IMG/VR virus record: IMGVR_UViG_3300030419_003817
Location: 1-64,000 of that record
Reading direction: 5' to 3' (one strand)
Source of the DNA: a virus
DNA: 64,000 bases
In this document: positions 1 to 64,000 of the stretch, one piece after another
Position numbering within the stretch: the stretch's first letter is position 1
How the letters are laid out: every line of letters starts with the position of its first letter
The notes under the pieces: model-generated
The model's database searches: none
What the model saw: only the letters and a program-made list of their open reading frames with translations
Told to the model about the DNA's origin: nothing
Program-made: the position numbers and the translations under genes

Positions 1-1783
1 CACATACTTTGTCCACCAATAACCCAAGGCGAAGATACACACTATCTGTATCACTTGCGACAACATAATCATAGTCCTCCGTACCGACTGTCTTATTTAA
101 AAATTCATTCAGTTTATCTGCTATCCACCGAATACTCAACTGTCCCGACAATGTGATTGCTTCCGCCATGTCAACATTGAAGTAACGAAACCATTCATTA
201 CCAATCGCTCCATAAGCGGAGTTCAATTGAATCTTACGAACCAACTGAAAGTTGTTGTATTTTGCAATCTCTTTGTCCAATTTAGAATTCAATGCTCCCT
301 TACCCAGAGAAGGCATATTCATCTTTGGAATCTCTTGCTTTTTCTTCTGACACTCAATCATCTTCTTCTTATACATCTTGCGTTCTTTGTACAACTTCTC
401 CATGAGTGCGGGAAGAAACCCCTGATGCTCTTTTGTATAACAGGTTCCATTTGCAGCAACAGAATAATTATTATTGGTGTGTAAATCAAGTGATTGTTTT
501 ACCCTTTGCTGTGATCCGTGTCCTGTTAAAATACTGTTTGGTGTGATTATATAATCTTTCTGCTGATCAATCATAGTTTCTGGACTGATATTGTATTGCA
601 TAATCAAGTGGGGATACAGACTGTTCAGGTCGAATGATACAACCCAATCATGCATACCAGTGATTGGTTCTTTTACATAAGCACCTGCATATTGAGCATC
701 CTTCTTGCTTGTAGTTTTTGGAGGAATAATGATATTATGCTCCATTAGGTAGTGATAAATTATACAATCCCACATTCGAACTTGACCAAAAACATCCATC
801 AAATTAACTTTCGCAGCATAGGCGAGAGAAACTGCAAGTTCTAACAGTTTCATTTTATCTTCCAATTTATCAACAAGTTCTACATCGACTACATTATATT
901 CCATAAACTTTTGAAAATCTTTTTTATAAAAATCCGACATGGTATCATATTCTTCATATGAAAGTTTTCTCTCACCTAATTCAACATAACAAATATGATC
1001 TAGTTTGTATGACTCTTGGTTTACATATGTAAAGGTTTGATATAGTTCATAATAATCTAATGTTGCTACCCCAACAATTTCATAGACCAATTGAGTTCTT
1101 CCCATCTTTGTGACTTCTCTTGATTTCAATGTTCTCCACGGAGAAAGTTTTCTAGAAAAATCATCACCAAAGATAGAATTCATTCTATTAATCATGTAGG
1201 GAATATCAAAGAATCTAATATTCCAACCAGTAACTACATCGGGATCAAGAGTTTCCCACAATTCAACGAAAGAAATTAAAAGTTCCTCTTCGTTCGAGAA
1301 TTGAAAACAATTTGTTTTCTCTTCTGTTATTTCAAATTCACCAAGACCCAAAACATATTTAATTCCATTCATCTTAACAGTGATCGCAATTATTTTTTCT
1401 GATGGATTGTTTACGTCAGGAAACCCATCCTCGCAAGTAGTTTCTATATCAATTACTGCTACGTTCAATTGAGAAAAATCATAATCGACTTCACCTTCAT
1501 ATTCATTGCCTATAAATTGATAAGTATAATCTGTGTTACCGTATATTTCAAAACCACTGACGCTTTTATATTTGTTAATAAACGAACGACAATCGTTTAT
1601 TGAGCCTGGTTGTATAGGTTCAACAAAACGACCATCAAGTGTTCTGTAAGATGTTTTCTTATTCGAAGGAATGAAAAGAGTAGGATTGAATTCTATTTTT
1701 TCTTTTACTCTCTCACCATCTTTATACCCTCGTAGAAGAATATTGTTTCCTCTCATGGAAACATTGGTATAAAAATCAGTCAT
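1..1783 (-). CDS. 43: DNA polymerase gp43, family B (3' end beyond window)
   Basis: Replicative family B DNA polymerase with 3'-5' proofreading exonuclease. The frame from an ATG at 1783 is open to the window edge (594 codons), so the C-terminal part is missing. Seen in the translation: exonuclease motif DIETT near residue 113, polymerase motif A (SFDLNSLYP), motif B with KIQLNSAYG, and motif C (SDTDS) close to the window edge. The start overlaps the end of the upstream small gene by 8 nt, suggesting translational coupling. In T4 this gene directly follows regA; here about 25 kb separates them. The identification is firm. Confidence 0.97.
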   Translation of the reverse strand, partial: MTDFYTNVSMRGNNILLRGYKDGERVKEKIEFNPTLFIPSNKKTSYRTLDGRFVEPIQPGSINDCRSFINKYKSVSGFEIYGNTDYTYQFIGNEYEGEVDYDFSQLNVAVIDIETTCEDGFPDVNNPSEKIIAITVKMNGIKYVLGLGEFEITEEKTNCFQFSNEEELLISFVELWETLDPDVVTGWNIRFFDIPYMINRMNSIFGDDFSRKLSPWRTLKSREVTKMGRTQLVYEIVGVATLDYYELYQTFTYVNQESYKLDHICYVELGERKLSYEEYDTMSDFYKKDFQKFMEYNVVDVELVDKLEDKMKLLELAVSLAYAAKVNLMDVFGQVRMWDCIIYHYLMEHNIIIPPKTTSKKDAQYAGAYVKEPITGMHDWVVSFDLNSLYPHLIMQYNISPETMIDQQKDYIITPNSILTGHGSQQRVKQSLDLHTNNNYSVAANGTCYTKEHQGFLPALMEKLYKERKMYKKKMIECQKKKQEIPKMNMPSLGKGALNSKLDKEIAKYNNFQLVRKIQLNSAYGAIGNEWFRYFNVDMAEAITLSGQLSIRWIADKLNEFLNKTVGTEDYDYVVASDTDSVYLRLGLLVDKVC

Positions 1784-2093
1784 GTTTGTCTTTCAAAAAC
1801 GCACTAAATAAAACCATATAATTAATTATATCTACAATCGCATCCTCATACCCCTCATTATCTACCTTCAATGTACCAGAGTCAGCAAAAGTAGATAGAC
1901 GAGAAACTTTATCTACAACACGAACAAGAAACCCCTGTTCGGTCGAACAAACACCCATTGCTTCACACCTCTCAAAATTTGCAAATGGTGTGTCGCCCCC
2001 TTCTCCTGCATAGTCATGATTTTTCTTCTTCATCAATTCTTTTGCTTGATTGCAAATTGTTCCATGATGTTTTAAAAGTTCTTCACGATTCAT
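1776..2093 (-). CDS. Nmad1/DUF1599-like small protein
   Basis: A 105-residue protein resembling the DUF1599 family (nucleotide modification associated domain 1), an all-alpha fold related in shape to MazG-like NTP pyrophosphatases. Visible signatures are a KKKNHDYAG segment followed by PFANF, an RVVDKVSRL helix, and an acidic ED..VD..NYM helix that could bind metal. ATG at 2093 is chosen over an upstream alternative because AGGAG sits 6-7 nt before it and because it leaves the dUTPase frame free of overlap. It lies between dut and gene 43, which fits a role in nucleotide supply. Function is not established; family assignment is by motif memory only. Confidence 0.72.
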   Translation of the reverse strand: MNREELLKHHGTICNQAKELMKKKNHDYAGEGGDTPFANFERCEAMGVCSTEQGFLVRVVDKVSRLSTFADSGTLKVDNEGYEDAIVDIINYMVLFSAFLKDKHD

Positions 2094-2094
2094 A

Positions 2095-2652
2095 TCAAAC
2101 TCCTGTGCTTCCAAAACCACCAACTCTTTCTGTGGTCTGTTCTGGTATGTTCCCTGTTTCCTCTAGTTCATAATCGTATGTTTTTATCAGTTCACCTTGA
2201 GCAATTCTATCGCCATGATAAATACGAACTTCATCAGCACTTGCATTATACAACATGACGTATGTTTGGTGGTAGTAATCAGAATCAATTATACCTTCTC
2301 CGTTAGGAATAATCAAACCCTTCTTTAAAGAAATACTCGATCTTGCATGAAGACGAACAGAATGACCCTCTGGAATATCAAAAATAAGTCCAGTGGGAAC
2401 AAGCACTCTTTCGCCTGGCCATAATGAGAATCCTGTCTTAAATTCAGATCCCTCTACAGCCCATGTGCTACATTCTCTCAATTCTTTTTTGTTGCCCATT
2501 GTATATATTGTCACAACTGGCGTAGGTAAATTTGTTGTAATCCTACCTCTCTCGCAAATATAACAAAAAATATCAAAACAGGCTGATCCTGATGTGGAAA
2601 AAACTGGATCTATTGCATCATTTTTCATCTTGTAATATTTTAAATTAGACAT
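2095..2652 (-). CDS. dut: dUTPase (deoxyuridine triphosphatase)
   Basis: Trimeric-type dUTPase that hydrolyses dUTP to dUMP and pyrophosphate, lowering uracil in DNA and feeding dTMP synthesis. All five motifs are visible: SACFDI, RSSIS, GIIDSDY, RIAQGEL and the C-terminal arm RVGGFGSTG. At 185 residues it is longer than the usual 145-155; the extra length is an insertion between motifs 1 and 2 containing several Cys residues. ATG at 2652 follows AAGGAG by 7 nt. It is the first gene after a sigma70-like promoter and is followed one base later by the Nmad1-like gene. T4 itself uses an unrelated dCTPase/dUTPase (gene 56). Confidence 0.95.
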   Translation of the reverse strand: MSNLKYYKMKNDAIDPVFSTSGSACFDIFCYICERGRITTNLPTPVVTIYTMGNKKELRECSTWAVEGSEFKTGFSLWPGERVLVPTGLIFDIPEGHSVRLHARSSISLKKGLIIPNGEGIIDSDYYHQTYVMLYNASADEVRIYHGDRIAQGELIKTYDYELEETGNIPEQTTERVGGFGSTGV

Positions 2653-2690
2653 ACCAAAAACTCCTTAAGCATTGTAAAACTCACAGTTTA

Positions 2691-2718
2691 ATTATACCAC
2701 AATAATCAAATGCTACAA
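2691..2718 (-). promoter_or_regulatory. Sigma70-like promoter before dut-gene 43
   Basis: On the minus strand a TATAAT box (2691-2696) is preceded at 16 nt spacing by TTGTAG (2713-2718). It lies in the 77-nt gap after the beta-helix gene, about 39 nt before the dut start, leaving room for a leader with AAGGAG. It would drive dut, the Nmad1-like gene and gene 43 separately from the upstream structural genes. The -35 box is only a partial match. Confidence 0.5.
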
Positions 2719-2729
2719 CATCAATATAT

Positions 2730-3860
2730 TTAAAAGATAGAAATATCTTCGTAGTGTGTATAGTTTCCATAGCCTGGATCAGCGGCGGTTATTCCCATAT
2801 ATTGGAAAGGAGAAGGAACTCCAGAACCAAGAGAAGGCCATTGTGATGATGGTGTAAAATTCAAATCTCCTGTTGCTCCGAGATATTCTGGATTATGTCC
2901 GCTTGCGCCTGGGGTATATCCCATTAATACAAGATAATCATCACCAGAACCAGAAGCATAATAATCACCTAGTCTGTTGCTATAAAAAGTAGAATTATAT
3001 ACTCTCGTTCCTTTTGCGGAACTTGATGGTGTTATTCCATAACCTTGATTTGCAGCCCAAACACAATTAGTTATAGTAGAAGCACCACTGCCTGTTATGG
3101 TTAGACCATCGCCTGTATTTCCATGAAAAATGCAGTTACCTAATGCAAGTCCTGCATTGTGTATTCTTGCCCCATCGTTTCCATTATTGTGAAAAACGCT
3201 ATTACTTATTCGAGCGGACAATCCAAGATTTGCACCATATTCTTCATTTGAATCAAAACAACATTCATGGATTTGAGCAAAAAATGTTGACGTTGCTTCA
3301 AGTCCAGACTCTCCATTATGATCGAACCTACATCGATGAAAGTTCCAATAGTTAGCGTTGCCATTTGTCTGAACCCCAGAATCTGTAAAATTAGTAAATC
3401 TCATATTCATAAATGACATATTGTGCATGTTTGCAACAGAGGCTTCTATTCCATGTTCAGCACCAGTTGTTCCAGTAGCATTACCATCAAGAATCAAATT
3501 TGCAAATTGTAAATAATCAATTGAACTATGATTTAATGTAATCATTGGACTTACATCATCCCCAGTCCATTTCAAAGTTTGACGAGTACCATCTACTAAA
3601 CCATTAGTGGGATTTGCCCCAGTTATTAGTGCTTCTATGGTACTTGTATGAGTTGATGCTATTGTTTCGGAAACCTCTTCAGTTGTCAATATTCTTATTT
3701 GATCACCATCATTAACTGTGCCATCAGCAATTTTTGAAAACGCATGTGCTAAAGTTTTCCAAGGGGAACCATAACTACCATCATCTGAGTCATCACCAGA
3801 ATCATAGTTGCAATAATATAATACTTGATCACTTGTGTCACCTAACTTTTCAACAGACAT
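2730..3860 (-). CDS. Parallel beta-helix virion protein (tail spike/fibre type)
   Basis: A 376-residue protein with the hallmarks of a right-handed parallel beta-helix: an N-terminal YCNYDSGDDS...GSPWKTLAHA segment, as in pectate-lyase-like phage proteins, then repeated coils with regularly spaced Asn and hydrophobic residues (residues about 90-300). Such proteins are usually tail spikes or fibres that bind or cut surface polysaccharide. ATG at 3860 has GGAG 6 nt upstream. It follows another fibre-like gene by 12 nt. No catalytic residues can be assigned, so binding or cleavage cannot be told apart. The opening resembles that of the 829-residue protein at 59935-62424. Confidence 0.7.
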   Translation of the reverse strand: MSVEKLGDTSDQVLYYCNYDSGDDSDDGSYGSPWKTLAHAFSKIADGTVNDGDQIRILTTEEVSETIASTHTSTIEALITGANPTNGLVDGTRQTLKWTGDDVSPMITLNHSSIDYLQFANLILDGNATGTTGAEHGIEASVANMHNMSFMNMRFTNFTDSGVQTNGNANYWNFHRCRFDHNGESGLEATSTFFAQIHECCFDSNEEYGANLGLSARISNSVFHNNGNDGARIHNAGLALGNCIFHGNTGDGLTITGSGASTITNCVWAANQGYGITPSSSAKGTRVYNSTFYSNRLGDYYASGSGDDYLVLMGYTPGASGHNPEYLGATGDLNFTPSSQWPSLGSGVPSPFQYMGITAADPGYGNYTHYEDISIF

Positions 3861-3872
3861 TTATTTCTCCTA

Positions 3873-5222
3873 CTAACCTCTTCTTATAATGTTAAGACAC
3901 AATGTACATGCTGTAAGACCAGAAACCGAATCAACATGAAATTCTAAAATATCACCCGCAGCAAAAGTTGTCTTTGTCCAGTTCACAGTTCCATCTCTCG
4001 CTGATGTTTGATTTGATAAAGATGGCAAACTAGATCCAGCAACACTTGTGAGGTTAGGCCACTGAGCATGTCCACCAGAATTTATATCAAATTGAATGCT
4101 ACCTTGCGATGGTGAATAGACTGTCCATGAATCAACTGAACATTTATAGGGTATTACTCTTATTCCCTTGTTTCCTGTTGTAAGGAAATTTTGATTTCCT
4201 GTTCTTAAAGAAATTCCTATAGTATCTTTTTGTGTTCCATCTAAAGTTGTTCCATCTGGAAACTCTATATAACTTCCAACATTGACGTTACCACCGAATG
4301 TTGCACCACCCTCTGCGGAAATACCACCATGAAAAAGAACTGTGCCAGTACCGTGAGTACCAGTTCCTTCAATTCGCATTCTCTTTGTACCATCAGTAGC
4401 GAAGTCTATTCCTACATCGTTGTCGGTATCAAAATATGGTGTGTCTTCCTGAAATTGTCCTATACCAATATCAAGAGCATGGTAATTATTATCTTGCGAG
4501 AGTCTAATTAATGGGTTGTCTGTTTCAGTCGCATTGTCTGTATCTGCAAGAATATAAAGTGCAACATCTCCTGCACTTCTAATTTGAACATCTCCACCGA
4601 ATGTTGCTCCGCGATCCGAGACAGACCCGAATGTTGCACCCCCTACAATAACCTGCGTTGGTGTCACATCAACCATCACATTTCCTGATTGTTGCAACTC
4701 TAATCCATCACTACCAGCACCATGTTTGTCGTTTACAAATTTAATTTGGGTGTCAGCATCACCAGCACTTCTTAATGCACTACCACCACCCGTTCCAAAA
4801 TCAATATTGGCTGCGAACATATCAATCGAAGATGAACCAGAACCCGCACCGTTGAACACAATCTTTTCTGTATCTCCACCAATCTTAACTTCGCCGTCTT
4901 CTGGTAATAGAAGATTACCACCCAGATTCAAGTCCCCTGACATTGTTATTCCGCCAGTAATTCCAAGAGTGCTACCAGAAAAATAAAGATTGTCGCTTGC
5001 ACTAAAACCACCATTGAACATGAAGTTCAATTGTCCGTCTTGTCCTGCGGGTTGTTCAGCAGAGGGACCAGCAAAGAGAGTAACGGTATTCCCACTTTCA
5101 TTGCCAACAAACACTCTTTGGTCAGCAATATTGATAGCAAGTTCACCGGCGGTAAGTCCTGTTGGAACAGAACCTACGGTTTCACTTCTTTTAATTTTAA
5201 TTAATGTGTCGCCAGTTGTCAT
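3873..5222 (-). CDS. Fibre-like virion protein with repeated GATFG modules
   Basis: A 449-residue protein. Its first 50 residues, with IKRS, TAGELAINIADQRVFVGN, are typical of the N-terminal attachment segment of marine phage tail fibres. The middle carries repeated short modules around GGATFG (three copies, near residues 195-320), and the C-terminal 120 residues look like a compact beta-rich tip (CSVDSW, LEFHVDSV). It is probably a distal fibre or receptor-binding component, but no precise T4 equivalent is recognised. ATG at 5222 follows AGGGATAAGAT. The next gene downstream is another beta-helix protein. Confidence 0.65.
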   Translation of the reverse strand: MTTGDTLIKIKRSETVGSVPTGLTAGELAINIADQRVFVGNESGNTVTLFAGPSAEQPAGQDGQLNFMFNGGFSASDNLYFSGSTLGITGGITMSGDLNLGGNLLLPEDGEVKIGGDTEKIVFNGAGSGSSSIDMFAANIDFGTGGGSALRSAGDADTQIKFVNDKHGAGSDGLELQQSGNVMVDVTPTQVIVGGATFGSVSDRGATFGGDVQIRSAGDVALYILADTDNATETDNPLIRLSQDNNYHALDIGIGQFQEDTPYFDTDNDVGIDFATDGTKRMRIEGTGTHGTGTVLFHGGISAEGGATFGGNVNVGSYIEFPDGTTLDGTQKDTIGISLRTGNQNFLTTGNKGIRVIPYKCSVDSWTVYSPSQGSIQFDINSGGHAQWPNLTSVAGSSLPSLSNQTSARDGTVNWTKTTFAAGDILEFHVDSVSGLTACTLCLNIIRRG

Positions 5223-5231
5223 ATCTTATCC

Positions 5232-5459
5232 CTACTTCAAAATCAAAGTAACAGAGTTTGTGTCTTGTTTCTTAAGTGCCAATTTATTATACTTTGTTAT
5301 GATGATGGACTTGGTTGTGGTGCTTTGTTTCTTTACAATTATCCCATCCTTAATCTTAACAATTTTGTTTTTTCTTTCACCCTCAATCAAAATCTTATTA
5401 AAATCATTATTTTTTGTTACTTTATTTTCTCTCTGTTCTTCTATAATAAGTTTTCTCAT
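5232..5459 (-). CDS. Small lysine-rich protein, unknown
   Basis: A 75-residue basic protein rich in Lys and Ile with no recognised domain, signal peptide or membrane segment. Its ATG at 5459 overlaps the stop of the preceding gene (ATGA), and 9 nt separate its end from the next start, so it sits within a run of structural genes and is probably co-translated with them. It could be a minor virion or assembly factor, but nothing in the sequence shows this. Coding is supported by the coupled start and the tight packing rather than by homology. Confidence 0.6.
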   Translation of the reverse strand: MRKLIIEEQRENKVTKNNDFNKILIEGERKNKIVKIKDGIIVKKQSTTTKSIIITKYNKLALKKQDTNSVTLILK

Positions 5460-5923
5460 TTAGTAACTTCTCCATCGACATTGAACCTGCCCTGAAGAAT
5501 TCTAGTAATATTTTCTGTGGTAGAACCTGCTGTCCCTGTAGAAAGTTCTATGTCATAGACATGACTTCCTATTGGTAAGTCTTTAGTTGTGTATGAAGAA
5601 ACCTCAAAGAAGATACCACCAGTAACAGTTCCCGCAGTTCCTGTGTTCAACTTGATACCACCAGAACCACCAATTCCGTATGTTCCTCCGTTTGTAAGAC
5701 CTACAGGAACAGAGGTGAATTCACCAGTTACTCCACCTCCTGTAACACCGGCGGTTGTTAATTCCAATATTTTCTTTGTTGCCGTTTTACTACGGCGAAC
5801 CTGCATCCTTGCATCATTATAAACCGAAAGGTCAATAGATGCTCCAGTGCCTGTTTGATAATTCAGATAGAGACTAAAATTAGACCCTTGTTCTGTGTCT
5901 ATGTCGTAATTTCCTGCGGCCAA
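5456..5923 (-). CDS. Probable virion protein, glycine/threonine-rich, TTG start
   Basis: A 155-residue protein, beta-rich and Gly/Thr-rich in the middle (residues 55-105), ending in a segment with GSHVYDIEL and ILQGRFNVDGEVTK. This resembles small virion or baseplate-upper-type proteins of marine myophages, but I cannot name a family with certainty. No ATG precedes the conserved-looking AAGNYDIDTEQG; a TTG at 5923 has GGAG placed 7 nt upstream, so a TTG start is the best choice. It leads the group of fibre genes after the glycan island and is coupled by ATGA to the next gene. Confidence 0.65.
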   Translation of the reverse strand: MAAGNYDIDTEQGSNFSLYLNYQTGTGASIDLSVYNDARMQVRRSKTATKKILELTTAGVTGGGVTGEFTSVPVGLTNGGTYGIGGSGGIKLNTGTAGTVTGGIFFEVSSYTTKDLPIGSHVYDIELSTGTAGSTTENITRILQGRFNVDGEVTK

Positions 5924-5963
5924 AACAATTCTCCTCTTTTATAGAACTACACTTATATGTATT

Positions 5964-7229
5964 CTATTTCTTCTTTCTCTTTTTATACCCCTTTTTTGGC
6001 TCTATTTTTCCCTTTTTCTTTTCTTTGTTTTTAGATTTCTTTTCTTCTTTCCTTTTTAGGATTTTAGTTTGCTCTTGTTGTAAGTTGTGAGTCTGAATGT
6101 CTGTAAGAACTCTCTTATAGGTATCCAAGTTTTTCTCAATTCTATCTCTGTCCTCTTGGGGGCAAAGATTCTTATCCAGAATATACCTACACGCGGCCGC
6201 ACCCTGCTCAAAATCATGACAATAAAAAGCAGTTGCACCAATTTCATCTACACACATCCACCTATAAACATCTTCAGAGATGAATAAGATATCCTGTTCT
6301 GGGATTTTGAGTTCTGCGGCATGTTTTGCATACAGGTATGCCTGACGAGGTTCGCCCCTACTTCTATGCAATCTTGCCAATTGGTGCAAAGGTTCTGCAC
6401 GAATTGGTCTGTATGCCCATGCTTGCAAATATCGTTCGGATTGTTCCTGCCAAGGTCTGTCAAGTATAGTCGATATAATTGCCATTCTGAACATTGAGTA
6501 GTAAACTTCTTCTTCCCATCCACCCAAATTTGCTCTGTCTAGATATGCTGTTTCTGCCTTCTCGAATTGCTGAGAATCAAAATATGATTGAGCAAGGTAG
6601 AACTGATACCTTGAGTTTTTTGGTTCATAGTTTGGAGAGTCTGGATTTGTAAGGGCATCAAGAAGCATATCTGCATCTTTCGTATATTTTTCAACAGCAG
6701 AAATGCCAACATTTCTGTTACCCATTGTCCGTGCTTCAATGTGATAATTACCATCAATTCTTGCTTGCTTCAATTCTTCTGGTTTCTTACCGTTACATGC
6801 GGCGTACTCGTGTAAAACACCCTCATAACCCCAATCAATTCCTGTCTTAAAAATTTGATTTCTCCACCAAGTGAAATCTCCTCTTTGTATTTTGAGAGAA
6901 TAACCATCTGCGTTCATTGGTTCTGGGAATTGAAAATCACCCTCCACATAATCGTCTGCATCAATCATCCATGCGTAATCTGCCTTACCGTCACACAATC
7001 CTAAAGCACGAGTTCTAGATTTACCAAAACCCTCCCAAGGAACTTCATGAAGTTCGCCTGGAATTCCCTTCTTCTCAAAGAAGTCTTTAATCATGTCTTG
7101 TGTTCCATCTGTAGAACCAGTATCACAAATTACCCAATAGTCGATATATTGAGACATACTTTCAAGGCAAGATTCGATGATGTGTGTTTCATCTTTTACA
7201 ATCATACACAATGTAATTTTTGGTTTCAT
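5964..7229 (-). CDS. GT2 glycosyltransferase with TPR-like C-terminal half
   Basis: A 421-residue protein with an N-terminal GT-A domain of family 2: LCMIVKDE at the start, CDTGSTDGT around residue 37, and the DxD-like metal site MIDADDYV near residue 90. Residues about 200-330 contain helical repeats (QFYLAQSYF, ERYLQAW, YLYAKHAAEL) like tetratricopeptides, an arrangement known in GT2 proteins of the SunS/TPR type. The last 30 residues are almost entirely Lys, Glu and Asn and may bind nucleic acid or an acidic surface. ATG at 7229 follows GAGGAATAAT. It is the last gene of the glycan island, next to the fibre genes. Acceptor unknown. Confidence 0.85.
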   Translation of the reverse strand: MKPKITLCMIVKDETHIIESCLESMSQYIDYWVICDTGSTDGTQDMIKDFFEKKGIPGELHEVPWEGFGKSRTRALGLCDGKADYAWMIDADDYVEGDFQFPEPMNADGYSLKIQRGDFTWWRNQIFKTGIDWGYEGVLHEYAACNGKKPEELKQARIDGNYHIEARTMGNRNVGISAVEKYTKDADMLLDALTNPDSPNYEPKNSRYQFYLAQSYFDSQQFEKAETAYLDRANLGGWEEEVYYSMFRMAIISTILDRPWQEQSERYLQAWAYRPIRAEPLHQLARLHRSRGEPRQAYLYAKHAAELKIPEQDILFISEDVYRWMCVDEIGATAFYCHDFEQGAAACRYILDKNLCPQEDRDRIEKNLDTYKRVLTDIQTHNLQQEQTKILKRKEEKKSKNKEKKKGKIEPKKGYKKRKKK

Positions 7230-7230
7230 A

Positions 7231-8082
7231 TTATTCCTCTACAGAAAGAACTGCTGATTTACTAGTCGCCCAATCTCTATTCTTTCTTAATTCTAGATTT
7301 TGTTCCCACACTGCTTTAAGAACTTTGGGGTCGAGTCCACATTGTTCCATAGTCGTGATTAATGCATTTGTATCTTTGGGGAAGCATGTTCCACCAAAAC
7401 CATAATCCCCATCTGGTCCTGGCACATTCCAATGAGAGTCTGAAATTCTATAATCAGCAATGACTGCTTCGCATACAGTTTTATAATCTGTACCAAACTT
7501 TTCAGATAGCAACTTCATTTCGTTGAAGAACATTACCTTTGTTGCTAGAAAACAATTAGCATAATATTTCACAGACTCTGATTCATTTGAAGTCATTGTG
7601 TACACAGGTATACAAGGGAAACATTCTTGGTATAACTCTCGAACCTTTCCAAGAGAGATAAGATTTCTTCCACCAATCACTGTCCTGTCTGCGTTTACAA
7701 AGTCTTCCTCTGCATTTGCGGCAGTAAGAAACTCTGGATTATGCACTATATCCAACCATGAAAATTTATCCTGTAACATTTCTGTAGTTCCGATTGGAAC
7801 AGTTGACTTAACAATGAAGACAGGAAAATCTCCATCAAACTCATCTGGGTCTAATGAAGAGAAAAAGTTTTCAATGATAGAAAGATTACACTCTCCGCCA
7901 TTTTCATTTACCATAGGTGTTGGTAAACAAACAAAAACAAATTCTGTGTTAAGAGTTTCGTTTAGTGTGTGTGTACTGCGTTCTCTATCAACATCGTACA
8001 CACGAACATCTGCAAAATCACCAAATCCTGTTGCGACTGCATTCCCAACAAACCCATTACCAATAACGCCAATACTTCTCAT
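7231..8082 (-). CDS. UDP-glucose 6-dehydrogenase-like protein, shortened
   Basis: Nucleotide-sugar dehydrogenase that would oxidise UDP-glucose (or a similar sugar nucleotide) to the uronate using two NAD+. Seen: the Rossmann motif GVIGNGFVGNAV at the N-terminus, FVCLPTP, the ENxF-like segment and the catalytic Cys in GFGGTCFPKD (about residue 237). It is only 283 residues; the family usually has 390-450, and the C-terminal UDP-binding domain is essentially missing. A second, longer homologue lies at 17383-18492. It may act as a heterodimer with that protein, or have a different substrate. ATG 8082 follows GGAG. Start and motifs are clear, activity is not. Confidence 0.85.
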   Translation of the reverse strand: MRSIGVIGNGFVGNAVATGFGDFADVRVYDVDRERSTHTLNETLNTEFVFVCLPTPMVNENGGECNLSIIENFFSSLDPDEFDGDFPVFIVKSTVPIGTTEMLQDKFSWLDIVHNPEFLTAANAEEDFVNADRTVIGGRNLISLGKVRELYQECFPCIPVYTMTSNESESVKYYANCFLATKVMFFNEMKLLSEKFGTDYKTVCEAVIADYRISDSHWNVPGPDGDYGFGGTCFPKDTNALITTMEQCGLDPKVLKAVWEQNLELRKNRDWATSKSAVLSVEE

Positions 8083-8101
8083 GATATAATCACTCCGTAA
8101 T

Positions 8102-9088
8102 TTATTTCCAAAAACTGTAGATTCCTTTGTCTACCTCATATGTATCAAATCTTTGTTGAACTCTTTCTGGTTGTTCTTTTGCCCACTCCCACATTTCAAT
8201 GAGGCCATCTTCTAAATTCATCGTCTCTGTATAGTCTAATACCTCCACAGACTTTTGATGTGTCGACCAAGCATGTTTAACTTCGTGTCTTTCCTCAAGA
8301 TGTTTAATTTCACCACCACCCATAACACCAATCAAAATATTTGCGGCATCAATAATTGAGTGTTCGTTTATTCCACCAAGATTTATAATTTCCTTTGAAG
8401 CACGACTGTCTGTTGCCGCTTTCCAGAATGGTTCAAGGCAATCATCAATATAACTAAATGCCCTTGTTTGACTTCCATCTCCATATATTGTGATAGGATT
8501 ACCGTTTAGGTGTTGGTACATCCAAATACCAAGTACATTTCGATATTTGTCCCAGATGTTTTGCTTTTTGCCATAAACATTGTGTGGCCTAATGATACAC
8601 CAATCCAACCCATGTTGCTCTCCCGCAATCTGAATGTCCTTTTCACATGCCGCCTTTGCGACACCATATGAGTCAATTGGGTTGCAGTTAAGTTCTTCCG
8701 CAAACGGGGGATTGTTTTCCCCATAAACTGCCATACTTGAAGTGAACACCAATCTCTTCACATCGTGGTTGATGCAATTGTTTACAATGTTTGCTGTCGC
8801 AACTAGATTGTTTGTATAGTTGAATGTTCGAATGAACGGACTCAACCCCTCTGCGGCATATGCGGCGAAGTGATAAACATAATCAATGTCGTGTTTGGAG
8901 AAAACTTCATTTAGTTCTTTTCCCTCTACTTTAATCGGATAAAAGATTACATCCTCGTGTATGTTTTCAACATAACCACCACTTAAATCGTCTACACCTA
9001 TTACCGTTGCATCTGGTTGATTTTCAACAATCCAGTCTGCTAAACGAGAACCGAGTAAACCTGCCACACCTGTAATTAAAATATTCAT
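8102..9088 (-). CDS. NAD-dependent epimerase/dehydratase (extended SDR)
   Basis: A 328-residue extended short-chain dehydrogenase acting on nucleotide sugars. The N-terminus MNILITGVAGLLGSRL carries the NAD glycine motif; residues near 120-145 show SSMAVYG and the catalytic YGVAK (YxxxK) pair. C-terminal sequence with YGDGSQTRAF is typical of UDP-glucose 4-epimerase and dTDP-glucose dehydratase relatives. The ATG at 9088 overlaps the upstream stop as TGATG; a TTG one codon earlier is not needed. Likely reaction is epimerisation or dehydration of a UDP-sugar; the exact substrate cannot be read from the sequence. Confidence 0.88.
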   Translation of the reverse strand: MNILITGVAGLLGSRLADWIVENQPDATVIGVDDLSGGYVENIHEDVIFYPIKVEGKELNEVFSKHDIDYVYHFAAYAAEGLSPFIRTFNYTNNLVATANIVNNCINHDVKRLVFTSSMAVYGENNPPFAEELNCNPIDSYGVAKAACEKDIQIAGEQHGLDWCIIRPHNVYGKKQNIWDKYRNVLGIWMYQHLNGNPITIYGDGSQTRAFSYIDDCLEPFWKAATDSRASKEIINLGGINEHSIIDAANILIGVMGGGEIKHLEERHEVKHAWSTHQKSVEVLDYTETMNLEDGLIEMWEWAKEQPERVQQRFDTYEVDKGIYSFWK

Positions 9089-9747
9089 CAATAAGTGACC
9101 TTTTTCTTCTTATGCCTTATTTCAACTATATGTTCTTTATATGGTTTTATTTTATTATATGTAGTATCAGTTTTCCAACAAGCATAATTAAAACTTAATT
9201 GGTCACGATAACTATATTCATGAACCATTGACCACCACACATCATTTAACTTTTGTATTTTGTCTGTGTTCTTTCTTACTATTAAGTGACATGCTGACAA
9301 TCCATTCTTTTCTGGATATCCATCTTCTTGAATGTGTTTCATTTCGGCATCTACAATTTCTGGTTTTTCATATTTAAGAACATCTCTTATTTCTTTTGCT
9401 TCGTCATAAAGACATGAACGATATGGATTGTTATGCAGTGCAATATCTTTATCTTGTAAGAACTTTTCGATGTAAAATTCTGGTGATTTGTTTATAAACA
9501 TATTAGAATCAAAGTATATGGTGTAATCATAATCTGGAAGAACTATATGAGAATTGATTTTTGGATATCTAGAAGTCTTTCTTTCGTTCTCTACTATTTT
9601 GGGCAACTCTTTCATCTTCCATACGGAACTTTCAAAGGGGTTGTCAGTAAACATAAAAACATCAGCATCGCCCAAATATGAAGCATCATCTGGTTCTAAA
9701 GGTCTATCATAACCGCCTACATTTACAGAATATAATGCAATTTTCAT
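9088..9747 (-). CDS. TOD1/MUCI70 (DUF616)-type glycosyltransferase
   Basis: A 219-residue protein similar to the DUF616 family (TOD1/MUCI70-like), a GT-A-fold group first known from plants and also found in bacterial glycan clusters. Visible: YSVNVGGYD near the N-terminus, FMFTDNP, RYPKINSH, a DxD-like YFDSNMFI near residue 85, and ACHLIVRKN followed by a Trp-rich YRDQLSFNYACW segment. The start is the ATG at 9747, which overlaps the stop of the upstream gene as TGATG and has GGGAAAGGG upstream. It probably transfers a sugar within the island's glycan; donor and acceptor are unknown. Confidence 0.75.
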   Translation of the reverse strand: MKIALYSVNVGGYDRPLEPDDASYLGDADVFMFTDNPFESSVWKMKELPKIVENERKTSRYPKINSHIVLPDYDYTIYFDSNMFINKSPEFYIEKFLQDKDIALHNNPYRSCLYDEAKEIRDVLKYEKPEIVDAEMKHIQEDGYPEKNGLSACHLIVRKNTDKIQKLNDVWWSMVHEYSYRDQLSFNYACWKTDTTYNKIKPYKEHIVEIRHKKKKVTY

Positions 9748-10436
9748 CAATACACCCTTTCCCAATCAAACCGTAAAAACTTATTTGACCAGTTGCCTGT
9801 TCTTTTCTTTTCTTCGAACAGTCTTGTGTTAACTTCTCTTCTGCTTCTGTCTATTGTTGGGGTTTCTCCTGTTGAGTCAATTACCATTTCAATGTCATAA
9901 CATTCCTTCACACCAACAACACCTCTTGCTCTCCAGAAAAATGCAGGGTCGTTTTGTCCGTAGTTTCCACAGAAGTCTTCGTCCCACCCCCCAATTTTCC
10001 AAAAATCTTTTACACGAATCATAAATTGGCCAGGTGCAATTTTATTTGGATTGCTTATTTTTGTTCCGTTGTGTCTGTAGAATTTAAAACATTCACCTGT
10101 CCTGTCTGTAAGTTCTATCATCTTTTTAACAGATTCTTCTGGTAACAAATGGTCCATGTCATGCTTAAACATCCAATCTGTTCCACACACCGTTGCACCC
10201 AAATTCACGGCGCCTGGTATATTACAATAAATGTCTTCCATTATTTTATAAACCACCAAATTGATATCTGGCGTGCCATCGATATAGTCTTTTGCTGATT
10301 GAGATGAACCATCATCTATAACCACAAACTGAATCTTCTCTTTAACTTCATTGCTGTATGACTGCCATAAGTCAATTTGTTTTTGTAGCATATCGCATTG
10401 GTTATAATAAGTTGTAATGAAGGACAAACTAGTCAT
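9747..10436 (-). CDS. GT2 family glycosyltransferase
   Basis: A 229-residue single-domain GT-A transferase. The N-terminus LSFITTYYNQ leads to FVVIDDGSSQ (nucleotide binding), and KHDMDHLLP near residue 105 supplies the metal-binding D.D. The C-terminal part has GGWDEDFCGNYGQND, the usual acceptor-side ED motif of family 2. ATG at 10436 is preferred to an upstream start because it overlaps the preceding stop as ATGA, the pattern used across this island. Substrates cannot be inferred. Confidence 0.85.
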   Translation of the reverse strand: MTSLSFITTYYNQCDMLQKQIDLWQSYSNEVKEKIQFVVIDDGSSQSAKDYIDGTPDINLVVYKIMEDIYCNIPGAVNLGATVCGTDWMFKHDMDHLLPEESVKKMIELTDRTGECFKFYRHNGTKISNPNKIAPGQFMIRVKDFWKIGGWDEDFCGNYGQNDPAFFWRARGVVGVKECYDIEMVIDSTGETPTIDRSRREVNTRLFEEKKRTGNWSNKFLRFDWERVY

Positions 10437-11476
10437 ACTAAAACTCTTAAGTCTGGACAAAAATAAATTGCTTTGTCTTTATACTTTTCAAAATTATTAA
10501 CTCTTACACCATTTTCATTTACTATGTCATCATCGGTGTCTACTATAAACACCTCATCTTTTTCATAATTTTCTAACACCAGATTAAGATATTCTTTGCA
10601 TCGATTAAAAGAACCATAGACAATTAAATCAAAGTATCTTTCTCTTATTTTATCTTCTATATTTTCCCTGTCAACAGAAATATCTGGTATGTTTCCAGAA
10701 TATGTCATCCCGCCGCCACGCAGTTCGGACACCTTTACTTTCTTTTTTACTAAACCATTCTTATCTTTTTCGGAAAGGTTTGGGTCATTGGGGTCAATCC
10801 AAACTCGGTCATCGTTTGTTCCCCTGTAGGTATATCCTTCTTTGATACCCTCATATACCCACCAAAGTTTGTTTGAGTCTATTACTCCTTCTCCAACCAC
10901 ATTTCTAAATCCCTGAAACAAGTAGTCATTTAATTGGTCTGCTCTATCTCCAAGTGTAATGTATAATACATTTTTAACATCGGTCTTACCTGTAACCTCT
11001 AATGCAAACCTTGCCATGGCATCGGTTGTTAAATTTTCTTTGCAATACTCCAACAACCACTTGCAATCTTTTTCATATTCTTCTTTTGAAAAATTCTTCT
11101 GATAATATTTATCTCGTAATTCTTGGTATTTATTTTTTGGGTGGTGCATCAAACAATGCTCTGGACATTTATCAATATCCATGAACAGAGGAACACAACC
11201 ATTCATAATTATTTCTTGATTTCTACCAGTGTCCCATTGACCCTTTTTCCAATTAAAACCAAAATAACTTTCCTGATAGTCTCTGTAATAATCATCAGCA
11301 GTTTTAAAAATATATGTTGACTCATCGCCTGGAATTACCGTTCCAAATAATTTTTTCTTTTCGGGAATTTTGTCCAAAACTAGTCTAGGAGGAACTACGA
11401 TATTCAAAGGGTAGACAACGCCTTTTCCTACTTTTCTTTCTATGTCATCAATTCTTTCTTTTATGATTTCATTCAT
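10433..11476 (-). CDS. Putative glycosyltransferase, weakly exostosin-like
   Basis: A 347-residue protein that I cannot place firmly. A central segment with WDTGRNQEIIMNGCVPLFMDI and KCPEH resembles the nucleotide-sugar-binding region of exostosin/GT47-like proteins, where an R.xE....G..P motif recurs. The C-terminal third has FDLIVYGSFNRC and a DTDDD acidic cluster. Start chosen at ATG 11476, overlapping the upstream stop as ATGA. Its place between a GT2 and a GT11-like gene supports a role in glycan assembly. The family call is an inference; a B-fold transferase is plausible, but other functions remain open. Confidence 0.55.
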   Translation of the reverse strand: MNEIIKERIDDIERKVGKGVVYPLNIVVPPRLVLDKIPEKKKLFGTVIPGDESTYIFKTADDYYRDYQESYFGFNWKKGQWDTGRNQEIIMNGCVPLFMDIDKCPEHCLMHHPKNKYQELRDKYYQKNFSKEEYEKDCKWLLEYCKENLTTDAMARFALEVTGKTDVKNVLYITLGDRADQLNDYLFQGFRNVVGEGVIDSNKLWWVYEGIKEGYTYRGTNDDRVWIDPNDPNLSEKDKNGLVKKKVKVSELRGGGMTYSGNIPDISVDRENIEDKIRERYFDLIVYGSFNRCKEYLNLVLENYEKDEVFIVDTDDDIVNENGVRVNNFEKYKDKAIYFCPDLRVLV

Positions 11477-12297
11477 GACCAACTTCTCCATCCTTCATAA
11501 TCTGTTTTCCCTAAATTTTTATTTCTAGAACCCTTGTTTGGTTTCCAAGGACCATAAACACAGACATCGCTTGCTTCACTTAATACAGATGCCCACCAAG
11601 AAAATGTACTATCTTTAAAAATTATCTTATCAAACGAACGAATAAAATTAAAATGGTCTATGAATGTATCCTTTAATGCTGATTCGTTTTTTATCATTCC
11701 TGCATTTTCTATGTGGCATATTGGGTCATATACTGACAATCCTTCTATAAGTTCATTCACATATTCAATTGCTTCTTTTTCGGGAACTAGGTTATGTCGT
11801 GGTTTAAATTTCCTATGAACATTAAAAGATTCTAACTCCTCATAGAGTTTAGAAACATCTTCTATGTTATGTGTCTCCCATTTATCAGCATCTGTTATTA
11901 TGTGGAGTCTGTCAAAATCAAAAGTATCAATGACACCCATATATTTTTTTGAGTCAACATGATTCATGTGGTGTGTTTGTTGAGCGATTCTGTTACCCAA
12001 TCTCAGATGTAATATCAAATCTTTGGTGTTGGTTTTCTCAACCTTTGGAAACCAAGACCTGACATCATCAATTCTGTCTTTGTATAAAGTATAATCTTCA
12101 AAATTATTTGAGATACCAAACACATTACGACTTTCTCCAACACTTCCGTCTTTTATGTTTTTAGGAATATTCAATTCGGGAATGGCATCATGTGATAGTT
12201 CATAACCATTTCTTTCTGCCAATATCCTAGAACCAGAATATTGAAACAGGTGATTACCAAACCCATCACTATATCGAACAGAAACAACTTTTTTCAT
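11473..12297 (-). CDS. GT11-like (alpha-1,2-fucosyltransferase type) glycosyltransferase
   Basis: A 274-residue protein with the GT11 layout: DGFGNHLFQYSGSRILAE at residues about 10-27, LHLRLGNR near residue 92 matching the family HxRxGD region but with Asn in place of Asp, and KDSTFSWWAS near residue 230. GT11 enzymes use GDP-fucose. No GDP-fucose synthesis genes are in the window, but a GDP-mannose 3,5-epimerase that would make GDP-L-galactose is present at 29868-30944. ATG 12297 overlaps the upstream stop as ATGA. The changed Asp may alter activity or donor choice. Confidence 0.8.
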   Translation of the reverse strand: MKKVVSVRYSDGFGNHLFQYSGSRILAERNGYELSHDAIPELNIPKNIKDGSVGESRNVFGISNNFEDYTLYKDRIDDVRSWFPKVEKTNTKDLILHLRLGNRIAQQTHHMNHVDSKKYMGVIDTFDFDRLHIITDADKWETHNIEDVSKLYEELESFNVHRKFKPRHNLVPEKEAIEYVNELIEGLSVYDPICHIENAGMIKNESALKDTFIDHFNFIRSFDKIIFKDSTFSWWASVLSEASDVCVYGPWKPNKGSRNKNLGKTDYEGWRSWS

Positions 12298-13208
12298 ATC
12301 TCTATATTTACCTCACACTTTTCTTTTAACCAAGATTTAATTTTACTCAACCACACCTTTGAAAGTGGGTCTTCGTTATATTTTCTATATCTAGATTCTG
12401 ATAGGTGCGTAAGGATTACTTCGCCATTCATCTGTCCCTCGCATATTTTACCGTTGCCACCCTTTACTGGTGATTTTCGTCTTGCTTCATCAAGTTCAGA
12501 ATCTAAAAATTGTAGTTCTCCGTCTTTCTGAAACAGATGAACACTGTGTATACATTTTCCACTATAACCGTGTTCTTGAATGAGAGGTAACATTTCACCA
12601 CTGTCTAGATTTATGGTTGAACCTGCCTTAAGATTAAAGAATTTCGATTCTGTTTCTGAAACAGGAACATTTCTAACACCTCCCATATTTACGGTTGTGA
12701 AGGTCATGTTTAATTTTTTCATTACTTCGGTTTTAAACATACAGACCATTATCGTTGGAAAGTCTTCGTATCTGTTTCTGTTCTTTGGATATGTCAATCC
12801 TACGACTGAGCAGGTTTCGTTTAATTCATTTTTTAATTTTTCATCCCAGTTCTTGCACAGGAATGCGACATCGGCATCTACCCACATGCCATACTCAGTA
12901 TCAAAATGATTAAACAAAGTGTCAAGAACTTCTCCATGATTTAAGGAGTTGCTTGTGTGTTCTGTTCTGTGTGGAGCATCCCCTACTCTATCTTTTACTT
13001 CTTGCACAACATCAATAAATTTAATTTTATTATGGAGACTGTTCATTTTATCTATCTGAATGTTGTCTCCGTTTAACCCAATAATAAACTCTAAGTCTTC
13101 TGGATTCTTTGCGGTAAGTAACATACTATTCATAGCAAAAGTTATATAACTTTCGCAATCGCCTTCATAAGAAAAACACGGAATTCCAACTTGAATTTTA
13201 TCACTCAT
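12294..13208 (-). CDS. Putative GT2-like glycosyltransferase
   Basis: A 304-residue protein with features of a GT-A fold: IQVGIPCFSYEG at the N-terminus, EFIIGLNGDN, and MWVDADVAFL near residue 115 as the DxD metal site. A middle segment (TTVNMGGVRN) and a long C-terminal half lack clear family motifs. The ATG at 13208 is used; it sits 6 nt inside the end of the upstream formyltransferase gene. It is flanked by a formyltransferase-fold gene and a GT11-like gene. Probably a sugar transferase; donor unknown. Confidence 0.65.
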   Translation of the reverse strand: MSDKIQVGIPCFSYEGDCESYITFAMNSMLLTAKNPEDLEFIIGLNGDNIQIDKMNSLHNKIKFIDVVQEVKDRVGDAPHRTEHTSNSLNHGEVLDTLFNHFDTEYGMWVDADVAFLCKNWDEKLKNELNETCSVVGLTYPKNRNRYEDFPTIMVCMFKTEVMKKLNMTFTTVNMGGVRNVPVSETESKFFNLKAGSTINLDSGEMLPLIQEHGYSGKCIHSVHLFQKDGELQFLDSELDEARRKSPVKGGNGKICEGQMNGEVILTHLSESRYRKYNEDPLSKVWLSKIKSWLKEKCEVNIEI

Positions 13209-13842
13209 TTTCAAACTCTACATTTCTAAAATATAATTTACCACTGTCATCTTCAACATATACATTTGGGTATGGGTCTTCTCTGCACCTAATATAGTTA
13301 TACAAATCTAAGACAGACATATTTTGCACATCTTTAATTGACAACTTACTACTATCAGGAGTCAGTCTTTTGTAGATATCCCCCTGTTCTTGTGTTTGTT
13401 TCGGTATATTCGGCCAGTCTAAAATAAATTTGGAAAACAATTCGATGGTTACTTTCGTCAAAGAATTAAATATATCTGGCATGTGACCCTCTAGGGACAT
13501 ATCCGTCTTATATAAGATAGGTCCTCCATCAATGTTTTCTGTTGCTTCAAATAATGTTGCTTTTGTTTTTGTTACGCCATCCACAATTTGATGTTGTATT
13601 GGACTTCCTCCTGCATATTGAGGTAAGTCTGATGGGTGCATTGCCGCTACAAATTTATTTTTCTTTAAAGTATCTGTATCAAATATCCAACTCCATCCTG
13701 CGGCCAGTATTATAGTATCTTCAACCCCATTTAAATTGTTGGGTTTTGTATAAACACCAAAAGAAACATCTGGAAATTTCTCAATCAACTTCCCAAAGGC
13801 AATCAACGCCCAACTTCTATAACCAACTAATGCTATTTTCAT
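13201..13842 (-). CDS. Formyltransferase-fold protein lacking the catalytic Asn
   Basis: A 213-residue protein with the formyltransferase fold of methionyl-tRNA and sugar N-formyltransferases. Residues 67-82 read AAMHPSDLPQYAGGSP, matching the N-x-H-x-S-x-L-P-x-x-x-G segment, and IDGGPIL near residue 104 supplies the Asp. The Asn of the usual Asn/His/Asp triad is replaced by Ala at about residue 67. It may be inactive, use another residue, or catalyse a different acyl transfer. A second homologue with an intact Asn lies at 14506-15246. ATG 13842 begins two nt after the deacetylase-like gene ends. Confidence 0.8.
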   Translation of the reverse strand: MKIALVGYRSWALIAFGKLIEKFPDVSFGVYTKPNNLNGVEDTIILAAGWSWIFDTDTLKKNKFVAAMHPSDLPQYAGGSPIQHQIVDGVTKTKATLFEATENIDGGPILYKTDMSLEGHMPDIFNSLTKVTIELFSKFILDWPNIPKQTQEQGDIYKRLTPDSSKLSIKDVQNMSVLDLYNYIRCREDPYPNVYVEDDSGKLYFRNVEFENE

Positions 13843-13844
13843 TT

Positions 13845-14522
13845 CTATTCCTCAAAGGGATGCTTTTTATACCACCAATGATTATGAGTCATCATGTATA
13901 TTGATTTGTTTGTTGGAATTATGTCTTCTGGTTTATTGTTTCTCCAACAAAGGTGTGGGTTAAATCCTTCATTTACATAAACCGAAGCAGAAAAAATCTT
14001 TTCATTATATGCCTGATAATCAAACCCCATACCTTTGATTTCTTTCCAATTTTCTTCAATGTATGGTAAAGAGTTATATGCATAATTTAAATCTCGGTGT
14101 GGGGCAAGACCTTTGATATCAAAAATCTTGTTGAGGATATTATATTCTAATTCCAACACATTCATAGGATTTAATTTATTGATTGTTGCATACTCTAAAA
14201 AGTTGGTGTGAAGTCCAATTTCAAAACCATCCCTTTGTGCTTTTCTTAACATATTCAGAACAGGATAAGACAAAACATTATATTCGTTTGCAGTAACTCT
14301 TGCATAAATTGTAGACCGAACCCCACAGTTCTTTTCCACATCTAATTGGTTTTGTAAAGTCGAGGGTTGCCTGTCTAAATCATGCCTTAGTATAAAATGA
14401 TTCAGGTTGGGACAACCTAACTCTAAAAACTCTGCAACCGTGACAAATTTATATTTGCTGTCCAATGCATTGTTGATTATGTCTTCATAATATTTTATTG
14501 AAAATTCATTGTTGCTTTTCAT
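13845..14522 (-). CDS. NodB-like polysaccharide deacetylase-fold protein
   Basis: A 225-residue protein matching the carbohydrate esterase 4 (NodB) pattern in minimal form: FILRHDLDR (residues 43-51) as the HD metal motif, EIGLHTNF (101-108) as the H..H-type motif, APHRD near 140 and a C-terminal MTHNHWW. The family removes N-acetyl or O-acetyl groups from sugars. Lying between two formyltransferase-like genes, it may deacetylate an amino sugar before N-formylation, or act on the finished glycan (inference). ATG 14522 overlaps the upstream gene by 17 nt. Confidence 0.75.
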   Translation of the reverse strand: MKSNNEFSIKYYEDIINNALDSKYKFVTVAEFLELGCPNLNHFILRHDLDRQPSTLQNQLDVEKNCGVRSTIYARVTANEYNVLSYPVLNMLRKAQRDGFEIGLHTNFLEYATINKLNPMNVLELEYNILNKIFDIKGLAPHRDLNYAYNSLPYIEENWKEIKGMGFDYQAYNEKIFSASVYVNEGFNPHLCWRNNKPEDIIPTNKSIYMMTHNHWWYKKHPFEE

Positions 14523-15246
14523 TCAAAACCCCAGAATCATAGTTCTCCATTTTCAGATATACTTTATTACCATCTATATTAACAAATGGTGCAGGGCAGT
14601 TTCCATAGGTGAGTGCTTTAATTTCTTGTAGCAATCCATCTGCATTATTCAAAAGAGACAGAGAAATTTCATGATTCAAGTCACTCCCCTTTGAGGAAAA
14701 ATAATCATCGGATGGTTGACTATATTCCATATCTTGTTGGTTGATTATATTATTAAAATTTTTCTTCAACAAATTCAAACCGATATCATTTGCTTTGAAA
14801 AAGATATCCTCGGCCACATCAGACTTTTGAACCTCAAAGAAGTCTGTGTCAATTATTTTACCAGAGTCTAATTCTTTATCAATGAAATGCATGGTGCTTC
14901 CATGTAATTTTTCATTTTTTCTAATTGCCCATGTGGCACTGTGCCTTCCTCTATACTTCAATCTATATGAGTGATGAAAATTAATTATTCCCATCGGAAC
15001 TTTTTCTATAGTTTCCTCATCAATTATATTCCAGTAACTAAGAGAAATTGCCAAGTCCGACTTTTCTATAACATCATCGAATGATTGAATTAATTGTGTT
15101 GGAATGTTATTCTGTTCTGCCCATTGTTTGTTGTTTGTATGCACTGCTACAATTTCATAACCCATCCCTTTTTGGTTATCAAACAACCAATTAACATAAG
15201 GCAAAAAATAATCTCTTTCGTTTAAAAGTATTCCAACTCTTTTCAT
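14506..15246 (-). CDS. Sugar N-formyltransferase-like protein
   Basis: A 246-residue formyltransferase-fold protein. INFHHSYRLKYRGRH (residues 88-102) supplies Asn89 and His91, and KELDSGKIID (about 124-133) the catalytic Asp126, so the triad is complete. Such enzymes use N10-formyl-tetrahydrofolate to formylate the amino group of 3- or 4-amino-dideoxy sugars. It is immediately downstream of a DegT-type aminotransferase (ATGA overlap) and a 4,6-dehydratase, the order expected for a formylated amino-dideoxy sugar pathway. Methionyl-tRNA formyltransferase is less likely given the short length and the context. Confidence 0.85.
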   Translation of the reverse strand: MKRVGILLNERDYFLPYVNWLFDNQKGMGYEIVAVHTNNKQWAEQNNIPTQLIQSFDDVIEKSDLAISLSYWNIIDEETIEKVPMGIINFHHSYRLKYRGRHSATWAIRKNEKLHGSTMHFIDKELDSGKIIDTDFFEVQKSDVAEDIFFKANDIGLNLLKKNFNNIINQQDMEYSQPSDDYFSSKGSDLNHEISLSLLNNADGLLQEIKALTYGNCPAPFVNIDGNKVYLKMENYDSGVLNEKQQ

Positions 15247-16376
15247 AAAAGTTCCTCAAGAGACCGATAAATGTTACCTATGTCTTCTTCGTTTAACCAC
15301 CAACCGCATGGCAACGATAATTGATTTTCATAGAAGTAGTCCGTTTGTGGCAAGTCTTCAAAACTGTCTTTAAAGCAAGTATAATAATGACAAGGAACAT
15401 GAACCAAACCTGCACCGATACCCTGTTCATTTAAACTTCTAAGAATCTCATCTCGGTCTAGGGTTTCATCCAACAAAACCGTATAGACCCAATGAGAAGG
15501 ATTGGAGTTTGTTGGAAATGACAGAGGTGTTATTTTGTCATTTGTAGAAAACCTATTGAAATATGTTTTTGCGTTTTCCCTGTGTTTATCTATTATGGTT
15601 TGCATGTGTTCAATCTGAGACAAACCCAAAGCGGCAGAAACATTATTCATGTAGAATTTATGTCCTGCTTCATCTATATCAACATTCCATCTCTGACCTT
15701 TCCATTCTCCCTTTTCGTCTTTGCATCCGTCCCTATCGAACCCGAACCATTTTAATTTCTTTGCTTTATGGTAATCGCTTTCATCCGAACAAACCAACAA
15801 CCCACCATCACCACAGGTAATATGTTTTATTGCTTGAAAACTATAACAGGTAAAATCAGAGAAGTGACAGACATGCTTTCCCTCATAAGTGGCGCCAAAA
15901 GAGTGAGCGGCGTCTTGGATTAGTTTGATTCCATTTTTTCTACACAAATCGTGGAGTTCTTTTAACTCACAGGGTAGTCCTGCCCAATTTACACAGAGAA
16001 CTGCTTTTGTCTTTTTGTTTATCTTCTTCTTAATATCTTCTAGGTTGACATTTCCTGTTTCACTCTTTATGTCTGCCCACACCAATTTACCACCAACATC
16101 ATGAACAGGTGTAACCGATGCAACACATGTCATGGATGGTACTATGACTTCCAGACCCTCTTTGACTCCAGATAACCTTAGAGCGAGTGTTAAAGCACTG
16201 GTGCAACTATTGAGTGGCACAACTTTAGTATGGTCTAGATAGGTTTCCATCTCTGTTGTAAATCGTGCTACCTCTTTGCCTTCATTTAAGAATCCGCTTT
16301 CAAGAACTTGTCTAACATTTGTCAGTGCTGTTTCAACATCAACATGAACTTTAAAAATTGGGTAATTATATTTCAT
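15243..16376 (-). CDS. DegT/DnrJ/EryC1/StrS family sugar aminotransferase
   Basis: PLP-dependent aminotransferase of 377 residues, the usual family length, converting a nucleotide 4-keto or 3-keto sugar to an amino sugar. Visible: LNSCTSALTLAL near residue 56 (PLP phosphate site), VPSMTCVAS, QDAAHSFGATYEG near residue 155, and SFQAIKHITCGDGG near residue 185 with the PLP lysine. It follows a 4,6-dehydratase gene with no gap and overlaps the formyltransferase downstream. Together they look like a pathway to a 4-(or 3-)formamido-dideoxy sugar (inference). Confidence 0.93.
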   Translation of the reverse strand: MKYNYPIFKVHVDVETALTNVRQVLESGFLNEGKEVARFTTEMETYLDHTKVVPLNSCTSALTLALRLSGVKEGLEVIVPSMTCVASVTPVHDVGGKLVWADIKSETGNVNLEDIKKKINKKTKAVLCVNWAGLPCELKELHDLCRKNGIKLIQDAAHSFGATYEGKHVCHFSDFTCYSFQAIKHITCGDGGLLVCSDESDYHKAKKLKWFGFDRDGCKDEKGEWKGQRWNVDIDEAGHKFYMNNVSAALGLSQIEHMQTIIDKHRENAKTYFNRFSTNDKITPLSFPTNSNPSHWVYTVLLDETLDRDEILRSLNEQGIGAGLVHVPCHYYTCFKDSFEDLPQTDYFYENQLSLPCGWWLNEEDIGNIYRSLEELL

Positions 16377-17393
16377 TTAACCTCTCTTATATTCTTTAAT
16401 GTTTCTGCCGATAAATTCTTCTGCATCCCTTTCAAGGAGGGACAACCCCATAAGATATTCTTTTAACTCTTCCTTCGTCATAACATCCTGTTCACTACTA
16501 TATTCAAATATGGTTTCACTAAGTTGTGTAGTATATGATGGTTTTAAAACATAGTGACTCTCAATATCTACTGCTCTTGATGATTCTGACTCCGAAACTA
16601 ATGCTTCGTGTAACTTTTCTCCTGGTCGTATTCCTGTATAGATTATCTTCTTATCATACATCTCTGCATATATTTCTGCCAAATCCATTATTCTCATAGA
16701 TTTTAGTTTTGGAATCCATGTTTCTCCGCTTTGTGATTTTTCTAGTGTAGTCACAATCAAATCAACACTGTCATCCAAAGTCATTAAAAACCTTGTCATA
16801 GACGGATGAGTTACGGTCAAAGAATCTCTTGTTTTCACCTGATGATTGAACAGAGGAATAATACTTCCTCTAGAGTCTAAAACATTTCCATAACGAACAG
16901 CAATAAACTTAACATTGTTATTGTGTTCACCCTTTGAACGAACGGTTACTAATCTTTCAGAGACAGACTTACACATTCCATAAACATTTACTGGGGAACA
17001 TGCTTTATCTGTACTTACCATCAAAACAGATTCCAAATCAGTGAGTCTGTTTATGTTCTCCTCTACCGCACTCACAATATTATGAATGCCAAGAATATTT
17101 GTTTGTACACTTTCAAAGGGAGACAATTCGCATGTGTCTACCTGCTTTAATGCAGATGCAATGATTACAATGTTTGGGTTAAACTGAAAAAGTATTTCCT
17201 TGACCCTATGAATGTCCCGAATGTCTCCGACACTGAAGGATAGGTTTTCAGAATTAAAATCGTTCTTGATTGTCCAGTGTTTTGCCTCATCTCTGGAAAA
17301 AACCAAAACATCATTTTCTCCGTGGAGTCTTTTAATTAGAGTCTGACCTAAAGAACCAGACCCCCCAAAAATTAAAATTTTCTTATTCTTCAT
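16377..17393 (-). CDS. Nucleotide-sugar 4,6-dehydratase (CapD/PseB-like SDR)
   Basis: A 338-residue extended SDR of the polysaccharide biosynthesis type. Seen: ILIFGGSGSLGQTLIK (NAD site), VSTDKACSPVNVYGMCK (active-site YxxxK; the STDKA stretch is characteristic of CapD/FlaA1/PseB), and GETWIPKL plus GIRPGEKLHE further on. The family converts UDP-N-acetylglucosamine or a similar donor to the 4-keto-6-deoxy sugar. The ATG at 17393 is preferred because GGAGAG lies 9 nt before it; an ATG 18 nt upstream lacks such a site. It overlaps the upstream dehydrogenase by 11 nt and feeds the aminotransferase gene downstream. Confidence 0.92.
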   Translation of the reverse strand: MKNKKILIFGGSGSLGQTLIKRLHGENDVLVFSRDEAKHWTIKNDFNSENLSFSVGDIRDIHRVKEILFQFNPNIVIIASALKQVDTCELSPFESVQTNILGIHNIVSAVEENINRLTDLESVLMVSTDKACSPVNVYGMCKSVSERLVTVRSKGEHNNNVKFIAVRYGNVLDSRGSIIPLFNHQVKTRDSLTVTHPSMTRFLMTLDDSVDLIVTTLEKSQSGETWIPKLKSMRIMDLAEIYAEMYDKKIIYTGIRPGEKLHEALVSESESSRAVDIESHYVLKPSYTTQLSETIFEYSSEQDVMTKEELKEYLMGLSLLERDAEEFIGRNIKEYKRG

Positions 17394-18492
17394 AATGAAA
17401 CAACTCTCCATATATGTTTTTCACTTGGTCTATCACTTCTTTAGTTTCTTTGATGATTATATTATATCCCATTTTCGCCAACCGCACAGCAAATTCTAGT
17501 TGTTGAGACTCTTCAATACTGGCACACCCCTTTTTAAAAGTAACATCTGTTATTGTAATTGGGGTTTCTATTGGACGATTGACTATGAAATTATCCAGTT
17601 GGTGTAGTAGGTGTTCTTTATTTGACTTATCACATGCTTTGTTCATGTGTGCATCAATTCCAACTGAGTCTGCACACCTGATAAAGGCACGATTGTCTCT
17701 TGGAAAACAAGGTCCACCATAACCAAATCCATACTTAAAATATTGATTACCAATTCTATCATCAGAACCTATCGCATTTAAAACTTTATCTGGGTTTGCT
17801 CCCAACCGAATGGCGACATCACCGATTGTGTTTGCCATGGAAATTTTTGCAGTCAGTGAACAATTAAGTCCAACCTTTGTAAGTTCTGCACTTGTTCTAT
17901 CCATTCTATGTAAACTATAAGTTGATTTACACATCTTAGAATAAATCGATGCAATTAAATCTCCTGCTTCAGAATTTTCCTCACCAATAATTACAATCTT
18001 GGGGTATAATTGGTCGTTAACTATCTGTCCTTGTGCTATTGTTTCTGGATTGAAACTTACGATGTAATTGTACTCTCTCAACCTTTCTGCCACGGTATCT
18101 GAATAACCTGGCTGAACATTACTGCATATAACTACATGCTTTGGGTGTTCCTGTTTTCCCAATTGTTTTAAGTCAAATATTAAACTTTCAATTTGACTGT
18201 GATTGTACTTTCCATCTTCATTGGATTCTGTTCTCAAAACTACGAAAAGCAAATCAGAATTCGATACCGTGTACTGTATAGAGTTTACTGCTTTAAAATT
18301 TTTGTAGTTTTGAATTAGTTCATTTACACCAACCTCTGATGATGTAAAAGACCTGTCATTAATTGAATCTATATATCCGTCATCCCTTATATCATAACCA
18401 ATTACATTAAATCCTGCTCTTTCTAAGTTTAGAGCAAAACACAACCCAATTCTACCGATTCCAATTACGGCAATATTTTGTTCAGAATTCAT
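17383..18492 (-). CDS. UDP-glucose/GDP-mannose dehydrogenase family protein
   Basis: A 369-residue nucleotide-sugar 6-dehydrogenase. N-terminal Rossmann motif IAVIGIGRIGLCFA, central dimerisation helix with ELTKVGLNCSLTAKIS, and the catalytic Cys in GYGGPCFPRDN (about residue 263). A shortened C-terminal nucleotide-binding domain is present, unlike the 283-residue homologue at 7231-8082. The product would be a UDP-uronic acid or equivalent. It overlaps the sulfotransferase gene upstream by 11 nt and the dehydratase downstream, so expression is coupled. Confidence 0.9.
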   Translation of the reverse strand: MNSEQNIAVIGIGRIGLCFALNLERAGFNVIGYDIRDDGYIDSINDRSFTSSEVGVNELIQNYKNFKAVNSIQYTVSNSDLLFVVLRTESNEDGKYNHSQIESLIFDLKQLGKQEHPKHVVICSNVQPGYSDTVAERLREYNYIVSFNPETIAQGQIVNDQLYPKIVIIGEENSEAGDLIASIYSKMCKSTYSLHRMDRTSAELTKVGLNCSLTAKISMANTIGDVAIRLGANPDKVLNAIGSDDRIGNQYFKYGFGYGGPCFPRDNRAFIRCADSVGIDAHMNKACDKSNKEHLLHQLDNFIVNRPIETPITITDVTFKKGCASIEESQQLEFAVRLAKMGYNIIIKETKEVIDQVKNIYGELFHYEE

Positions 18493-19228
18493 AATTAAAA
18501 CACTCCAAGTCCTCTTTATACATCGATTCTATAATTTCTATGGCTTCATCATCATAATATTCTCTATAATCAGATTTTCTTTTTGATGGGTTTTCATGAA
18601 TGCCTTTTAGGTTATTATCACATCCAATTGTATCACATATTTTTTGAAAGTCATCATTTAAATGTTCAAATTTACCCACAAAATCAACTAAAATTTTATC
18701 ATTTGAAGCATCTGATAAAAACCTCTTTTGTGTTTCAAAGGTTGCCCGCCAGTTAAACCTTGGGTCGTACCAACAACCCTCCGTCTTCAATGACTTAACC
18801 CAAGAGGAAAATCCTTTTTTGTTATTAGAAAATCTCTTAAATAAAAGGTCTTGTGGTGAATTTCTATCTTCTCTTTGGTGATATGAGAATCTAGAAACAC
18901 AAGCATCGAAAGGATTTCTTACGAAAGAAAATGAATAACATTCACTTAGGGGCGGCGAGTTTAAAACAGCAACCACATCGGCGTGGTGCTTCTTTCCTTT
19001 CCTTTTATATTTTTCTCGGAGTGACTCTGCATACTCCCAAAATCTCGGAGGTTGGTGTTTATTTGGCGAAACCTTAATAACCCATTCCTGTTTTGGAATG
19101 TCGAAGTATTTTACTAGTTTCCACCTGTATCCTACGCTCTCCAACGCAACCCTTATACTATGGCCTGCCGTCTTTTGTGTGTGAATAAATACTATTGGTT
19201 TTAAATCTTCATTGATTGATATTGGCAT
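18482..19228 (-). CDS. Carbohydrate sulfotransferase-like protein
   Basis: A 248-residue PAPS-dependent sulfotransferase of the Sulfotransfer_2 type, the group with heparan and chondroitin sulfotransferases. The 5'-phosphosulfate loop FIHTQKTAGHSI (residues about 14-25) and the 3'-phosphate site SFVRNPFDACVSRFS (about 98-112) are both clear. The family transfers sulfate from PAPS to sugar hydroxyl groups. No PAPS synthesis gene is present here, so the donor would come from the host. It is sandwiched between an FkbM methyltransferase and a UDP-glucose-dehydrogenase-like gene, consistent with sulfation of a uronate-containing glycan (inference). Confidence 0.88.
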   Translation of the reverse strand: MPISINEDLKPIVFIHTQKTAGHSIRVALESVGYRWKLVKYFDIPKQEWVIKVSPNKHQPPRFWEYAESLREKYKRKGKKHHADVVAVLNSPPLSECYSFSFVRNPFDACVSRFSYHQREDRNSPQDLLFKRFSNNKKGFSSWVKSLKTEGCWYDPRFNWRATFETQKRFLSDASNDKILVDFVGKFEHLNDDFQKICDTIGCDNNLKGIHENPSKRKSDYREYYDDEAIEIIESMYKEDLECFNYEF

Positions 19229-19231
19229 GAA

Positions 19232-19876
19232 CTATTTCCTTTTCCAAAATGTCCACTTCCACAAAGAATCTAAAACAACATCATGAGTTTTGTTTAGTTT
19301 TTCTTTGATTGCCTCGTATTTAACATATGCATCGGGAACAAAACTATGAAACTGAACATGAAGATTTTCTACCTTCTTAATATCTCCTGATTCAATTAAA
19401 GATGAAAGTATCTCATATTCAGAACCTTCTGTGTTTATTTTCATCAAATCTATCGAATCATATTTTTGCATTTCATCTACAACATTAACCATCTTAATGT
19501 TTGTCGTGGGCAAATCCTTTAAATCTTTACTTGGGTTTCCCTTGTGTGATGGATTATTGATTCTGTCATATTTTTCTAAAGTAGTTCCTTCACCACCCAC
19601 AACAATGGTTTCAGTTCCATCATTTTCACCAAGAGCAAAACGATTTACATGTATCTTTGGATTGTTTACACTATCTATTGCATCGCAAAATTCTTCAATG
19701 GGTTCGTATGCATACACATCACAATTATACTTTTCTTGAATTTTAAATGCAAACTCTCCTTTGTATGAACCCAAATCTAAAACACAACTATCTGAGGTTA
19801 GGTAATCACAAATATATCGTGAATTTTCATAATGAGAATTCCAAGGTCCTGCCTGTGGTATCGATGTTTCTGTCAT
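19232..19876 (-). CDS. FkbM family methyltransferase
   Basis: A 214-residue SAM-dependent methyltransferase. Motif I is VLDLGSYKGEFAFKI near residue 32, followed by VYAYEPIEE at the ribose-binding acidic end of strand 2, and a DLMKINTEGSEYEIL segment near 140 that is diagnostic of FkbM relatives. FkbM-type enzymes O-methylate sugars and polyketides. ATG 19876 overlaps the upstream stop as ATGA. In this cluster it probably caps or decorates the glycan by methylation. Confidence 0.9.
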   Translation of the reverse strand: MTETSIPQAGPWNSHYENSRYICDYLTSDSCVLDLGSYKGEFAFKIQEKYNCDVYAYEPIEEFCDAIDSVNNPKIHVNRFALGENDGTETIVVGGEGTTLEKYDRINNPSHKGNPSKDLKDLPTTNIKMVNVVDEMQKYDSIDLMKINTEGSEYEILSSLIESGDIKKVENLHVQFHSFVPDAYVKYEAIKEKLNKTHDVVLDSLWKWTFWKRK

Positions 19877-20682
19877 ACTATGACTACCTTTCCTTTGCAT
19901 TCATTTAACCACCAACCAACTTCTACAAAAGTACTTAAGTAAGAACCAAGTATTGTTGGATTCATTCCGAGTAGATACATTTCAATAATCGCATCCTGTG
20001 ATGCTTCAAGTGTTGACATGTATGATGTGCCGGGACTGTAGTTTCCATCTCCTCGTTTTGGATAATCGAAAACTCTGTGTGGATATCTTTCTTTAAGAAC
20101 ATCAATACAATGTTGATGGTCGGCACATACGAAAAATTTCTTATCAGTCATCTCATCCATGTATTTGAAGTAGTTGTTGAAGTCAAACAAGCACTGTCTT
20201 CTTGGGTCATCTGCCCAAGACCTCATGTGAACAGAAACTGTATTCTCATCAAAATTTTCAGAAGAAAACTCCTCAAGTTGGTTGCGAATGTATTCTGCGG
20301 GTACAAGTTTCTTTGCTTGTTGTATGTAAGATTCCCTAACCTTCTCTGGAATTCTTTCATATTCGTGGTCGATATTCTGACCATTATTAACTTCAATCTT
20401 CTTTCTTAGTTTACCATTTTCAAATTTCTTATCTGGATGTTCTTGTGCAAAACCTTCTGGTATACCATCTGATTCTAGAACTAATAGTCGTTCACTAAAG
20501 CGAGTGTCTGCTCCCTCTGGTACACTGTCAACTTCCCAGTCACCATCGAATAGTTGACTGAAATCACATGTGGTAAATCGATTTCTCGGCCATAACAACT
20601 TAACATCATCATCAAGTCTCATGCAACTCAAAAGACATTTAATACGATTACCAAGTCCAGAATCAATTGTGGATACTATCAT
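19873..20682 (-). CDS. Fucosyltransferase-superfamily-like protein (NodZ-like)
   Basis: A 269-residue protein with the outline of the GT11/GT23/NodZ B-fold group: STIDSGLGNRIKCLLSCMRL at the N-terminus, VSVHMRSWADDPRRQ near residue 150 corresponding to the HxRxxD nucleotide loop, FVCADHQH, and LGSYLSTFVEVGWWL near the C-terminus matching the SxxS.F motif. It would transfer fucose or a related GDP-sugar. ATG 20682 abuts the end of the upstream GT2 gene. Family-level assignment by motif only. Confidence 0.72.
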   Translation of the reverse strand: MIVSTIDSGLGNRIKCLLSCMRLDDDVKLLWPRNRFTTCDFSQLFDGDWEVDSVPEGADTRFSERLLVLESDGIPEGFAQEHPDKKFENGKLRKKIEVNNGQNIDHEYERIPEKVRESYIQQAKKLVPAEYIRNQLEEFSSENFDENTVSVHMRSWADDPRRQCLFDFNNYFKYMDEMTDKKFFVCADHQHCIDVLKERYPHRVFDYPKRGDGNYSPGTSYMSTLEASQDAIIEMYLLGMNPTILGSYLSTFVEVGWWLNECKGKVVIV

Positions 20683-21402
20683 TTAACAACTCCTAAAATG
20701 TTGCCAGTCTTTTAGTTTCATGTGTTCAACAAAACATTGTTCTGCAATGAAACTTCTCATACCTAAAGGCCAACAACGGTCATGTATTTCTATTTCCTGC
20801 CCATTCCAAGAACACCACTGTTCAGGACTAAATAAATTTTCATCAATCCAAAACTTCTTTACCATCGTTCTTGTAAACCCATAAAAGAAACCATTCAACG
20901 CATATCCCTGTCTACCATCCCAAGGGTCGTTTGTGGTTTCTATTAGTTTCGTTCCTGCCTCATCTCTTCTTTGATGGTGTGTTGAAACACCTTCATCGTT
21001 AGATACAGGTCCATATATTGAAACATTCTTGTATTTGTGATTCCATATTGCACTTACGAAATCATTTATTGATTCATTAATAATCAAATCTTCGTTGGTG
21101 TTGAATATCACATCACATTTATGTTTTACTGCTTCTCGTATTCCAAGATTCCATGCATGTGTTAGTCCACCAATTGACTGGTCTTTTACATAATGATAAT
21201 GAAAGTTGGAAGGTAATTTACTTTCATCTAGCATGTTTTCGGATTGATTGTCTATAATAAAAACCTCAAATGGATACTTACAAGAATTCTGCACAGACAC
21301 CAAGTACTCCTTAAGAAGTTCTCTTCCATTTGGTCGTATTTTCTCACTGTAATGATTAGTTACAGAAAAACCAACTTTAACTTGTGGCAGAGTTTGTTCC
21401 AT
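20683..21402 (-). CDS. GT2 family glycosyltransferase
   Basis: A 239-residue GT-A glycosyltransferase. VGFSVTNHYS at the start, EVFIIDNQSEN (nucleotide site), GGLTHAWNLGIREA near residue 75 and FNTNEDLII as the DxD-like site are all typical of the rhamnosyl/galactofuranosyl-type GT2 group. ALNGFFYGFTR and a C-terminal EIHDRCW complete the fold. Start is uncertain: ATG 21402 has AGGA about 11 nt upstream; an in-frame ATG at 21426 lacks any ribosome site. It overlaps the upstream gene by 26 nt. Confidence 0.82.
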   Translation of the reverse strand: MEQTLPQVKVGFSVTNHYSEKIRPNGRELLKEYLVSVQNSCKYPFEVFIIDNQSENMLDESKLPSNFHYHYVKDQSIGGLTHAWNLGIREAVKHKCDVIFNTNEDLIINESINDFVSAIWNHKYKNVSIYGPVSNDEGVSTHHQRRDEAGTKLIETTNDPWDGRQGYALNGFFYGFTRTMVKKFWIDENLFSPEQWCSWNGQEIEIHDRCWPLGMRSFIAEQCFVEHMKLKDWQHFRSC

Positions 21403-22339
21403 ACTGAACGGTTTCCTGTGTTTCATGGTCAATTAAAGTCAAGCAATTCCGATTACCAGTTCTGTAGGAAGAAATTGCTCCACCAAGTTTTGCAAATTGT
21501 GTGTTTGATTGTCCTACGATATAATCACAGGATGCCAGAAGTTCTATAATTTTAATTCCTGTCATAGTTTCTTCTTTTCGAAGTTCTGGATTTTCAGAAA
21601 CCAATTTCCAATTTGCATTGTCATACCTTTTCTCTAAGTCATCCTGAATAAACTCAAAGTCTTTATACTTTTCTTGAAGTTCAAAGAAAGGTTCAGATGA
21701 ATCACTTGTGACAAAGACCTTTTTGATTCCAGTTTCGTCACTTATTCTCTGTACCTCTCTCATGTAACTCTCAAGTAAAACATATTGGTTTTGACCTGTT
21801 TCTATTCCTTTATCTCCTCTTCGAACATGAAGGCCAATGACGGGGTTTTGCCAATTCAAATCTTTCTTTACCAAGTCATATTTTTCAACATACTCAGAAA
21901 GCGGTTTGAATTGAGATAGTATCAATCCAGAAAAGTACAGATATCCATTCTCTTCATTTTCGTACAATGGGTCACACCAACACTGACACTCATCTTTTTG
22001 TGGTGAGTTCCAGTACTCATTAAAATCAAAATAACAAACTTTTGCCGATTGATTTAGATTGTATGAGAATCTATGCACATCTTGATATGTGTTTAAAATT
22101 TCTTTCAGTGTGTATTTACATGTTGGTTCATAGCATTCGTCATACAATGAACCCGCATCTCTGAAAAGAATGGTTCTATCATACTTCTGTCCAATTTGAT
22201 ATGCTAACTTTCTTCTTGCAACCATAGCACCAAACCCGCCAGGTTCAATATCTGCAATCAAAAACTTTGCATCTTTGTGGTGTGTTTCAAATTGTCTTTG
22301 GTGTATTTGTTCTTCAATCGTCAGTTGGGACACAGGCAT
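21377..22339 (-). CDS. GT23-like (alpha-1,6-fucosyltransferase type) protein
   Basis: A 320-residue protein with three regions typical of GT23 enzymes such as FUT8 and NodZ: GLHVRRGDKGIETG near residue 168 (donor binding), VFVTSDSSEPF near 207, and CDYIVGQSNTQFAKLGG near 270. The N-terminal part carries a cluster of Cys (CQCWCD) of unknown role. GT23 transfers L-fucose from GDP-fucose; GDP-L-galactose from the epimerase at 29868-30944 is a possible alternative donor (inference). Overlaps the exostosin-like gene upstream by 26 nt. Confidence 0.8.
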   Translation of the reverse strand: MPVSQLTIEEQIHQRQFETHHKDAKFLIADIEPGGFGAMVARRKLAYQIGQKYDRTILFRDAGSLYDECYEPTCKYTLKEILNTYQDVHRFSYNLNQSAKVCYFDFNEYWNSPQKDECQCWCDPLYENEENGYLYFSGLILSQFKPLSEYVEKYDLVKKDLNWQNPVIGLHVRRGDKGIETGQNQYVLLESYMREVQRISDETGIKKVFVTSDSSEPFFELQEKYKDFEFIQDDLEKRYDNANWKLVSENPELRKEETMTGIKIIELLASCDYIVGQSNTQFAKLGGAISSYRTGNRNCLTLIDHETQETVQYGTNSATS

Positions 22340-23222
22340 TAATTAAATCTCTCCAATATTTGAACCATAATTTATCCATATTATACACTTGATTGTTGTA
22401 ATTGTCCAACATCTCTTTGTATTTATTATCAATATTTTCTTTCGTAACTTCAGTCCAATCATCTACAAACCATATAGGCATATCGTAAAACTCTTCCATA
22501 GACTTATGCTTCTTTACTATTGGGAAAGATTTTAAGATGAGAGTTTGCCAAATTCTATGGCAATCATAACCTGTTCCAAATGGACAAACATTAAACTTAT
22601 GCTTTCTTATTTCTCTGTAGTAATTTTTCAGGAAGTCTGTATGTCTTCGGTCTTCGTTTGTGTAATGTCGATATGTTGAAAATTCTTGTTCTTTGAAATA
22701 TTCTAAACACGACATACGCTCTTTCTTGTTGGTGTGTGGTTGAAAACTTATCAACACATCAGAAGAACCTTCGTCTATTATTTCGATATTTACTACCTCA
22801 AAGTGACTAGGAATTGCTTGTGGATTATCATCGAATCTCCAATTTTTGTTGTCGATTCCTAATGGTATTGTTTGAATTCTTTCATCACCAGTTGTGTTAT
22901 TCACCGCAAACCATTTTATTAGATTGTCTGGTAGTCGTTCTTCATACCTTTGATTGATTGTAATATCACTTCTTCCAGAAATTAAGATATATGGGTTTTT
23001 AATTCTTGGCGCAAACTGTTCAAAGAATATGTCCAACAATTCACCAACCACATAAATTTTGTCTCCACTTTCAACTTGTTCTGGAAACAACCCACCCATT
23101 GCCTTAACATATTCGGTATCGTTAGGAAGCATTAGGGCATGTTGACACATTGTCCTAAATGTATAGGATGTTATATATGGGTCGCTTGATACTTTATCAC
23201 GAAGTGCTTTCACATAATTCAT
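22314..23222 (-). CDS. Exostosin-like glycosyltransferase
   Basis: A 302-residue protein with a C-terminal half resembling the exostosin/GT47 catalytic region: KHKFNVCPFGTGYDCHRIW near residue 220 followed by LKSFPIVKK and an FYDMPIWFVDDW segment. Residues 70-160 hold a Rossmann-like part with YILISGRSD and IPLGIDNKNW. The gene overlaps the bona fide exostosin-like gene upstream by 26 nt, suggesting the two act in the same pathway, perhaps as a pair as in glycosaminoglycan polymerases (inference). Confidence 0.7.
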   Translation of the reverse strand: MNYVKALRDKVSSDPYITSYTFRTMCQHALMLPNDTEYVKAMGGLFPEQVESGDKIYVVGELLDIFFEQFAPRIKNPYILISGRSDITINQRYEERLPDNLIKWFAVNNTTGDERIQTIPLGIDNKNWRFDDNPQAIPSHFEVVNIEIIDEGSSDVLISFQPHTNKKERMSCLEYFKEQEFSTYRHYTNEDRRHTDFLKNYYREIRKHKFNVCPFGTGYDCHRIWQTLILKSFPIVKKHKSMEEFYDMPIWFVDDWTEVTKENIDNKYKEMLDNYNNQVYNMDKLWFKYWRDLINACVPTDD

Positions 23223-24228
23223 CTTGTTGTATTGCCTTTTTTATATTCTTTGCAAATCCAAGAGGAGACAAATATTCTTTCCACAATTCTCTGTTTGCCT
23301 TTTGAATTTCTAATAAACTCTCTGTCGAATGGTTGTTGAAAAACCTTCTCACATAATGGTTAATTGAATTCCAGTTTTTGTGGGGAACTCGTACACAATG
23401 CTTATCCCAATCAATTACCGACTCAAAAGGTAAAACCATATCAGTGTCTACATGAATTGGTATTCTTCCCATTGAAAGAACTTCATTAAATCTCATAGAG
23501 AAGTTTCCAGAACCCCGTGTGCAAAGTGTGAATAAATTTCTTTCTATGTTATTGTAATGGTCACGGACGGCAACATCTTTTGGAACTCCATTTGCCCAAA
23601 AATACTTTCTAATAATATAGTCTGTCTCGATATTTTCATCTTCTTCTAAAACATAGAGAGTTGCTTGACGAATATTGTGTTCTTTTGTACCAAAGAAACC
23701 ACAAAAACCAACAGTTGGTTTTGCAGTTTTGTCCAGATATACATCATTAAATCTGTCACATCTAAATGGTGGGAGTGCGTATTCGTGTGGTTTTCTTTCA
23801 TTGCCATACATTGAAGTTCTTAAGATTATACCATCCTCTGGTTGAAGTGGAAGGTCGCCGGGATAATCATCTTCGAATAGTTGTAACACCTTTTTACCAT
23901 GTTGTCTGGCAAGGTCAATATATGGATTTCCTGCATCTATATCTTTCCACATATTAAAGGGGTCTGCTACAGTTGGCCAATGTGGCCACTTAAAGGGAAG
24001 ATAAACAAAATCACAGTCTTCAACTGAAGTAAGTTCAATGTAATCTTTACCTTTCTCTATCAACTCTTCAAACCGATTAACTTCGTGTGGTTGAAGAACT
24101 TCTTTCTTCAAACGAGATATGCCATGCTTCTCTTCTAAGAATGGAAATAGAAGCATGGTTTCGCTTTTGTTTCCCAACCACTTTGGGTCAAACTCGTCAA
24201 GGTTGCAGTATAGTTTTAATTTGCTCAT
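23197..24228 (-). CDS. Exostosin family (GT47) glycosyltransferase
   Basis: A 343-residue exostosin-type transferase. FVYLPFKWP near residue 85, KVLQLFEDDYPGD, and the family signature CTRGSGNFSMRFNEVLSMGRIPI near residue 265 are visible; the last is the nucleotide-sugar-binding R.xE.L..G.IP motif. Exostosin relatives use UDP-glucuronate, UDP-GlcNAc, UDP-galactose or UDP-xylose. Start is ATG 24228, overlapping the glutamine synthetase stop as ATGA; a longer frame reading would run into that gene. Two UDP-glucose-dehydrogenase-like genes in the same island could supply UDP-uronate. Confidence 0.85.
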   Translation of the reverse strand: MSKLKLYCNLDEFDPKWLGNKSETMLLFPFLEEKHGISRLKKEVLQPHEVNRFEELIEKGKDYIELTSVEDCDFVYLPFKWPHWPTVADPFNMWKDIDAGNPYIDLARQHGKKVLQLFEDDYPGDLPLQPEDGIILRTSMYGNERKPHEYALPPFRCDRFNDVYLDKTAKPTVGFCGFFGTKEHNIRQATLYVLEEDENIETDYIIRKYFWANGVPKDVAVRDHYNNIERNLFTLCTRGSGNFSMRFNEVLSMGRIPIHVDTDMVLPFESVIDWDKHCVRVPHKNWNSINHYVRRFFNNHSTESLLEIQKANRELWKEYLSPLGFAKNIKKAIQQDELCESTS

Positions 24229-25304
24229 TCTACTGTCGCATAGTTTGTAACGGGCATTTCTTTGGGTAGTTTTGGTGTGTGCATCACCAAACAAGAAATT
24301 GCTTCATATGGGTCGACATTTGCCGCCGGTCTTCTGTCTTCTAAATAACCTTTACCATTATTTACTACTGTTACTGGCACCCTGATTGATACGCTTCTAT
24401 CCATTTCACCCCAAGTAAAATCATCATAATGTGAAGTTTCGTGTTTACCTGTTAGTCTTCTTTCGTTTCCTTCCCCATAAACTTCCATGAAACTTCCATG
24501 TTCAACTTCAAGAGCATCAATTATTTCCTTAATATATTCTCCACCACCCACATCTCGTAGATATTCTGTTGAAAAGTTTATATGGGCACCAGAACCATTC
24601 CAATCACCATCAATTGGTTTTGGGTCATAAGATATAGAACATCCCAATCTTTCTGACAACCTTTGAATGATGAATCTAGAAATCCAAAGTTGGTCGCAAC
24701 AATCTAATGCGTGTAGAGGACCCAATTGATATTCCCACTGTCCCAACATAACCTCTGCGTTTGTTCCGCCGAGTGACAACCCTGCACGGTGGCATAGGGA
24801 TGTATGTTGTTCGACTAAAAGTCTTCCTGCGTTTACACCTCCACCAATACCACAATAGTATTTTCCTTGTGGGTTTGCCTCTTCATCTTTCGGCCATCCG
24901 ACTGGTTTTTTTGTGTCATTATCGATTATTGTGTATTCTTGTTCGATACCAAAAACCATATCGTTTCCACACTCAATTAAAGTTTCCCTGAGTTTTGCTC
25001 TAGTGTTTGTTTCGTGAATAGAACCATCAGAATTTAAAACCTCACAATATACCAAAAGAGAATTTCCTTGGTCGAATGGGTTTGTGTAAACAAAAACTGG
25101 ATTCAAAATACAATCGCTATTGTCGATTTCTGCTTGACTGGTACTAGAACCATCAAATGACCAAGGAGAACAAAGAGATAACAACTCCTCTTGAGAATAT
25201 GCTTGATTCTCACTCTCTTGTGGCCACTCTTCAAATTTGCACTTGCTTCTTAGATTTTTTGTGCTGTATCCATCTAACCAAATATATTCTAGTTTCATTA
25301 ACAT
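24225..25304 (-). CDS. Type II (eukaryote-type) glutamine synthetase
   Basis: ATP-dependent glutamate-ammonia ligase of the GSII class, 359 residues, the normal GSII length and far shorter than bacterial GSI (about 470). Motifs: WSFDGSSTSQAE near residue 48, GIEQEYTI near 120 (metal Glu pair), GQWEYQLGP near 195, NGSGAHINFST near 240, ERRLTGKHETSH near 285, and YLEDRRPAANVDPY near 330. ATG 25304 has GGAG 9 nt upstream. Set in a glycan operon, it may recharge glutamine or glutamate for amino-sugar formation, or support nitrogen supply. GSII also occurs in some bacteria, so direct eukaryotic origin is not implied. Confidence 0.95.
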   Translation of the reverse strand: MLMKLEYIWLDGYSTKNLRSKCKFEEWPQESENQAYSQEELLSLCSPWSFDGSSTSQAEIDNSDCILNPVFVYTNPFDQGNSLLVYCEVLNSDGSIHETNTRAKLRETLIECGNDMVFGIEQEYTIIDNDTKKPVGWPKDEEANPQGKYYCGIGGGVNAGRLLVEQHTSLCHRAGLSLGGTNAEVMLGQWEYQLGPLHALDCCDQLWISRFIIQRLSERLGCSISYDPKPIDGDWNGSGAHINFSTEYLRDVGGGEYIKEIIDALEVEHGSFMEVYGEGNERRLTGKHETSHYDDFTWGEMDRSVSIRVPVTVVNNGKGYLEDRRPAANVDPYEAISCLVMHTPKLPKEMPVTNYATVE

Positions 25305-26077
25305 GTGACTTTTCTCCTCATGATTTTATTAAAGTCTTCGTTTTGTAAATTCCACATTCCATAATTTTTAAATCGTTGAATTTTAGAATCAACGCCACTT
25401 ATGTAATTGTTGTGTACAAGATATTTTTGCGACTCTCCAATTTTATTGTCGAAATACGCCTGTCCGTTCGGAAAATATTGCATGGGCAACACACCCACAT
25501 TTAAATCCTGTAAACCTTCGATTGAACCCCGTCTTCCATATATTTCATTAAACGATGCTTGGTCGCCGGTTGATTGTCCCTTCTCTATATTCTTTGCGTG
25601 TAGTTTCATACACTCATCATAAAACTTTAGAGTCTTTTCATTTGACCGAATGTAAACAACACCTGTACATAGACTTTTCCACCGACCCCCTAGGTCAGAA
25701 TCGTCTTGAATCATTATGTCAAACTTCTCTGAGTCTGGAACATTTGAAATAAACTCTAGTGGGTCTTTAAATATCACATTGTCTGTGTCTAAGTAAAACA
25801 CATTACTTGTTTGTAATGCATCTATGATTGATTTTATTTTATAATGAACAACTCTGTGAAACCCATTAGTATTCCAGTCTTGATAGTCCTCGTGTGTTTC
25901 TGCACCTATACAATTAACATCCAACCCATAGGATTCTAGTTTATCTTTTGATGCAGAGTCGGCAGCGTAGAGCAAAATTTGCTCATCTTCTATGCCCAGT
26001 TTTTTTAAACTGTACACACAATTTAAACACATATCTGAAGCACCATCGTTGGTGTATAACAAAAAACAATCTTTCAT
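25298..26077 (-). CDS. Nucleotide-diphospho-sugar transferase (GT77/GT8-like)
   Basis: A 259-residue GT-A fold protein. CFLLYTNDGAS at the start, NVFYLDTDNVIFKDP near residue 95 giving the DxD metal site, TGVVYIRSNEKTL near 140, and GDQASFNEIYG near 170 follow the order seen in the Nucleotid_trans (GT77) and GT8 groups, which add galactose, xylose or arabinose-type sugars. It overlaps the glutamine synthetase start by 7 nt. Donor unknown. Confidence 0.82.
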   Translation of the reverse strand: MKDCFLLYTNDGASDMCLNCVYSLKKLGIEDEQILLYAADSASKDKLESYGLDVNCIGAETHEDYQDWNTNGFHRVVHYKIKSIIDALQTSNVFYLDTDNVIFKDPLEFISNVPDSEKFDIMIQDDSDLGGRWKSLCTGVVYIRSNEKTLKFYDECMKLHAKNIEKGQSTGDQASFNEIYGRRGSIEGLQDLNVGVLPMQYFPNGQAYFDNKIGESQKYLVHNNYISGVDSKIQRFKNYGMWNLQNEDFNKIMRRKVTC

Positions 26078-26086
26078 AATAAAACC

Positions 26087-26812
26087 TTAAACTTCTACGG
26101 GGTCAATACCAAAATTTTCAGACATCCTTCGTTCAAAGATTGCCCTGTCATAAGCATACATCTCTGGACTTTCTTGTTCGGCGTGCATTTCATCTGCATC
26201 TGGATGATTTCCTGGCAACCACTCATGACGGATGATGCACAAATCTAGATTAGTGAGTTTACCCAACAATCTACACACCGTAGTTTGTTCATCGTCTGCG
26301 TATACGGATTTGTATTCTGGGTTATAAATGTGTCCCATTGATTCATATATCGGGCGACTTAGAATAGCGAGAGTCATAATCCTCGGCCAGTCAGGTCGAA
26401 GACCATCATTGAAGTTTAATGCACCATCACAGTCTGGATAGTGATGTTCCATATTCTGGACAATGATGTCATCATAATTTTCAATTTGAGGAATCATGTC
26501 ATCGGAGAAAAGAAGAAGTATGTCAAACTCTTCTCCTTCCATGTCGTTGTTCACCGCTTCAATTTTAGATTTGGAGTTTCCGAATTTGTACTCCATTTCA
26601 TAATAACCTGCCTTTTTACCCTCTTCGTTTTTCTCATCCATCCACTTTCGCATTTCTTCGTTGTTCATGGTTTCATCATCTAAATCAACCGTTACCAATA
26701 TACGAACATAATGCTTCCCTGATAGGAAGTTGATATACTTGGATATGACCTCTTTGAATTTTTCTGGGCGACTTCGGGTGGGTGCTTTAATTAGCAGTTT
26801 TGGTTTTTTCAT
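26087..26812 (-). CDS. GT2-like glycosyltransferase, first gene of the glycan island
   Basis: A 241-residue protein with GT-A features: LLIKAPTRSRPEKF at the N-terminus, RILVTVDLDDETM, and LLLFSDDMIPQ near residue 105 as the metal site. GALNFNDGLRPDW and ADDEQTTVCRLLG further on match the acceptor part. It starts 16 nt after regA in genome order but is downstream of it in transcription, so it is the first island gene read after RegA. Acidic C-terminus. Probable sugar transferase, donor unknown. Confidence 0.72.
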   Translation of the reverse strand: MKKPKLLIKAPTRSRPEKFKEVISKYINFLSGKHYVRILVTVDLDDETMNNEEMRKWMDEKNEEGKKAGYYEMEYKFGNSKSKIEAVNNDMEGEEFDILLLFSDDMIPQIENYDDIIVQNMEHHYPDCDGALNFNDGLRPDWPRIMTLAILSRPIYESMGHIYNPEYKSVYADDEQTTVCRLLGKLTNLDLCIIRHEWLPGNHPDADEMHAEQESPEMYAYDRAIFERRMSENFGIDPVEV

Positions 26813-26828
26813 AATATAAATCTCACTT

Positions 26829-27239
26829 TTATTTTGATTTCCCTATATGGTATTTAGGACACAATTCCCAGTCATCTTTGTCTTTGTACGATAATATCTT
26901 AATTTGACTTAATGGTGTTATTGGTTCTTGACAACTATCGTAGTCTACAATTTCCAATAGTCCCCACTCTTCCAGAAGACCGGCAATTGCATTTCTTCTG
27001 CCTATGTCACTTTCTGATATATCTGTCTTTAGTCCATCTAAGGCAAACAATTCCTTAAAATGAACAATGTAGTACTTTCCTCTTTTGTGTAGAATGTGGC
27101 AAGACTGAAATAGTTTCTTTTCTTTTCTTGAAGATACACCAATTCTTGTGAGTGTCTCTCTAACCTTCAAGAAATCATCGTCTTTCTCCAAAGTCACTTC
27201 AACCAAATCTTCAACATTTATTTGTTTATATTCTTTCAT
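26829..27239 (-). CDS. regA: RegA translational repressor
   Basis: T4 RegA binds early mRNAs near start codons and shuts off their translation, including its own. Many T4 RegA stretches recur: VRETLTRIGVSS, LFQSCHILHKRGKYYIVHFKE, and EEWGLLEIV, with a C-terminal PKYHIGK. At 136 residues it is longer than T4 RegA (122) by a short N-terminal extension and a longer C-terminal loop. ATG 27239 has AAGGTG upstream. Canonical position downstream of gene 62, but here an epimerase gene lies between them and 24 glycan genes separate it from the structural and polymerase genes that follow. Confidence 0.96.
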   Translation of the reverse strand: MKEYKQINVEDLVEVTLEKDDDFLKVRETLTRIGVSSRKEKKLFQSCHILHKRGKYYIVHFKELFALDGLKTDISESDIGRRNAIAGLLEEWGLLEIVDYDSCQEPITPLSQIKILSYKDKDDWELCPKYHIGKSK

Positions 27240-27282
27240 TATAATTACACCTTATTTGTAACTATTTAGTAAAAATGAAGAT

Positions 27283-28212
27283 TTAGTTTTTCATATACCA
27301 ATCAGCAGTCCTCTTTAGACCTTCCCAAATATCTACCTTTGGTGTGTAATCTAAATGACTTTTTGCTTTTTCAACCGAACCATGTGTTATATCAACATCA
27401 CCAATTCTTCTTGGAAGTTTCTTAGACTTAACATCATACTCTCTTAAAAACCAAAGCATAATTTCATTGACAGATGTGGTCTCTCCGCACGATATATTAT
27501 ATGCCTCTCCTAGAAATTCTCCTTCATATAGGGATGCTTTTAAAAGGGCATCGGTCACATTGTCAATGTAACAAAAGTCTCTAGATTGTGAACCATCACC
27601 ATAAAGAATCAATTCATTTCCCTGCTTGACGGCATCTAACCAAGAACATATGACTGTTGCGTATGGGTTGTCTCCAGTTTGGAGAGGACCAAACACCGTG
27701 AATAAACGAAGACATACCGTATCCAAGTCATACAACTTTGCATATAATCTACAAAATTCTTCTGCTGTTTTCTTTTGGAGTGCATATGGAGATATGGGAT
27801 TCAAATCAAAATCTTCCTCCACAGGCAGAACTTCTGAATTACCATATACAGAAGAGGATGATGCAAAAACAAATCTCTTAACCTTCCCCCTTACACAGGC
27901 ATCTAACAACTCAACCACCTTTACGATATTTTCGTTTGTAGTTTCTACTGGATGTTCGATTGAGTATGGAACTCTTGGAACTGCCGCTAAGTGAACGACC
28001 ACATCATAAACACCTTGTGCTACATCTTCGAGAATTTCTGAGGTGTCTGCACACATAGACTGCATATTGGCATAATTTAGTAAAAGGTTTCTTAGGTCAC
28101 AAACAGAATTGACATCTCTATCGACTACATTGAAGTTGATATTCTCCCCTGCACAACGCAAAGCAAAATTCTTTCCAATGAATCCCGCACCACCTGTAAT
28201 CAATATTTTCAT
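27283..28212 (-). CDS. Nucleotide-sugar epimerase (GalE-like SDR)
   Basis: A 309-residue extended SDR, typical of UDP-glucose 4-epimerase and UDP-glucuronate epimerase relatives. ILITGGAGFIGKNFA (NAD site), VVHLAAVPRVPYS near residue 70, SSSSVYG near 120, the YALQK catalytic pair near 145, and YGDGSQSRDFCYIDN near 205 are seen. It sits inside the replication cluster between gene 62 and regA, overlapping the end of gene 62 as ATGA. It may serve the glycan island; its exact sugar is unknown. Confidence 0.92.
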   Translation of the reverse strand: MKILITGGAGFIGKNFALRCAGENINFNVVDRDVNSVCDLRNLLLNYANMQSMCADTSEILEDVAQGVYDVVVHLAAVPRVPYSIEHPVETTNENIVKVVELLDACVRGKVKRFVFASSSSVYGNSEVLPVEEDFDLNPISPYALQKKTAEEFCRLYAKLYDLDTVCLRLFTVFGPLQTGDNPYATVICSWLDAVKQGNELILYGDGSQSRDFCYIDNVTDALLKASLYEGEFLGEAYNISCGETTSVNEIMLWFLREYDVKSKKLPRRIGDVDITHGSVEKAKSHLDYTPKVDIWEGLKRTADWYMKN

Positions 28213-28586
28213 AACATATCCTTGTATAGAGATTTTATTTCTTCAATCTCTGCTTTACTTAGAAGTGGGAGAACTTCCTTTGCTCTCTTGTATGAATAGT
28301 TATAGTGTTTTTTAACAACCTCTATCTCATCTATCTTTTCGGTCTTCAACCACTTACTGAATCGTTTTCTTTTGCGAAGACTATTAACCAAATAATCAAA
28401 ATGAAATTTTTTGTCTATGTTCGACATCGCATTCATTTCGTTCACATGAAAAATCGTATCTGTAAAATAAGACAAACACCTGTTAATTACATAAGGTGTG
28501 TATCCCTTTTCTACGAACTCATCATCCGTATCTAGTAGGGGTTCTTTTGTGTGGTTTATCGCATTTAAATAATTAGTTAGTTTCAT
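28209..28586 (-). CDS. 62: Clamp loader small subunit gp62
   Basis: Small subunit of the gp44/62 clamp loader that places gp45 on DNA. A 125-residue protein, shorter than T4 gp62 (187), with the conserved central pattern FHFDYLVNSLRKRKRFSKWLK (compare HFNYLM...RGKRYGKWAK in T4). The ATG at 28586 is used; the frame is open a little farther upstream but only with non-ATG codons, and this start already overlaps the GroES-like gene by 14 nt. Position next to gene 44 supports the call. Confidence 0.88.
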   Translation of the reverse strand: MKLTNYLNAINHTKEPLLDTDDEFVEKGYTPYVINRCLSYFTDTIFHVNEMNAMSNIDKKFHFDYLVNSLRKRKRFSKWLKTEKIDEIEVVKKHYNYSYKRAKEVLPLLSKAEIEEIKSLYKDML

Positions 28587-28899
28587 AATAACCAGTCGGT
28601 AAGGCCGCTTCATCATTCACGATAGCAACAATATGGTCTGATGAAATATAAGACATACCATTCATCATAGCACATTTATTTTTGTCGTAAAGAACTGTGT
28701 CTCCCTTTTTTACTGGTGGTGTCTGAAACTTACCATTGTTCATCTCTATGCCATTTCCTGCACTAACCACCTTACCTACAGCAAATGGTTCACGGTTTAC
28801 CTGATTTTCAATAATAATTCCAGATTTAGTTTTGGTTTGCTTTTCTCTTTCTATGAGAATTACAATCTTATTAACTGCTTGTAGTGGGTCTTTTTCCAT
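28573..28899 (-). CDS. GroES/gp31-like co-chaperonin
   Basis: A 108-residue protein with the Cpn10 pattern: NKIVILIEREKQTKTKSGIII at residues 10-30 (first strand, mobile loop region), AVGKVVSAGNG near 40, VKKGDTVLYDK near 64 and ISSDHIVAIVND near 86. The family caps GroEL-type chaperonins; T4 gp31 replaces host GroES for folding gp23. ATG 28899 has GGAG upstream. Its place between genes 44 and 62 is unlike T4, where gene 31 is elsewhere. A large insertion (roof loop) like that of gp31 is not obvious. Confidence 0.85.
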   Translation of the reverse strand: MEKDPLQAVNKIVILIEREKQTKTKSGIIIENQVNREPFAVGKVVSAGNGIEMNNGKFQTPPVKKGDTVLYDKNKCAMMNGMSYISSDHIVAIVNDEAALPTGYYETN

Positions 28900-28908
28900 T
28901 TTAATCTC

Positions 28909-29853
28909 CTACTTGATTTCACAATGCATCATTAATTCTGTTAAACATGCAGTCATGTTAATTTCATGGTCTGCAACAAACGCCGCCTTGTATTGATATT
29001 CTGCTAATACCAACACTGCTTGTGGGATTGATTGTTTTGTTAGATGAGAATAAACACCATCATACAACTTTCTAAAAAGTTGAGTTTGGTCATTGTCAAT
29101 ATTATCAACCACCCATTTTCTAACCTTGGTGAATTCCTTTTCTTTCATTGCAGATATTAGACTCTTTAGATTAATATCTCCAATCTGCGAAAGTATTCCA
29201 ACATCGATAGTTCCTGCAACAGAGTACCTTTGTAACTCATTGATGATTCTACGAAAATCTGGAAAGTGCTTCATGACTAGTTCAGCAAGCACCTTCTCTT
29301 CATACTTCACATTTTCATTATCAAGAATCATTTTAATTCTATCGAGAATGCCAGATGCTAGTTTTGGTTTTTCGCTGTTTGGGATTTTAAAATCTATGCA
29401 AGTACATCGAGAGTGGATTGGCGATATAATCCGATTCTTGTAATTACAAGTTAGTATAAATCTACAGTTGTTTGAAAACTCCTCGATGAATCCACGCAAT
29501 GCGGGTTGCGTAGATTGTGCGTTTGAATAATCAAACTCATCGAGGATAACTACCTTTTTGTTCCCTGCCAAAGAAACGGTGCTTGCAAAATTACGAATCT
29601 TCGTTCGGAGTGTGTCAATATTTCCATCTTCCGAACAGTTAATCATAATCCAATCTGTCTCTAATTCATTGCACAATGCCTTTGCAAGGGTGGTTTTACC
29701 ACACCCCGCACCACCAGACAAAAGAAGATTCTGAGACTCACCTGAATCAATTATGTCATGGAATGTTTGTTTAATGTGGGTTGGTAAAATACAATCATCA
29801 ATTTTTTGTGGACGGTATTTTTCCACCCACAGGTATTCTTTCACTTGAACCAT
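28909..29853 (-). CDS. 44: Clamp loader large subunit gp44 (AAA+ ATPase)
   Basis: ATPase subunit of the clamp loader. WVEKYRPQKIDD at the N-terminus, Walker A GGAGCGKTT near residue 47, Walker B VVILDEFDY near 103 and sensor/Arg finger HSRCTCIDF near 147 match gp44 and RFC small subunits. 314 residues, close to T4 (319). Start ATG 29853 has AAGGATA upstream. It is followed by the GroES-like gene and gp62, and preceded by a GDP-mannose 3,5-epimerase gene. Confidence 0.97.
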   Translation of the reverse strand: MVQVKEYLWVEKYRPQKIDDCILPTHIKQTFHDIIDSGESQNLLLSGGAGCGKTTLAKALCNELETDWIMINCSEDGNIDTLRTKIRNFASTVSLAGNKKVVILDEFDYSNAQSTQPALRGFIEEFSNNCRFILTCNYKNRIISPIHSRCTCIDFKIPNSEKPKLASGILDRIKMILDNENVKYEEKVLAELVMKHFPDFRRIINELQRYSVAGTIDVGILSQIGDINLKSLISAMKEKEFTKVRKWVVDNIDNDQTQLFRKLYDGVYSHLTKQSIPQAVLVLAEYQYKAAFVADHEINMTACLTELMMHCEIK

Positions 29854-29867
29854 TATATAATATATCC

Positions 29868-30944
29868 TTAATGTTGTGAAGTATAAAGCACTCGGTCACG
29901 CATATCCAAATCAGCAACACTTATTCCATCACAATGCCAATGTCTGGCGTTGTCTGCTTTGATTTCAACTCGTACCCCTTCTTCACGCAGTTTCACTTGT
30001 TCAGAAATCCACTCGTAGGTTTTCTCCATTCCCTCTTGGAGAGACATCGAATAATCCCATCCAAGTTTTTCACGAATCAAATTGTTGTCGGAGTTTCTCC
30101 CACGAACGCCTTCTGGTCCTTCAATATTGTTAATTGTAAGTGATTTTCCAGAAATGTCAATTGCCATCTGAGCAAAATCATTAATTGCAATCATTTCTTC
30201 CGAACCAATGTTTACAGGTCCGTGGAAGTCTGACTCCATTAATTTAAGCATGGCATCTACACACTCATCGACATATAAGAATGAACGAGTCTGCTTTCCA
30301 TCACCCCAAACTTCAATTGATGTGCCATCTTCTGCAAGTGATGCTTTTCTGCACATTGCGGCGGGTGCTTTTTCTCTTCCACCATCCCAAGTCCCCTCTG
30401 GACCAAAGATATTATGAAACCTTGCAACCCTAACATCTAGATTGTAGTTCCGCATGTATGCAAGAAAAACTCTTTCGCTAAATAACTTTTCCCAACCATA
30501 TTCGCTGTCAGGATTCGCGGGGTACGCAGAATCTTCAGAACACATTGGGTTATCTGGGTCAAGTTGGTTGTGTTCGGGATACATGCAAGCAGATGAGGAG
30601 TAAAATACTTTCCCGACATCGTGCTTTACTGCTCTCTCAACAATGTTAAGATTAATTAGTGCCGAGTTATGCATGATGTCTGCATCATTTTCTCCAGTGA
30701 AAACAAAACCCGCACCGCCCATGTCTGCGGCGAGTTGATAAACTTCATCAATTCTAGTATCAAACAATGCATCACAAACGAGTTGGTCACGCAAGTCTCC
30801 GATAACAAAATCATCGGCAGGTGACTCACCATACTCTGTGTATTTTAAATCACACACACGAACCCAATGTCCTTGTTCTTTTAGTCTTTTGACTAAGTGA
30901 CTTCCAATAAATCCTCCACCACCACAAACTAGTATATTTTTCAT
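29868..30944 (-). CDS. GDP-mannose 3,5-epimerase
   Basis: A 358-residue SDR strongly resembling plant GDP-mannose 3',5'-epimerase, which makes GDP-L-galactose and GDP-L-gulose. Diagnostic stretches include QLAADMGGAGFV near residue 70, SSSACMYPEHNQL near 115, SEYGWEKL (catalytic Tyr/Lys), RFHNIFGPEGTW, GGREKAPAAMCRKA near 188, and GPEGVRGRNSDNNLIREKLGW near 275. A C-terminal tail of about 45 residues (HWHCDGIS) has no known match. It lies between genes 44 and 45, a replication locus, and may supply the fucosyltransferase-like proteins of the island. Confidence 0.93.
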   Translation of the reverse strand: MKNILVCGGGGFIGSHLVKRLKEQGHWVRVCDLKYTEYGESPADDFVIGDLRDQLVCDALFDTRIDEVYQLAADMGGAGFVFTGENDADIMHNSALINLNIVERAVKHDVGKVFYSSSACMYPEHNQLDPDNPMCSEDSAYPANPDSEYGWEKLFSERVFLAYMRNYNLDVRVARFHNIFGPEGTWDGGREKAPAAMCRKASLAEDGTSIEVWGDGKQTRSFLYVDECVDAMLKLMESDFHGPVNIGSEEMIAINDFAQMAIDISGKSLTINNIEGPEGVRGRNSDNNLIREKLGWDYSMSLQEGMEKTYEWISEQVKLREEGVRVEIKADNARHWHCDGISVADLDMRDRVLYTSQH

Positions 30945-30947
30945 AAT

Positions 30948-31640
30948 TTATCCTTTGTATGTTGAATCGGATTCAAGTGCAATCCAATATGTTACATTCT
31001 TGTTTTTGTTTACAAACCGACTCACAACCTTGTCTGTGATGGAAACATCATAATCACCAGACATCATTTTAAGATTCTCCACTTTGAAGTTAAACTTAAA
31101 ATCATCATCAGGAGTTGGCAAAGAACCAAGGTCGATTGAATAACTGTTTGAGGTCACATCGTCCTTATCGTGAATTAGCATAACCATTGAATCTCCGTCA
31201 GTTCGAACAGAGAGGTCTGGTAGTTGAAGAACTGAACCTGCTCTAAGAAGTTCAGTATAGTCTGATTCATCTAACTCAAACTCAACTACTGGTTCTGGCA
31301 TATTAATTTTCTTATTTACCGTTGTGAGTAGTTGTGGTTCACTATAGAAATACTTAACAGAAGAACCATTCTCGCCACTGATAATAACATAGTTATCGTG
31401 GAACTCAAACTCTGGTTCTGTGAAAAGACTTACAGTTGAAAGAAACTTATTCAAGTCCCAAATACCAAACTGCGTATCAAATGTTTCTGATACTTCTGCC
31501 TCTGCTAAAACATTCTTTACTGGTGAAACTGTTCTTATAGTATTGCCTGGTTCTACTAAAATGTTGGAATTAATTCCTGCAAAGTTTTTTAGAATGTCCA
31601 GTGTTTCTTGTGAAAGTTTCATCGCTGTCGCTGTACTCAT
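30948..31640 (-). CDS. 45: Sliding clamp gp45
   Basis: Trimeric DNA sliding clamp, processivity factor for gp43 and activator of late transcription through gp55/gp33. 230 residues (T4: 228). Seen: LSQETLDILKNFAGINSNIL, FDTQFGIWDLNKFLS near residue 58, and FNFKVENLKMMSGDYDV near 190, all aligning with T4 gp45. The ATG at 31640 has GGAG 6 nt before it and is preferred to one 12 nt upstream. Next in order is the GDP-mannose epimerase gene. Confidence 0.96.
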   Translation of the reverse strand: MSTATAMKLSQETLDILKNFAGINSNILVEPGNTIRTVSPVKNVLAEAEVSETFDTQFGIWDLNKFLSTVSLFTEPEFEFHDNYVIISGENGSSVKYFYSEPQLLTTVNKKINMPEPVVEFELDESDYTELLRAGSVLQLPDLSVRTDGDSMVMLIHDKDDVTSNSYSIDLGSLPTPDDDFKFNFKVENLKMMSGDYDVSITDKVVSRFVNKNKNVTYWIALESDSTYKG

Positions 31641-31658
31641 AATATTCTCCATGTTAAA

Positions 31659-31844
31659 TTACCATTGACCATCACTGTAGTCTTCATATGTATCAGGGTC
31701 AATTTCGCCCCGAACAACATCTTTTAGATATTTCTTGTTTTTATTTCTTCTAGAACGCCGGTCTTCTCTTTTGAGTGCCTTCTTATAATTATAGTGGTCG
31801 TCATCCCAATGTTCTTTGTTGGGTTGATTTTTCTTCCGTGCCAT
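31659..31844 (-). CDS. Small charged protein, unknown
   Basis: A 61-residue protein, basic in the first two thirds (RRSRRNKNKK) and acidic at the end (DPDTYEDYSD). No family recognised. It sits between rnh and gene 45, 4 nt after the first and with a gap of 18 nt before the second, in the same transcription unit. Charge pattern suggests binding to nucleic acid or to another protein, but this is only a guess. Confidence 0.65.
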   Translation of the reverse strand: MARKKNQPNKEHWDDDHYNYKKALKREDRRSRRNKNKKYLKDVVRGEIDPDTYEDYSDGQW

Positions 31845-31848
31845 CTCT

Positions 31849-32688
31849 TTAAAACTCTCCTATATGTTCCATAAGATTTTTTAGTTTCTTGTCTATAAAG
31901 TAGTTCAAAAGTTTATCTCGCTTATTTGTAGTTGAGGTATTATACGCCTCTAGAGTTTGTTCTTGGTATGTATCAGGAATGCAAGATAAATCCACGAGAT
32001 TTTTATTCCTGTTCCAATGTTCTCTTTCTTTAATTGTACCATCTTTTACTTCTTCGTAAAGACCTTCTATTGTCTTTTTTGTCAATCTTTTTTGTCTCTT
32101 GTCTGCATCAAGGTAAACATCATCATCGGACAAAATGTTTGGAATGCCGTCTGATGTGTCTCCACGAAGAATATGGTCTAGTAAAAATTGTTTCGGGTTT
32201 TCACACACCAAAAACTTTTTAGTTGTTGGACTATATTGTTTTATATTTGGATAAATCTGTAATTGTTGAAAGTCTTTGTCGCTTGAGACAATCAAAATCT
32301 TTTCCTCTGTGTGATAGTTTTTACAGATTGTGGCAATCAAATCATCTGCCTCTGTTCTCGGAATTTGAATGTTCTTGTAGGGGAAGACATCTCTTATCTC
32401 ACCTCTAATTTTATCCATGGCAGAATGTATTTCTTTCCAATCAAAAGGCGACTTGTCTTGTTGTTTCTTTCTGTTCTGCTTGTATTGTGGGAAGAAATCT
32501 TTTCTCCAACAATTTCCAGAATCATGACAAATCACTAGTTCCCCATATGTATTAGAAAATTTATTTCTATACATTCTGTATGTGTTCAAAACCAAATGAC
32601 GGATAAAATCTTCATTAAGTTCATTTGAGTATTTCATAGATTGAAATAGACTTGCTAGTATAATTTGATTATTGTCCAACAGTATCAT
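31849..32688 (-). CDS. rnh: RNase H / 5'-3' exonuclease (FEN-1 family)
   Basis: T4 RNase H-type 5' nuclease removing RNA primers from lagging-strand fragments. ILLDNNQIILASLF at the N-terminus carries the first Asp; YGELVICHDSGNCWRKDFFPQYK near residue 48, IPRTEADDLIA near 110, IVSSDKDFQQL near 133 and RGDTSDGIPNIL near 175 supply the metal-binding acids. 279 residues (T4: 305). ATG 32688 overlaps the stop of the upstream gene as ATGA. Confidence 0.94.
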   Translation of the reverse strand: MILLDNNQIILASLFQSMKYSNELNEDFIRHLVLNTYRMYRNKFSNTYGELVICHDSGNCWRKDFFPQYKQNRKKQQDKSPFDWKEIHSAMDKIRGEIRDVFPYKNIQIPRTEADDLIATICKNYHTEEKILIVSSDKDFQQLQIYPNIKQYSPTTKKFLVCENPKQFLLDHILRGDTSDGIPNILSDDDVYLDADKRQKRLTKKTIEGLYEEVKDGTIKEREHWNRNKNLVDLSCIPDTYQEQTLEAYNTSTTNKRDKLLNYFIDKKLKNLMEHIGEF

Positions 32689-33794
32689 TTGTATGCCTTT
32701 AGTATAATTGTGTTTTTGTTTAGTCTTCCGTTTGGCGTTTTCTCTTTTGCTTTAATAGACTTCCATACATTATTGAAGAGGCGAATCCCTGTCATCTTCT
32801 GTGATAGAATATCTTTTGGTTTTCTTAGAGTTTTTGTTTTGGAAGAGTCCTTGCTGAAGTTTGCAATCGTTGTTCCTTTAATATGGAATCCAGAAGGGTC
32901 AAGTGTGCTGTATATGGTTAGTTGTCTATATTTTGTATTGAATACCACCAACTTACTTGCACCCAAAATTTCTGTTGGGTTGATACTCTCAATTCCATAT
33001 TCTTTATTTTCTTTTTCATAGTTTACTTTTGCTACCTGTTGCTCTGGACTCTTTACCTTCTTCCTACGCTTTTTTCGGGTAGATGTGTTTGCAACTTCCA
33101 TGCAACCGTTTACGATTGATTGAAGAAACTTATAATACTTTTTCTTCTGTGGTTTTGTGAGAAACCCATATGCTTCGTTTAATTGGTCACACGAACCTTC
33201 GATTGCCTCTACAACTTCTGGTAGTCTCTGCTCATACCACTTTGCAACCATTCTTGCTTGTACGGATTTAACTTGATTTCTTTTCAACCAAGACTCTATT
33301 GTAAATGTGTTCTTATTCTTGTTAATAATATCTTCGAGAAACTGGTCTACATATGTACCCAAATCATCGATGTAACCACTGACTTGTTCCGCCATTCGTT
33401 CTTGGATGGATGGAGCAGAAACGCTTTCCTCTTGCTTTTCTTTCCTCGAAGAAAGTTTTTGCATACTCTTTCTTTTGATTGAGTCTAGATGCTTTTGTAC
33501 AGTTTTTGAAACTCCAATGGGAACTTTAAAATCCTTTGGTAGTTTGGATAGTATACGGCAGTAAGAAGAAATGAAGTAGTAGTCATTGCTGTCTGCATAT
33601 GAATAAGACTTTACTTCATTCTTTCCCTCTATATGCTTTACATAATCTAAAACCCACTGCTTTTCTTGTTTTCGTGATGCGGGATTGCATCGATACCAAC
33701 TAACACACTTATGAATATCCCAATCCAAATCGGAGGACTCTATAAGGTGGTCTATTGCCGGTTCTGTGTTTTTGATTGTTTTTCTTTTTGCCAT
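32685..33794 (-). CDS. Large basic protein of unknown function with its own promoter
   Basis: A 369-residue Lys-rich protein (many KKRRKK and KRK runs) without a recognised domain. Residues 95-130 and 150-215 look helical; the C-terminal 90 residues (LVVFNTKYRQLTIYSTLD) look beta-rich. It begins 6 nt after a consensus -10 box and has no Shine-Dalgarno sequence, so it may be translated from a leaderless mRNA. It overlaps rnh downstream as ATGA, so it probably acts in DNA replication or repair. I cannot give a function; basic charge suggests DNA or RNA binding. Confidence 0.85.
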   Translation of the reverse strand: MAKRKTIKNTEPAIDHLIESSDLDWDIHKCVSWYRCNPASRKQEKQWVLDYVKHIEGKNEVKSYSYADSNDYYFISSYCRILSKLPKDFKVPIGVSKTVQKHLDSIKRKSMQKLSSRKEKQEESVSAPSIQERMAEQVSGYIDDLGTYVDQFLEDIINKNKNTFTIESWLKRNQVKSVQARMVAKWYEQRLPEVVEAIEGSCDQLNEAYGFLTKPQKKKYYKFLQSIVNGCMEVANTSTRKKRRKKVKSPEQQVAKVNYEKENKEYGIESINPTEILGASKLVVFNTKYRQLTIYSTLDPSGFHIKGTTIANFSKDSSKTKTLRKPKDILSQKMTGIRLFNNVWKSIKAKEKTPNGRLNKNTIILKAYK

Positions 33795-33800
33795 GGGTGT

Positions 33801-33829
33801 ATTATATATTAGTATACATCAATTGTCAA
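33801..33829 (-). promoter_or_regulatory. Consensus sigma70 promoter before the 33794 gene
   Basis: On the minus strand TTGACA (33824-33829) and TATAAT (33801-33806) are separated by exactly 17 nt, a perfect consensus pair. It lies in the 42-nt gap after the methyltransferase gene. Only 6 nt follow the -10 box before the ATG at 33794, so initiation at the usual distance would start at the A of the ATG. It should fire with the host holoenzyme, that is early in infection, and could also feed rnh and the clamp cluster. Confidence 0.85.
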
Positions 33830-33836
33830 GGTTGTT

Positions 33837-35426
33837 TTATGGTTTGTAAAATACAAAAACAGGTTCATATTTTAAATATTTGCCGTTCACCATGCAGTAA
33901 TTTTTGCATTTAGGAACTCCGTTCTCATCAAGTCTGTTTTGCCCCGGCATTAATTCTAGACCCATTTTAAGAACATACTTGTATTCCATTCCCAATCCCT
34001 CTAGGATATCAATTGAGTCTTGCTCAAGAGGCAGGTAATCACCACTCACCAAAAGGTCTGCTATGTTCCATAGCATGTATCTGTCAGACTTCAACCAATG
34101 ATAGCAAGTCTCCAGTGTTGGTCTTAGGAATCCGTCTCTCCATGATTCGTATGTGTTGCCATATTTTTTATACGACTGATTTTCATCTTCACTGTACGCC
34201 TCTCTGTTGAAGTATGGAGGGGAGGTGAAGATGAGGTCGAGGTTTCCTTTGTATTGTTGGAAGTCTGGATGGTACTGTATTTCTTCTGACCCTTCCATAA
34301 ACTGGTGGTAAGTATTTGTTTCGGAAAAGAATGGATTTCCCCTATAAGTTTGGGTATTGTAGAAATCAGCGAGAGATTCATACTTACTACCACCTTCACT
34401 CCCATAAAAATTATCAGGATTTGGGTCAGTACCAACATAATGAATGCTACGGTCATCCCTACAGGCCATAGCACCAAGTATGCGACCACCCCACCCACTT
34501 GATGGGTCATAGATGTTAATAACCTCTTGGTCTTTGATATCATCTGTAAACCTTTCATACAAATACTTTGCTGTCATTGGAGGGTAGTTAACTGCCACCT
34601 GAATATAACCTATTCTGAATGATGCAAAACACTTCGGAAAAATCTTCTTTCCTTTTTGGTATACACGAATAGCATATACTTTATCGTCTGGCATATCATC
34701 AATATCAAAGGTAGAGTGGTGTCTATATTCCAACCAATCACAGTCTTTAAATTTTTGAACTTGTTCTTTTGTTAATTGAAGAATCTTTGATTGTTCTATC
34801 TGAAAATAACCTGTGTTCAGTCCATCACGAATCTTCACTTGCTCTAATATAAAATCGTAACCTTTAAAGATTTTTGAATTGTTAAAGAATGCTTCAATCC
34901 ACTCCTCACCGCTATCAACAGAAACTACAGAGTACTTTGCATCGTTTTTAATTGCCGACAATGCAAAGTTATAGAAAGAGTCTCTACGAATATGTCTCAT
35001 CGCTCCCCTTACCACACGGGGTAAAAACTTATCGTCTGCAAACAAATCATATATTGAGTGACCGTTATCCTTTGCTGTGTAGTTGATTCTGGTTTTCATC
35101 ATATTTGAAAACCACTGGTCTGCTTCAACACCCAATCTTGATTTGTTTATAATGACATCATCCTCAACATCAGATAATTCATCCGTATGAGTAAAAAGAT
35201 GAACAGGATATTCTGCCATCTTGTTGAACTGCTCTACAATGTCTTTCTCGTTTTTCCCTGTTCGTGGTGGACAACCGTATTTGTCCCAAGACTTGACAAT
35301 CTCTTTTCTCATGCGAACTACCCAGTCTTCAAACTCTTCTGGTGTCATTGCAACGACATCCTCGTAATTAACATTAATGTCTGAGTTAATTACACTTTCA
35401 TTTCTTTCGTAAAAAGTTTTATTCAT
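33837..35426 (-). CDS. DNA methyltransferase with long N-terminal domain
   Basis: A 529-residue SAM-dependent DNA methyltransferase. Motif I, YDPSSGWGGRILGA, lies near residue 306 and the catalytic motif IV, FTSPPYF, near 401; this TSPPY form is typical of N4-cytosine and some N6-adenine enzymes. A distal NYCMVNGKYLKYEPVFVFYK segment closes the domain. The first 290 residues form a separate domain of unknown fold that may recognise DNA. ATG 35426 overlaps the PLP-enzyme stop as ATGA. It could be a solitary protective methylase or part of a base hypermodification route with that neighbour (inference). Confidence 0.9.
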   Translation of the reverse strand: MNKTFYERNESVINSDINVNYEDVVAMTPEEFEDWVVRMRKEIVKSWDKYGCPPRTGKNEKDIVEQFNKMAEYPVHLFTHTDELSDVEDDVIINKSRLGVEADQWFSNMMKTRINYTAKDNGHSIYDLFADDKFLPRVVRGAMRHIRRDSFYNFALSAIKNDAKYSVVSVDSGEEWIEAFFNNSKIFKGYDFILEQVKIRDGLNTGYFQIEQSKILQLTKEQVQKFKDCDWLEYRHHSTFDIDDMPDDKVYAIRVYQKGKKIFPKCFASFRIGYIQVAVNYPPMTAKYLYERFTDDIKDQEVINIYDPSSGWGGRILGAMACRDDRSIHYVGTDPNPDNFYGSEGGSKYESLADFYNTQTYRGNPFFSETNTYHQFMEGSEEIQYHPDFQQYKGNLDLIFTSPPYFNREAYSEDENQSYKKYGNTYESWRDGFLRPTLETCYHWLKSDRYMLWNIADLLVSGDYLPLEQDSIDILEGLGMEYKYVLKMGLELMPGQNRLDENGVPKCKNYCMVNGKYLKYEPVFVFYKP

Positions 35427-36187
35427 GACCCTACATTCCAAAACAATGCTCCTTCACTTGCATACTCCCTTACAAATTTCCACGCCTTCGCATCATATGT
35501 TGGAACGGAGGGAAATGGTGGAGCATCTTTTGCTTTTACTGATTGGTTAAATTTTAATTCAGAGCGATAAACTTTTGCTCTTCCATAATCACCTTTGTGT
35601 CCCACAGACACACAATGAAATTCTGCGTTCGGCCATGCTTGTTGTAAACCTCTTGTTAAAGTTCCACTCGAACCAACCGTCCAAACTTCTTTTGGGTTTA
35701 CTTCCATAGATTCAGCAACCCTAGCAATGGAAGCGACAGCAGAAGGATGGTCAAACCCAATAGGAAGCAGTCTACGACTTTCTGAATTTTCTCCAACATA
35801 ATCCTTCGCTCTTTTTTGTGTCACTGTTAACATGCCATTAGGTACGAACCTCATGTCCGCACCCTCCATTATAGCACTCTTTTGATATTTTGTCAATTTA
35901 TCTTTTGCTCTATCCGCCATGAATATTACGGCACTCTTGTTGTATCTGTTACACAAAACACTCAAAGCAATTTGGGCATACCCGTTAGCAGGACTGCTCC
36001 CGTATACCCATTCTCTGACCTCTGGATTGTTTCGTATTAGATAATCCCCTGCTCTTTGTTTCGTTCCTCCCACCAACAAATCATCACGAACAACCAAAAC
36101 CCCTTCATGTTCCTCAATCACAGGAGTTGGAGATGGGTCTTGCCATTCACCAATATCAAATAACTCTGGTTCAAATAGAGAGGGCAT
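35423..36187 (-). CDS. Fold-type II PLP-dependent enzyme-like protein
   Basis: A 254-residue protein related to the tryptophan synthase beta/cysteine synthase/ACC deaminase superfamily. RDDLLVGGTKQRAGDYL places the PLP lysine at residue 43, GSSPANGYAQIAL near 63 fits the substrate loop and VGSSGTLTRG (171-180) the phosphate cup. It is shorter than ACC deaminase (about 340). It overlaps both neighbours: an endonuclease VII gene by 17 nt upstream and the methyltransferase downstream by ATGA. Possible roles are an amino-acid-derived DNA modification or amino acid metabolism; nothing in the sequence decides. Confidence 0.78.
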   Translation of the reverse strand: MPSLFEPELFDIGEWQDPSPTPVIEEHEGVLVVRDDLLVGGTKQRAGDYLIRNNPEVREWVYGSSPANGYAQIALSVLCNRYNKSAVIFMADRAKDKLTKYQKSAIMEGADMRFVPNGMLTVTQKRAKDYVGENSESRRLLPIGFDHPSAVASIARVAESMEVNPKEVWTVGSSGTLTRGLQQAWPNAEFHCVSVGHKGDYGRAKVYRSELKFNQSVKAKDAPPFPSVPTYDAKAWKFVREYASEGALFWNVGS

Positions 36188-36515
36188 GTCCTAAGTATTC
36201 CTGTAGTTTGTCTCCAAACCTATTCACTGTATTTTCATATCCACCAAGAATCTTGTTACAAGGGTCACACAAAAGACCTCGAACTCTTCCTGTTTTATGG
36301 CAATGGTCATGACACAAGTATCCTTCCTTTGTATCCTTTTCGTGAATGTCACAAAGGGCACATCTGCAATTTTGCTTTTTCAATAGGAACTCATATCCCG
36401 CCTGACCATCAACACCAAATTGTTCCATCATCGATTCACCATACTTGTCTCTAAGATGACGGTTTCTATCATTTGCTTTCTTTTTTTCTGGGTTGTTTTT
36501 ATTCCAGTCTGCCAT
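36171..36515 (-). CDS. 49: Endonuclease VII-type HNH nuclease
   Basis: A 114-residue recombination endonuclease VII family protein. CALCD with a second CxxC (CDPCN) forms the structural zinc site, and YLCHDHCHKTGRVRGLLC (about residues 78-95) is the HNH-like catalytic core. T4 gp49 (157 residues) resolves Holliday junctions and trims DNA during packaging; this one lacks the T4 C-terminal dimerisation part, so it may be a free-standing homing-type nuclease of the same family instead. ATG 36515 overlaps the gp46 stop as TAATG. Confidence 0.85.
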   Translation of the reverse strand: MADWNKNNPEKKKANDRNRHLRDKYGESMMEQFGVDGQAGYEFLLKKQNCRCALCDIHEKDTKEGYLCHDHCHKTGRVRGLLCDPCNKILGGYENTVNRFGDKLQEYLGHALSI

Positions 36516-38227
36516 TATTTTATCCTACTGAAGTTGTTCTTCTTTTCAAAGACGATATGATTCTGGAACTTGTCCGTCATCGTATCAGACTTATGACTAA
36601 TTACAAATATATTAGCACGACTTCCGAAAGTTGTCAAGAGTTTTAAGAACTCTTCAGTGCCTACCGCATCAAGACTTGAATCAAAGACTTCATCGAGAAT
36701 CAACAGGTTACAGTTTACACTATTCTTCAGTCGTGCAATCTCACGCCATGCAAGAAGCAAGGATAGGTCGATACGCAATCGTTCACCTTCACTAAAACTG
36801 TGATAAGTAAACTCATCACGATGCCGACTCTTGATTGTTTCGTTGAAGTTTTCGTCAAGATTAAACTGACAGAAAAAATCCATGTCCGAAAGATACTTGT
36901 TGATTAACTTATTCATGATTGGCAAGTAGTGCTTGATAATCTTTGCCTTGATTCCGCTATCTTTTAAAAGAGTAGAAGCAATGCTAAGATAATGTTTATC
37001 TTCAACAAGTTCTTTTCTTCTCGTGACATGAGTAGTTCCCTCTCCTATCAATCTGTTCATTTCTTCTTTTGCAGTTTCTACTTCTGTCCCCTCCGTGAGA
37101 ACTGATTCTATATTTGCCTGAAGTTTATCGATGTATTGAAGTGACACACTCACCTGATTTTTCTTTTCTGTTATGTGTTTATCTAATACAGAAACATCTT
37201 CAAGAATAGAATTGATTTCGCTCATTCTCTTTTCGTTTGATGATATGTGTTTTCCTATATCCTCTATGGCAGTTTCTACTGCTTTCTGTTGTTTGCTACT
37301 ATCGTTTAGAATACAATTCTTATGATGTTCCTCGATGTTTTGGTTGCAGGAGGGACATATATCATTTTCCTCGTAGAACTTTATATTTTTTTGAATTGTC
37401 TTTATCTTGTTTTTTAGTTGTTGCTCTGTTGACTCTGCCTGTATCAAATCTTTTGGTATAGTATCCTTATCCCCAATAGATTTTAGTAGAGTGGAGACTT
37501 CCTCTTGCTTTTTGGCAATTTCTTTTTCGAATTCTTCTATTTGCGTTTTTGATTCTTTTATTTCGTCTCTATACTTTTCTACAGAGTCACTTGACTTCTT
37601 CTCAAGAGTATTGATTAGTTTTTGCTTTTCATCCACTTTACTTTTTGCAATCTCTACTTTGTGGTCTATGTCCTTGATGTCTTCTTTTGCAACTTGTAGT
37701 CTTGCACGGACAAGAGTGTTCATTGTTGAGAACACATCAATATCAAGAAGGTTCTCAACAACCAGTCTTCTGTCTGCGGCACTTAGTTGCATGAATGGAA
37801 CATAGTTGGACGAACCAAGAATCACAACTTGACAAAATGACTTATATGACATCTTCAGAATCTGCTCTTCAAGAATCTTTTGGTAGTCTCTTGCTTTCGC
37901 ATCTTGGTCTAGCATTTCACCGTTTTTGTGTATTTCAAACTTCTTTGGTTTCATGCACCTAACAACCTTATAGGAGTCTGTTCCGATTGTAAAGGCAATC
38001 TCTACTTCACAGTCTTTTTCGTTGATTGAGTTTGGGAGTTGAGTTAGATTGATACCACGGAATGATTTTCCAAATAAAGCAAATGTTAATGCATCAAGCA
38101 TTGTTGACTTACCCGCACCATTCTCACCAGAGATGAGTGTGTTGTTGTGTTGTGTAAGGTCAACTTTAGTTTTGTAATTGCCTGTAGAAAGAAAGTTCTT
38201 CCAACTTAGTGTTTGGAATATTATCAT
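36515..38227 (-). CDS. 46: Recombination endonuclease subunit gp46 (SbcC/Rad50-like)
   Basis: ATPase subunit of the gp46/47 complex that resects DNA ends for recombination-dependent replication. Walker A GENGAGKST near residue 35, Q-loop region near 135 (SFCQVVILGSSN), zinc hook CPSCNQ near 285 between two long coiled-coil arms rich in Lys and Glu, then signature FSEGERLRIDLSLLLA near 475 and Walker B LLILDEVFDSSLD near 510. 570 residues, as in T4 (560). ATG 38227 overlaps gp47 as ATGA. Confidence 0.97.
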   Translation of the reverse strand: MIIFQTLSWKNFLSTGNYKTKVDLTQHNNTLISGENGAGKSTMLDALTFALFGKSFRGINLTQLPNSINEKDCEVEIAFTIGTDSYKVVRCMKPKKFEIHKNGEMLDQDAKARDYQKILEEQILKMSYKSFCQVVILGSSNYVPFMQLSAADRRLVVENLLDIDVFSTMNTLVRARLQVAKEDIKDIDHKVEIAKSKVDEKQKLINTLEKKSSDSVEKYRDEIKESKTQIEEFEKEIAKKQEEVSTLLKSIGDKDTIPKDLIQAESTEQQLKNKIKTIQKNIKFYEENDICPSCNQNIEEHHKNCILNDSSKQQKAVETAIEDIGKHISSNEKRMSEINSILEDVSVLDKHITEKKNQVSVSLQYIDKLQANIESVLTEGTEVETAKEEMNRLIGEGTTHVTRRKELVEDKHYLSIASTLLKDSGIKAKIIKHYLPIMNKLINKYLSDMDFFCQFNLDENFNETIKSRHRDEFTYHSFSEGERLRIDLSLLLAWREIARLKNSVNCNLLILDEVFDSSLDAVGTEEFLKLLTTFGSRANIFVISHKSDTMTDKFQNHIVFEKKNNFSRIK

Positions 38228-39270
38228 AATGAAATACTCTCCATGTATAAATCTTTAATCAACTTTTTCATTCTTGCTTTATCTTGGACTTCTTCAATCG
38301 CATCGATTTCGTTGTTGATGAGTGTAACTGTATCTTGTGCCAAATCTACAATTTCTTCTTTTGTCCATTCTGAGTCGATGATATCCTCAACTATGGTAAT
38401 TTTAGCAACACCACAATCATAAAGTTTATCCATGAACCTTTCAAAAGAGTATGGATGTTTCTTATTCTCAACATAAAGTTTAATATAAGAATCCTGAAGA
38501 CACGAACAATCATAAGAGTCCACATCCATAGGACCATCTTTGTCATCGTATGTAACAGAATGAAACATCTTATATGGGTTTGGAATAAATTCTATCTCTC
38601 TTGTCTCTGTATCAAAAACATGAAACCCTTTGTTTTCATTTAAGTCTGCAAATGTAATTTGATATTGTGTTCCCATGTAGTAAACATTACCATGTTCCTG
38701 CCTACAATGAAAGTGACCCGTAAAGACCTTTTCATATCTTTTAAACATTTCTGGATTCATGCCCTCGTCATATTTAACTCCACGGATAACATCGTATCCT
38801 TGAAGTTCTAAGTGACCGACAAGAATCGGAGCAGAGGCATTTTTTATAAACTCAACAGACTCATCAAAGTTTTCACTGTTTACCCAAGGTAGAAGTGCAA
38901 TGTCAAGTCCACCAAAATTGACAACTTCGGGATTCTCGTAAAGATACAAATCATCACCAAACAATTCTCTTATTGAATTTATTTTGTTTGTGTTTCTGTA
39001 GTAGACATCATGATTTCCAAGAATGCAATGCATCTGGACATCTTTTGCTCTCAGTCTATCCATGAATCTGGTTCTTACTTGATTCAATATATTAAAATTG
39101 ACAAACTTGCGTCTGTCCATTAAGTCGCCAGCATGAATGATTGTTTTTATGTTTTCTTCTTCGATGTATGGAAAGAATACATTATCAAAAAATTTCATAA
39201 AGTAATCAAAAAATAATTGTGAGTCGCCTCTCGCCCCAAAGTGGGTATCATTAATAATGGCAATTTTCAT
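38224..39270 (-). CDS. 47: Recombination endonuclease subunit gp47 (SbcD/Mre11-like)
   Basis: Metal-dependent nuclease partner of gp46. The five phosphoesterase motifs are present: NDTHFG near residue 7, GDLMDRR near 49, LGNHDVY near 87, GHLELQG near 155 and GHFHCRQ near 190. 348 residues (T4: 339). It follows gene 55 by one nucleotide and overlaps gene 46, giving the T4 order 55-47-46. Confidence 0.96.
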   Translation of the reverse strand: MKIAIINDTHFGARGDSQLFFDYFMKFFDNVFFPYIEEENIKTIIHAGDLMDRRKFVNFNILNQVRTRFMDRLRAKDVQMHCILGNHDVYYRNTNKINSIRELFGDDLYLYENPEVVNFGGLDIALLPWVNSENFDESVEFIKNASAPILVGHLELQGYDVIRGVKYDEGMNPEMFKRYEKVFTGHFHCRQEHGNVYYMGTQYQITFADLNENKGFHVFDTETREIEFIPNPYKMFHSVTYDDKDGPMDVDSYDCSCLQDSYIKLYVENKKHPYSFERFMDKLYDCGVAKITIVEDIIDSEWTKEEIVDLAQDTVTLINNEIDAIEEVQDKARMKKLIKDLYMESISL

Positions 39271-39271
39271 T

Positions 39272-39871
39272 CTATTCCTCTAAAAATTCATCAAGGTCTG
39301 TGGTCTTCTTTTTGTTTTTAGTTTTCTTTTTAGTTTTCTTTTTAGTTTTCTTTTTCTTCTTTGGTGTAAACTTTTCAATATCTGCTTTAGACAAACTAAA
39401 ATACTTCGCATATACATCTACTGTTTCAGACTCTCCCTCTTCCTCGGTTGTTGAATTTACCCATCTAGGAAATTCATTGTAGATGTCGGCCGCTTCGACT
39501 GCTTTGTATTTAATGTATGCCTGTTTCTTCTCTTTCTGTATTCTTCTGAGAAATGCATAGTAAATTATTTGAGTAAAATACGAAAATGGATTTGTGGATT
39601 TGTCTGGGTCGAAGTTACTTGCATACATGATACAGTTTTCGATGCCGTCACCAATCATCTCTTCTCTGTATGGGTAGTTGATGAAATTTGGTTTATATGA
39701 AAGGTGTTCCGCAATATCTAAGAAACACTTACCAATATAATCTGTGACTGGAGGTTTTTTCTCGCCGGCATTTTCTGCATCAATCACTGTTTTTTTCCAC
39801 TCAATCATATGTTGATAAAATTCTTTATTATCAATATAATGATTTGCCGCCTTCTTTTTGGGTTCGTCCAT
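39272..39871 (-). CDS. 55: Late transcription sigma factor gp55
   Basis: Phage sigma factor that directs host RNA polymerase to TATAAATA late promoters, several of which are visible in this window. NPFSYFTQIIYYAFLRRIQKEKKQ near residue 95 matches the region-2-like core. The C-terminus ends in DLDEFLEE, comparable to the sliding-clamp-binding SLDFL-type tail of T4 gp55. Just before it is a Lys/Thr run encoded by a perfect 12-nt triplicate. ATG 39871 has AGGATACATA upstream. 199 residues (T4: 185). Confidence 0.93.
   Translation of the reverse strand: MDEPKKKAANHYIDNKEFYQHMIEWKKTVIDAENAGEKKPPVTDYIGKCFLDIAEHLSYKPNFINYPYREEMIGDGIENCIMYASNFDPDKSTNPFSYFTQIIYYAFLRRIQKEKKQAYIKYKAVEAADIYNEFPRWVNSTTEEEGESETVDVYAKYFSLSKADIEKFTPKKKKKTKKKTKKKTKNKKKTTDLDEFLEE
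39315..39350 (-). repeat. Triplicated 12-nt repeat inside gene 55
   Basis: Three perfect tandem copies of a 12-nt unit, tttttagttttc on the plus strand, encode repeated Lys/Thr residues (KKTK) in a flexible linker before the gp55 C-terminal clamp-binding tail. Copy number could vary by slippage without breaking the frame. Confidence 0.85.
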
Positions 39872-39879
39872 TATGTATC

Positions 39880-40515
39880 CTATGTGTAATCGTTTGGATT
39901 ATCTGACCAATCTCTCCATCTATTTCCGTGGCCTTTATCATCATCCTCATCATCATCTAATCTCTCGTGACTTCCGTTAAAATCTTCTTCTGCTATATCC
40001 CCAAACAAAGCATCAAACAAATCGGAGGTAGGACCTTCAGATTCTAGTCCTTGCTGAAGCAAACCATTTGCCAGTATTGATAAAAATACTTTTGGTGGTA
40101 TTGCAAAGGAAGCAATGACACTGTTTGGGTCAATAGGAAGTTTCTCCATTATACTACTTTTTTCTTCTTGTGCAAGTTCTTCTTCGATTTTTTCTTTAAA
40201 TGCTATTTCTCTCTCCTCAGGTCCAGAGGCAATTCTTTTCTTCTCTAATTCATATAATCGAATAACATCGTTATCTGGTTGTAGAAAAACTGCTATCCAG
40301 TCTCTTGGGATTGCTATTTGGTCTTTATCGGTATATTCTAACCAGTCCTTCATACAAAGAACATTTTTTCTATCTCTGCCGTCTGGAGACACAAAGGACG
40401 CAACTTTCATTGCCATCGGTTTGTCGATAGTTAAATTCTTCTTGTCACCACCTACAATCTTGGTGATTACATCTTCCCCACTTCTTAGTTTAAGTATTCT
40501 ATAGTTGTGTTTCAT
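39880..40515 (-). CDS. Conserved-type phage protein with possible Sm-like N-terminus
   Basis: A 211-residue acidic protein. The first 70 residues, with ILKLRSGEDVITKIVGG and LTIDKPMAM, resemble a small Sm/Lsm-like beta-barrel; the middle is charged and helical; the C-terminus (about 30 residues) is an Asp-rich tail. I believe similar genes lie next to gene 55 or uvsW in marine T4-like phages, but the function is unknown. The fold suggestion is an inference from the strand pattern. Starts 14 nt after uvsW ends, with GGAGG before the ATG. Confidence 0.75.
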   Translation of the reverse strand: MKHNYRILKLRSGEDVITKIVGGDKKNLTIDKPMAMKVASFVSPDGRDRKNVLCMKDWLEYTDKDQIAIPRDWIAVFLQPDNDVIRLYELEKKRIASGPEEREIAFKEKIEEELAQEEKSSIMEKLPIDPNSVIASFAIPPKVFLSILANGLLQQGLESEGPTSDLFDALFGDIAEEDFNGSHERLDDDEDDDKGHGNRWRDWSDNPNDYT

Positions 40516-40529
40516 CTGTCCTCCTCTGC

Positions 40530-42017
40530 TTATATGCGTATCATGACAGAAGCAAAATCAAACTTTTCCGATTCATATATTTTAATTCGCTCTAAAAAGT
40601 GCCTTAGTGTATGATTCTTCCATGACTTCCAACTTAGGTCGTCTCCGATGTCGTATAATCTTGCGACATCCTTGTGTTCCGATTTTCTTAATTGTCTTCC
40701 TATAGACTGTAACACTCTCACCCTAGATTTTGAAGGACTTGCAAAAATAATGTTGTGTAATCTGCGTATGGAGATACCTGTGGAAAAAGTTCCGTAAGAT
40801 GCAACGATGATTGCATCCTCTTCCTTTTCTGTAATCTGACGAACTTTTTCTCTAGTCTCGACATCAGTTCCACCGTGAACAAAAAACACCTTTCTGTCTT
40901 TTGCTTTCTCCTCTATAATACTATGTATGACTTTGCCGTGCTTCTCAACATACTGAAATAAAACTAATGTGTTCCCCTTCAGATTTATAGTCATATCTGA
41001 TATAAAATCATTTCTTCCTTTGTGTTTAACTAACCAATCCATCTCATCTTGGTATTTTGCTCTTTTTATTTCTTTCTTATCTTCATCACTGTATTTAAGT
41101 AATATTGTATCAATTTTTAATTTAGAAAGCAAATCTTTATTCATCAATTCTTTTGTTGATGTTACATCAAACACTGGACCAAACAACCCCTCAATAACCA
41201 ACTTGTGTGTCTGAGTTCCGTCCAATGTCCCAGTAGTTCCTACTCTATACGGACAATCTTTTAATTTTGTCATTATACTTGTGAGGGATTTTGCTTTGAA
41301 TAGGTGACACTCATCACCAAACACAGCACCAAACTTGTCAAAGTATGGTTTTCTCATTTTGTAAATTGATTGCCATGTCGATATAATCACTCTCTTTCTT
41401 GGATAGTCTTTATCCTTTCCTGCCATAACAGCATGACAGTTTTGTTTTGCACCCCAACTATCCTTCTTGGAATAATCCTCGAAGTCAGAAAGCATTTGGG
41501 TAACTAGAGATGTAGTTGGTACAATAATTAACACCTTTTTGTCTTCTGGTAGAATATTTAAGTAATGTCTCATTAGACAATAGATTATTAAACTTTTACC
41601 AGAACCAGTTGGAGATAACAACAAGCATCTATCATTGTGCATCACATAATTAATTGCAGTCTTTTGATGTTCGTATGGTTCTATTTCTTTTCCTGAAACT
41701 GAAAGTTTCATTAGGGATAGAAACGCATCTAGGTTTATCTTTTTCTTTTCTTCTTTTAGTTCTTTGTCTACTTCTATAGAATAGTTTCTATCTTCTGCAA
41801 AACGAATAACATAGTCTAAAAGACCTGCATACAGAGTTTGTGCATAGATGTTGTATAGTTTTATTTGACCATCCCACATCTTATTTTTATAAGATGGCAT
41901 ATACTGATGGCCGGGAACTTTAAAGGTAAAATAATCAGAGAGTTCCTTTGCAATACCCCTCTCACATTCTACCTTTATGTCAACGCTGTCCTCATATTTT
42001 ACTGAAAGGTCACTCAT
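40530..42017 (-). CDS. uvsW: RNA-DNA/DNA helicase UvsW
   Basis: Superfamily 2 helicase that unwinds R-loops and branched DNA and helps switch from origin- to recombination-dependent replication. Q-like region ..IEPYEHQKTA near residue 113, Walker A SPTGSGKS near 134, DECH box GDECHLFK near 235, TGTLDG (motif III) near 262, and motif VI QSIGRQLRKSEH near 445. 495 residues (T4: 503). A CATAAATA late-type box ends 5 nt before the ATG at 42017 and there is no Shine-Dalgarno sequence, so late expression, possibly leaderless, is likely. Confidence 0.95.
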   Translation of the reverse strand: MSDLSVKYEDSVDIKVECERGIAKELSDYFTFKVPGHQYMPSYKNKMWDGQIKLYNIYAQTLYAGLLDYVIRFAEDRNYSIEVDKELKEEKKKINLDAFLSLMKLSVSGKEIEPYEHQKTAINYVMHNDRCLLLSPTGSGKSLIIYCLMRHYLNILPEDKKVLIIVPTTSLVTQMLSDFEDYSKKDSWGAKQNCHAVMAGKDKDYPRKRVIISTWQSIYKMRKPYFDKFGAVFGDECHLFKAKSLTSIMTKLKDCPYRVGTTGTLDGTQTHKLVIEGLFGPVFDVTSTKELMNKDLLSKLKIDTILLKYSDEDKKEIKRAKYQDEMDWLVKHKGRNDFISDMTINLKGNTLVLFQYVEKHGKVIHSIIEEKAKDRKVFFVHGGTDVETREKVRQITEKEEDAIIVASYGTFSTGISIRRLHNIIFASPSKSRVRVLQSIGRQLRKSEHKDVARLYDIGDDLSWKSWKNHTLRHFLERIKIYESEKFDFASVMIRI

Positions 42018-42022
42018 ATTAC

Positions 42023-42030
42023 TATTTATG
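42023..42030 (-). promoter_or_regulatory. Late-type promoter box before uvsW
   Basis: CATAAATA on the minus strand at the end of cd, differing from the T4 late box TATAAATA only in the first base. It spans the cd stop and is followed by 5 nt and then the uvsW ATG, so transcription 6 nt after the box would begin on the ATG itself. T4 uvsW is a late gene, which supports the call. Confidence 0.5.
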
Positions 42031-42517
42031 GTGAAAAATCTTTACCGTCAACCTTTATCGTTACTCTTTTATCGCAAACATCTCCATCCCAAAGAACACA
42101 CATAATCCCTGCTTCTTGCATCATATCAATTCCAATCTTACATGGTTCTCTCCACCTATCATTTGCAAGATTAAAGAACTGTCTATGTCCCACAACTTTT
42201 GATATTCCTGCTTGTATAATTGCTCTTGCACAATCTGGACAGGAGAAAAAAGGAACAAACATAAAAAGTCCATGTGTTGCAATTCCTTTTTGTGCCGCTT
42301 TGTATATTACATTTCTCTCTGCATGTTCTATGTAATTATACTTTTGTGGTCTTTCCCACCTTTCTGGTTTATCTTCAACTCGGTTTGGTAAAGAGTTTGC
42401 GGCGCCTAAAATAACTCCACCCTTTGGGTGGACTAGGACTGCCCCATTTTGCGTTGATGGGTCGTTACTATATTTCGCCGCATGTAAATATGCCTGCTTC
42501 AGGTATACCCTGTTCAT
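42026..42517 (-). CDS. cd: dCMP deaminase
   Basis: Zinc-dependent deaminase turning dCMP into dUMP, the precursor of dTMP. Zinc site: IEHAERNVIYKAA near residue 85 (HAE) and FSCPDCARAI near 112 (PCxxC-like). NDPSTQNGAVL near the N-terminus fits the family. The ATG at 42517 is chosen; an in-frame GTG at 42544 with GGAG 11 nt upstream would add nine residues and cannot be excluded. It follows uvsY and precedes uvsW. Together with dut it favours thymidylate supply. Confidence 0.92.
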   Translation of the reverse strand: MNRVYLKQAYLHAAKYSNDPSTQNGAVLVHPKGGVILGAANSLPNRVEDKPERWERPQKYNYIEHAERNVIYKAAQKGIATHGLFMFVPFFSCPDCARAIIQAGISKVVGHRQFFNLANDRWREPCKIGIDMMQEAGIMCVLWDGDVCDKRVTIKVDGKDFSP

Positions 42518-42533
42518 TTCATCTTTTTGAGCG

Positions 42534-42968
42534 TCATACACCACTGATAAACTTTCTCCAGTCTATTGCTCCGCGAATGTTCCACTGTCTGTTGGTTATG
42601 CTTTTCAAAACAGATTCAAGATATGTAACTTTTTCTTTTTGGTATATAATTTTGTTTTCGATAAATGTCAAATCAGAATCTGCATCCAAATACATTTGAA
42701 TATCATTCTTAAGAATCTTTAGAGGAAATGGCTCCCATCCATATTCCTCTAATGTTTCTTCATCTAACTTACCTGTATAGTATTCCCACTTAGTCTTTAA
42801 AAGAGTTTTGTGGTCTATTTCGAGTTTACGCAAAACAAGTCTTTCATCATGAAAGATGTTAAGGTATTTGTTGTGTAACTGAGGAGTCTTGAGCGATTCC
42901 AAGTCAAGTTCAGTATCATCTATAGGCATATCTTTGTATGCCATCTTTTTAATTTTGCTTAGTTCCAT
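42534..42968 (-). CDS. uvsY: Recombination mediator UvsY
   Basis: Loads the UvsX recombinase on gp32-coated single-stranded DNA. 144 residues (T4: 137). The N-terminus MELSKIKKMAYKDMPIDDTEL aligns with the T4 start, followed by the LHNKYLN and KTLLKTKWEYYTGKL segments and the C-terminal ITNRQWNIRGAIDWRKF helix. A TATAAT box ends 6 nt before the ATG with no Shine-Dalgarno sequence, so this may be a leaderless transcript. uvsX itself is not in the window. Confidence 0.92.
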   Translation of the reverse strand: MELSKIKKMAYKDMPIDDTELDLESLKTPQLHNKYLNIFHDERLVLRKLEIDHKTLLKTKWEYYTGKLDEETLEEYGWEPFPLKILKNDIQMYLDADSDLTFIENKIIYQKEKVTYLESVLKSITNRQWNIRGAIDWRKFISGV

Positions 42969-42974
42969 ACGAGT

Positions 42975-43002
42975 ATTATATAACCCATTTCAAAAAAATC
43001 AA
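42975..43002 (-). promoter_or_regulatory. Sigma70-like promoter before uvsY
   Basis: TATAAT (42975-42980) with TTGATT (42997-43002) 16 nt upstream on the minus strand, in the gap after gene 3. The distance from the -10 box to the uvsY ATG is 6 nt, the same geometry as at 33801-33829. It would let recombination genes be expressed apart from the structural genes before them. The -35 box is a partial match. Confidence 0.6.
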
Positions 43003-43009
43003 ATCAAAA

Positions 43010-43546
43010 TTAACTAAGTTTTTCAATATCAAAACTTGTATAGGCAAACGAAGCAGTTACAAGTATTGGTTCTGTATCATCTGCGGTAGAACTAAAATCT
43101 ATGCCACTTATAGATGTTGGAAATATATCTTTGAAATTTATAGTCAGATTTGGTTTCATCGCACTGTTCAATATAGTAATACTTCCATCAGAAAAATGCT
43201 CCGAAGTCTTTTCCAAGTAGTCTGAATGGTCTTCAACATTTCCGAGACTTTTCATCCAGTTAAATATTTCTAGGTAGTTTACCATATCTTCATCCACCAA
43301 AAACCCTATAGTTAAATCACCAAAATTATATCCTCGGCCGGGATGTTTTGCTGGAATGAATCTAGTAGGTTGCTCAATCTGGGCGAATTGAAAATCGGGT
43401 AAATTACAAGACTGGCAGAAATATGTTAAAGATGGTGTTCTTTGTAAAACGAATCTAAAACCAGTAGACAATAAGAAGTTGGTGTTTGTTGGTTGTCTTC
43501 GGTTGATGTTTGGTTCATAGTTTGCTGATATGTTAACTTCGGACAT
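43010..43546 (-). CDS. 3: Tail completion and sheath stabiliser gp3
   Basis: Terminates the tail tube and stabilises the contractile sheath. 178 residues (T4 gp3: 176). LTIGFLVDEDMVNYLEIFNW aligns with the T4 VRFIVDEELKSWIGMYEW stretch, and the C-terminal half (SITILNSAMKPNLTINFKDI, then TADDTEPILVTASFAYT) also follows T4. The ATG at 43546 has GGAGG 8 nt upstream; a non-ATG start 15 nt earlier is not needed. It follows the gene 23 terminator, so it needs read-through or its own promoter. Confidence 0.88.
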   Translation of the reverse strand: MSEVNISANYEPNINRRQPTNTNFLLSTGFRFVLQRTPSLTYFCQSCNLPDFQFAQIEQPTRFIPAKHPGRGYNFGDLTIGFLVDEDMVNYLEIFNWMKSLGNVEDHSDYLEKTSEHFSDGSITILNSAMKPNLTINFKDIFPTSISGIDFSSTADDTEPILVTASFAYTSFDIEKLS

Positions 43547-43573
43547 TAAATGCACCTCCAATACTATGTATGT

Positions 43574-43604
43574 AAAAAAAGAGAGCCACCCGAAGGTGGC
43601 TCTC
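43574..43604 (-). terminator. Rho-independent terminator after gene 23
   Basis: On the minus strand a perfect 10-bp stem, GAGAGCCACC paired with GGTGGCTCTC, closes a TTCG loop and is followed at once by seven T residues. It stands 30 nt after the major capsid stop and before gene 3. It would limit high-level capsid transcription from entering gene 3 and uvsY. Confidence 0.95.
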
Positions 43605-43633
43605 CAAACTTCTACAGGGGGAAAGAAGTTTAA

Positions 43634-45109
43634 TTAGTTACCATGAATATTATCGATTCTAAAGATTCGATAGTATTGGTTGTCTCTAGTAGACGCCGCA
43701 TTGTGTGGGTCTGAAGTGTTTGTCGAAACGAATGGGTTGTTTACCATTCCGTAACGAGTCTTAAACCCGATTTTTGGTTGGAAGGTGTTTTCACCAACGG
43801 CGCGTACCATTTGTAGCGGTACATATGGACAGTAGAACAGTCCTGCATCGTAAGGTGAAGTACCTTTGTAACCTACACATGCGTAGTTTCTTGCTTTAAC
43901 ATTGTTACCTGCACCAGTGTATGGGTCGATGTAAACTTTCATCTTACCGTTGAGTACACCAGCAAAAGTGTTACCTGTGTCATCAACATTTAGATTTGTT
44001 GATAGAGCAGGTGAGATGTTAAGGAAACCACTCATTGCGAGGGCGGAAGCGACATCTGCTGTGCAGATGACGAAGTTACCTTTTCCTCTACGAGTTTCTT
44101 TAGCAATAACATTTGCTTCTCGTTCGAGTTGGTATCCAAGACCACGCCAGTTTTCAGCACTCCATCTACCGTCTGCATCGGAGGCGACATCATAGACACC
44201 ACCAACACCACGACCTTGTGATGCTTCGTTACCACTTGGGTCGAACGCGGGTGACTCAAGAATTAGGTCACCAGAAGTTGCACCTGTGATACCAGATGTG
44301 CTGTTAACTGCACGACCAGCAAGGTCCATGTGTTGTGCGCCAAGTTTAGCATTCTTGTAGATTACACGAATAACTTCTCGGTTGATTTCTGCAAGAATTT
44401 CAGTGCTAAGAATGTTAGCAAGTTCAGTTTCTGCATCAAGTCCGTGGACTGCTTTGAGGTCTTGAGCGAGTTCTGTGGTGTACTCTGCTTTGAGGGCACG
44501 AGTCTTTGCTTCCACAGCAGTTCGTTCAATGCTGAATGCCATTTCTTGGAATGAGTTATCAGCACCCAAGTTTTCTGCGGCACTTCTTGTCATACCACCA
44601 GTTACATCGTAGTCACCACCAGCAGTGCCACCTTCATCTGCGAAGAGTGGGTCGCTGTTACCGCCATCTGCGGCGAATGCGGCGGATGCACCTGCGGCAA
44701 ACTGAGTGGATGCCTCATTAAAGAGTGCTTCAGTACCACCTTGTGACTTGTACTTGGAACGCATTGCAAAGATAAGTCCTGTAGGACCTGTCATTGGTTG
44801 AACACCTGCAACATCGTATGCCATTAGGTTGGGCATAGCACGGCGAACGAGCGAGATTAGAATTGGGTCATAACCTTGCATGTTGCTGTTGTTGTTAGCA
44901 GTTGCGAGACCAAGGCCATCGCCGACGGCGTTGGCGCCTGCGCCTGCTTCGTGAAGATTTTGCTCTCGTAGTGCTTTTTCTTGGTTTTCCAAGAGAATAG
45001 CAGTGACGGAAGCACGATAATTGTCCTGAATGTCTTCCATTTCAGGGTGGTTTAATACGGGATTCCACTTTTCCTTAAGTTGTTCCGCATTGGCCATTTG
45101 AGTATCCAT
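43634..45109 (-). CDS. 23: Major capsid protein gp23
   Basis: Main capsid subunit, 491 residues (T4 precursor: 521). LISLVRRAMPNLMAYDVAGVQPMTGPTGLIFAM near residues 85-118 is the hallmark region of gp23, and TRRGKGNFVICTADVASAL near 340 and FQPKIGFKTRYGMVNNPF near 450 also match. An LHE-A site at residues 52-55 fits the gp21 cleavage rule (LxE or IxE before A), close to the T4 cut after Glu65. The ATG at 45109 has AGGAG 9 nt upstream. Followed by a strong terminator. Confidence 0.98.
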   Translation of the reverse strand: MDTQMANAEQLKEKWNPVLNHPEMEDIQDNYRASVTAILLENQEKALREQNLHEAGAGANAVGDGLGLATANNNSNMQGYDPILISLVRRAMPNLMAYDVAGVQPMTGPTGLIFAMRSKYKSQGGTEALFNEASTQFAAGASAAFAADGGNSDPLFADEGGTAGGDYDVTGGMTRSAAENLGADNSFQEMAFSIERTAVEAKTRALKAEYTTELAQDLKAVHGLDAETELANILSTEILAEINREVIRVIYKNAKLGAQHMDLAGRAVNSTSGITGATSGDLILESPAFDPSGNEASQGRGVGGVYDVASDADGRWSAENWRGLGYQLEREANVIAKETRRGKGNFVICTADVASALAMSGFLNISPALSTNLNVDDTGNTFAGVLNGKMKVYIDPYTGAGNNVKARNYACVGYKGTSPYDAGLFYCPYVPLQMVRAVGENTFQPKIGFKTRYGMVNNPFVSTNTSDPHNAASTRDNQYYRIFRIDNIHGN

Positions 45110-45158
45110 CTGAAATTTCTCCTTTGATTCTGATTAATCAGTCTGGTTTTAAATTAAT

Positions 45159-46358
45159 TTACTTACCTTTTGCTTGTCTGCTGATAGCATTTGCATAATG
45201 ACTCATAACACTGTTATCAGTTCGTGATGCTTCTGTGCCTTCATTGACAATACCTGTCTCTACATAGTCAGTTGAAGACTCAGATGCATCTTTATCTCCA
45301 AAATAACTTTCCTTAAGAACATTGAGTTTGTCTCGATACTGCTCTTCTGTTTCAAACTCTAACCCTTCGGATAGGGAACGAAGTTTTTCTACTTGAGTAT
45401 CAACAAGACCCTCTGCTACCTCTACGAATACTTCAGTGCAACGATGCTCTAAAATTTCTTTTCGTAGTGAGATGTTGTTATTAAGACCTTCGTTTACTTG
45501 CTCTTCAAGTTCTTCAATCTTAGTTGCCATACCATCGATAAGGTCATACTTTTCGTTTGGTACATCAACATAGCAACTTTCGAATAGACCCTTGAGTCCA
45601 TGAATGAAGTTTTCAGCAATGTCGCCTCGGATGCCCTTCTCGACTGCTAATTCATTTTCCTTCATCCACTCTTCGACAACATAACCCAAGTAATCGTCAA
45701 GTCTCTCTGTGAGTTCTGCACGAAGAGTTTCTACATGCTCTGTAATAACTTTGTCATGGTCTTCTCTTAGTTCAGTCTCGATTTCGTTAACTCTGTCAGC
45801 AACAGCGGCCTCGAAGATTGTGGATGCTCTATCCTTAAAATCTTCGCTTAGTTCTTCACCACCGAACAAGGCATCCATATGCTCTTGCATCTTTGGTGTG
45901 TCTATTTTACCAGAGGCATCAGAAGGTTTCATCTTTGGTTCTGGTTGCTTCTTCTTACCTTTTTCTGGTTTAGTTGCTTTCTTACCATCAGCAGATTGAT
46001 TATCTTCTACATCGAGAATAGTCTCTGCTTCATCGAGTTCTTCGTCATCGTCATCGTCACCCTTCTTCTTAACATTCTTCATGAATTGGGGTGGGACTTT
46101 ACCTTTTTTAGCGGCATTCATTTTACCGTAGGCCTCGTCCATTTCTTCTTCGTCTTCGTCTTCTTCATCATCGTCTTCCTCTTCATTCTTCTTAGAGTGC
46201 TTTGCCTCTTCGAGGTCAGAATCAGATGATTCATCGTCAAAGTCGAAGGTATCTTCCTCGATAACTTCTTCTTCGTTGGTTAACTCTTCTTCAAGACTCT
46301 TTTGATATTCGCCTTCAAGAATTGCTTTTGCTGTTGCAATGGGGTCTTTATAGTCCAT
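45159..46358 (-). CDS. 22: Prohead core scaffold gp22
   Basis: Major internal scaffold of the prohead, digested by gp21 during maturation. 399 residues, longer than T4 gp22 (269) because of a very acidic Asp/Glu stretch (residues 25-120) and a Lys-rich linker; the remainder is coiled-coil helix (EDFKDRASTIFEAAVADRVNEI near 180), the scaffold proper. A TATAAATA late box lies about 47 nt upstream of the ATG at 46358, and AAGGAG serves as ribosome site. Lies between genes 21 and 23 as in T4. Confidence 0.9.
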   Translation of the reverse strand: MDYKDPIATAKAILEGEYQKSLEEELTNEEEVIEEDTFDFDDESSDSDLEEAKHSKKNEEEDDDEEDEDEEEMDEAYGKMNAAKKGKVPPQFMKNVKKKGDDDDDEELDEAETILDVEDNQSADGKKATKPEKGKKKQPEPKMKPSDASGKIDTPKMQEHMDALFGGEELSEDFKDRASTIFEAAVADRVNEIETELREDHDKVITEHVETLRAELTERLDDYLGYVVEEWMKENELAVEKGIRGDIAENFIHGLKGLFESCYVDVPNEKYDLIDGMATKIEELEEQVNEGLNNNISLRKEILEHRCTEVFVEVAEGLVDTQVEKLRSLSEGLEFETEEQYRDKLNVLKESYFGDKDASESSTDYVETGIVNEGTEASRTDNSVMSHYANAISRQAKGK

Positions 46359-46404
46359 TTTTAGATTACTCCTTGTTGTCGTATTTGAGTACTAGTAGTC
46401 TCTT

Positions 46405-46412
46405 TATTTATA
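46405..46412 (-). promoter_or_regulatory. Late promoter before gene 22
   Basis: A perfect T4-type TATAAATA box on the minus strand in the 58-nt gap between genes 21 and 22. It would drive the abundant scaffold and capsid genes 22 and 23 up to the terminator at 43574. gp55, which recognises this box, is encoded in the same window. Confidence 0.8.
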
Positions 46413-46416
46413 TTTT

Positions 46417-47070
46417 TTATAATTTTGACATAAACCTTTTGAAGACATCTAACTTAGTTTCTTCTAATTCTTTTATAGATGCCTTTTCAACTAACTTCCT
46501 GTATGAGTCTATTTCTCTGGAACGAATAATCCCATTGTCCCATACCCACTCTCTACCTTCCATGATACCATTTACAAAGGCATCTGGTGCGGATGGGTCT
46601 GCAACAATATCAACTGCGGCAAGCATGAAGTCTTCCTTCACGACATTGACTCCGTTTTTCTGTTCCAGTGAACCCATTCCTCGTGAAGATACTCCTAATT
46701 TTGCACCTTCCTCCATGAGATTCTTTACAATTTTACCATATGGTGTATCTAGAATTTTTGCTTTCCCGATTATATCATTTCCATGTGGTTTCAATTCTTT
46801 AATTATATGAGAGACTCTCTCAAGGTTTACCGTAGGACCATCTGGATGACCTAGTTCACCCATTGCTCTGTTTGCCTTGACATAGGTCTTATCGTATCTT
46901 TTTACTTCTTTCATTAAGACATCGTTGGGATATACTCGACCATTTCGATTCTTTTTCTCAGATTGCATAAAGATACCTTCGATGAAGTATTCTTTTACTC
47001 CGTCTTCGTTTGCTTCGGTGATGTAGTTTACATCCTCAACATGTTCTGTAAATAAAAGCATACCTGCCAT
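46417..47070 (-). CDS. 21: Prohead protease gp21
   Basis: Serine protease that matures the prohead by cleaving gp22, gp23 and core proteins. 217 residues (T4: 212). GELGHPDGPTVNLERVSH near residue 71 supplies the catalytic His and KLGVSSRGMGSLE near 125 the catalytic Ser, typical of the herpes-assemblin-like S77 family. EYFIEGIFMQSEKKNRNGRVYP opens the domain. Two nt separate it from the upstream core gene. Confidence 0.95.
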   Translation of the reverse strand: MAGMLLFTEHVEDVNYITEANEDGVKEYFIEGIFMQSEKKNRNGRVYPNDVLMKEVKRYDKTYVKANRAMGELGHPDGPTVNLERVSHIIKELKPHGNDIIGKAKILDTPYGKIVKNLMEEGAKLGVSSRGMGSLEQKNGVNVVKEDFMLAAVDIVADPSAPDAFVNGIMEGREWVWDNGIIRSREIDSYRKLVEKASIKELEETKLDVFKRFMSKL

Positions 47071-47072
47071 GT

Positions 47073-47996
47073 TTAAGTCCTTTCTGCTGTTTCTCTATCA
47101 TGTCTTAGTTCTCGTTTCTTACGGTCCATGGCCATCTTTTCTCTGTCTAAAGCATCACGCCTTTTTGCAATTGTTTCTTTCTTTCTTTCTTTCTCTTTTG
47201 CTTTTCGTTCTTTTTGCTTTTTGAGAACTTCACCTGCTCTTTTATCTGCTAGACGGTCTGAGGTGTCGCCTCTCTCATCTCTTTTTACCCTCATGTCAAA
47301 AGACCGCTTACTGGTTTTTTTACCGCTAGGACTCTTATAAGCACGGTCGGAGTCATAACCCGTTTTCTTCATTTTTCCAGTTCCATATTCATAGTTACCC
47401 ATTCTGCGAGTTTGTGCTTTTCTTGCGGCAGAACTTTCTTCAATATCATGGTCGTGGTCTTCGTGCATTTCACTTGCAGTTACCTTGAGTTCTGTAATTG
47501 GAACACCCTTCTCGATACCATGCTCAAACATTACATCATACCATGCAATATTTCCATCTTCGTCTGGAGCGGCGTGTTGTGAATGAACGCATGTACCTTC
47601 ACCAAACTGTTCGTGATTTACATGAGTGGCACAATCGTGCTTACCCCGCTCCTTAAAGCGTGGGTCATTTTTCTTCTTTTCTTCTTTGACTGCTTTGCTT
47701 ATTGCTTTTCTTCGTTTATGGAGGTACTTATCCGATGAATCGACATCTCCATCATTATCGATGTCTTTGTCTTCTCTATCTTTGTGCTTTCCCTTTAGTG
47801 CTTTCTTATCTACAGGGTCAAGTGCTTCATCACAATCCTTACCTTCGCAGGTTTGATTGTATGTTTCATCAGTAATCTCTAATGTTCTTTCTTCAAGTGC
47901 ATTGTTTAGTTTATCATATAGAACAGCGTGAAGATTATTTTTAGCATCTAATAAGTTTTCGCTCAAAATTGCATCAAAGATTTTAGAAGAATTCAT
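47073..47996 (-). CDS. Prohead core-type protein with EF-hand/dockerin-like loop
   Basis: A 307-residue charged protein in the place of T4 gene 68 (prohead core). Residues 78-89 form a perfect 12-residue calcium-loop pattern, D-x-D-x-D-G-D-x-D-x-x-D (DIDNDGDVDSSD), followed by a YLHKRRKAISKAVK helix. The middle (residues 115-165) contains Cys and His (HDCATHVNHEQFGEGTC) and an EHGIEKGVPITEL beta segment. The C-terminal 100 residues are almost all Lys, Arg and Glu in long helices. Position and composition suggest a core component cleaved at maturation; T4 homology is not visible. Confidence 0.75.
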   Translation of the reverse strand: MNSSKIFDAILSENLLDAKNNLHAVLYDKLNNALEERTLEITDETYNQTCEGKDCDEALDPVDKKALKGKHKDREDKDIDNDGDVDSSDKYLHKRRKAISKAVKEEKKKNDPRFKERGKHDCATHVNHEQFGEGTCVHSQHAAPDEDGNIAWYDVMFEHGIEKGVPITELKVTASEMHEDHDHDIEESSAARKAQTRRMGNYEYGTGKMKKTGYDSDRAYKSPSGKKTSKRSFDMRVKRDERGDTSDRLADKRAGEVLKKQKERKAKEKERKKETIAKRRDALDREKMAMDRKKRELRHDRETAERT

Positions 47997-48078
47997 GGGA
48001 TTATCCTTTATATGTGTCTTGAAATTTACTACTTTTATTTAGTTATTTTCATAGTTTCGTAGGGTATTATGCCTGTAT

Positions 48079-48258
48079 TTAGGCATCTTCTTTTGGTGAT
48101 TCTGCTGATGTTACTATATCTTTTGATATATTATTAGTTTTATTATCAATCGCTGTGCTTATCTTTTCTATTGTGGCCGCATCGAATGCATCTTTAAATC
48201 CGATTGCATCTTTTTCCAAAGCGGCAGAAACCATTTTGTTTAAATTTGAATTAGTCAT
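48079..48258 (-). CDS. Small prohead core-type protein (gene 67 position)
   Basis: A 59-residue frame not longer than a typical cut-off but well supported: its ATG overlaps the gene 20 stop as TAATG, it fills the gap before the next gene, and the sequence MVSAALEKDAIGFKDAFDAA near the N-terminus is of the kind seen in small prohead core proteins of marine T4-like phages. T4 gene 67 lies exactly here, between genes 20 and 68. The C-terminus (SAESPKEDA) is polar. Probably an internal core peptide precursor. Confidence 0.75.
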   Translation of the reverse strand: MTNSNLNKMVSAALEKDAIGFKDAFDAATIEKISTAIDNKTNNISKDIVTSAESPKEDA

Positions 48259-49793
48259 TAAAAGTCTCCTTCTTGTTCCTCATCGCCATGTAATCCTGCT
48301 TCCTGTTCTGCTTTGATTTGAGAATCTATCAATTTAATATCATCCTCACTTTGCCGTAAAACATGCTTCTTTACATACTCTAAAGAATAATACTTTCCAA
48401 TATAGTCATCAATTTGACTCAACATATCTAATCTTTCTTTTAGAATCTCACCCTCTTTTAACTCGCTGAAGTAAGAATCTTTCAACCACCTAAACGCCAT
48501 ATTTTCGCTAATCGCTGGCCAGTCATCCTCTGTTATGATTCCTTTTAGAATTAACTGAATTCTTAATAACTGACTAAACAAATCAGAAAATCGGTTTCTT
48601 AAACGGTCAATAAACTTAAAGAATTTTAATTCATCACGAGTAATTTCCGCAGAACGACCCATATTAAATCCATTGTCGGCCTCCAGTCTACTACTCGGAA
48701 CATTTAATGCTTGATATAATCTCTTCTTGAAATATTCGACATCATCCATTTCACCAAGATTTTGTCCGCCATCGAGAGTAGAAATTTCAGTTCCTCTACC
48801 ACCCTCTCTTCTTGGCAACCAATAATCCTCTAGCATAGACATATGCCTTCTATCGTCTCTCATTTCGCCTGTGCTTGCATCATATACAAGTTTGTTTCGA
48901 TAACGATTCATAATATCACGAAGATATTGTTCTGCTTTATTCTTTGGTAGATTACCAACATCAATGTAGAAAATTCTTCGTTCGGGGGCACGAGAGATGC
49001 GATAAATCACAACCGCGTCTTCAATCATTCTTAGTTGATTAAGAGGTTTGATTGCTTTTTGAAGATAACCAAACACTCTGCTTTTTGTTGCATCAAACAA
49101 TCCTGAATGAACATAACAGATAGAGTCTGGTGCAACTTTAATGCCTTCGGATAGTGTTGGGTTTTTGTCTAATTCACTGTAAACATAAAACTCTTCAACA
49201 TTATCGATAATATTAAATCTCTCTACACCGTTTCCCTTTGGTTTCTTTTGTACCTTTTTGACTTTTCTTATCTTTGTTGGGTCGATTGGTCTCAGTTCTT
49301 GAATTCCTTTTTTTGGAGAACTGTCATCAATCATGATATGAAAATATAAACGACTCTCGATATACCATCTTCGAAACACATCATACCCCTTCACTTTAAA
49401 TTTAAGAAGTCTGAGTATTTCTTCAAATTCATTTTGAATTTTGTTTTTAATTGACTCTGATAAATCAACATCATCCAATATTAAATCACATGGATTCTGT
49501 TTATCATCATAAACTATTGCTTCATTTATAATATCATCAACAGCAATTTCAATTTCTGGGTGTAATGACATATCCCGATATTTGTTTATCAGGTCTATGT
49601 CATTTTTAATTGAACCATTAAAGTCAATATAAGAACCATAGAAACCCCCTGCTTCAACAAGTGCGGCGCCGTCATCAGTCTCTGGTGGGGCAAAAGACTT
49701 TAATCTTGACTGGTCACCGAGGGAGGTTTCTTGTGGTTTTGCAGGGACTTTGCCCTTTCTTCCTATGGAGAATCCAAATAAATCGATTGGCAT
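48258..49793 (-). CDS. 20: Portal protein gp20
   Basis: Dodecameric portal vertex, the DNA channel and prohead initiator. 511 residues (T4: 524). FNGSIKNDIDLINKYRDMSLHPEIEIAVDDI near residues 58-88, AIKPLNQLRMIEDAVVIYRISRAPERRIFYIDVGN near 240-275, and GRGTEISTLDGGQNLGEMDDVEYFKK near 330 are the stretches used in g20 surveys of marine myophages. ATG 49793 has AAGGAATGG upstream. Confidence 0.98.
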   Translation of the reverse strand: MPIDLFGFSIGRKGKVPAKPQETSLGDQSRLKSFAPPETDDGAALVEAGGFYGSYIDFNGSIKNDIDLINKYRDMSLHPEIEIAVDDIINEAIVYDDKQNPCDLILDDVDLSESIKNKIQNEFEEILRLLKFKVKGYDVFRRWYIESRLYFHIMIDDSSPKKGIQELRPIDPTKIRKVKKVQKKPKGNGVERFNIIDNVEEFYVYSELDKNPTLSEGIKVAPDSICYVHSGLFDATKSRVFGYLQKAIKPLNQLRMIEDAVVIYRISRAPERRIFYIDVGNLPKNKAEQYLRDIMNRYRNKLVYDASTGEMRDDRRHMSMLEDYWLPRREGGRGTEISTLDGGQNLGEMDDVEYFKKRLYQALNVPSSRLEADNGFNMGRSAEITRDELKFFKFIDRLRNRFSDLFSQLLRIQLILKGIITEDDWPAISENMAFRWLKDSYFSELKEGEILKERLDMLSQIDDYIGKYYSLEYVKKHVLRQSEDDIKLIDSQIKAEQEAGLHGDEEQEGDF

Positions 49794-49824
49794 AAAACCA
49801 TTCCTTCATAATAAAAATTTCAAA

Positions 49825-50427
49825 TTAAGTGTTAGTGAACTTCTGTCCTGACGGTTGGTCACCATCTGTTACTGACCCACCGAACGAACTCTTCTTACCG
49901 AGTGCAGTCCAATAACTGTATTGTAGTGTCACTGTGAATTCGTGAATTGAATCTGTGGTTTCATAAGAAACATCCATTGCAGATACTTCGGTTGGGAAGC
50001 AATGCATCAATTTATATGATTTTAACACACCACCATCTCTTGCTAATTGGTTAATTTCCCAATCTGCATAAACTGGTCCACCAGACTGACCTGGTCTGTG
50101 TGCGGCATCACTTGAAACATTACCTGCGTGTGAATTAATTCTGCTCATCCAATCTTCAAATCCATCACGAAGTTCGAAGTTACCATCAGCAATAACAGTG
50201 ATTGTCCATTCTGCAAAAGTTCTATCGCCTGGAATCTTAATCTTTCTACCACGATAAGGGACTTCAATCATACCCACTGTAGAAGCAGGAAGTTGAGCGG
50301 CCTTTACCATGAAGGGTATAAGTCTTTCTTGTTGAGGGGTACTACCACCAAGCGAACCAGTTACTTCAAACAAATGGGGACGAACGCCGCCACCGATTAG
50401 TTTTGATGAAAAGTCATTTACATTCAT
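49825..50427 (-). CDS. 19: Tail tube protein gp19
   Basis: Subunit of the inner tail tube. 200 residues (T4: 163). VRPHLFEVTG near the start, MVKAAQLPASTVGMIEVPYRGRKIKIPGDRTFAEWTITV near residues 50-88 are the diagnostic gp19 stretch; the C-terminal EVSAMDVSYETTDSIHEFTVTLQYSYW closes the barrel. ATG 50427 has AAGGAG upstream. It follows gene 18 after a hairpin that may tune expression. Confidence 0.93.
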   Translation of the reverse strand: MNVNDFSSKLIGGGVRPHLFEVTGSLGGSTPQQERLIPFMVKAAQLPASTVGMIEVPYRGRKIKIPGDRTFAEWTITVIADGNFELRDGFEDWMSRINSHAGNVSSDAAHRPGQSGGPVYADWEINQLARDGGVLKSYKLMHCFPTEVSAMDVSYETTDSIHEFTVTLQYSYWTALGKKSSFGGSVTDGDQPSGQKFTNT

Positions 50428-50466
50428 TTGTTTTTAACTCCTTAAAAGTTTTCTCTGTATTATATA

Positions 50467-50490
50467 GGTGACGCCTCGAAAGGCGCCACC
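50467..50490 (-). other. UUCG-loop hairpin between genes 18 and 19
   Basis: On the minus strand a 10-bp stem (GGTGGCGCCT with AGGCGTCACC, one G-U pair) closes a TTCG loop. No T-run follows; instead comes TATATAATACAG, which includes a TATAAT. It may be an mRNA-stability or processing hairpin, a weak attenuator, or mark a promoter junction for gene 19. It closely resembles the stem of the gene 23 terminator. Confidence 0.75.
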
Positions 50491-50504
50491 CATAAATTGC
50501 CTTT

Positions 50505-52499
50505 TTATCCACCTACTTCTGTGAAGTCAACACCTGTTGGGGTTGCAATGAAGTTAAGAGTGATGAAGTTAATTGCTCTCGCAGGTTTAATGTAAATATC
50601 TGCAACAAACTCGTTTCTATCAATTACACTGCCAGGGTTGTTGCTTTCGTCACATACAACCTTGAAGTCAAAGATACCTCTTCGTGCTTGTACATCTCGT
50701 AAGAAAGGCACAACCAAGTTTCTAAACTGCGAACGAGTAAACTCGTCATTGAACTCAAAGAGTTGGAACTTCGCGGCGGTTGCAATTGCTTTCTCAAGAA
50801 CAATGAAGAGTCTTCTTACATTAATTCTGTCGAATGCACTTGGTTTGCTTTGTAGTGTCTTATCTCCGAAGAGTACTACACCTTCGCCTGGGAAGGAAAC
50901 CACTGGGTTTACTTGGTCAACATAAAGGTCATCTCTGTGTGCTTTCTTTGGATTGAATGCAAGTTTTACAACACCTTGAATCTGTCCACGGTTGAATCCC
51001 GCAGGGGAGAACCATGCTTCGTTATCAACTTCAGCACGGGAACAAAGACCAGCAATGTCACCGTTTAGTGGGACATATCTGTAAACATCATTATAGCGGT
51101 CGTACTGATACTTGAATCCACTATCCATTACTGCATATGAACTACTCTTGTTGAGTGTTTCATTTCTGAAAGTTAGAATATTTTCAAGTGCTTGTGATGG
51201 TGTCTTATCCTTAACAAGATTTGCACGACCAGCACCTGTTGCACCTGCTGTTGGAGACAAGAATGCAATACAATCTTTACGATTATCGCACATATCAATG
51301 AGCAATCGTTGTATTGTTGCAGAAGAATCTCCACCAAGAACGAGTGAAACATCTACACTTTCTGCATCTTCAAACTCTGCATAACCCTTGGTGTAAATAT
51401 CACCGTCTGATGGCCAGTTGCCATCATCTCCACCAGAAAGACTATACTTTCTTGAAGCAGAGCGATGAACACCAAATGTTGCACCTGCATCAGAAGAAAT
51501 ATCGGCAAATGTTGTACCCGATTTGGTAGCAGTAGTAATATTGTCTAGGTCTTCGTCTGCCCAGATGTATAATGATTCGTTGTTGATAACATCCTTATAG
51601 AAGTTACCAGAACCATCAAATTTAATTGCATCAGATGCTTTTGAAACTCCCTCGAATGTTTCGAGAATTGTTCCTTTTGTTCCTGTCCATTCACCATCTT
51701 CGTCTACAATAACGATGTTAAGTGCATCGTTTGTACCGCCCGCGTTTGCAACATCTTCTGTTGTGGTTGGTTCTGTAAGGAATACATCTGAATATCTTCG
51801 GATAATACCGAAAGTTGTTCCGGCAGGAACACTGTTTCGGAATGGTGCTGAAACAACGATATCGGCCGATACACCAGAAACAGCATTTTCTAATGATACA
51901 ACTGTTCTTCCGCTTCCGCTTCCATTTGCATAGAATACAATTCTGTCTCCTTGGTTAGCAGTAAGTGTGTCGCCAGTTCCAGTGAGTCCGAAACTTAAAT
52001 CACCAACAGAAATTGCGTTGGCGGTGACTCCATCGCCTCGTGCATCCAGAACTAGATTACCCGTTGTTCCCTTTTGTCCATCATCATCAAACACATGAAC
52101 TGCAAGACTGTTTCCGAGTGTGCCTGGATATTTTGCAAAGAACTTATTATCACTATTGGAATCCTTTACGGTGTTCCAGTGTTCCTCATTCTTTACAAGT
52201 ACACCCGTTCCACTGTCAGTTGAGTTGACTGCCGTATCTGTATCTACAACACGAACTACCTGAAGGTTGTTCGAATATCCTAGATAGTTTGCACATGTGA
52301 AAAATGAATTGTAGTAGTTGTTGTCTGGTTTCCAGAATGTATTTACGAGGTCATTCTCAGAAACAACATTTGTTCGAACCTCTACTGGTCCCCATTTAAA
52401 AGGACCTGCGAATGCGGCCTGTGTGGTCTGCACTGCGGGAACGATTGTTGTTAGGTCAATCTCTTTTACATTTACGCCTGGACTTACTTGAAAACCCAT
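50505..52499 (-). CDS. 18: Contractile tail sheath protein gp18
   Basis: Sheath subunit whose contraction drives DNA injection. 664 residues (T4: 659). The N-terminal SPGVNVKEIDLTTIVPAVQTTQAAFAGPFKWGP is diagnostic, as are the C-terminal FVVLEKAIATAAKF-like and FVADIYIKPARAINFITLNF stretches. Central residues (200-360) are variable. A TATAAATA box is 75 nt upstream of the ATG at 52499, and GGAG is near the start. Confidence 0.97.
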   Translation of the reverse strand: MGFQVSPGVNVKEIDLTTIVPAVQTTQAAFAGPFKWGPVEVRTNVVSENDLVNTFWKPDNNYYNSFFTCANYLGYSNNLQVVRVVDTDTAVNSTDSGTGVLVKNEEHWNTVKDSNSDNKFFAKYPGTLGNSLAVHVFDDDGQKGTTGNLVLDARGDGVTANAISVGDLSFGLTGTGDTLTANQGDRIVFYANGSGSGRTVVSLENAVSGVSADIVVSAPFRNSVPAGTTFGIIRRYSDVFLTEPTTTEDVANAGGTNDALNIVIVDEDGEWTGTKGTILETFEGVSKASDAIKFDGSGNFYKDVINNESLYIWADEDLDNITTATKSGTTFADISSDAGATFGVHRSASRKYSLSGGDDGNWPSDGDIYTKGYAEFEDAESVDVSLVLGGDSSATIQRLLIDMCDNRKDCIAFLSPTAGATGAGRANLVKDKTPSQALENILTFRNETLNKSSSYAVMDSGFKYQYDRYNDVYRYVPLNGDIAGLCSRAEVDNEAWFSPAGFNRGQIQGVVKLAFNPKKAHRDDLYVDQVNPVVSFPGEGVVLFGDKTLQSKPSAFDRINVRRLFIVLEKAIATAAKFQLFEFNDEFTRSQFRNLVVPFLRDVQARRGIFDFKVVCDESNNPGSVIDRNEFVADIYIKPARAINFITLNFIATPTGVDFTEVGG

Positions 52500-52573
52500 T
52501 ATTATTCTCCTTGTCCGTTTATTGGTGGTTTATCGATACTTTATCGAGGTCTTTATGGTATTATGTCTTGAGA

Positions 52574-52581
52574 TATTTATA
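52574..52581 (-). promoter_or_regulatory. Late promoter before gene 18
   Basis: A perfect TATAAATA box on the minus strand, 4 nt after the gene 17 stop and in the 86-nt gap before gene 18. It would boost sheath and tube production relative to the terminase genes. Confidence 0.8.
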
Positions 52582-52585
52582 ATTT

Positions 52586-54725
<2,140 letters not shown>

Positions 54726-54738
54726 TTAACACCCCAAT

Positions 54739-55614
54739 CTAAACAGTATTACCACGAATATCTATACCAGGACCTCCTGTTACTCCCGCAGTATAACCAA
54801 ACACGAATAAATCATGAGCAAAGTCTGTGGTGTATCCGCCTATTCCGACCCCTGCACCAGTAGGTCCTGCATCTGGACCTGTAGCAGAAACATCCACACG
54901 AGAGAATGCGCCCGTTGCTCCAGTTGCTCCATGAATACCATGGTCAGAATCAAGGTCATCATAATTGAAGAATGTAGTTTGAACTGTTCGAACAACGCCT
55001 TGTTCTCGAATGGCGCCATAGACATAAGACTTTACCGTAAAGTTTAAAGTGAATGTTATACTTCTTCGGGTGTCAAAATCACCCTCATAGTCCTCTTCGG
55101 TTGTGATGTTGTTTAATACAACGGGCACATCAATTTTTTGTGCGATGTCAGTTTCTAAATTAAGTGTGACATTAAATTCTGGTGTAAAGTATGGAACAAT
55201 CTGCTCCATTATTTGTAAACCATCATCCATATTACGAGTCATGATATAAAGGTTAAATTCAAAATTATAAGGGACTTCCGAAAAAGTTCTTTTTACTTTG
55301 TAATTGTTGTCACTGTTTGCAACAAACCTTTTTTGCATTGTGTTTCTTTTTCGTGCGTTGTCGTATGTTATGTTGGAAATATCAAATCCCATTCTTGGTA
55401 AAGCATACCGTGCCTTTATGTCGTCACTTAGTGAACTTGCTTGCATTGCTCTCACTAAGAATTTTTCTTTTGGTCCATACGATAACGGAATTCTAATCTC
55501 TTCTTTTGTCGAACCATCTGAATTCGAGCGAATAATTCTAACATCATTAAACAACGAACCAAAGGCAACAACCAACTTTCGAATAGAACTGTGATAGAAA
55601 GGACTTCCAAACAT
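54739..55614 (-). CDS. 15: Proximal tail sheath stabiliser gp15, with collagen-like tail
   Basis: Ring at the head-proximal end of the tail that connects to the neck. 291 residues (T4: 272). FYHSSIRKLVVAFGSLFNDVRI near the N-terminus, VPYNFEFNLYIMTRNMDDGLQIMEQIVPYFTPEFNVTL near residues 115-150, and GDFDTRRSITFTLNF near 185 are clear gp15 features. The last 70 residues are Gly/Thr-rich (GATGATGA, TGPDAGPTGAG), a collagen-like addition not expected for T4. It overlaps gp14 as TAATG. Confidence 0.92.
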   Translation of the reverse strand: MFGSPFYHSSIRKLVVAFGSLFNDVRIIRSNSDGSTKEEIRIPLSYGPKEKFLVRAMQASSLSDDIKARYALPRMGFDISNITYDNARKRNTMQKRFVANSDNNYKVKRTFSEVPYNFEFNLYIMTRNMDDGLQIMEQIVPYFTPEFNVTLNLETDIAQKIDVPVVLNNITTEEDYEGDFDTRRSITFTLNFTVKSYVYGAIREQGVVRTVQTTFFNYDDLDSDHGIHGATGATGAFSRVDVSATGPDAGPTGAGVGIGGYTTDFAHDLFVFGYTAGVTGGPGIDIRGNTV

Positions 55615-56507
55615 TATGAGTATCCACCTTCAGAGAATGGGTCTGTGTCAGTGAAGTCAAATATACTGCTTGCATCTGCCTCGAATTCAATAAAGGCGTT
55701 GTCTCCTGCATCACCAGATATTCCTTGTGGTATTATAATTGTAGTGGACGATGATGTAGTAATATCATAATCTGCTGTTGATGTAGAACCTACTACCTTT
55801 CCAGATGTGTCGAAAGTTCCAGAAACAGGGGAAATTGTAAGTTCCTTTGTATCGCCTGTCCATCCCGTTGCTGTTGCAATTGCTGTGGCATCTGCTAAAT
55901 TAGTTCCCTGATAAACTGTTTCGCCGATAAAGTAGTCTGATGCACTGCTGTTTTGCGTTCCTAGTGTAAGAAGAACGGCAAACTGATTCGTATTGTCTTC
56001 AAGAACATCAACATCGTCATAACCCGTATTGATTTCCTCGTGACTGTAAACGAAGAGTTCACATGAGAGTTTATATGTGTATAATTTACCCAATTGATAA
56101 AATGGGTTTTCGTGTTCTACAAATTTAATTTCAAACATGCCCTTTGAGAGTGGGAAATATATTAAATCTCCCTCTCTGGGTCTTGTGATGTTTTCATCAT
56201 GTTCAAAGACCTTTTCAAATCTCTTTTTAGCAACAACCAAATCTATACTATCTCGAATCTCAAGGCCAAACTTTGATATGAAATCACCCTCGCCTTGAAA
56301 TCCATCTACCGTATCAATATACATTTCGATTGTATTTGCTTCAGTAAATTTAGAAAGAACATCTTCCCCAAAAAGTGTGTCTCTATCAACAGTTACACGG
56401 GGGATATAAACCATATCTTGGCCGTGAATCTGAATAGTTTCAACCGTCAAGTCCTCTATCAGTGCCTGCTCTGATGCTTTATGTTTGAAGTAAGAATTCT
56501 TTGCCAT
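55614..56507 (-). CDS. 14: Neck protein gp14
   Basis: Part of the neck joined after DNA packaging. 297 residues (T4: 256). IEDLTVETIQIHGQDMVYIPR at residues 17-37, EMYIDTVDGFQGEGDFISKFGLEIRD near 85, and FEHDENITRPREGDLIYFPL near 125 match the gp14 family. A Ser/Thr/Gly-rich insertion (about residues 200-275) is extra. A TATAAGTA box lies about 52 nt before the ATG. Confidence 0.92.
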   Translation of the reverse strand: MAKNSYFKHKASEQALIEDLTVETIQIHGQDMVYIPRVTVDRDTLFGEDVLSKFTEANTIEMYIDTVDGFQGEGDFISKFGLEIRDSIDLVVAKKRFEKVFEHDENITRPREGDLIYFPLSKGMFEIKFVEHENPFYQLGKLYTYKLSCELFVYSHEEINTGYDDVDVLEDNTNQFAVLLTLGTQNSSASDYFIGETVYQGTNLADATAIATATGWTGDTKELTISPVSGTFDTSGKVVGSTSTADYDITTSSSTTIIIPQGISGDAGDNAFIEFEADASSIFDFTDTDPFSEGGYS

Positions 56508-56558
56508 TAAAATCTCTTTATTAATTTACACTTTTTTACTTGACTCAATTTACCATTG

Positions 56559-56566
56559 TACTTATA
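56559..56566 (-). promoter_or_regulatory. Possible late-like box before gene 14
   Basis: TATAAGTA on the minus strand, one base from the TATAAATA late box, in the 88-nt gap between genes 13 and 14. Distance to the ATG is typical of the other late boxes in this window. Single mismatch and AT-rich context make this tentative. Confidence 0.35.
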
Positions 56567-56595
56567 ATCACTTTGTGGCCGAGAGAAGAGTAATA

Positions 56596-57381
56596 TTAAC
56601 CTACTGTAAAATCTACTGGTAATTCATAACGGAGTTGAACTTCTTCTTCTATCTTTTCAATTTCAGTTTGTGCCTGGTCAAAAAGTTGTGTTCCGTTAAA
56701 CTGGACTCCACCCGGCAATTGAATACCTTCAAATTTAGAAAGATTTTGTCCCCATTGCCTTTTTATATTTGCTGTGTAATATTTTTTCAAAAGAATATCA
56801 TTGTATATTTCTGTATAAACTTCTGGGTCAATTGTTGAATAGCATTCAAAAACTAGAAAATCTCCTGCTTCAATATCTTCATCCCAGTTCATATCAACAT
56901 GAAGACGATTTTTGACTCGACTAAAACGAATCATTTTTTCTGGGTCTAACATCTGTTGTATTAAAGAGAGATGTCTTTTTGTTATATCATAATTTGAAAG
57001 ATTTCCCATCCCTGTTCGAATACCATAGAAATCATTTAATGCCATTTGGTAACGAACATCAAACATATTTACCGTGGATTCTGAAAATTGAAATAATCGA
57101 GTAACACTTATAATGTTTGGGTCTATACCATCAAGTGAGATATAACCTGCGTTTAAGTGGTCGTCTGCATCTTTTTTATTTGCATCAATATCTGACTGAG
57201 TTACTTCATATTTGTAGTATCGTCTATCGACACCATCAAAATGATACTCTGCAAAAAATTGTAAAGCATCGTCTAATCGGTCTTCCATTTGAGAATCATC
57301 CACATTGATATCAATGACAGGTGACCCCAATCTCCTTAGAGCGTATTCTTTAAGTTGTTCCCTCGATGCTGGTTTCGACAT
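56596..57381 (-). CDS. 13: Neck protein gp13
   Basis: Neck/completion protein. 261 residues (T4: 309). LKEYALRRLGSPVIDINVDDSQMEDRLDDALQFFAEYHFDG near residues 10-50 and FSRVKNRLHVDMNWDEDIEAGDFLVFECYSTIDPE near 155-190 are diagnostic of gp13. Tail end has a KQ/E-rich helix. ATG 57381 follows GGAGCATAACAG. Upstream gap (95 nt) contains CATATAAGAGG but no clear late box. Confidence 0.93.
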   Translation of the reverse strand: MSKPASREQLKEYALRRLGSPVIDINVDDSQMEDRLDDALQFFAEYHFDGVDRRYYKYEVTQSDIDANKKDADDHLNAGYISLDGIDPNIISVTRLFQFSESTVNMFDVRYQMALNDFYGIRTGMGNLSNYDITKRHLSLIQQMLDPEKMIRFSRVKNRLHVDMNWDEDIEAGDFLVFECYSTIDPEVYTEIYNDILLKKYYTANIKRQWGQNLSKFEGIQLPGGVQFNGTQLFDQAQTEIEKIEEEVQLRYELPVDFTVG

Positions 57382-57476
57382 CTGTTATGCTCCTATTTCG
57401 TTTATGTTTCCTCTTATATGTATAACTTCTGGAGCATTTTCTAATTTTTGTGCCTTTTGGTTTTTGCTTTTTACCC

Positions 57477-57857
57477 CTAGTTTTGATTATTTTTTTCATT
57501 TCTGAAGTATTTTTTTAAGTCCTTTTCTACTTTTCTTTTTTTTGCTTGTATATCAGAGGTTTGCTTCATCTTTTCGACTTTTTCTTTTCTAATATTATTT
57601 TCTAGGATTGAATCTTCTATCAATATTTTTAAGTCATTAATTCTGTTAATATATCTGTCTCCATCCATCCACTTTGGAACTTCGTTCACTTGATAATTAT
57701 CTTTCATTATATAATATTTTCTATCACCCGGTCTATAAACCACCCCAACTGCACCATCTGGAAGAGAATAGTTTGGTTCAATTTTTATAAAATCTTTCAA
57801 ATCAAAACTTTCTCCATTTATTGTAACCGTATCATGTAATTGGGAAAAAAATTCCAT
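57477..57857 (-). CDS. Small hypothetical virion-region protein
   Basis: A 126-residue protein: a compact N-terminal half with VTINGESFDLKDFIKIEP and YRPGDRKYYIMKDN, then a Lys/Glu-rich helical tail. No family is recognised with certainty; similar small proteins occur beside fibre and neck genes in marine T4-like phages. The ATG at 57857 has GGAG 8 nt upstream; a TTG two codons earlier is too close to that site. Probably a tail or fibre accessory protein. Confidence 0.7.
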   Translation of the reverse strand: MEFFSQLHDTVTINGESFDLKDFIKIEPNYSLPDGAVGVVYRPGDRKYYIMKDNYQVNEVPKWMDGDRYINRINDLKILIEDSILENNIRKEKVEKMKQTSDIQAKKRKVEKDLKKYFRNEKNNQN

Positions 57858-57874
57858 AATCAAAACTCCATAAT

Positions 57875-59917
57875 TTATTTACCAGTATATACATTACTAT
57901 ATGGACTACTTACTGATGTTCCTTTAGATTTTTCTGACTGAACTGCTTTATATGAGACTGATGATGATAGGTTTTTCTTAGATACTATCTTACTTCCACC
58001 CTTTCCTCCAGTGTCTGCCAATTCTTTAAAATCTGTTATAGAATTAATATTCGCCTCTGCTTCTTGTTGTGACGCTTTCTTTTGTAGATAATACTCAGAG
58101 ACATCCTTATACAAGTCAGTAATATCAATTGGTCTTAGTTCTCTCGAAGTAGTGCCGTCTAAATCAACTAATACAACTCCTTGGGTTAGTCCCGACTCTA
58201 CCGCGGCCGCATATGAACCAAGAGTTTCATAAGTCTTTGGTGTGAGTTTGAAGTTAAAGATATCAAAATATCCTCCAGACACTCCCGCACCACTTACACC
58301 GGCCGCTCCTGAACCTACTCGTAAAGCAGTGTTACCCATTAAGTGTATTAGGTTATTTGGATTTGCTGTAGAACCACTTACACCAAGAGAAAAGTCCTGA
58401 TTCATTGCGTCATTTGATGCTGAGATTGATATCAATCTACTATTTGTAATACCAATTATATCTTCAAACGGAATTGATGAAATTGCCCATGTTGCAAAAC
58501 TTCCAGTAAGTCCTTGAGTTCCACCTGCACCTGCACCCGTTACACCCCCAGTTCCTCCCGTACCAGAAAATCCATATAAAAATCCTCTATCCGCACTGAA
58601 TCCTTCCATTGCACCAGTGACACCGATATTTGAAAGATGAAGAATATTTCCTGTATCACCCGCAGTTGAACCACTAAGTCCACCTAAAACCAAAGAGGTT
58701 GCTTTTGCTGATACAATATTAAATCCTCTTTCAACAAATTTATTACAACCACAAATTCCATGCATAGGAACTAATAGTTTGGTATATACCTGGTCTCCAG
58801 TTCCAACTTCAGCAGGAGTTGAAATTCCTGCCCCGGTCGCCATCGTTCCACCCGATGGTCCATCAATTATTCTTTGCCAATCTGTACCCGTAATATCACC
58901 AGCAACATAATGAAAATCAGACATATATCCCTTGAATGGTTTTGTTCCATCTGATTCTGCTCCAATAGAGAAGGAGTTTGTATCACTTGTCCAGTTATTT
59001 GAGTTTGTAACTTCGGTTTGGTCTTTCAATACTCCGTCAATGAATATTCTTAATTGGTCGTTGGAGCGTTCTACCTGACAATGATGCCATCCCACTGTAA
59101 TACCAGTAGGAAGTTCTGCCTCAACAGATTTATTGAACGAGGCGCCTGTATTTCCTAAAGATGCTTTAAACTGAAACTTATTTGTTCCTGCGTCATAGTC
59201 CATATAGAAAGGACCACCAGTCGTACCCGCAGGATTTTTCTTTCCAAAAAGAACAGCACCATCTGGTGGGTGGACACCATCTAAATGAAACCAAAATTGA
59301 ATCTTTACTGCTTGATGGCCATCAAGAGTTATTCCTTGAGTAAATGGATGGTCCGTTGTACTTCCAGAAATTTCAAGATATGTACCAGTTCCTCCGGCCG
59401 CATTATCCGCACTTCCTCCAAAATACCCACAAGTCCATGCGTATTTTATAGGTTCTTGGTTTACTCCAACAGTTTTTGCGTGAACAACTTTTCCGTAGTA
59501 TCCACTCGAACCTGTTCTTCCCCTTGTTTCGATTTTATGAATACTTTGTTCGACTTCCTCATTTGCAATAAACTCACCACAACCACCATCGTCCAAATAC
59601 AAATACTGGTTTGAAAATGTTTTAAATGCTGGTAAAATGGGTGTAAGAGATGCTTCATTTTCAGGGAACGAATTATTATGATTTGTTCTATCTCTGTTTA
59701 TTAAAGGTCTATGAACATTTTCAAGAGTTGGTGGTTCTATACCAACAGGAATTGTTAAAACTTCATGTGCGTCTTGTAAACCAGATAATTCTTTAACTTT
59801 TGAAATATCTGTACCAACATCAATACCCGTAGAAGATTTATCAAGAACAGCCAATACGATATTCTGTTCGTTTAATATTACTATTTGTTCAGATAATTTA
59901 TCATTAATTGATGGCAT
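57875..59917 (-). CDS. LamG/concanavalin-like virion protein
   Basis: A 680-residue structural protein. Residues about 185-345 form a laminin-G-like (concanavalin A) domain: VKIQFWFHLDG, GITVGWHHCQVERSNDQLRIFIDGVLKD and FKGYMSDFHYVAG are the usual strands. A Gly/Thr-rich GTGGTGGVTGAGAGG-type stretch follows (around residue 450), then an alpha-helical C-terminus (EYYLQKKASQQEAEA). LamG domains bind sugars; this is probably a tail or capsid appendage that holds the cell or a glycan. ATG 59917 follows AGGAAAAAACT. Confidence 0.8.
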   Translation of the reverse strand: MPSINDKLSEQIVILNEQNIVLAVLDKSSTGIDVGTDISKVKELSGLQDAHEVLTIPVGIEPPTLENVHRPLINRDRTNHNNSFPENEASLTPILPAFKTFSNQYLYLDDGGCGEFIANEEVEQSIHKIETRGRTGSSGYYGKVVHAKTVGVNQEPIKYAWTCGYFGGSADNAAGGTGTYLEISGSTTDHPFTQGITLDGHQAVKIQFWFHLDGVHPPDGAVLFGKKNPAGTTGGPFYMDYDAGTNKFQFKASLGNTGASFNKSVEAELPTGITVGWHHCQVERSNDQLRIFIDGVLKDQTEVTNSNNWTSDTNSFSIGAESDGTKPFKGYMSDFHYVAGDITGTDWQRIIDGPSGGTMATGAGISTPAEVGTGDQVYTKLLVPMHGICGCNKFVERGFNIVSAKATSLVLGGLSGSTAGDTGNILHLSNIGVTGAMEGFSADRGFLYGFSGTGGTGGVTGAGAGGTQGLTGSFATWAISSIPFEDIIGITNSRLISISASNDAMNQDFSLGVSGSTANPNNLIHLMGNTALRVGSGAAGVSGAGVSGGYFDIFNFKLTPKTYETLGSYAAAVESGLTQGVVLVDLDGTTSRELRPIDITDLYKDVSEYYLQKKASQQEAEANINSITDFKELADTGGKGGSKIVSKKNLSSSVSYKAVQSEKSKGTSVSSPYSNVYTGK

Positions 59918-59934
59918 AGTTTTTTCCTGTTATA

Positions 59935-62424
59935 TTATGGGTCGATACCACTGTCTGCTTCGTATGGTTCTCCCCCCGACCAAGAGAGTATGGTTGGACC
60001 GTATACTGTAATTGCAGTCCCTTCGTTTCCGTAGTTTGCTTGAGTGTCACCATACAAATTTGAGTTGAGTTGAACTGTAGGTCCATGCATAAGTATGGCA
60101 TTAGAGTTTCTTATGTACGACCCTGCCGCACTGTCTTGTCCTTCTTGTCCGTTACTTTTATAAACTTTCCATACCCATGCAGTGGCACTGTCAGCATCTA
60201 TTATACCACCATAATAATTTACGAGGGGATAGTGGTTAAAGGTATTATATAAAATAATCGCACCTTTAAGATGTGTCATTCCATGCGAATTGGCGATACC
60301 ATCACCAGCGTTATTATTTTGAATTCCAGAACCACTTATTAGAATATCTTTTATATAACTGAATCCTTGGTCGTGAGTATGTATTGCGAGGCCGCCGGGT
60401 TTTATTATTGCATCAAATTCACTGTCTAACTTTCCATTTCTTCGATTATACAAAGTTTGCATCCATGACTCTTGATAGGTGTTATATTTAGACACAAAAT
60501 CTGCGCCACTGTTATAAATCGTACCCAATCTATGGAATAGATTTCTTTTGAACCTAACACTACCCGAAGTCATTTCAACCGCAGTACCTGAAGTTTCACT
60601 TGTATTGTATTGTTCTCCATATAACATGGCAGAATCATTCATCATTGTTTCTGAATTTTCGTTTTGGAGTCTGTTATTCCCAAGTATTATTGAGCGATTT
60701 ATTGCTAATGAAGAATTACTAGTTGCTAAGTTAACCTTGCAGTTTGTTACTGTTGTATTATTTAATAAAAGTTTACCGCCGGTATCCAACCTCCATGCAC
60801 CATTAGAAGTTGAAAAACATGTGCCCATACTTTTAACAGTTCCCCCTGCAATATGAAGACTTTCATTTGTAAAATCTGTAAATGCTATATTAGGACCAAG
60901 ATTGTAGATGGTTGAATTTTCCCACACAACAAGTCCACCAAGAGAGACTCTATTGTTGGTTTTAGGATTTTTATATCCATAATCCTCCCCATTTGCAATC
61001 TTAGAATCATGTGTTGGTCTGAAGACAATATTATCTAATCTATGGAGTCCTGAATTTTTTGAAATTTGCATTCCAAAACCGCCTGTACTTTCCTCTCGAA
61101 GAGACCCGGTCTGTACAGGTGATACTTCAATATTTGGGTCAAACAAAAATACAGTTCGGAGTCCAGTTACGGTGAACTTACCGTGTGTTCTTCGTTCTCT
61201 TGCTCTTGTCGTTGGTGTAAAGAGTGCGCCGCCAGAATCTTCATCTTCCCAACCCACTGCTGGTCGAATAGTATTATCGGGTGGTTCTGGCATATATCCA
61301 ATCTTATCGTGTTGTTGCGTTGACGAGGGGGCATTGTGAAGATATGAATATTCGTTTCCATTTCCTGCTCCACTTTCTGTTACCTCTGAAGAGTTTTGAG
61401 AACATGGAGTTGGTCTATCATAATCATAGAGACCTGCTACTGGTGTATCGTCATAGTATACTCCTTCACCAGCAGTGTTTCGACCAGCACTATTGACTGC
61501 TTTATCGTAAGGATTTCTATTTGTGTTTTTATTTTCAAGTGTGATGCGACCAAATGTGTTACCAGTTGCTCCATCTAGACCTGGAACATTAGAACCAACA
61601 CCAATAACTTTATGACATCCTATTGCAAAAAATCTTTGTAACCAATTTTCTGGCTCTGCAAATCTTGGATATCTTAAATTGTGTAGTCTGTTTATTGGTC
61701 TACTTTGACTTGGTCTGTTCCATGTGTTGTTCTCTCCGGCCTTTGCAACTGAAGTATCTGTCATAGTTAATGCAGGATATGCTCCAGAATTACCTTCTCC
61801 GAAACTAGTGTCTGCATCGATATTAAAATCTGATTCATATGCACCAGAAAATCCTCTAACCAAAACATAATCATCAACTCCTAATGCACCAGTTGAACCT
61901 GCAACAGTACAAACCATTGCAAATCTTTCACCATATGCCTCTCCACCCGCAACACCATCGGCGTATAAAATATCCTCTACAGTAGTTCCAAGTCGATTTG
62001 ATGTTCTTCTCACACCAACAAACCCAGTGACAAGACCACCCTCAGTTGCACTTCCAAATTCTACAGTATCCCCCGTATAACCCGTTGTATCAACATAATC
62101 ATCTACACTTTCAAGGGTCATTTCTAGGGGAGTGGCGCCAACAATTGCAATTCTATTACCGCAAGCATGGTTTACAACAATTTGTTTTTCTATAGTATAC
62201 ACACCGGCCGCACAAGAGATTGTAACAATTGCATTTTCTGTGATGTAAATATCAGAGAGATAACTGAGTGCTTTGTGTACTGTTTTCCACGGAGAATCAA
62301 CAGACAAACCTGAATTTCGGTCATCATCCCCTTGCGGAGAAACATACAAAGTAAAGTCTTCGTCAATTGTTCTAACGAAACCTTTTACTGAGTTTAAATT
62401 GATTGCACTATATTCTATTGCCAT
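59935..62424 (-). CDS. Large parallel beta-helix virion protein
   Basis: An 829-residue protein with a pectate-lyase-like start: FTLYVSPQGDDDRNSGLSVDSPWKTVHKALSYL near residues 24-56 is the DUF1565-type opening, then coils typical of right-handed beta-helices (residues about 440-720) with Asn ladders (LLNNTTVTNCKV, SIILGNNRLQN). Family members are tail spikes or baseplate-attached lyases in marine myophages. A perfect late box precedes it by about 17 nt. No catalytic acids can be assigned. Confidence 0.82.
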   Translation of the reverse strand: MAIEYSAINLNSVKGFVRTIDEDFTLYVSPQGDDDRNSGLSVDSPWKTVHKALSYLSDIYITENAIVTISCAAGVYTIEKQIVVNHACGNRIAIVGATPLEMTLESVDDYVDTTGYTGDTVEFGSATEGGLVTGFVGVRRTSNRLGTTVEDILYADGVAGGEAYGERFAMVCTVAGSTGALGVDDYVLVRGFSGAYESDFNIDADTSFGEGNSGAYPALTMTDTSVAKAGENNTWNRPSQSRPINRLHNLRYPRFAEPENWLQRFFAIGCHKVIGVGSNVPGLDGATGNTFGRITLENKNTNRNPYDKAVNSAGRNTAGEGVYYDDTPVAGLYDYDRPTPCSQNSSEVTESGAGNGNEYSYLHNAPSSTQQHDKIGYMPEPPDNTIRPAVGWEDEDSGGALFTPTTRARERRTHGKFTVTGLRTVFLFDPNIEVSPVQTGSLREESTGGFGMQISKNSGLHRLDNIVFRPTHDSKIANGEDYGYKNPKTNNRVSLGGLVVWENSTIYNLGPNIAFTDFTNESLHIAGGTVKSMGTCFSTSNGAWRLDTGGKLLLNNTTVTNCKVNLATSNSSLAINRSIILGNNRLQNENSETMMNDSAMLYGEQYNTSETSGTAVEMTSGSVRFKRNLFHRLGTIYNSGADFVSKYNTYQESWMQTLYNRRNGKLDSEFDAIIKPGGLAIHTHDQGFSYIKDILISGSGIQNNNAGDGIANSHGMTHLKGAIILYNTFNHYPLVNYYGGIIDADSATAWVWKVYKSNGQEGQDSAAGSYIRNSNAILMHGPTVQLNSNLYGDTQANYGNEGTAITVYGPTILSWSGGEPYEADSGIDP

Positions 62425-62440
62425 TTGCGTCCTCTTGGAA

Positions 62441-62448
62441 TATTTATA
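62441..62448 (-). promoter_or_regulatory. Late promoter before the 829-residue beta-helix gene
   Basis: A perfect TATAAATA box on the minus strand, just before the TTCCAAGAGGACGCAA leader and the ATG at 62424. The leader is about 11 nt after the expected start, short but containing AGAGG. Confidence 0.78.
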
Positions 62449-62781
62449 TTATGGTCTTGATGGCCATACAACATTTTCTGGTTTATTAAAGGTCTTTGTT
62501 ATATCTCGTACCTGTTGACGATATGCTCTCCATGCTGATTGGTCTCTAGCAGAGAGATTGTTGTCTGGAAGTTGTGTCCAATCTGAGTTTTTGAGAATTA
62601 ACCTAACTTGTGATTTAATTGTTGCCCATTCATCATCTTCTATAACTTCAACCTCTACAAGTCCTTGTTTTTGGAGATTTAAAAATTCTCTATAGTGTCT
62701 ATTTTCTGTATCGGTAGAAAATGTCATACCACTAGATTTACATGTGATACTTCCGTCTGAAAATTGTTTATATTTTTTCAT
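62449..62781 (-). CDS. Tail fibre assembly chaperone-like protein
   Basis: A 110-residue protein. The C-terminal part SDWTQLPDNNLSARDQSAWRAYRQ (about residues 65-90), then VRDI.., NVVWPSRP, is the pattern of phage tail-assembly chaperones (APC/Caudo_TAP type), which bind newly made fibre proteins. The N-terminal half is a KKYKQFSDGSITCKS segment that looks like a fibre-binding beta-strand. It sits between two fibre-type genes, which supports the call. Confidence 0.78.
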   Translation of the reverse strand: MKKYKQFSDGSITCKSSGMTFSTDTENRHYREFLNLQKQGLVEVEVIEDDEWATIKSQVRLILKNSDWTQLPDNNLSARDQSAWRAYRQQVRDITKTFNKPENVVWPSRP

Positions 62782-62791
62782 ATCTTATCTC

Positions 62792-64000
62792 CTATCCTAT
62801 CTCTGCATCTGCTTCAAAGTGATAAACAATTAAAGTGTCACCTTGTGTATAATTGCCAAGAGACACAGACGACTGAATAGTACCAAAACCAGATTCACTA
62901 CGATTACCTGCTGATGCAGTTACGAATTGACTTTGATAGTTTTCAGCATGTTGTACATAGATTCCACCCTCTTCACCATCCTTACCATACAAAGTAACTG
63001 TGGGTGCTACTCTTTTTCTTACTTCAAAAAGAGTTGGTTGGTGACATGTGTTATTTATTTGTGGGTCGGTAGCACCACGAAGACCACCACCATAACCTGT
63101 TGTGCTAGTTCCCGGCGAAACATCAACATCATAAGTTTTTTCATAATATCTTTGACACATTGCGAGTTCTACTTGTGTGTGTCGTTTTTCGAATGGAGAT
63201 GAGTCGTCACCTATTTCAAGTTGAATTTGTGCAAAGTCGATAGCACCAGTCAGTCCTGTCAACCCCAACATATCTGTAAGTTTTCCGTTTGATTTATTTT
63301 CTTCTGGTCCTGATGGTCCATGTGCTAACATGAAGATTGCATGTACCGTGTCAACAGTTCCAAGAGTACAACCCTCGAATGATGGGAATTTAAATTTTCT
63401 TTTAAATTTTTGCCAAGAAGGAGTAATTTCAATATCATCTCCAAGAATTCTAATTCGTTCTCTAAATCCATTACCAAGATTTGCAGTTGCACCTGTTGTC
63501 TCTGGAACAACATGCTCGTCTCCCACAGAACCATTTTGGTCTGGGTCGTATGCAACTCTACAACCAATTGTTGGATTTGTGATGTTGCCATGAGATTTTG
63601 CAAGAAAGGTTAGGTAACAAGTCGAGTCACTAAACTCAACTGTATTTGTATCAACTGCTTGACCAAAAATCAAGAAACCGTTTCCCATATCCATTGAGCA
63701 ACCAGTCACACCATCAATAGAATCACCATCAGAGGCGCCTACCGTAACTCTACAAAAATAATCACTAGGTTTTACACCCGATACCTCTGCTTGTGGATAT
63801 CCTAAAGTGAATCCTTCTCTAGTAACTTTAACTCTTGGCACAGTTGAATCCGTTCCAACTTCAAATGAACCATTACCCACAGTAAATCCAAGTCCAGTGG
63901 TAGCACGAACATAAAAACGGTCAGCACCATATGTTTCGCTAAATGCTTCAGAGAAACCACCAGATGTTGGTCCTGCTGTAGTTTTAAGTCCTCTTTGGAA
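62792..64000 (-). CDS. Tail/fibre virion protein (5' end beyond window)
   Basis: The frame is open from 62792 to the window edge without a stop, so the N-terminus lies outside. An internal GTG at 63880 is not a convincing start: upstream codons in the same frame continue with structural-type sequence (GADRFYVRATTGLGFTVGNG). At least 402 residues, beta-rich, with a jelly-roll-like middle (FFMLAHGPSGPEEN-like) and QLEIGDDSSPFEKRHTQVELAMCQRYYEKTY near the C-terminal third, a motif common in phage tail proteins carrying carbohydrate-binding or collar modules. Exact role unknown; likely a receptor-region fibre. Confidence 0.75.
   Translation of the reverse strand, partial: FQRGLKTTAGPTSGGFSEAFSETYGADRFYVRATTGLGFTVGNGSFEVGTDSTVPRVKVTREGFTLGYPQAEVSGVKPSDYFCRVTVGASDGDSIDGVTGCSMDMGNGFLIFGQAVDTNTVEFSDSTCYLTFLAKSHGNITNPTIGCRVAYDPDQNGSVGDEHVVPETTGATANLGNGFRERIRILGDDIEITPSWQKFKRKFKFPSFEGCTLGTVDTVHAIFMLAHGPSGPEENKSNGKLTDMLGLTGLTGAIDFAQIQLEIGDDSSPFEKRHTQVELAMCQRYYEKTYDVDVSPGTSTTGYGGGLRGATDPQINNTCHQPTLFEVRKRVAPTVTLYGKDGEEGGIYVQHAENYQSQFVTASAGNRSESGFGTIQSSVSLGNYTQGDTLIVYHFEADAEIG

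Follow-up and report, generated by a model that had tools for sequence, protein, structure and literature searches.

The glnA-II gene described here encodes a type II glutamine synthetase (GSII) that is probably catalytically competent. It probably serves a T4-like marine phage as an auxiliary metabolic gene of nitrogen and nucleotide supply, and it appears to have been relocated in this phage into an operon of glycosyltransferase genes. The stretch of DNA that was analysed, referred to here as the window, is 64,000 nucleotides long and belongs to an uncultured IMG/VR contig of 90,940 bases, which is a fragment.

The gene and the phage record

The gene lies as follows.

24225..25304, minus strand: glnA-II, type II glutamine synthetase, 359 amino acids; ATG at 25304, second ATG at 25298, stop at 24227-24225

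The 359-residue protein given for this interval in the preliminary description was confirmed as an intact open reading frame of the minus strand, and the plus strand there is full of stops. The protein has both glutamine synthetase domains, the beta-grasp N domain and the Gln-synt_C catalytic domain, and its length fits GSII (about 330-380 amino acids). When it was scored with the NCBIfam models, GlnII gave 353 bits compared to 75 for GSI GlnA, 39 for GSIII, and 31 for gamma-glutamylputrescine synthetase, and among solved structures GSII matched best with E=1e-91 while the top GSI matched with 4e-10. The GlnII equivalog model NF041605 has a curated cut-off of 500 bits, which the protein does not reach; it is clearly placed in GSII by its sequence, though not under this naming model. 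Thus, of the earlier designation 'eukaryote-type GSII', the type, with its motifs and length, was borne out, and the eukaryotic origin was not, as described below. The identity of the protein to any relative found is at most 55%. PADLOC did not list GSII as a known defence protein.

The record carries the T4-type genes for the major head protein gp23, scaffold, portal, sheath, terminase, clamp, clamp loader, and RegA, and the portal is nearest to that of Pelagibacter phage Mosig (56%) and then to those of cyanophages. By this gene content, the GSII gene is a metabolic gene inside a bona fide T4-like marine phage genome. The genes needed for the comparisons below are the following.

26829..31652, minus strand: T4-like replication block, with two epimerase genes between its members
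26829-27239, minus strand: RegA
28209-28616, minus strand: clamp loader gp62
28573-28899, minus strand: GroES-like protein (Cpn10), between gp44 and gp62
28909-29853, minus strand: gp44
30948-31652, minus strand: clamp gp45
33837..35441, minus strand: DNA methylase-like protein, whose counterpart precedes GSII in sister phages (65-82% identical)

No tRNA was found in the window, and no Rfam family either, so there is no known glutamine riboswitch in it.

Usual address of GSII and its place in the window

In sister T4-like phages the gene order is gp47, gp46, DNA methylase, GSII, a small gene or a relative of window gene 32685, RNaseH, and clamp, and the clamp is often followed by two sugar-nucleotide genes, gp44, GroES, gp62, RegA, and glycosyltransferases. 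GSII is found in these phages between the methylase (or gp46) and RNaseH or the clamp. It follows the methylase directly in 30 loci, from about 23 distinct contigs (repeats removed by hand); in 44 loci another gene follows the methylase, and in three more GSII lies just before it. In a neighbouring branch the order is primase, GSII, ThyX, and then class II ribonucleotide reductase. One contig, represented by loci L008 and L304, has an empty methylase slot and carries GSII at the primase slot. All 14 of the GSII-bearing records checked have one copy of GSII each. A gene of the IMP dehydrogenase/GMP reductase family is present in three of the four T4-like GSII records longer than 120 kb and in none of the five GSII-lacking records tested, a small sample in which most records are fragments and in which the enzyme names rest on Pfam PF00478 and on a reading of the sequences. 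Two IMP dehydrogenase-like genes (L387:542-1603 and L389:594-1691) and one GMP reductase-like gene (L388:583-1626) were seen as purine enzymes of large GSII-bearing T4-like phages. In L308, which is without the large methylase and GSII, a different methylase-like open reading frame of 252 amino acids (1453-2211) lies between gp47 and gp46.

In the window, the slot that holds GSII in the sister phages, and the actual surroundings of the gene, are as follows.

33795..33836, minus strand: slot between the methylase and the next gene; a 42-bp gap with no GSII, then gene 32685
25298..26077, minus strand: upstream neighbour, a GT77-like nucleotide-diphospho-sugar transferase (PF03407), whose stop overlaps the GSII start by 7 bp (ATGTTAA)
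within 25310..25320, minus strand: AGGAG ribosome-binding site of GSII, read directly, within the last part of the GT77 gene
23197..24228, minus strand: downstream neighbour, an exostosin-like GT47 glycosyltransferase (PF03016), whose ATG overlaps the GSII stop by 4 bp (ATGA)
24223..25316, minus strand: GSII cassette of about 1.1 kb with its own ribosome-binding site, missing at the GT77-GT47 junction in L307 and L386
5964..23222, minus strand: glycan gene cluster with glycosyltransferases, epimerase, nucleotide-sugar dehydrogenases, FkbM methyltransferase, and others
15243-16376, minus strand: DegT/PseC-like aminotransferase of this cluster
16377-17411, minus strand: PseB-like dehydratase of this cluster
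18482-19228, minus strand: sulfotransferase of this cluster

A perfect TTGACA-17-TATAAT was observed on the minus strand at 33829-33801, exactly in the slot that holds GSII in sister phages, and a second one at 35896-35868, upstream, within the gene preceding the methylase. The overlap of the GSII gene with glycosyltransferase genes on both sides, stated in the preliminary description, was found again. The 70-bp overlap with GT47 in the list of open reading frames is a product of an upstream TTG start at 24294; with the GT47 start set by alignment with L307 it is 4 bp. From these overlaps, GSII is predicted to be translationally coupled to both glycosyltransferase neighbours.

When the flanking glycosyltransferases were used as single-protein queries, no close relatives were found, and an alignment-based query with them retrieved two loci, L386 and once more the L307 contig. 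L307 is the closest relative of the window phage (86% for gp44) and has the series w26087, GT77, GT47, RXYLT, FUT8, GT2, and u19873 as in the window, 64-86% identical, without GSII. When the DNA was aligned, window 29829-25317 corresponded to L307 6147-10724 and window 24222-19873 to L307 10730-15060, with a clean break, and in L386 the GT77-GT47 junction is likewise without GSII. As the methylase slot is where GSII is retained in the clade of the window, a move of GSII into the glycosyltransferase operon in the window lineage would be a simpler account than its loss in these relatives. The position in this operon is best read as a change of address and not as evidence of a sugar function.

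A sugar function is nevertheless the alternative that survives best, although we consider it unlikely. According to it, GSII is part of the glycan pathway and supplies glutamine through host GlmS to UDP-GlcNAc and from there to the PseB, DegT, and formyltransferase steps, hence its coupling to the glycosyltransferases by 7 and 4 bp. The operon also contains DegT/PseC-like and PseB-like genes as well as formyltransferase genes, which would fit. This reading does not agree with the order of the operon being the same without GSII in the two closest relatives, nor with GSII lying outside glycan operons, among replication or dNTP genes, in the window's clade and in the sister clade. Conserved linkage of GSII with glycan genes across relatives was not found, and GSII and DegT are not linked either: G055 and G059, which lack GSII, have DegT, and the 134.8-kb GSII record G043 has none. 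The same results weigh against the more specific proposal in the preliminary description that GSII recharges glutamine and glutamate for the DegT aminotransferase. PseC-type sugar aminotransferases use glutamate, which glutamine synthetase consumes, and the recharging idea is therefore chemically weak. Moreover, no glutamate synthase of the families tested was found in the window's record, and the weak matches obtained in three relatives came from barrels of the IMPDH/GMP-reductase type. GSII may still contribute to glycans indirectly, if its glutamine feeds host GlmS and thereby the formation of UDP-GlcNAc. Two formyltransferases, the PseC-like aminotransferase, the PseB-like dehydratase, and a nucleotide-sugar dehydrogenase were observed at window 13201-15246 and 15243-18492, and these sugar genes (window 13201-18492) suggest an N-formylated amino sugar made by the phage.

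Ancestry, active site and probable function

Glutamine synthetase had been described at the outset as rare in tailed phages, and this could not be upheld, as at least 577 stretches of viral contigs encode GSII relatives (228 in a narrower scan). Among annotated phage records only four, all from uncultured huge phages, had GSII, and the remaining matches were distant, with 24-26% identity. In the maximum-likelihood tree the window protein falls in a virus-only clade of 15 rows (bootstrap/SH-aLRT 100/97), which is nested in a viral clade of 23 rows (98/92). Grouping with yeast and plant GSII was rejected by the AU test (p=0.00013). The virus-only clade and this rejection, which dispose of 'eukaryote-type' as a statement of origin, argue that the window copy did not come from eukaryotes and was not recently captured from any bacterium found, and it appears to derive from an old phage GSII lineage. 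A single origin for all viral GSII was also rejected by the AU test (p=0.0015), from which it would follow that phages probably acquired GSII at least twice. The precise insertion of a single gene and its patchy presence among relatives could also mean that it is a passenger under no selection, left by a recent host capture or by recombination. We consider this quite improbable in view of the deep virus-only clade, whose long branches have kept an intact frame and active site, and of the recurrence of GSII as a single copy at different sites.

The alignment of catalytic residues that had been proposed as a check on the preliminary description included the window protein, maize, yeast, and Streptomyces GSII, 53 other viral sequences, and 14 bacterial ones. 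In maize numbering, D56, E129, E131, E192, E199, N244, G245, H249, R291, E297, R311, R316, and R332 are kept in the window protein, and none of the catalytic positions checked varies among the window, the other viral, and the bacterial sequences of this alignment. E322 of the window protein, in the motif EDRRP, is also invariant, as read from separate lists of invariant positions. Residues are numbered and assigned roles as in the published maize GSII structures, and on this basis none of the residues checked at the metal, glutamate, ATP, and ammonium sites is changed. The window protein departs from the reference and bacterial GSII at seven positions where all of those used agree, none of them among the active-site residues checked. 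The AlphaFold2 model of the protein has a pLDDT of 85, and its top PDB matches are GSII of Streptomyces (4bax) and maize (2d3a) with a TM of 0.86. Compared to these, GlnII of Streptomyces coelicolor and maize GS1a, the window protein shares the two-domain architecture, the length, the active-site residues checked, and the predicted fold, and it differs in being only about 43-44% identical (structural alignment), in being phage-borne, and in belonging to a virus-only clade of its own. The gene thus apparently encodes a catalytically competent GSII. That it is instead a GS-like ligase with another substrate, such as a gamma-glutamyl ligase whose target is a sugar amine, a polyamine, or a modified base, would fit its divergence from all relatives found, its score under the GlnII equivalog cut-off, and its place among biosynthetic genes, but is the least probable of the alternatives, as the catalytic and ammonium-site residues checked are kept, no clade has an altered active site, and the known gamma-glutamylpolyamine synthetases are GSI-like, their model giving 31 bits of the 650 needed.

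We therefore return to nitrogen and nucleotide supply. A nitrogen-assimilating auxiliary gene had been one of the suggestions of the preliminary description, and it is supported, as is the GSII identity; the record that carries the gene has T4-like genes for head, tail, and replication. In an infection, the phage GSII would use glutamate, ammonium, and ATP to produce glutamine, on which host amidotransferases would draw in making nucleotides, amino acids, and amino sugars. GATase_6, GATase class I, and GATase_2 were all absent in the record and in the relatives searched, and with no amidotransferase partner in the record the use of glutamine rests on host enzymes. The lineage is normally carried once per genome in the DNA-replication/dNTP module, but the window phage has the gene in the glycosyltransferase operon, as a one-gene cassette equipped with its own ribosome-binding site. 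Ribonucleotide reductase is absent from the 91-kb record, and since this is a fragment the dNTP link of the window phage rests on its relatives. Adenylylation is known for GSI but is not known for GSII, and it is therefore plausible that the enzyme would benefit the phage by escaping controls, such as adenylylation, that are aimed at host GSI. If this is true, it would explain why phages keep the GSII type.

Earlier studies have already described phage glnA as an auxiliary gene, both from viromes of marine, estuarine, digester, and cyanobacterial-bloom origin (PMC10721903, PMC13288924, PMC9636769, PMC11944383, PMC12542629) and from jumbo phages (PMC13037316), and the window gene is ordinary in kind and of interest for its position. 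The reported genes are likewise viral glutamine synthetases with a proposed role in nitrogen assimilation, but in the sections of these reports considered here the type of enzyme, the synteny, and the catalytic residues are not stated, whereas the window gene is a GSII of a T4-like phage with a traced change of place. In the Global Ocean Sampling (PMC1821046), type II glutamine synthetase was abundant in marine samples and there were abundant new viral additions to the family; in the portions of that paper considered here the GSII sequences are mostly assigned to bacteria, and no T4-like context or fusion is described. Virome surveys often list phage glutamine synthetase, with the type seldom stated and the function given by annotation only. 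Here, a viral gene has been assigned to an old GSII lineage that contains only viruses and is usually located in the replication module. This makes a role in nucleotide and nitrogen supply testable and warns against inferring function from a single operon.

Thioredoxin-fold fusions in sister phages

Among the sister sequences, 13 distinct ones have an additional domain of about 110 amino acids fused in frame to the N-terminal side of GSII. In silico, this domain folds as beta-alpha-beta-alpha-beta-beta-alpha with thioredoxins as the top structural matches, its Pfam matches are below threshold, and the motifs CGWC and GTP are invariant in all 12 of the fusion loci aligned. The fusion has a single origin (tree support 98/94). 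This single-origin fusion is the most novel by-product of the analysis and is worth more than the GSII finding itself; in the open-access literature searched, no description was found of the fusion, of the T4-like synteny, or of the change of place. Examples of the fusions, and the loci of other, partly jumbo, phage lineages in which thioredoxin and glutaredoxin genes lie directly or closely behind GSII, are as follows.

L007:9614-11113, L013:9620-11113, L014:560-2014, L168:687-2126, L178:772-2175: thioredoxin-fold-GSII fusions of sister T4-like phages
L179:7620-9065, L184:2077-3495, L191:7662-9059, L209:4738-6171: further fusions of this kind in sister T4-like phages
L017:11137-13866, L049:11071-12016, L059:11074-11945, L069:9295-10161: thioredoxin and glutaredoxin genes behind GSII in the other lineages

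The separate redoxin genes would constitute a second link between GSII and redoxins. In plants, it has been shown that more thioredoxin m leads to higher activity and stability of GS2, though direct redox activation was not shown there (PMC8219043). The one-time fusion of the CGWC domain, together with the redoxin genes behind GSII elsewhere, suggests that the redoxin may keep GSII reduced or tie the supply of glutamine to ribonucleotide reductase. We put forward only tentatively that the GSII of phages is an enzyme of their nucleotide synthesis with a redox link, and the window enzyme would be an unfused and relocated member of this lineage. The fusions belong to the same GSII clade, phage type, and replication module as the window's lineage, but the window protein lacks a redoxin domain and its gene occupies another genomic position. 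At one position of the GSII domain all fusions have a cysteine, where the window protein has isoleucine 262.
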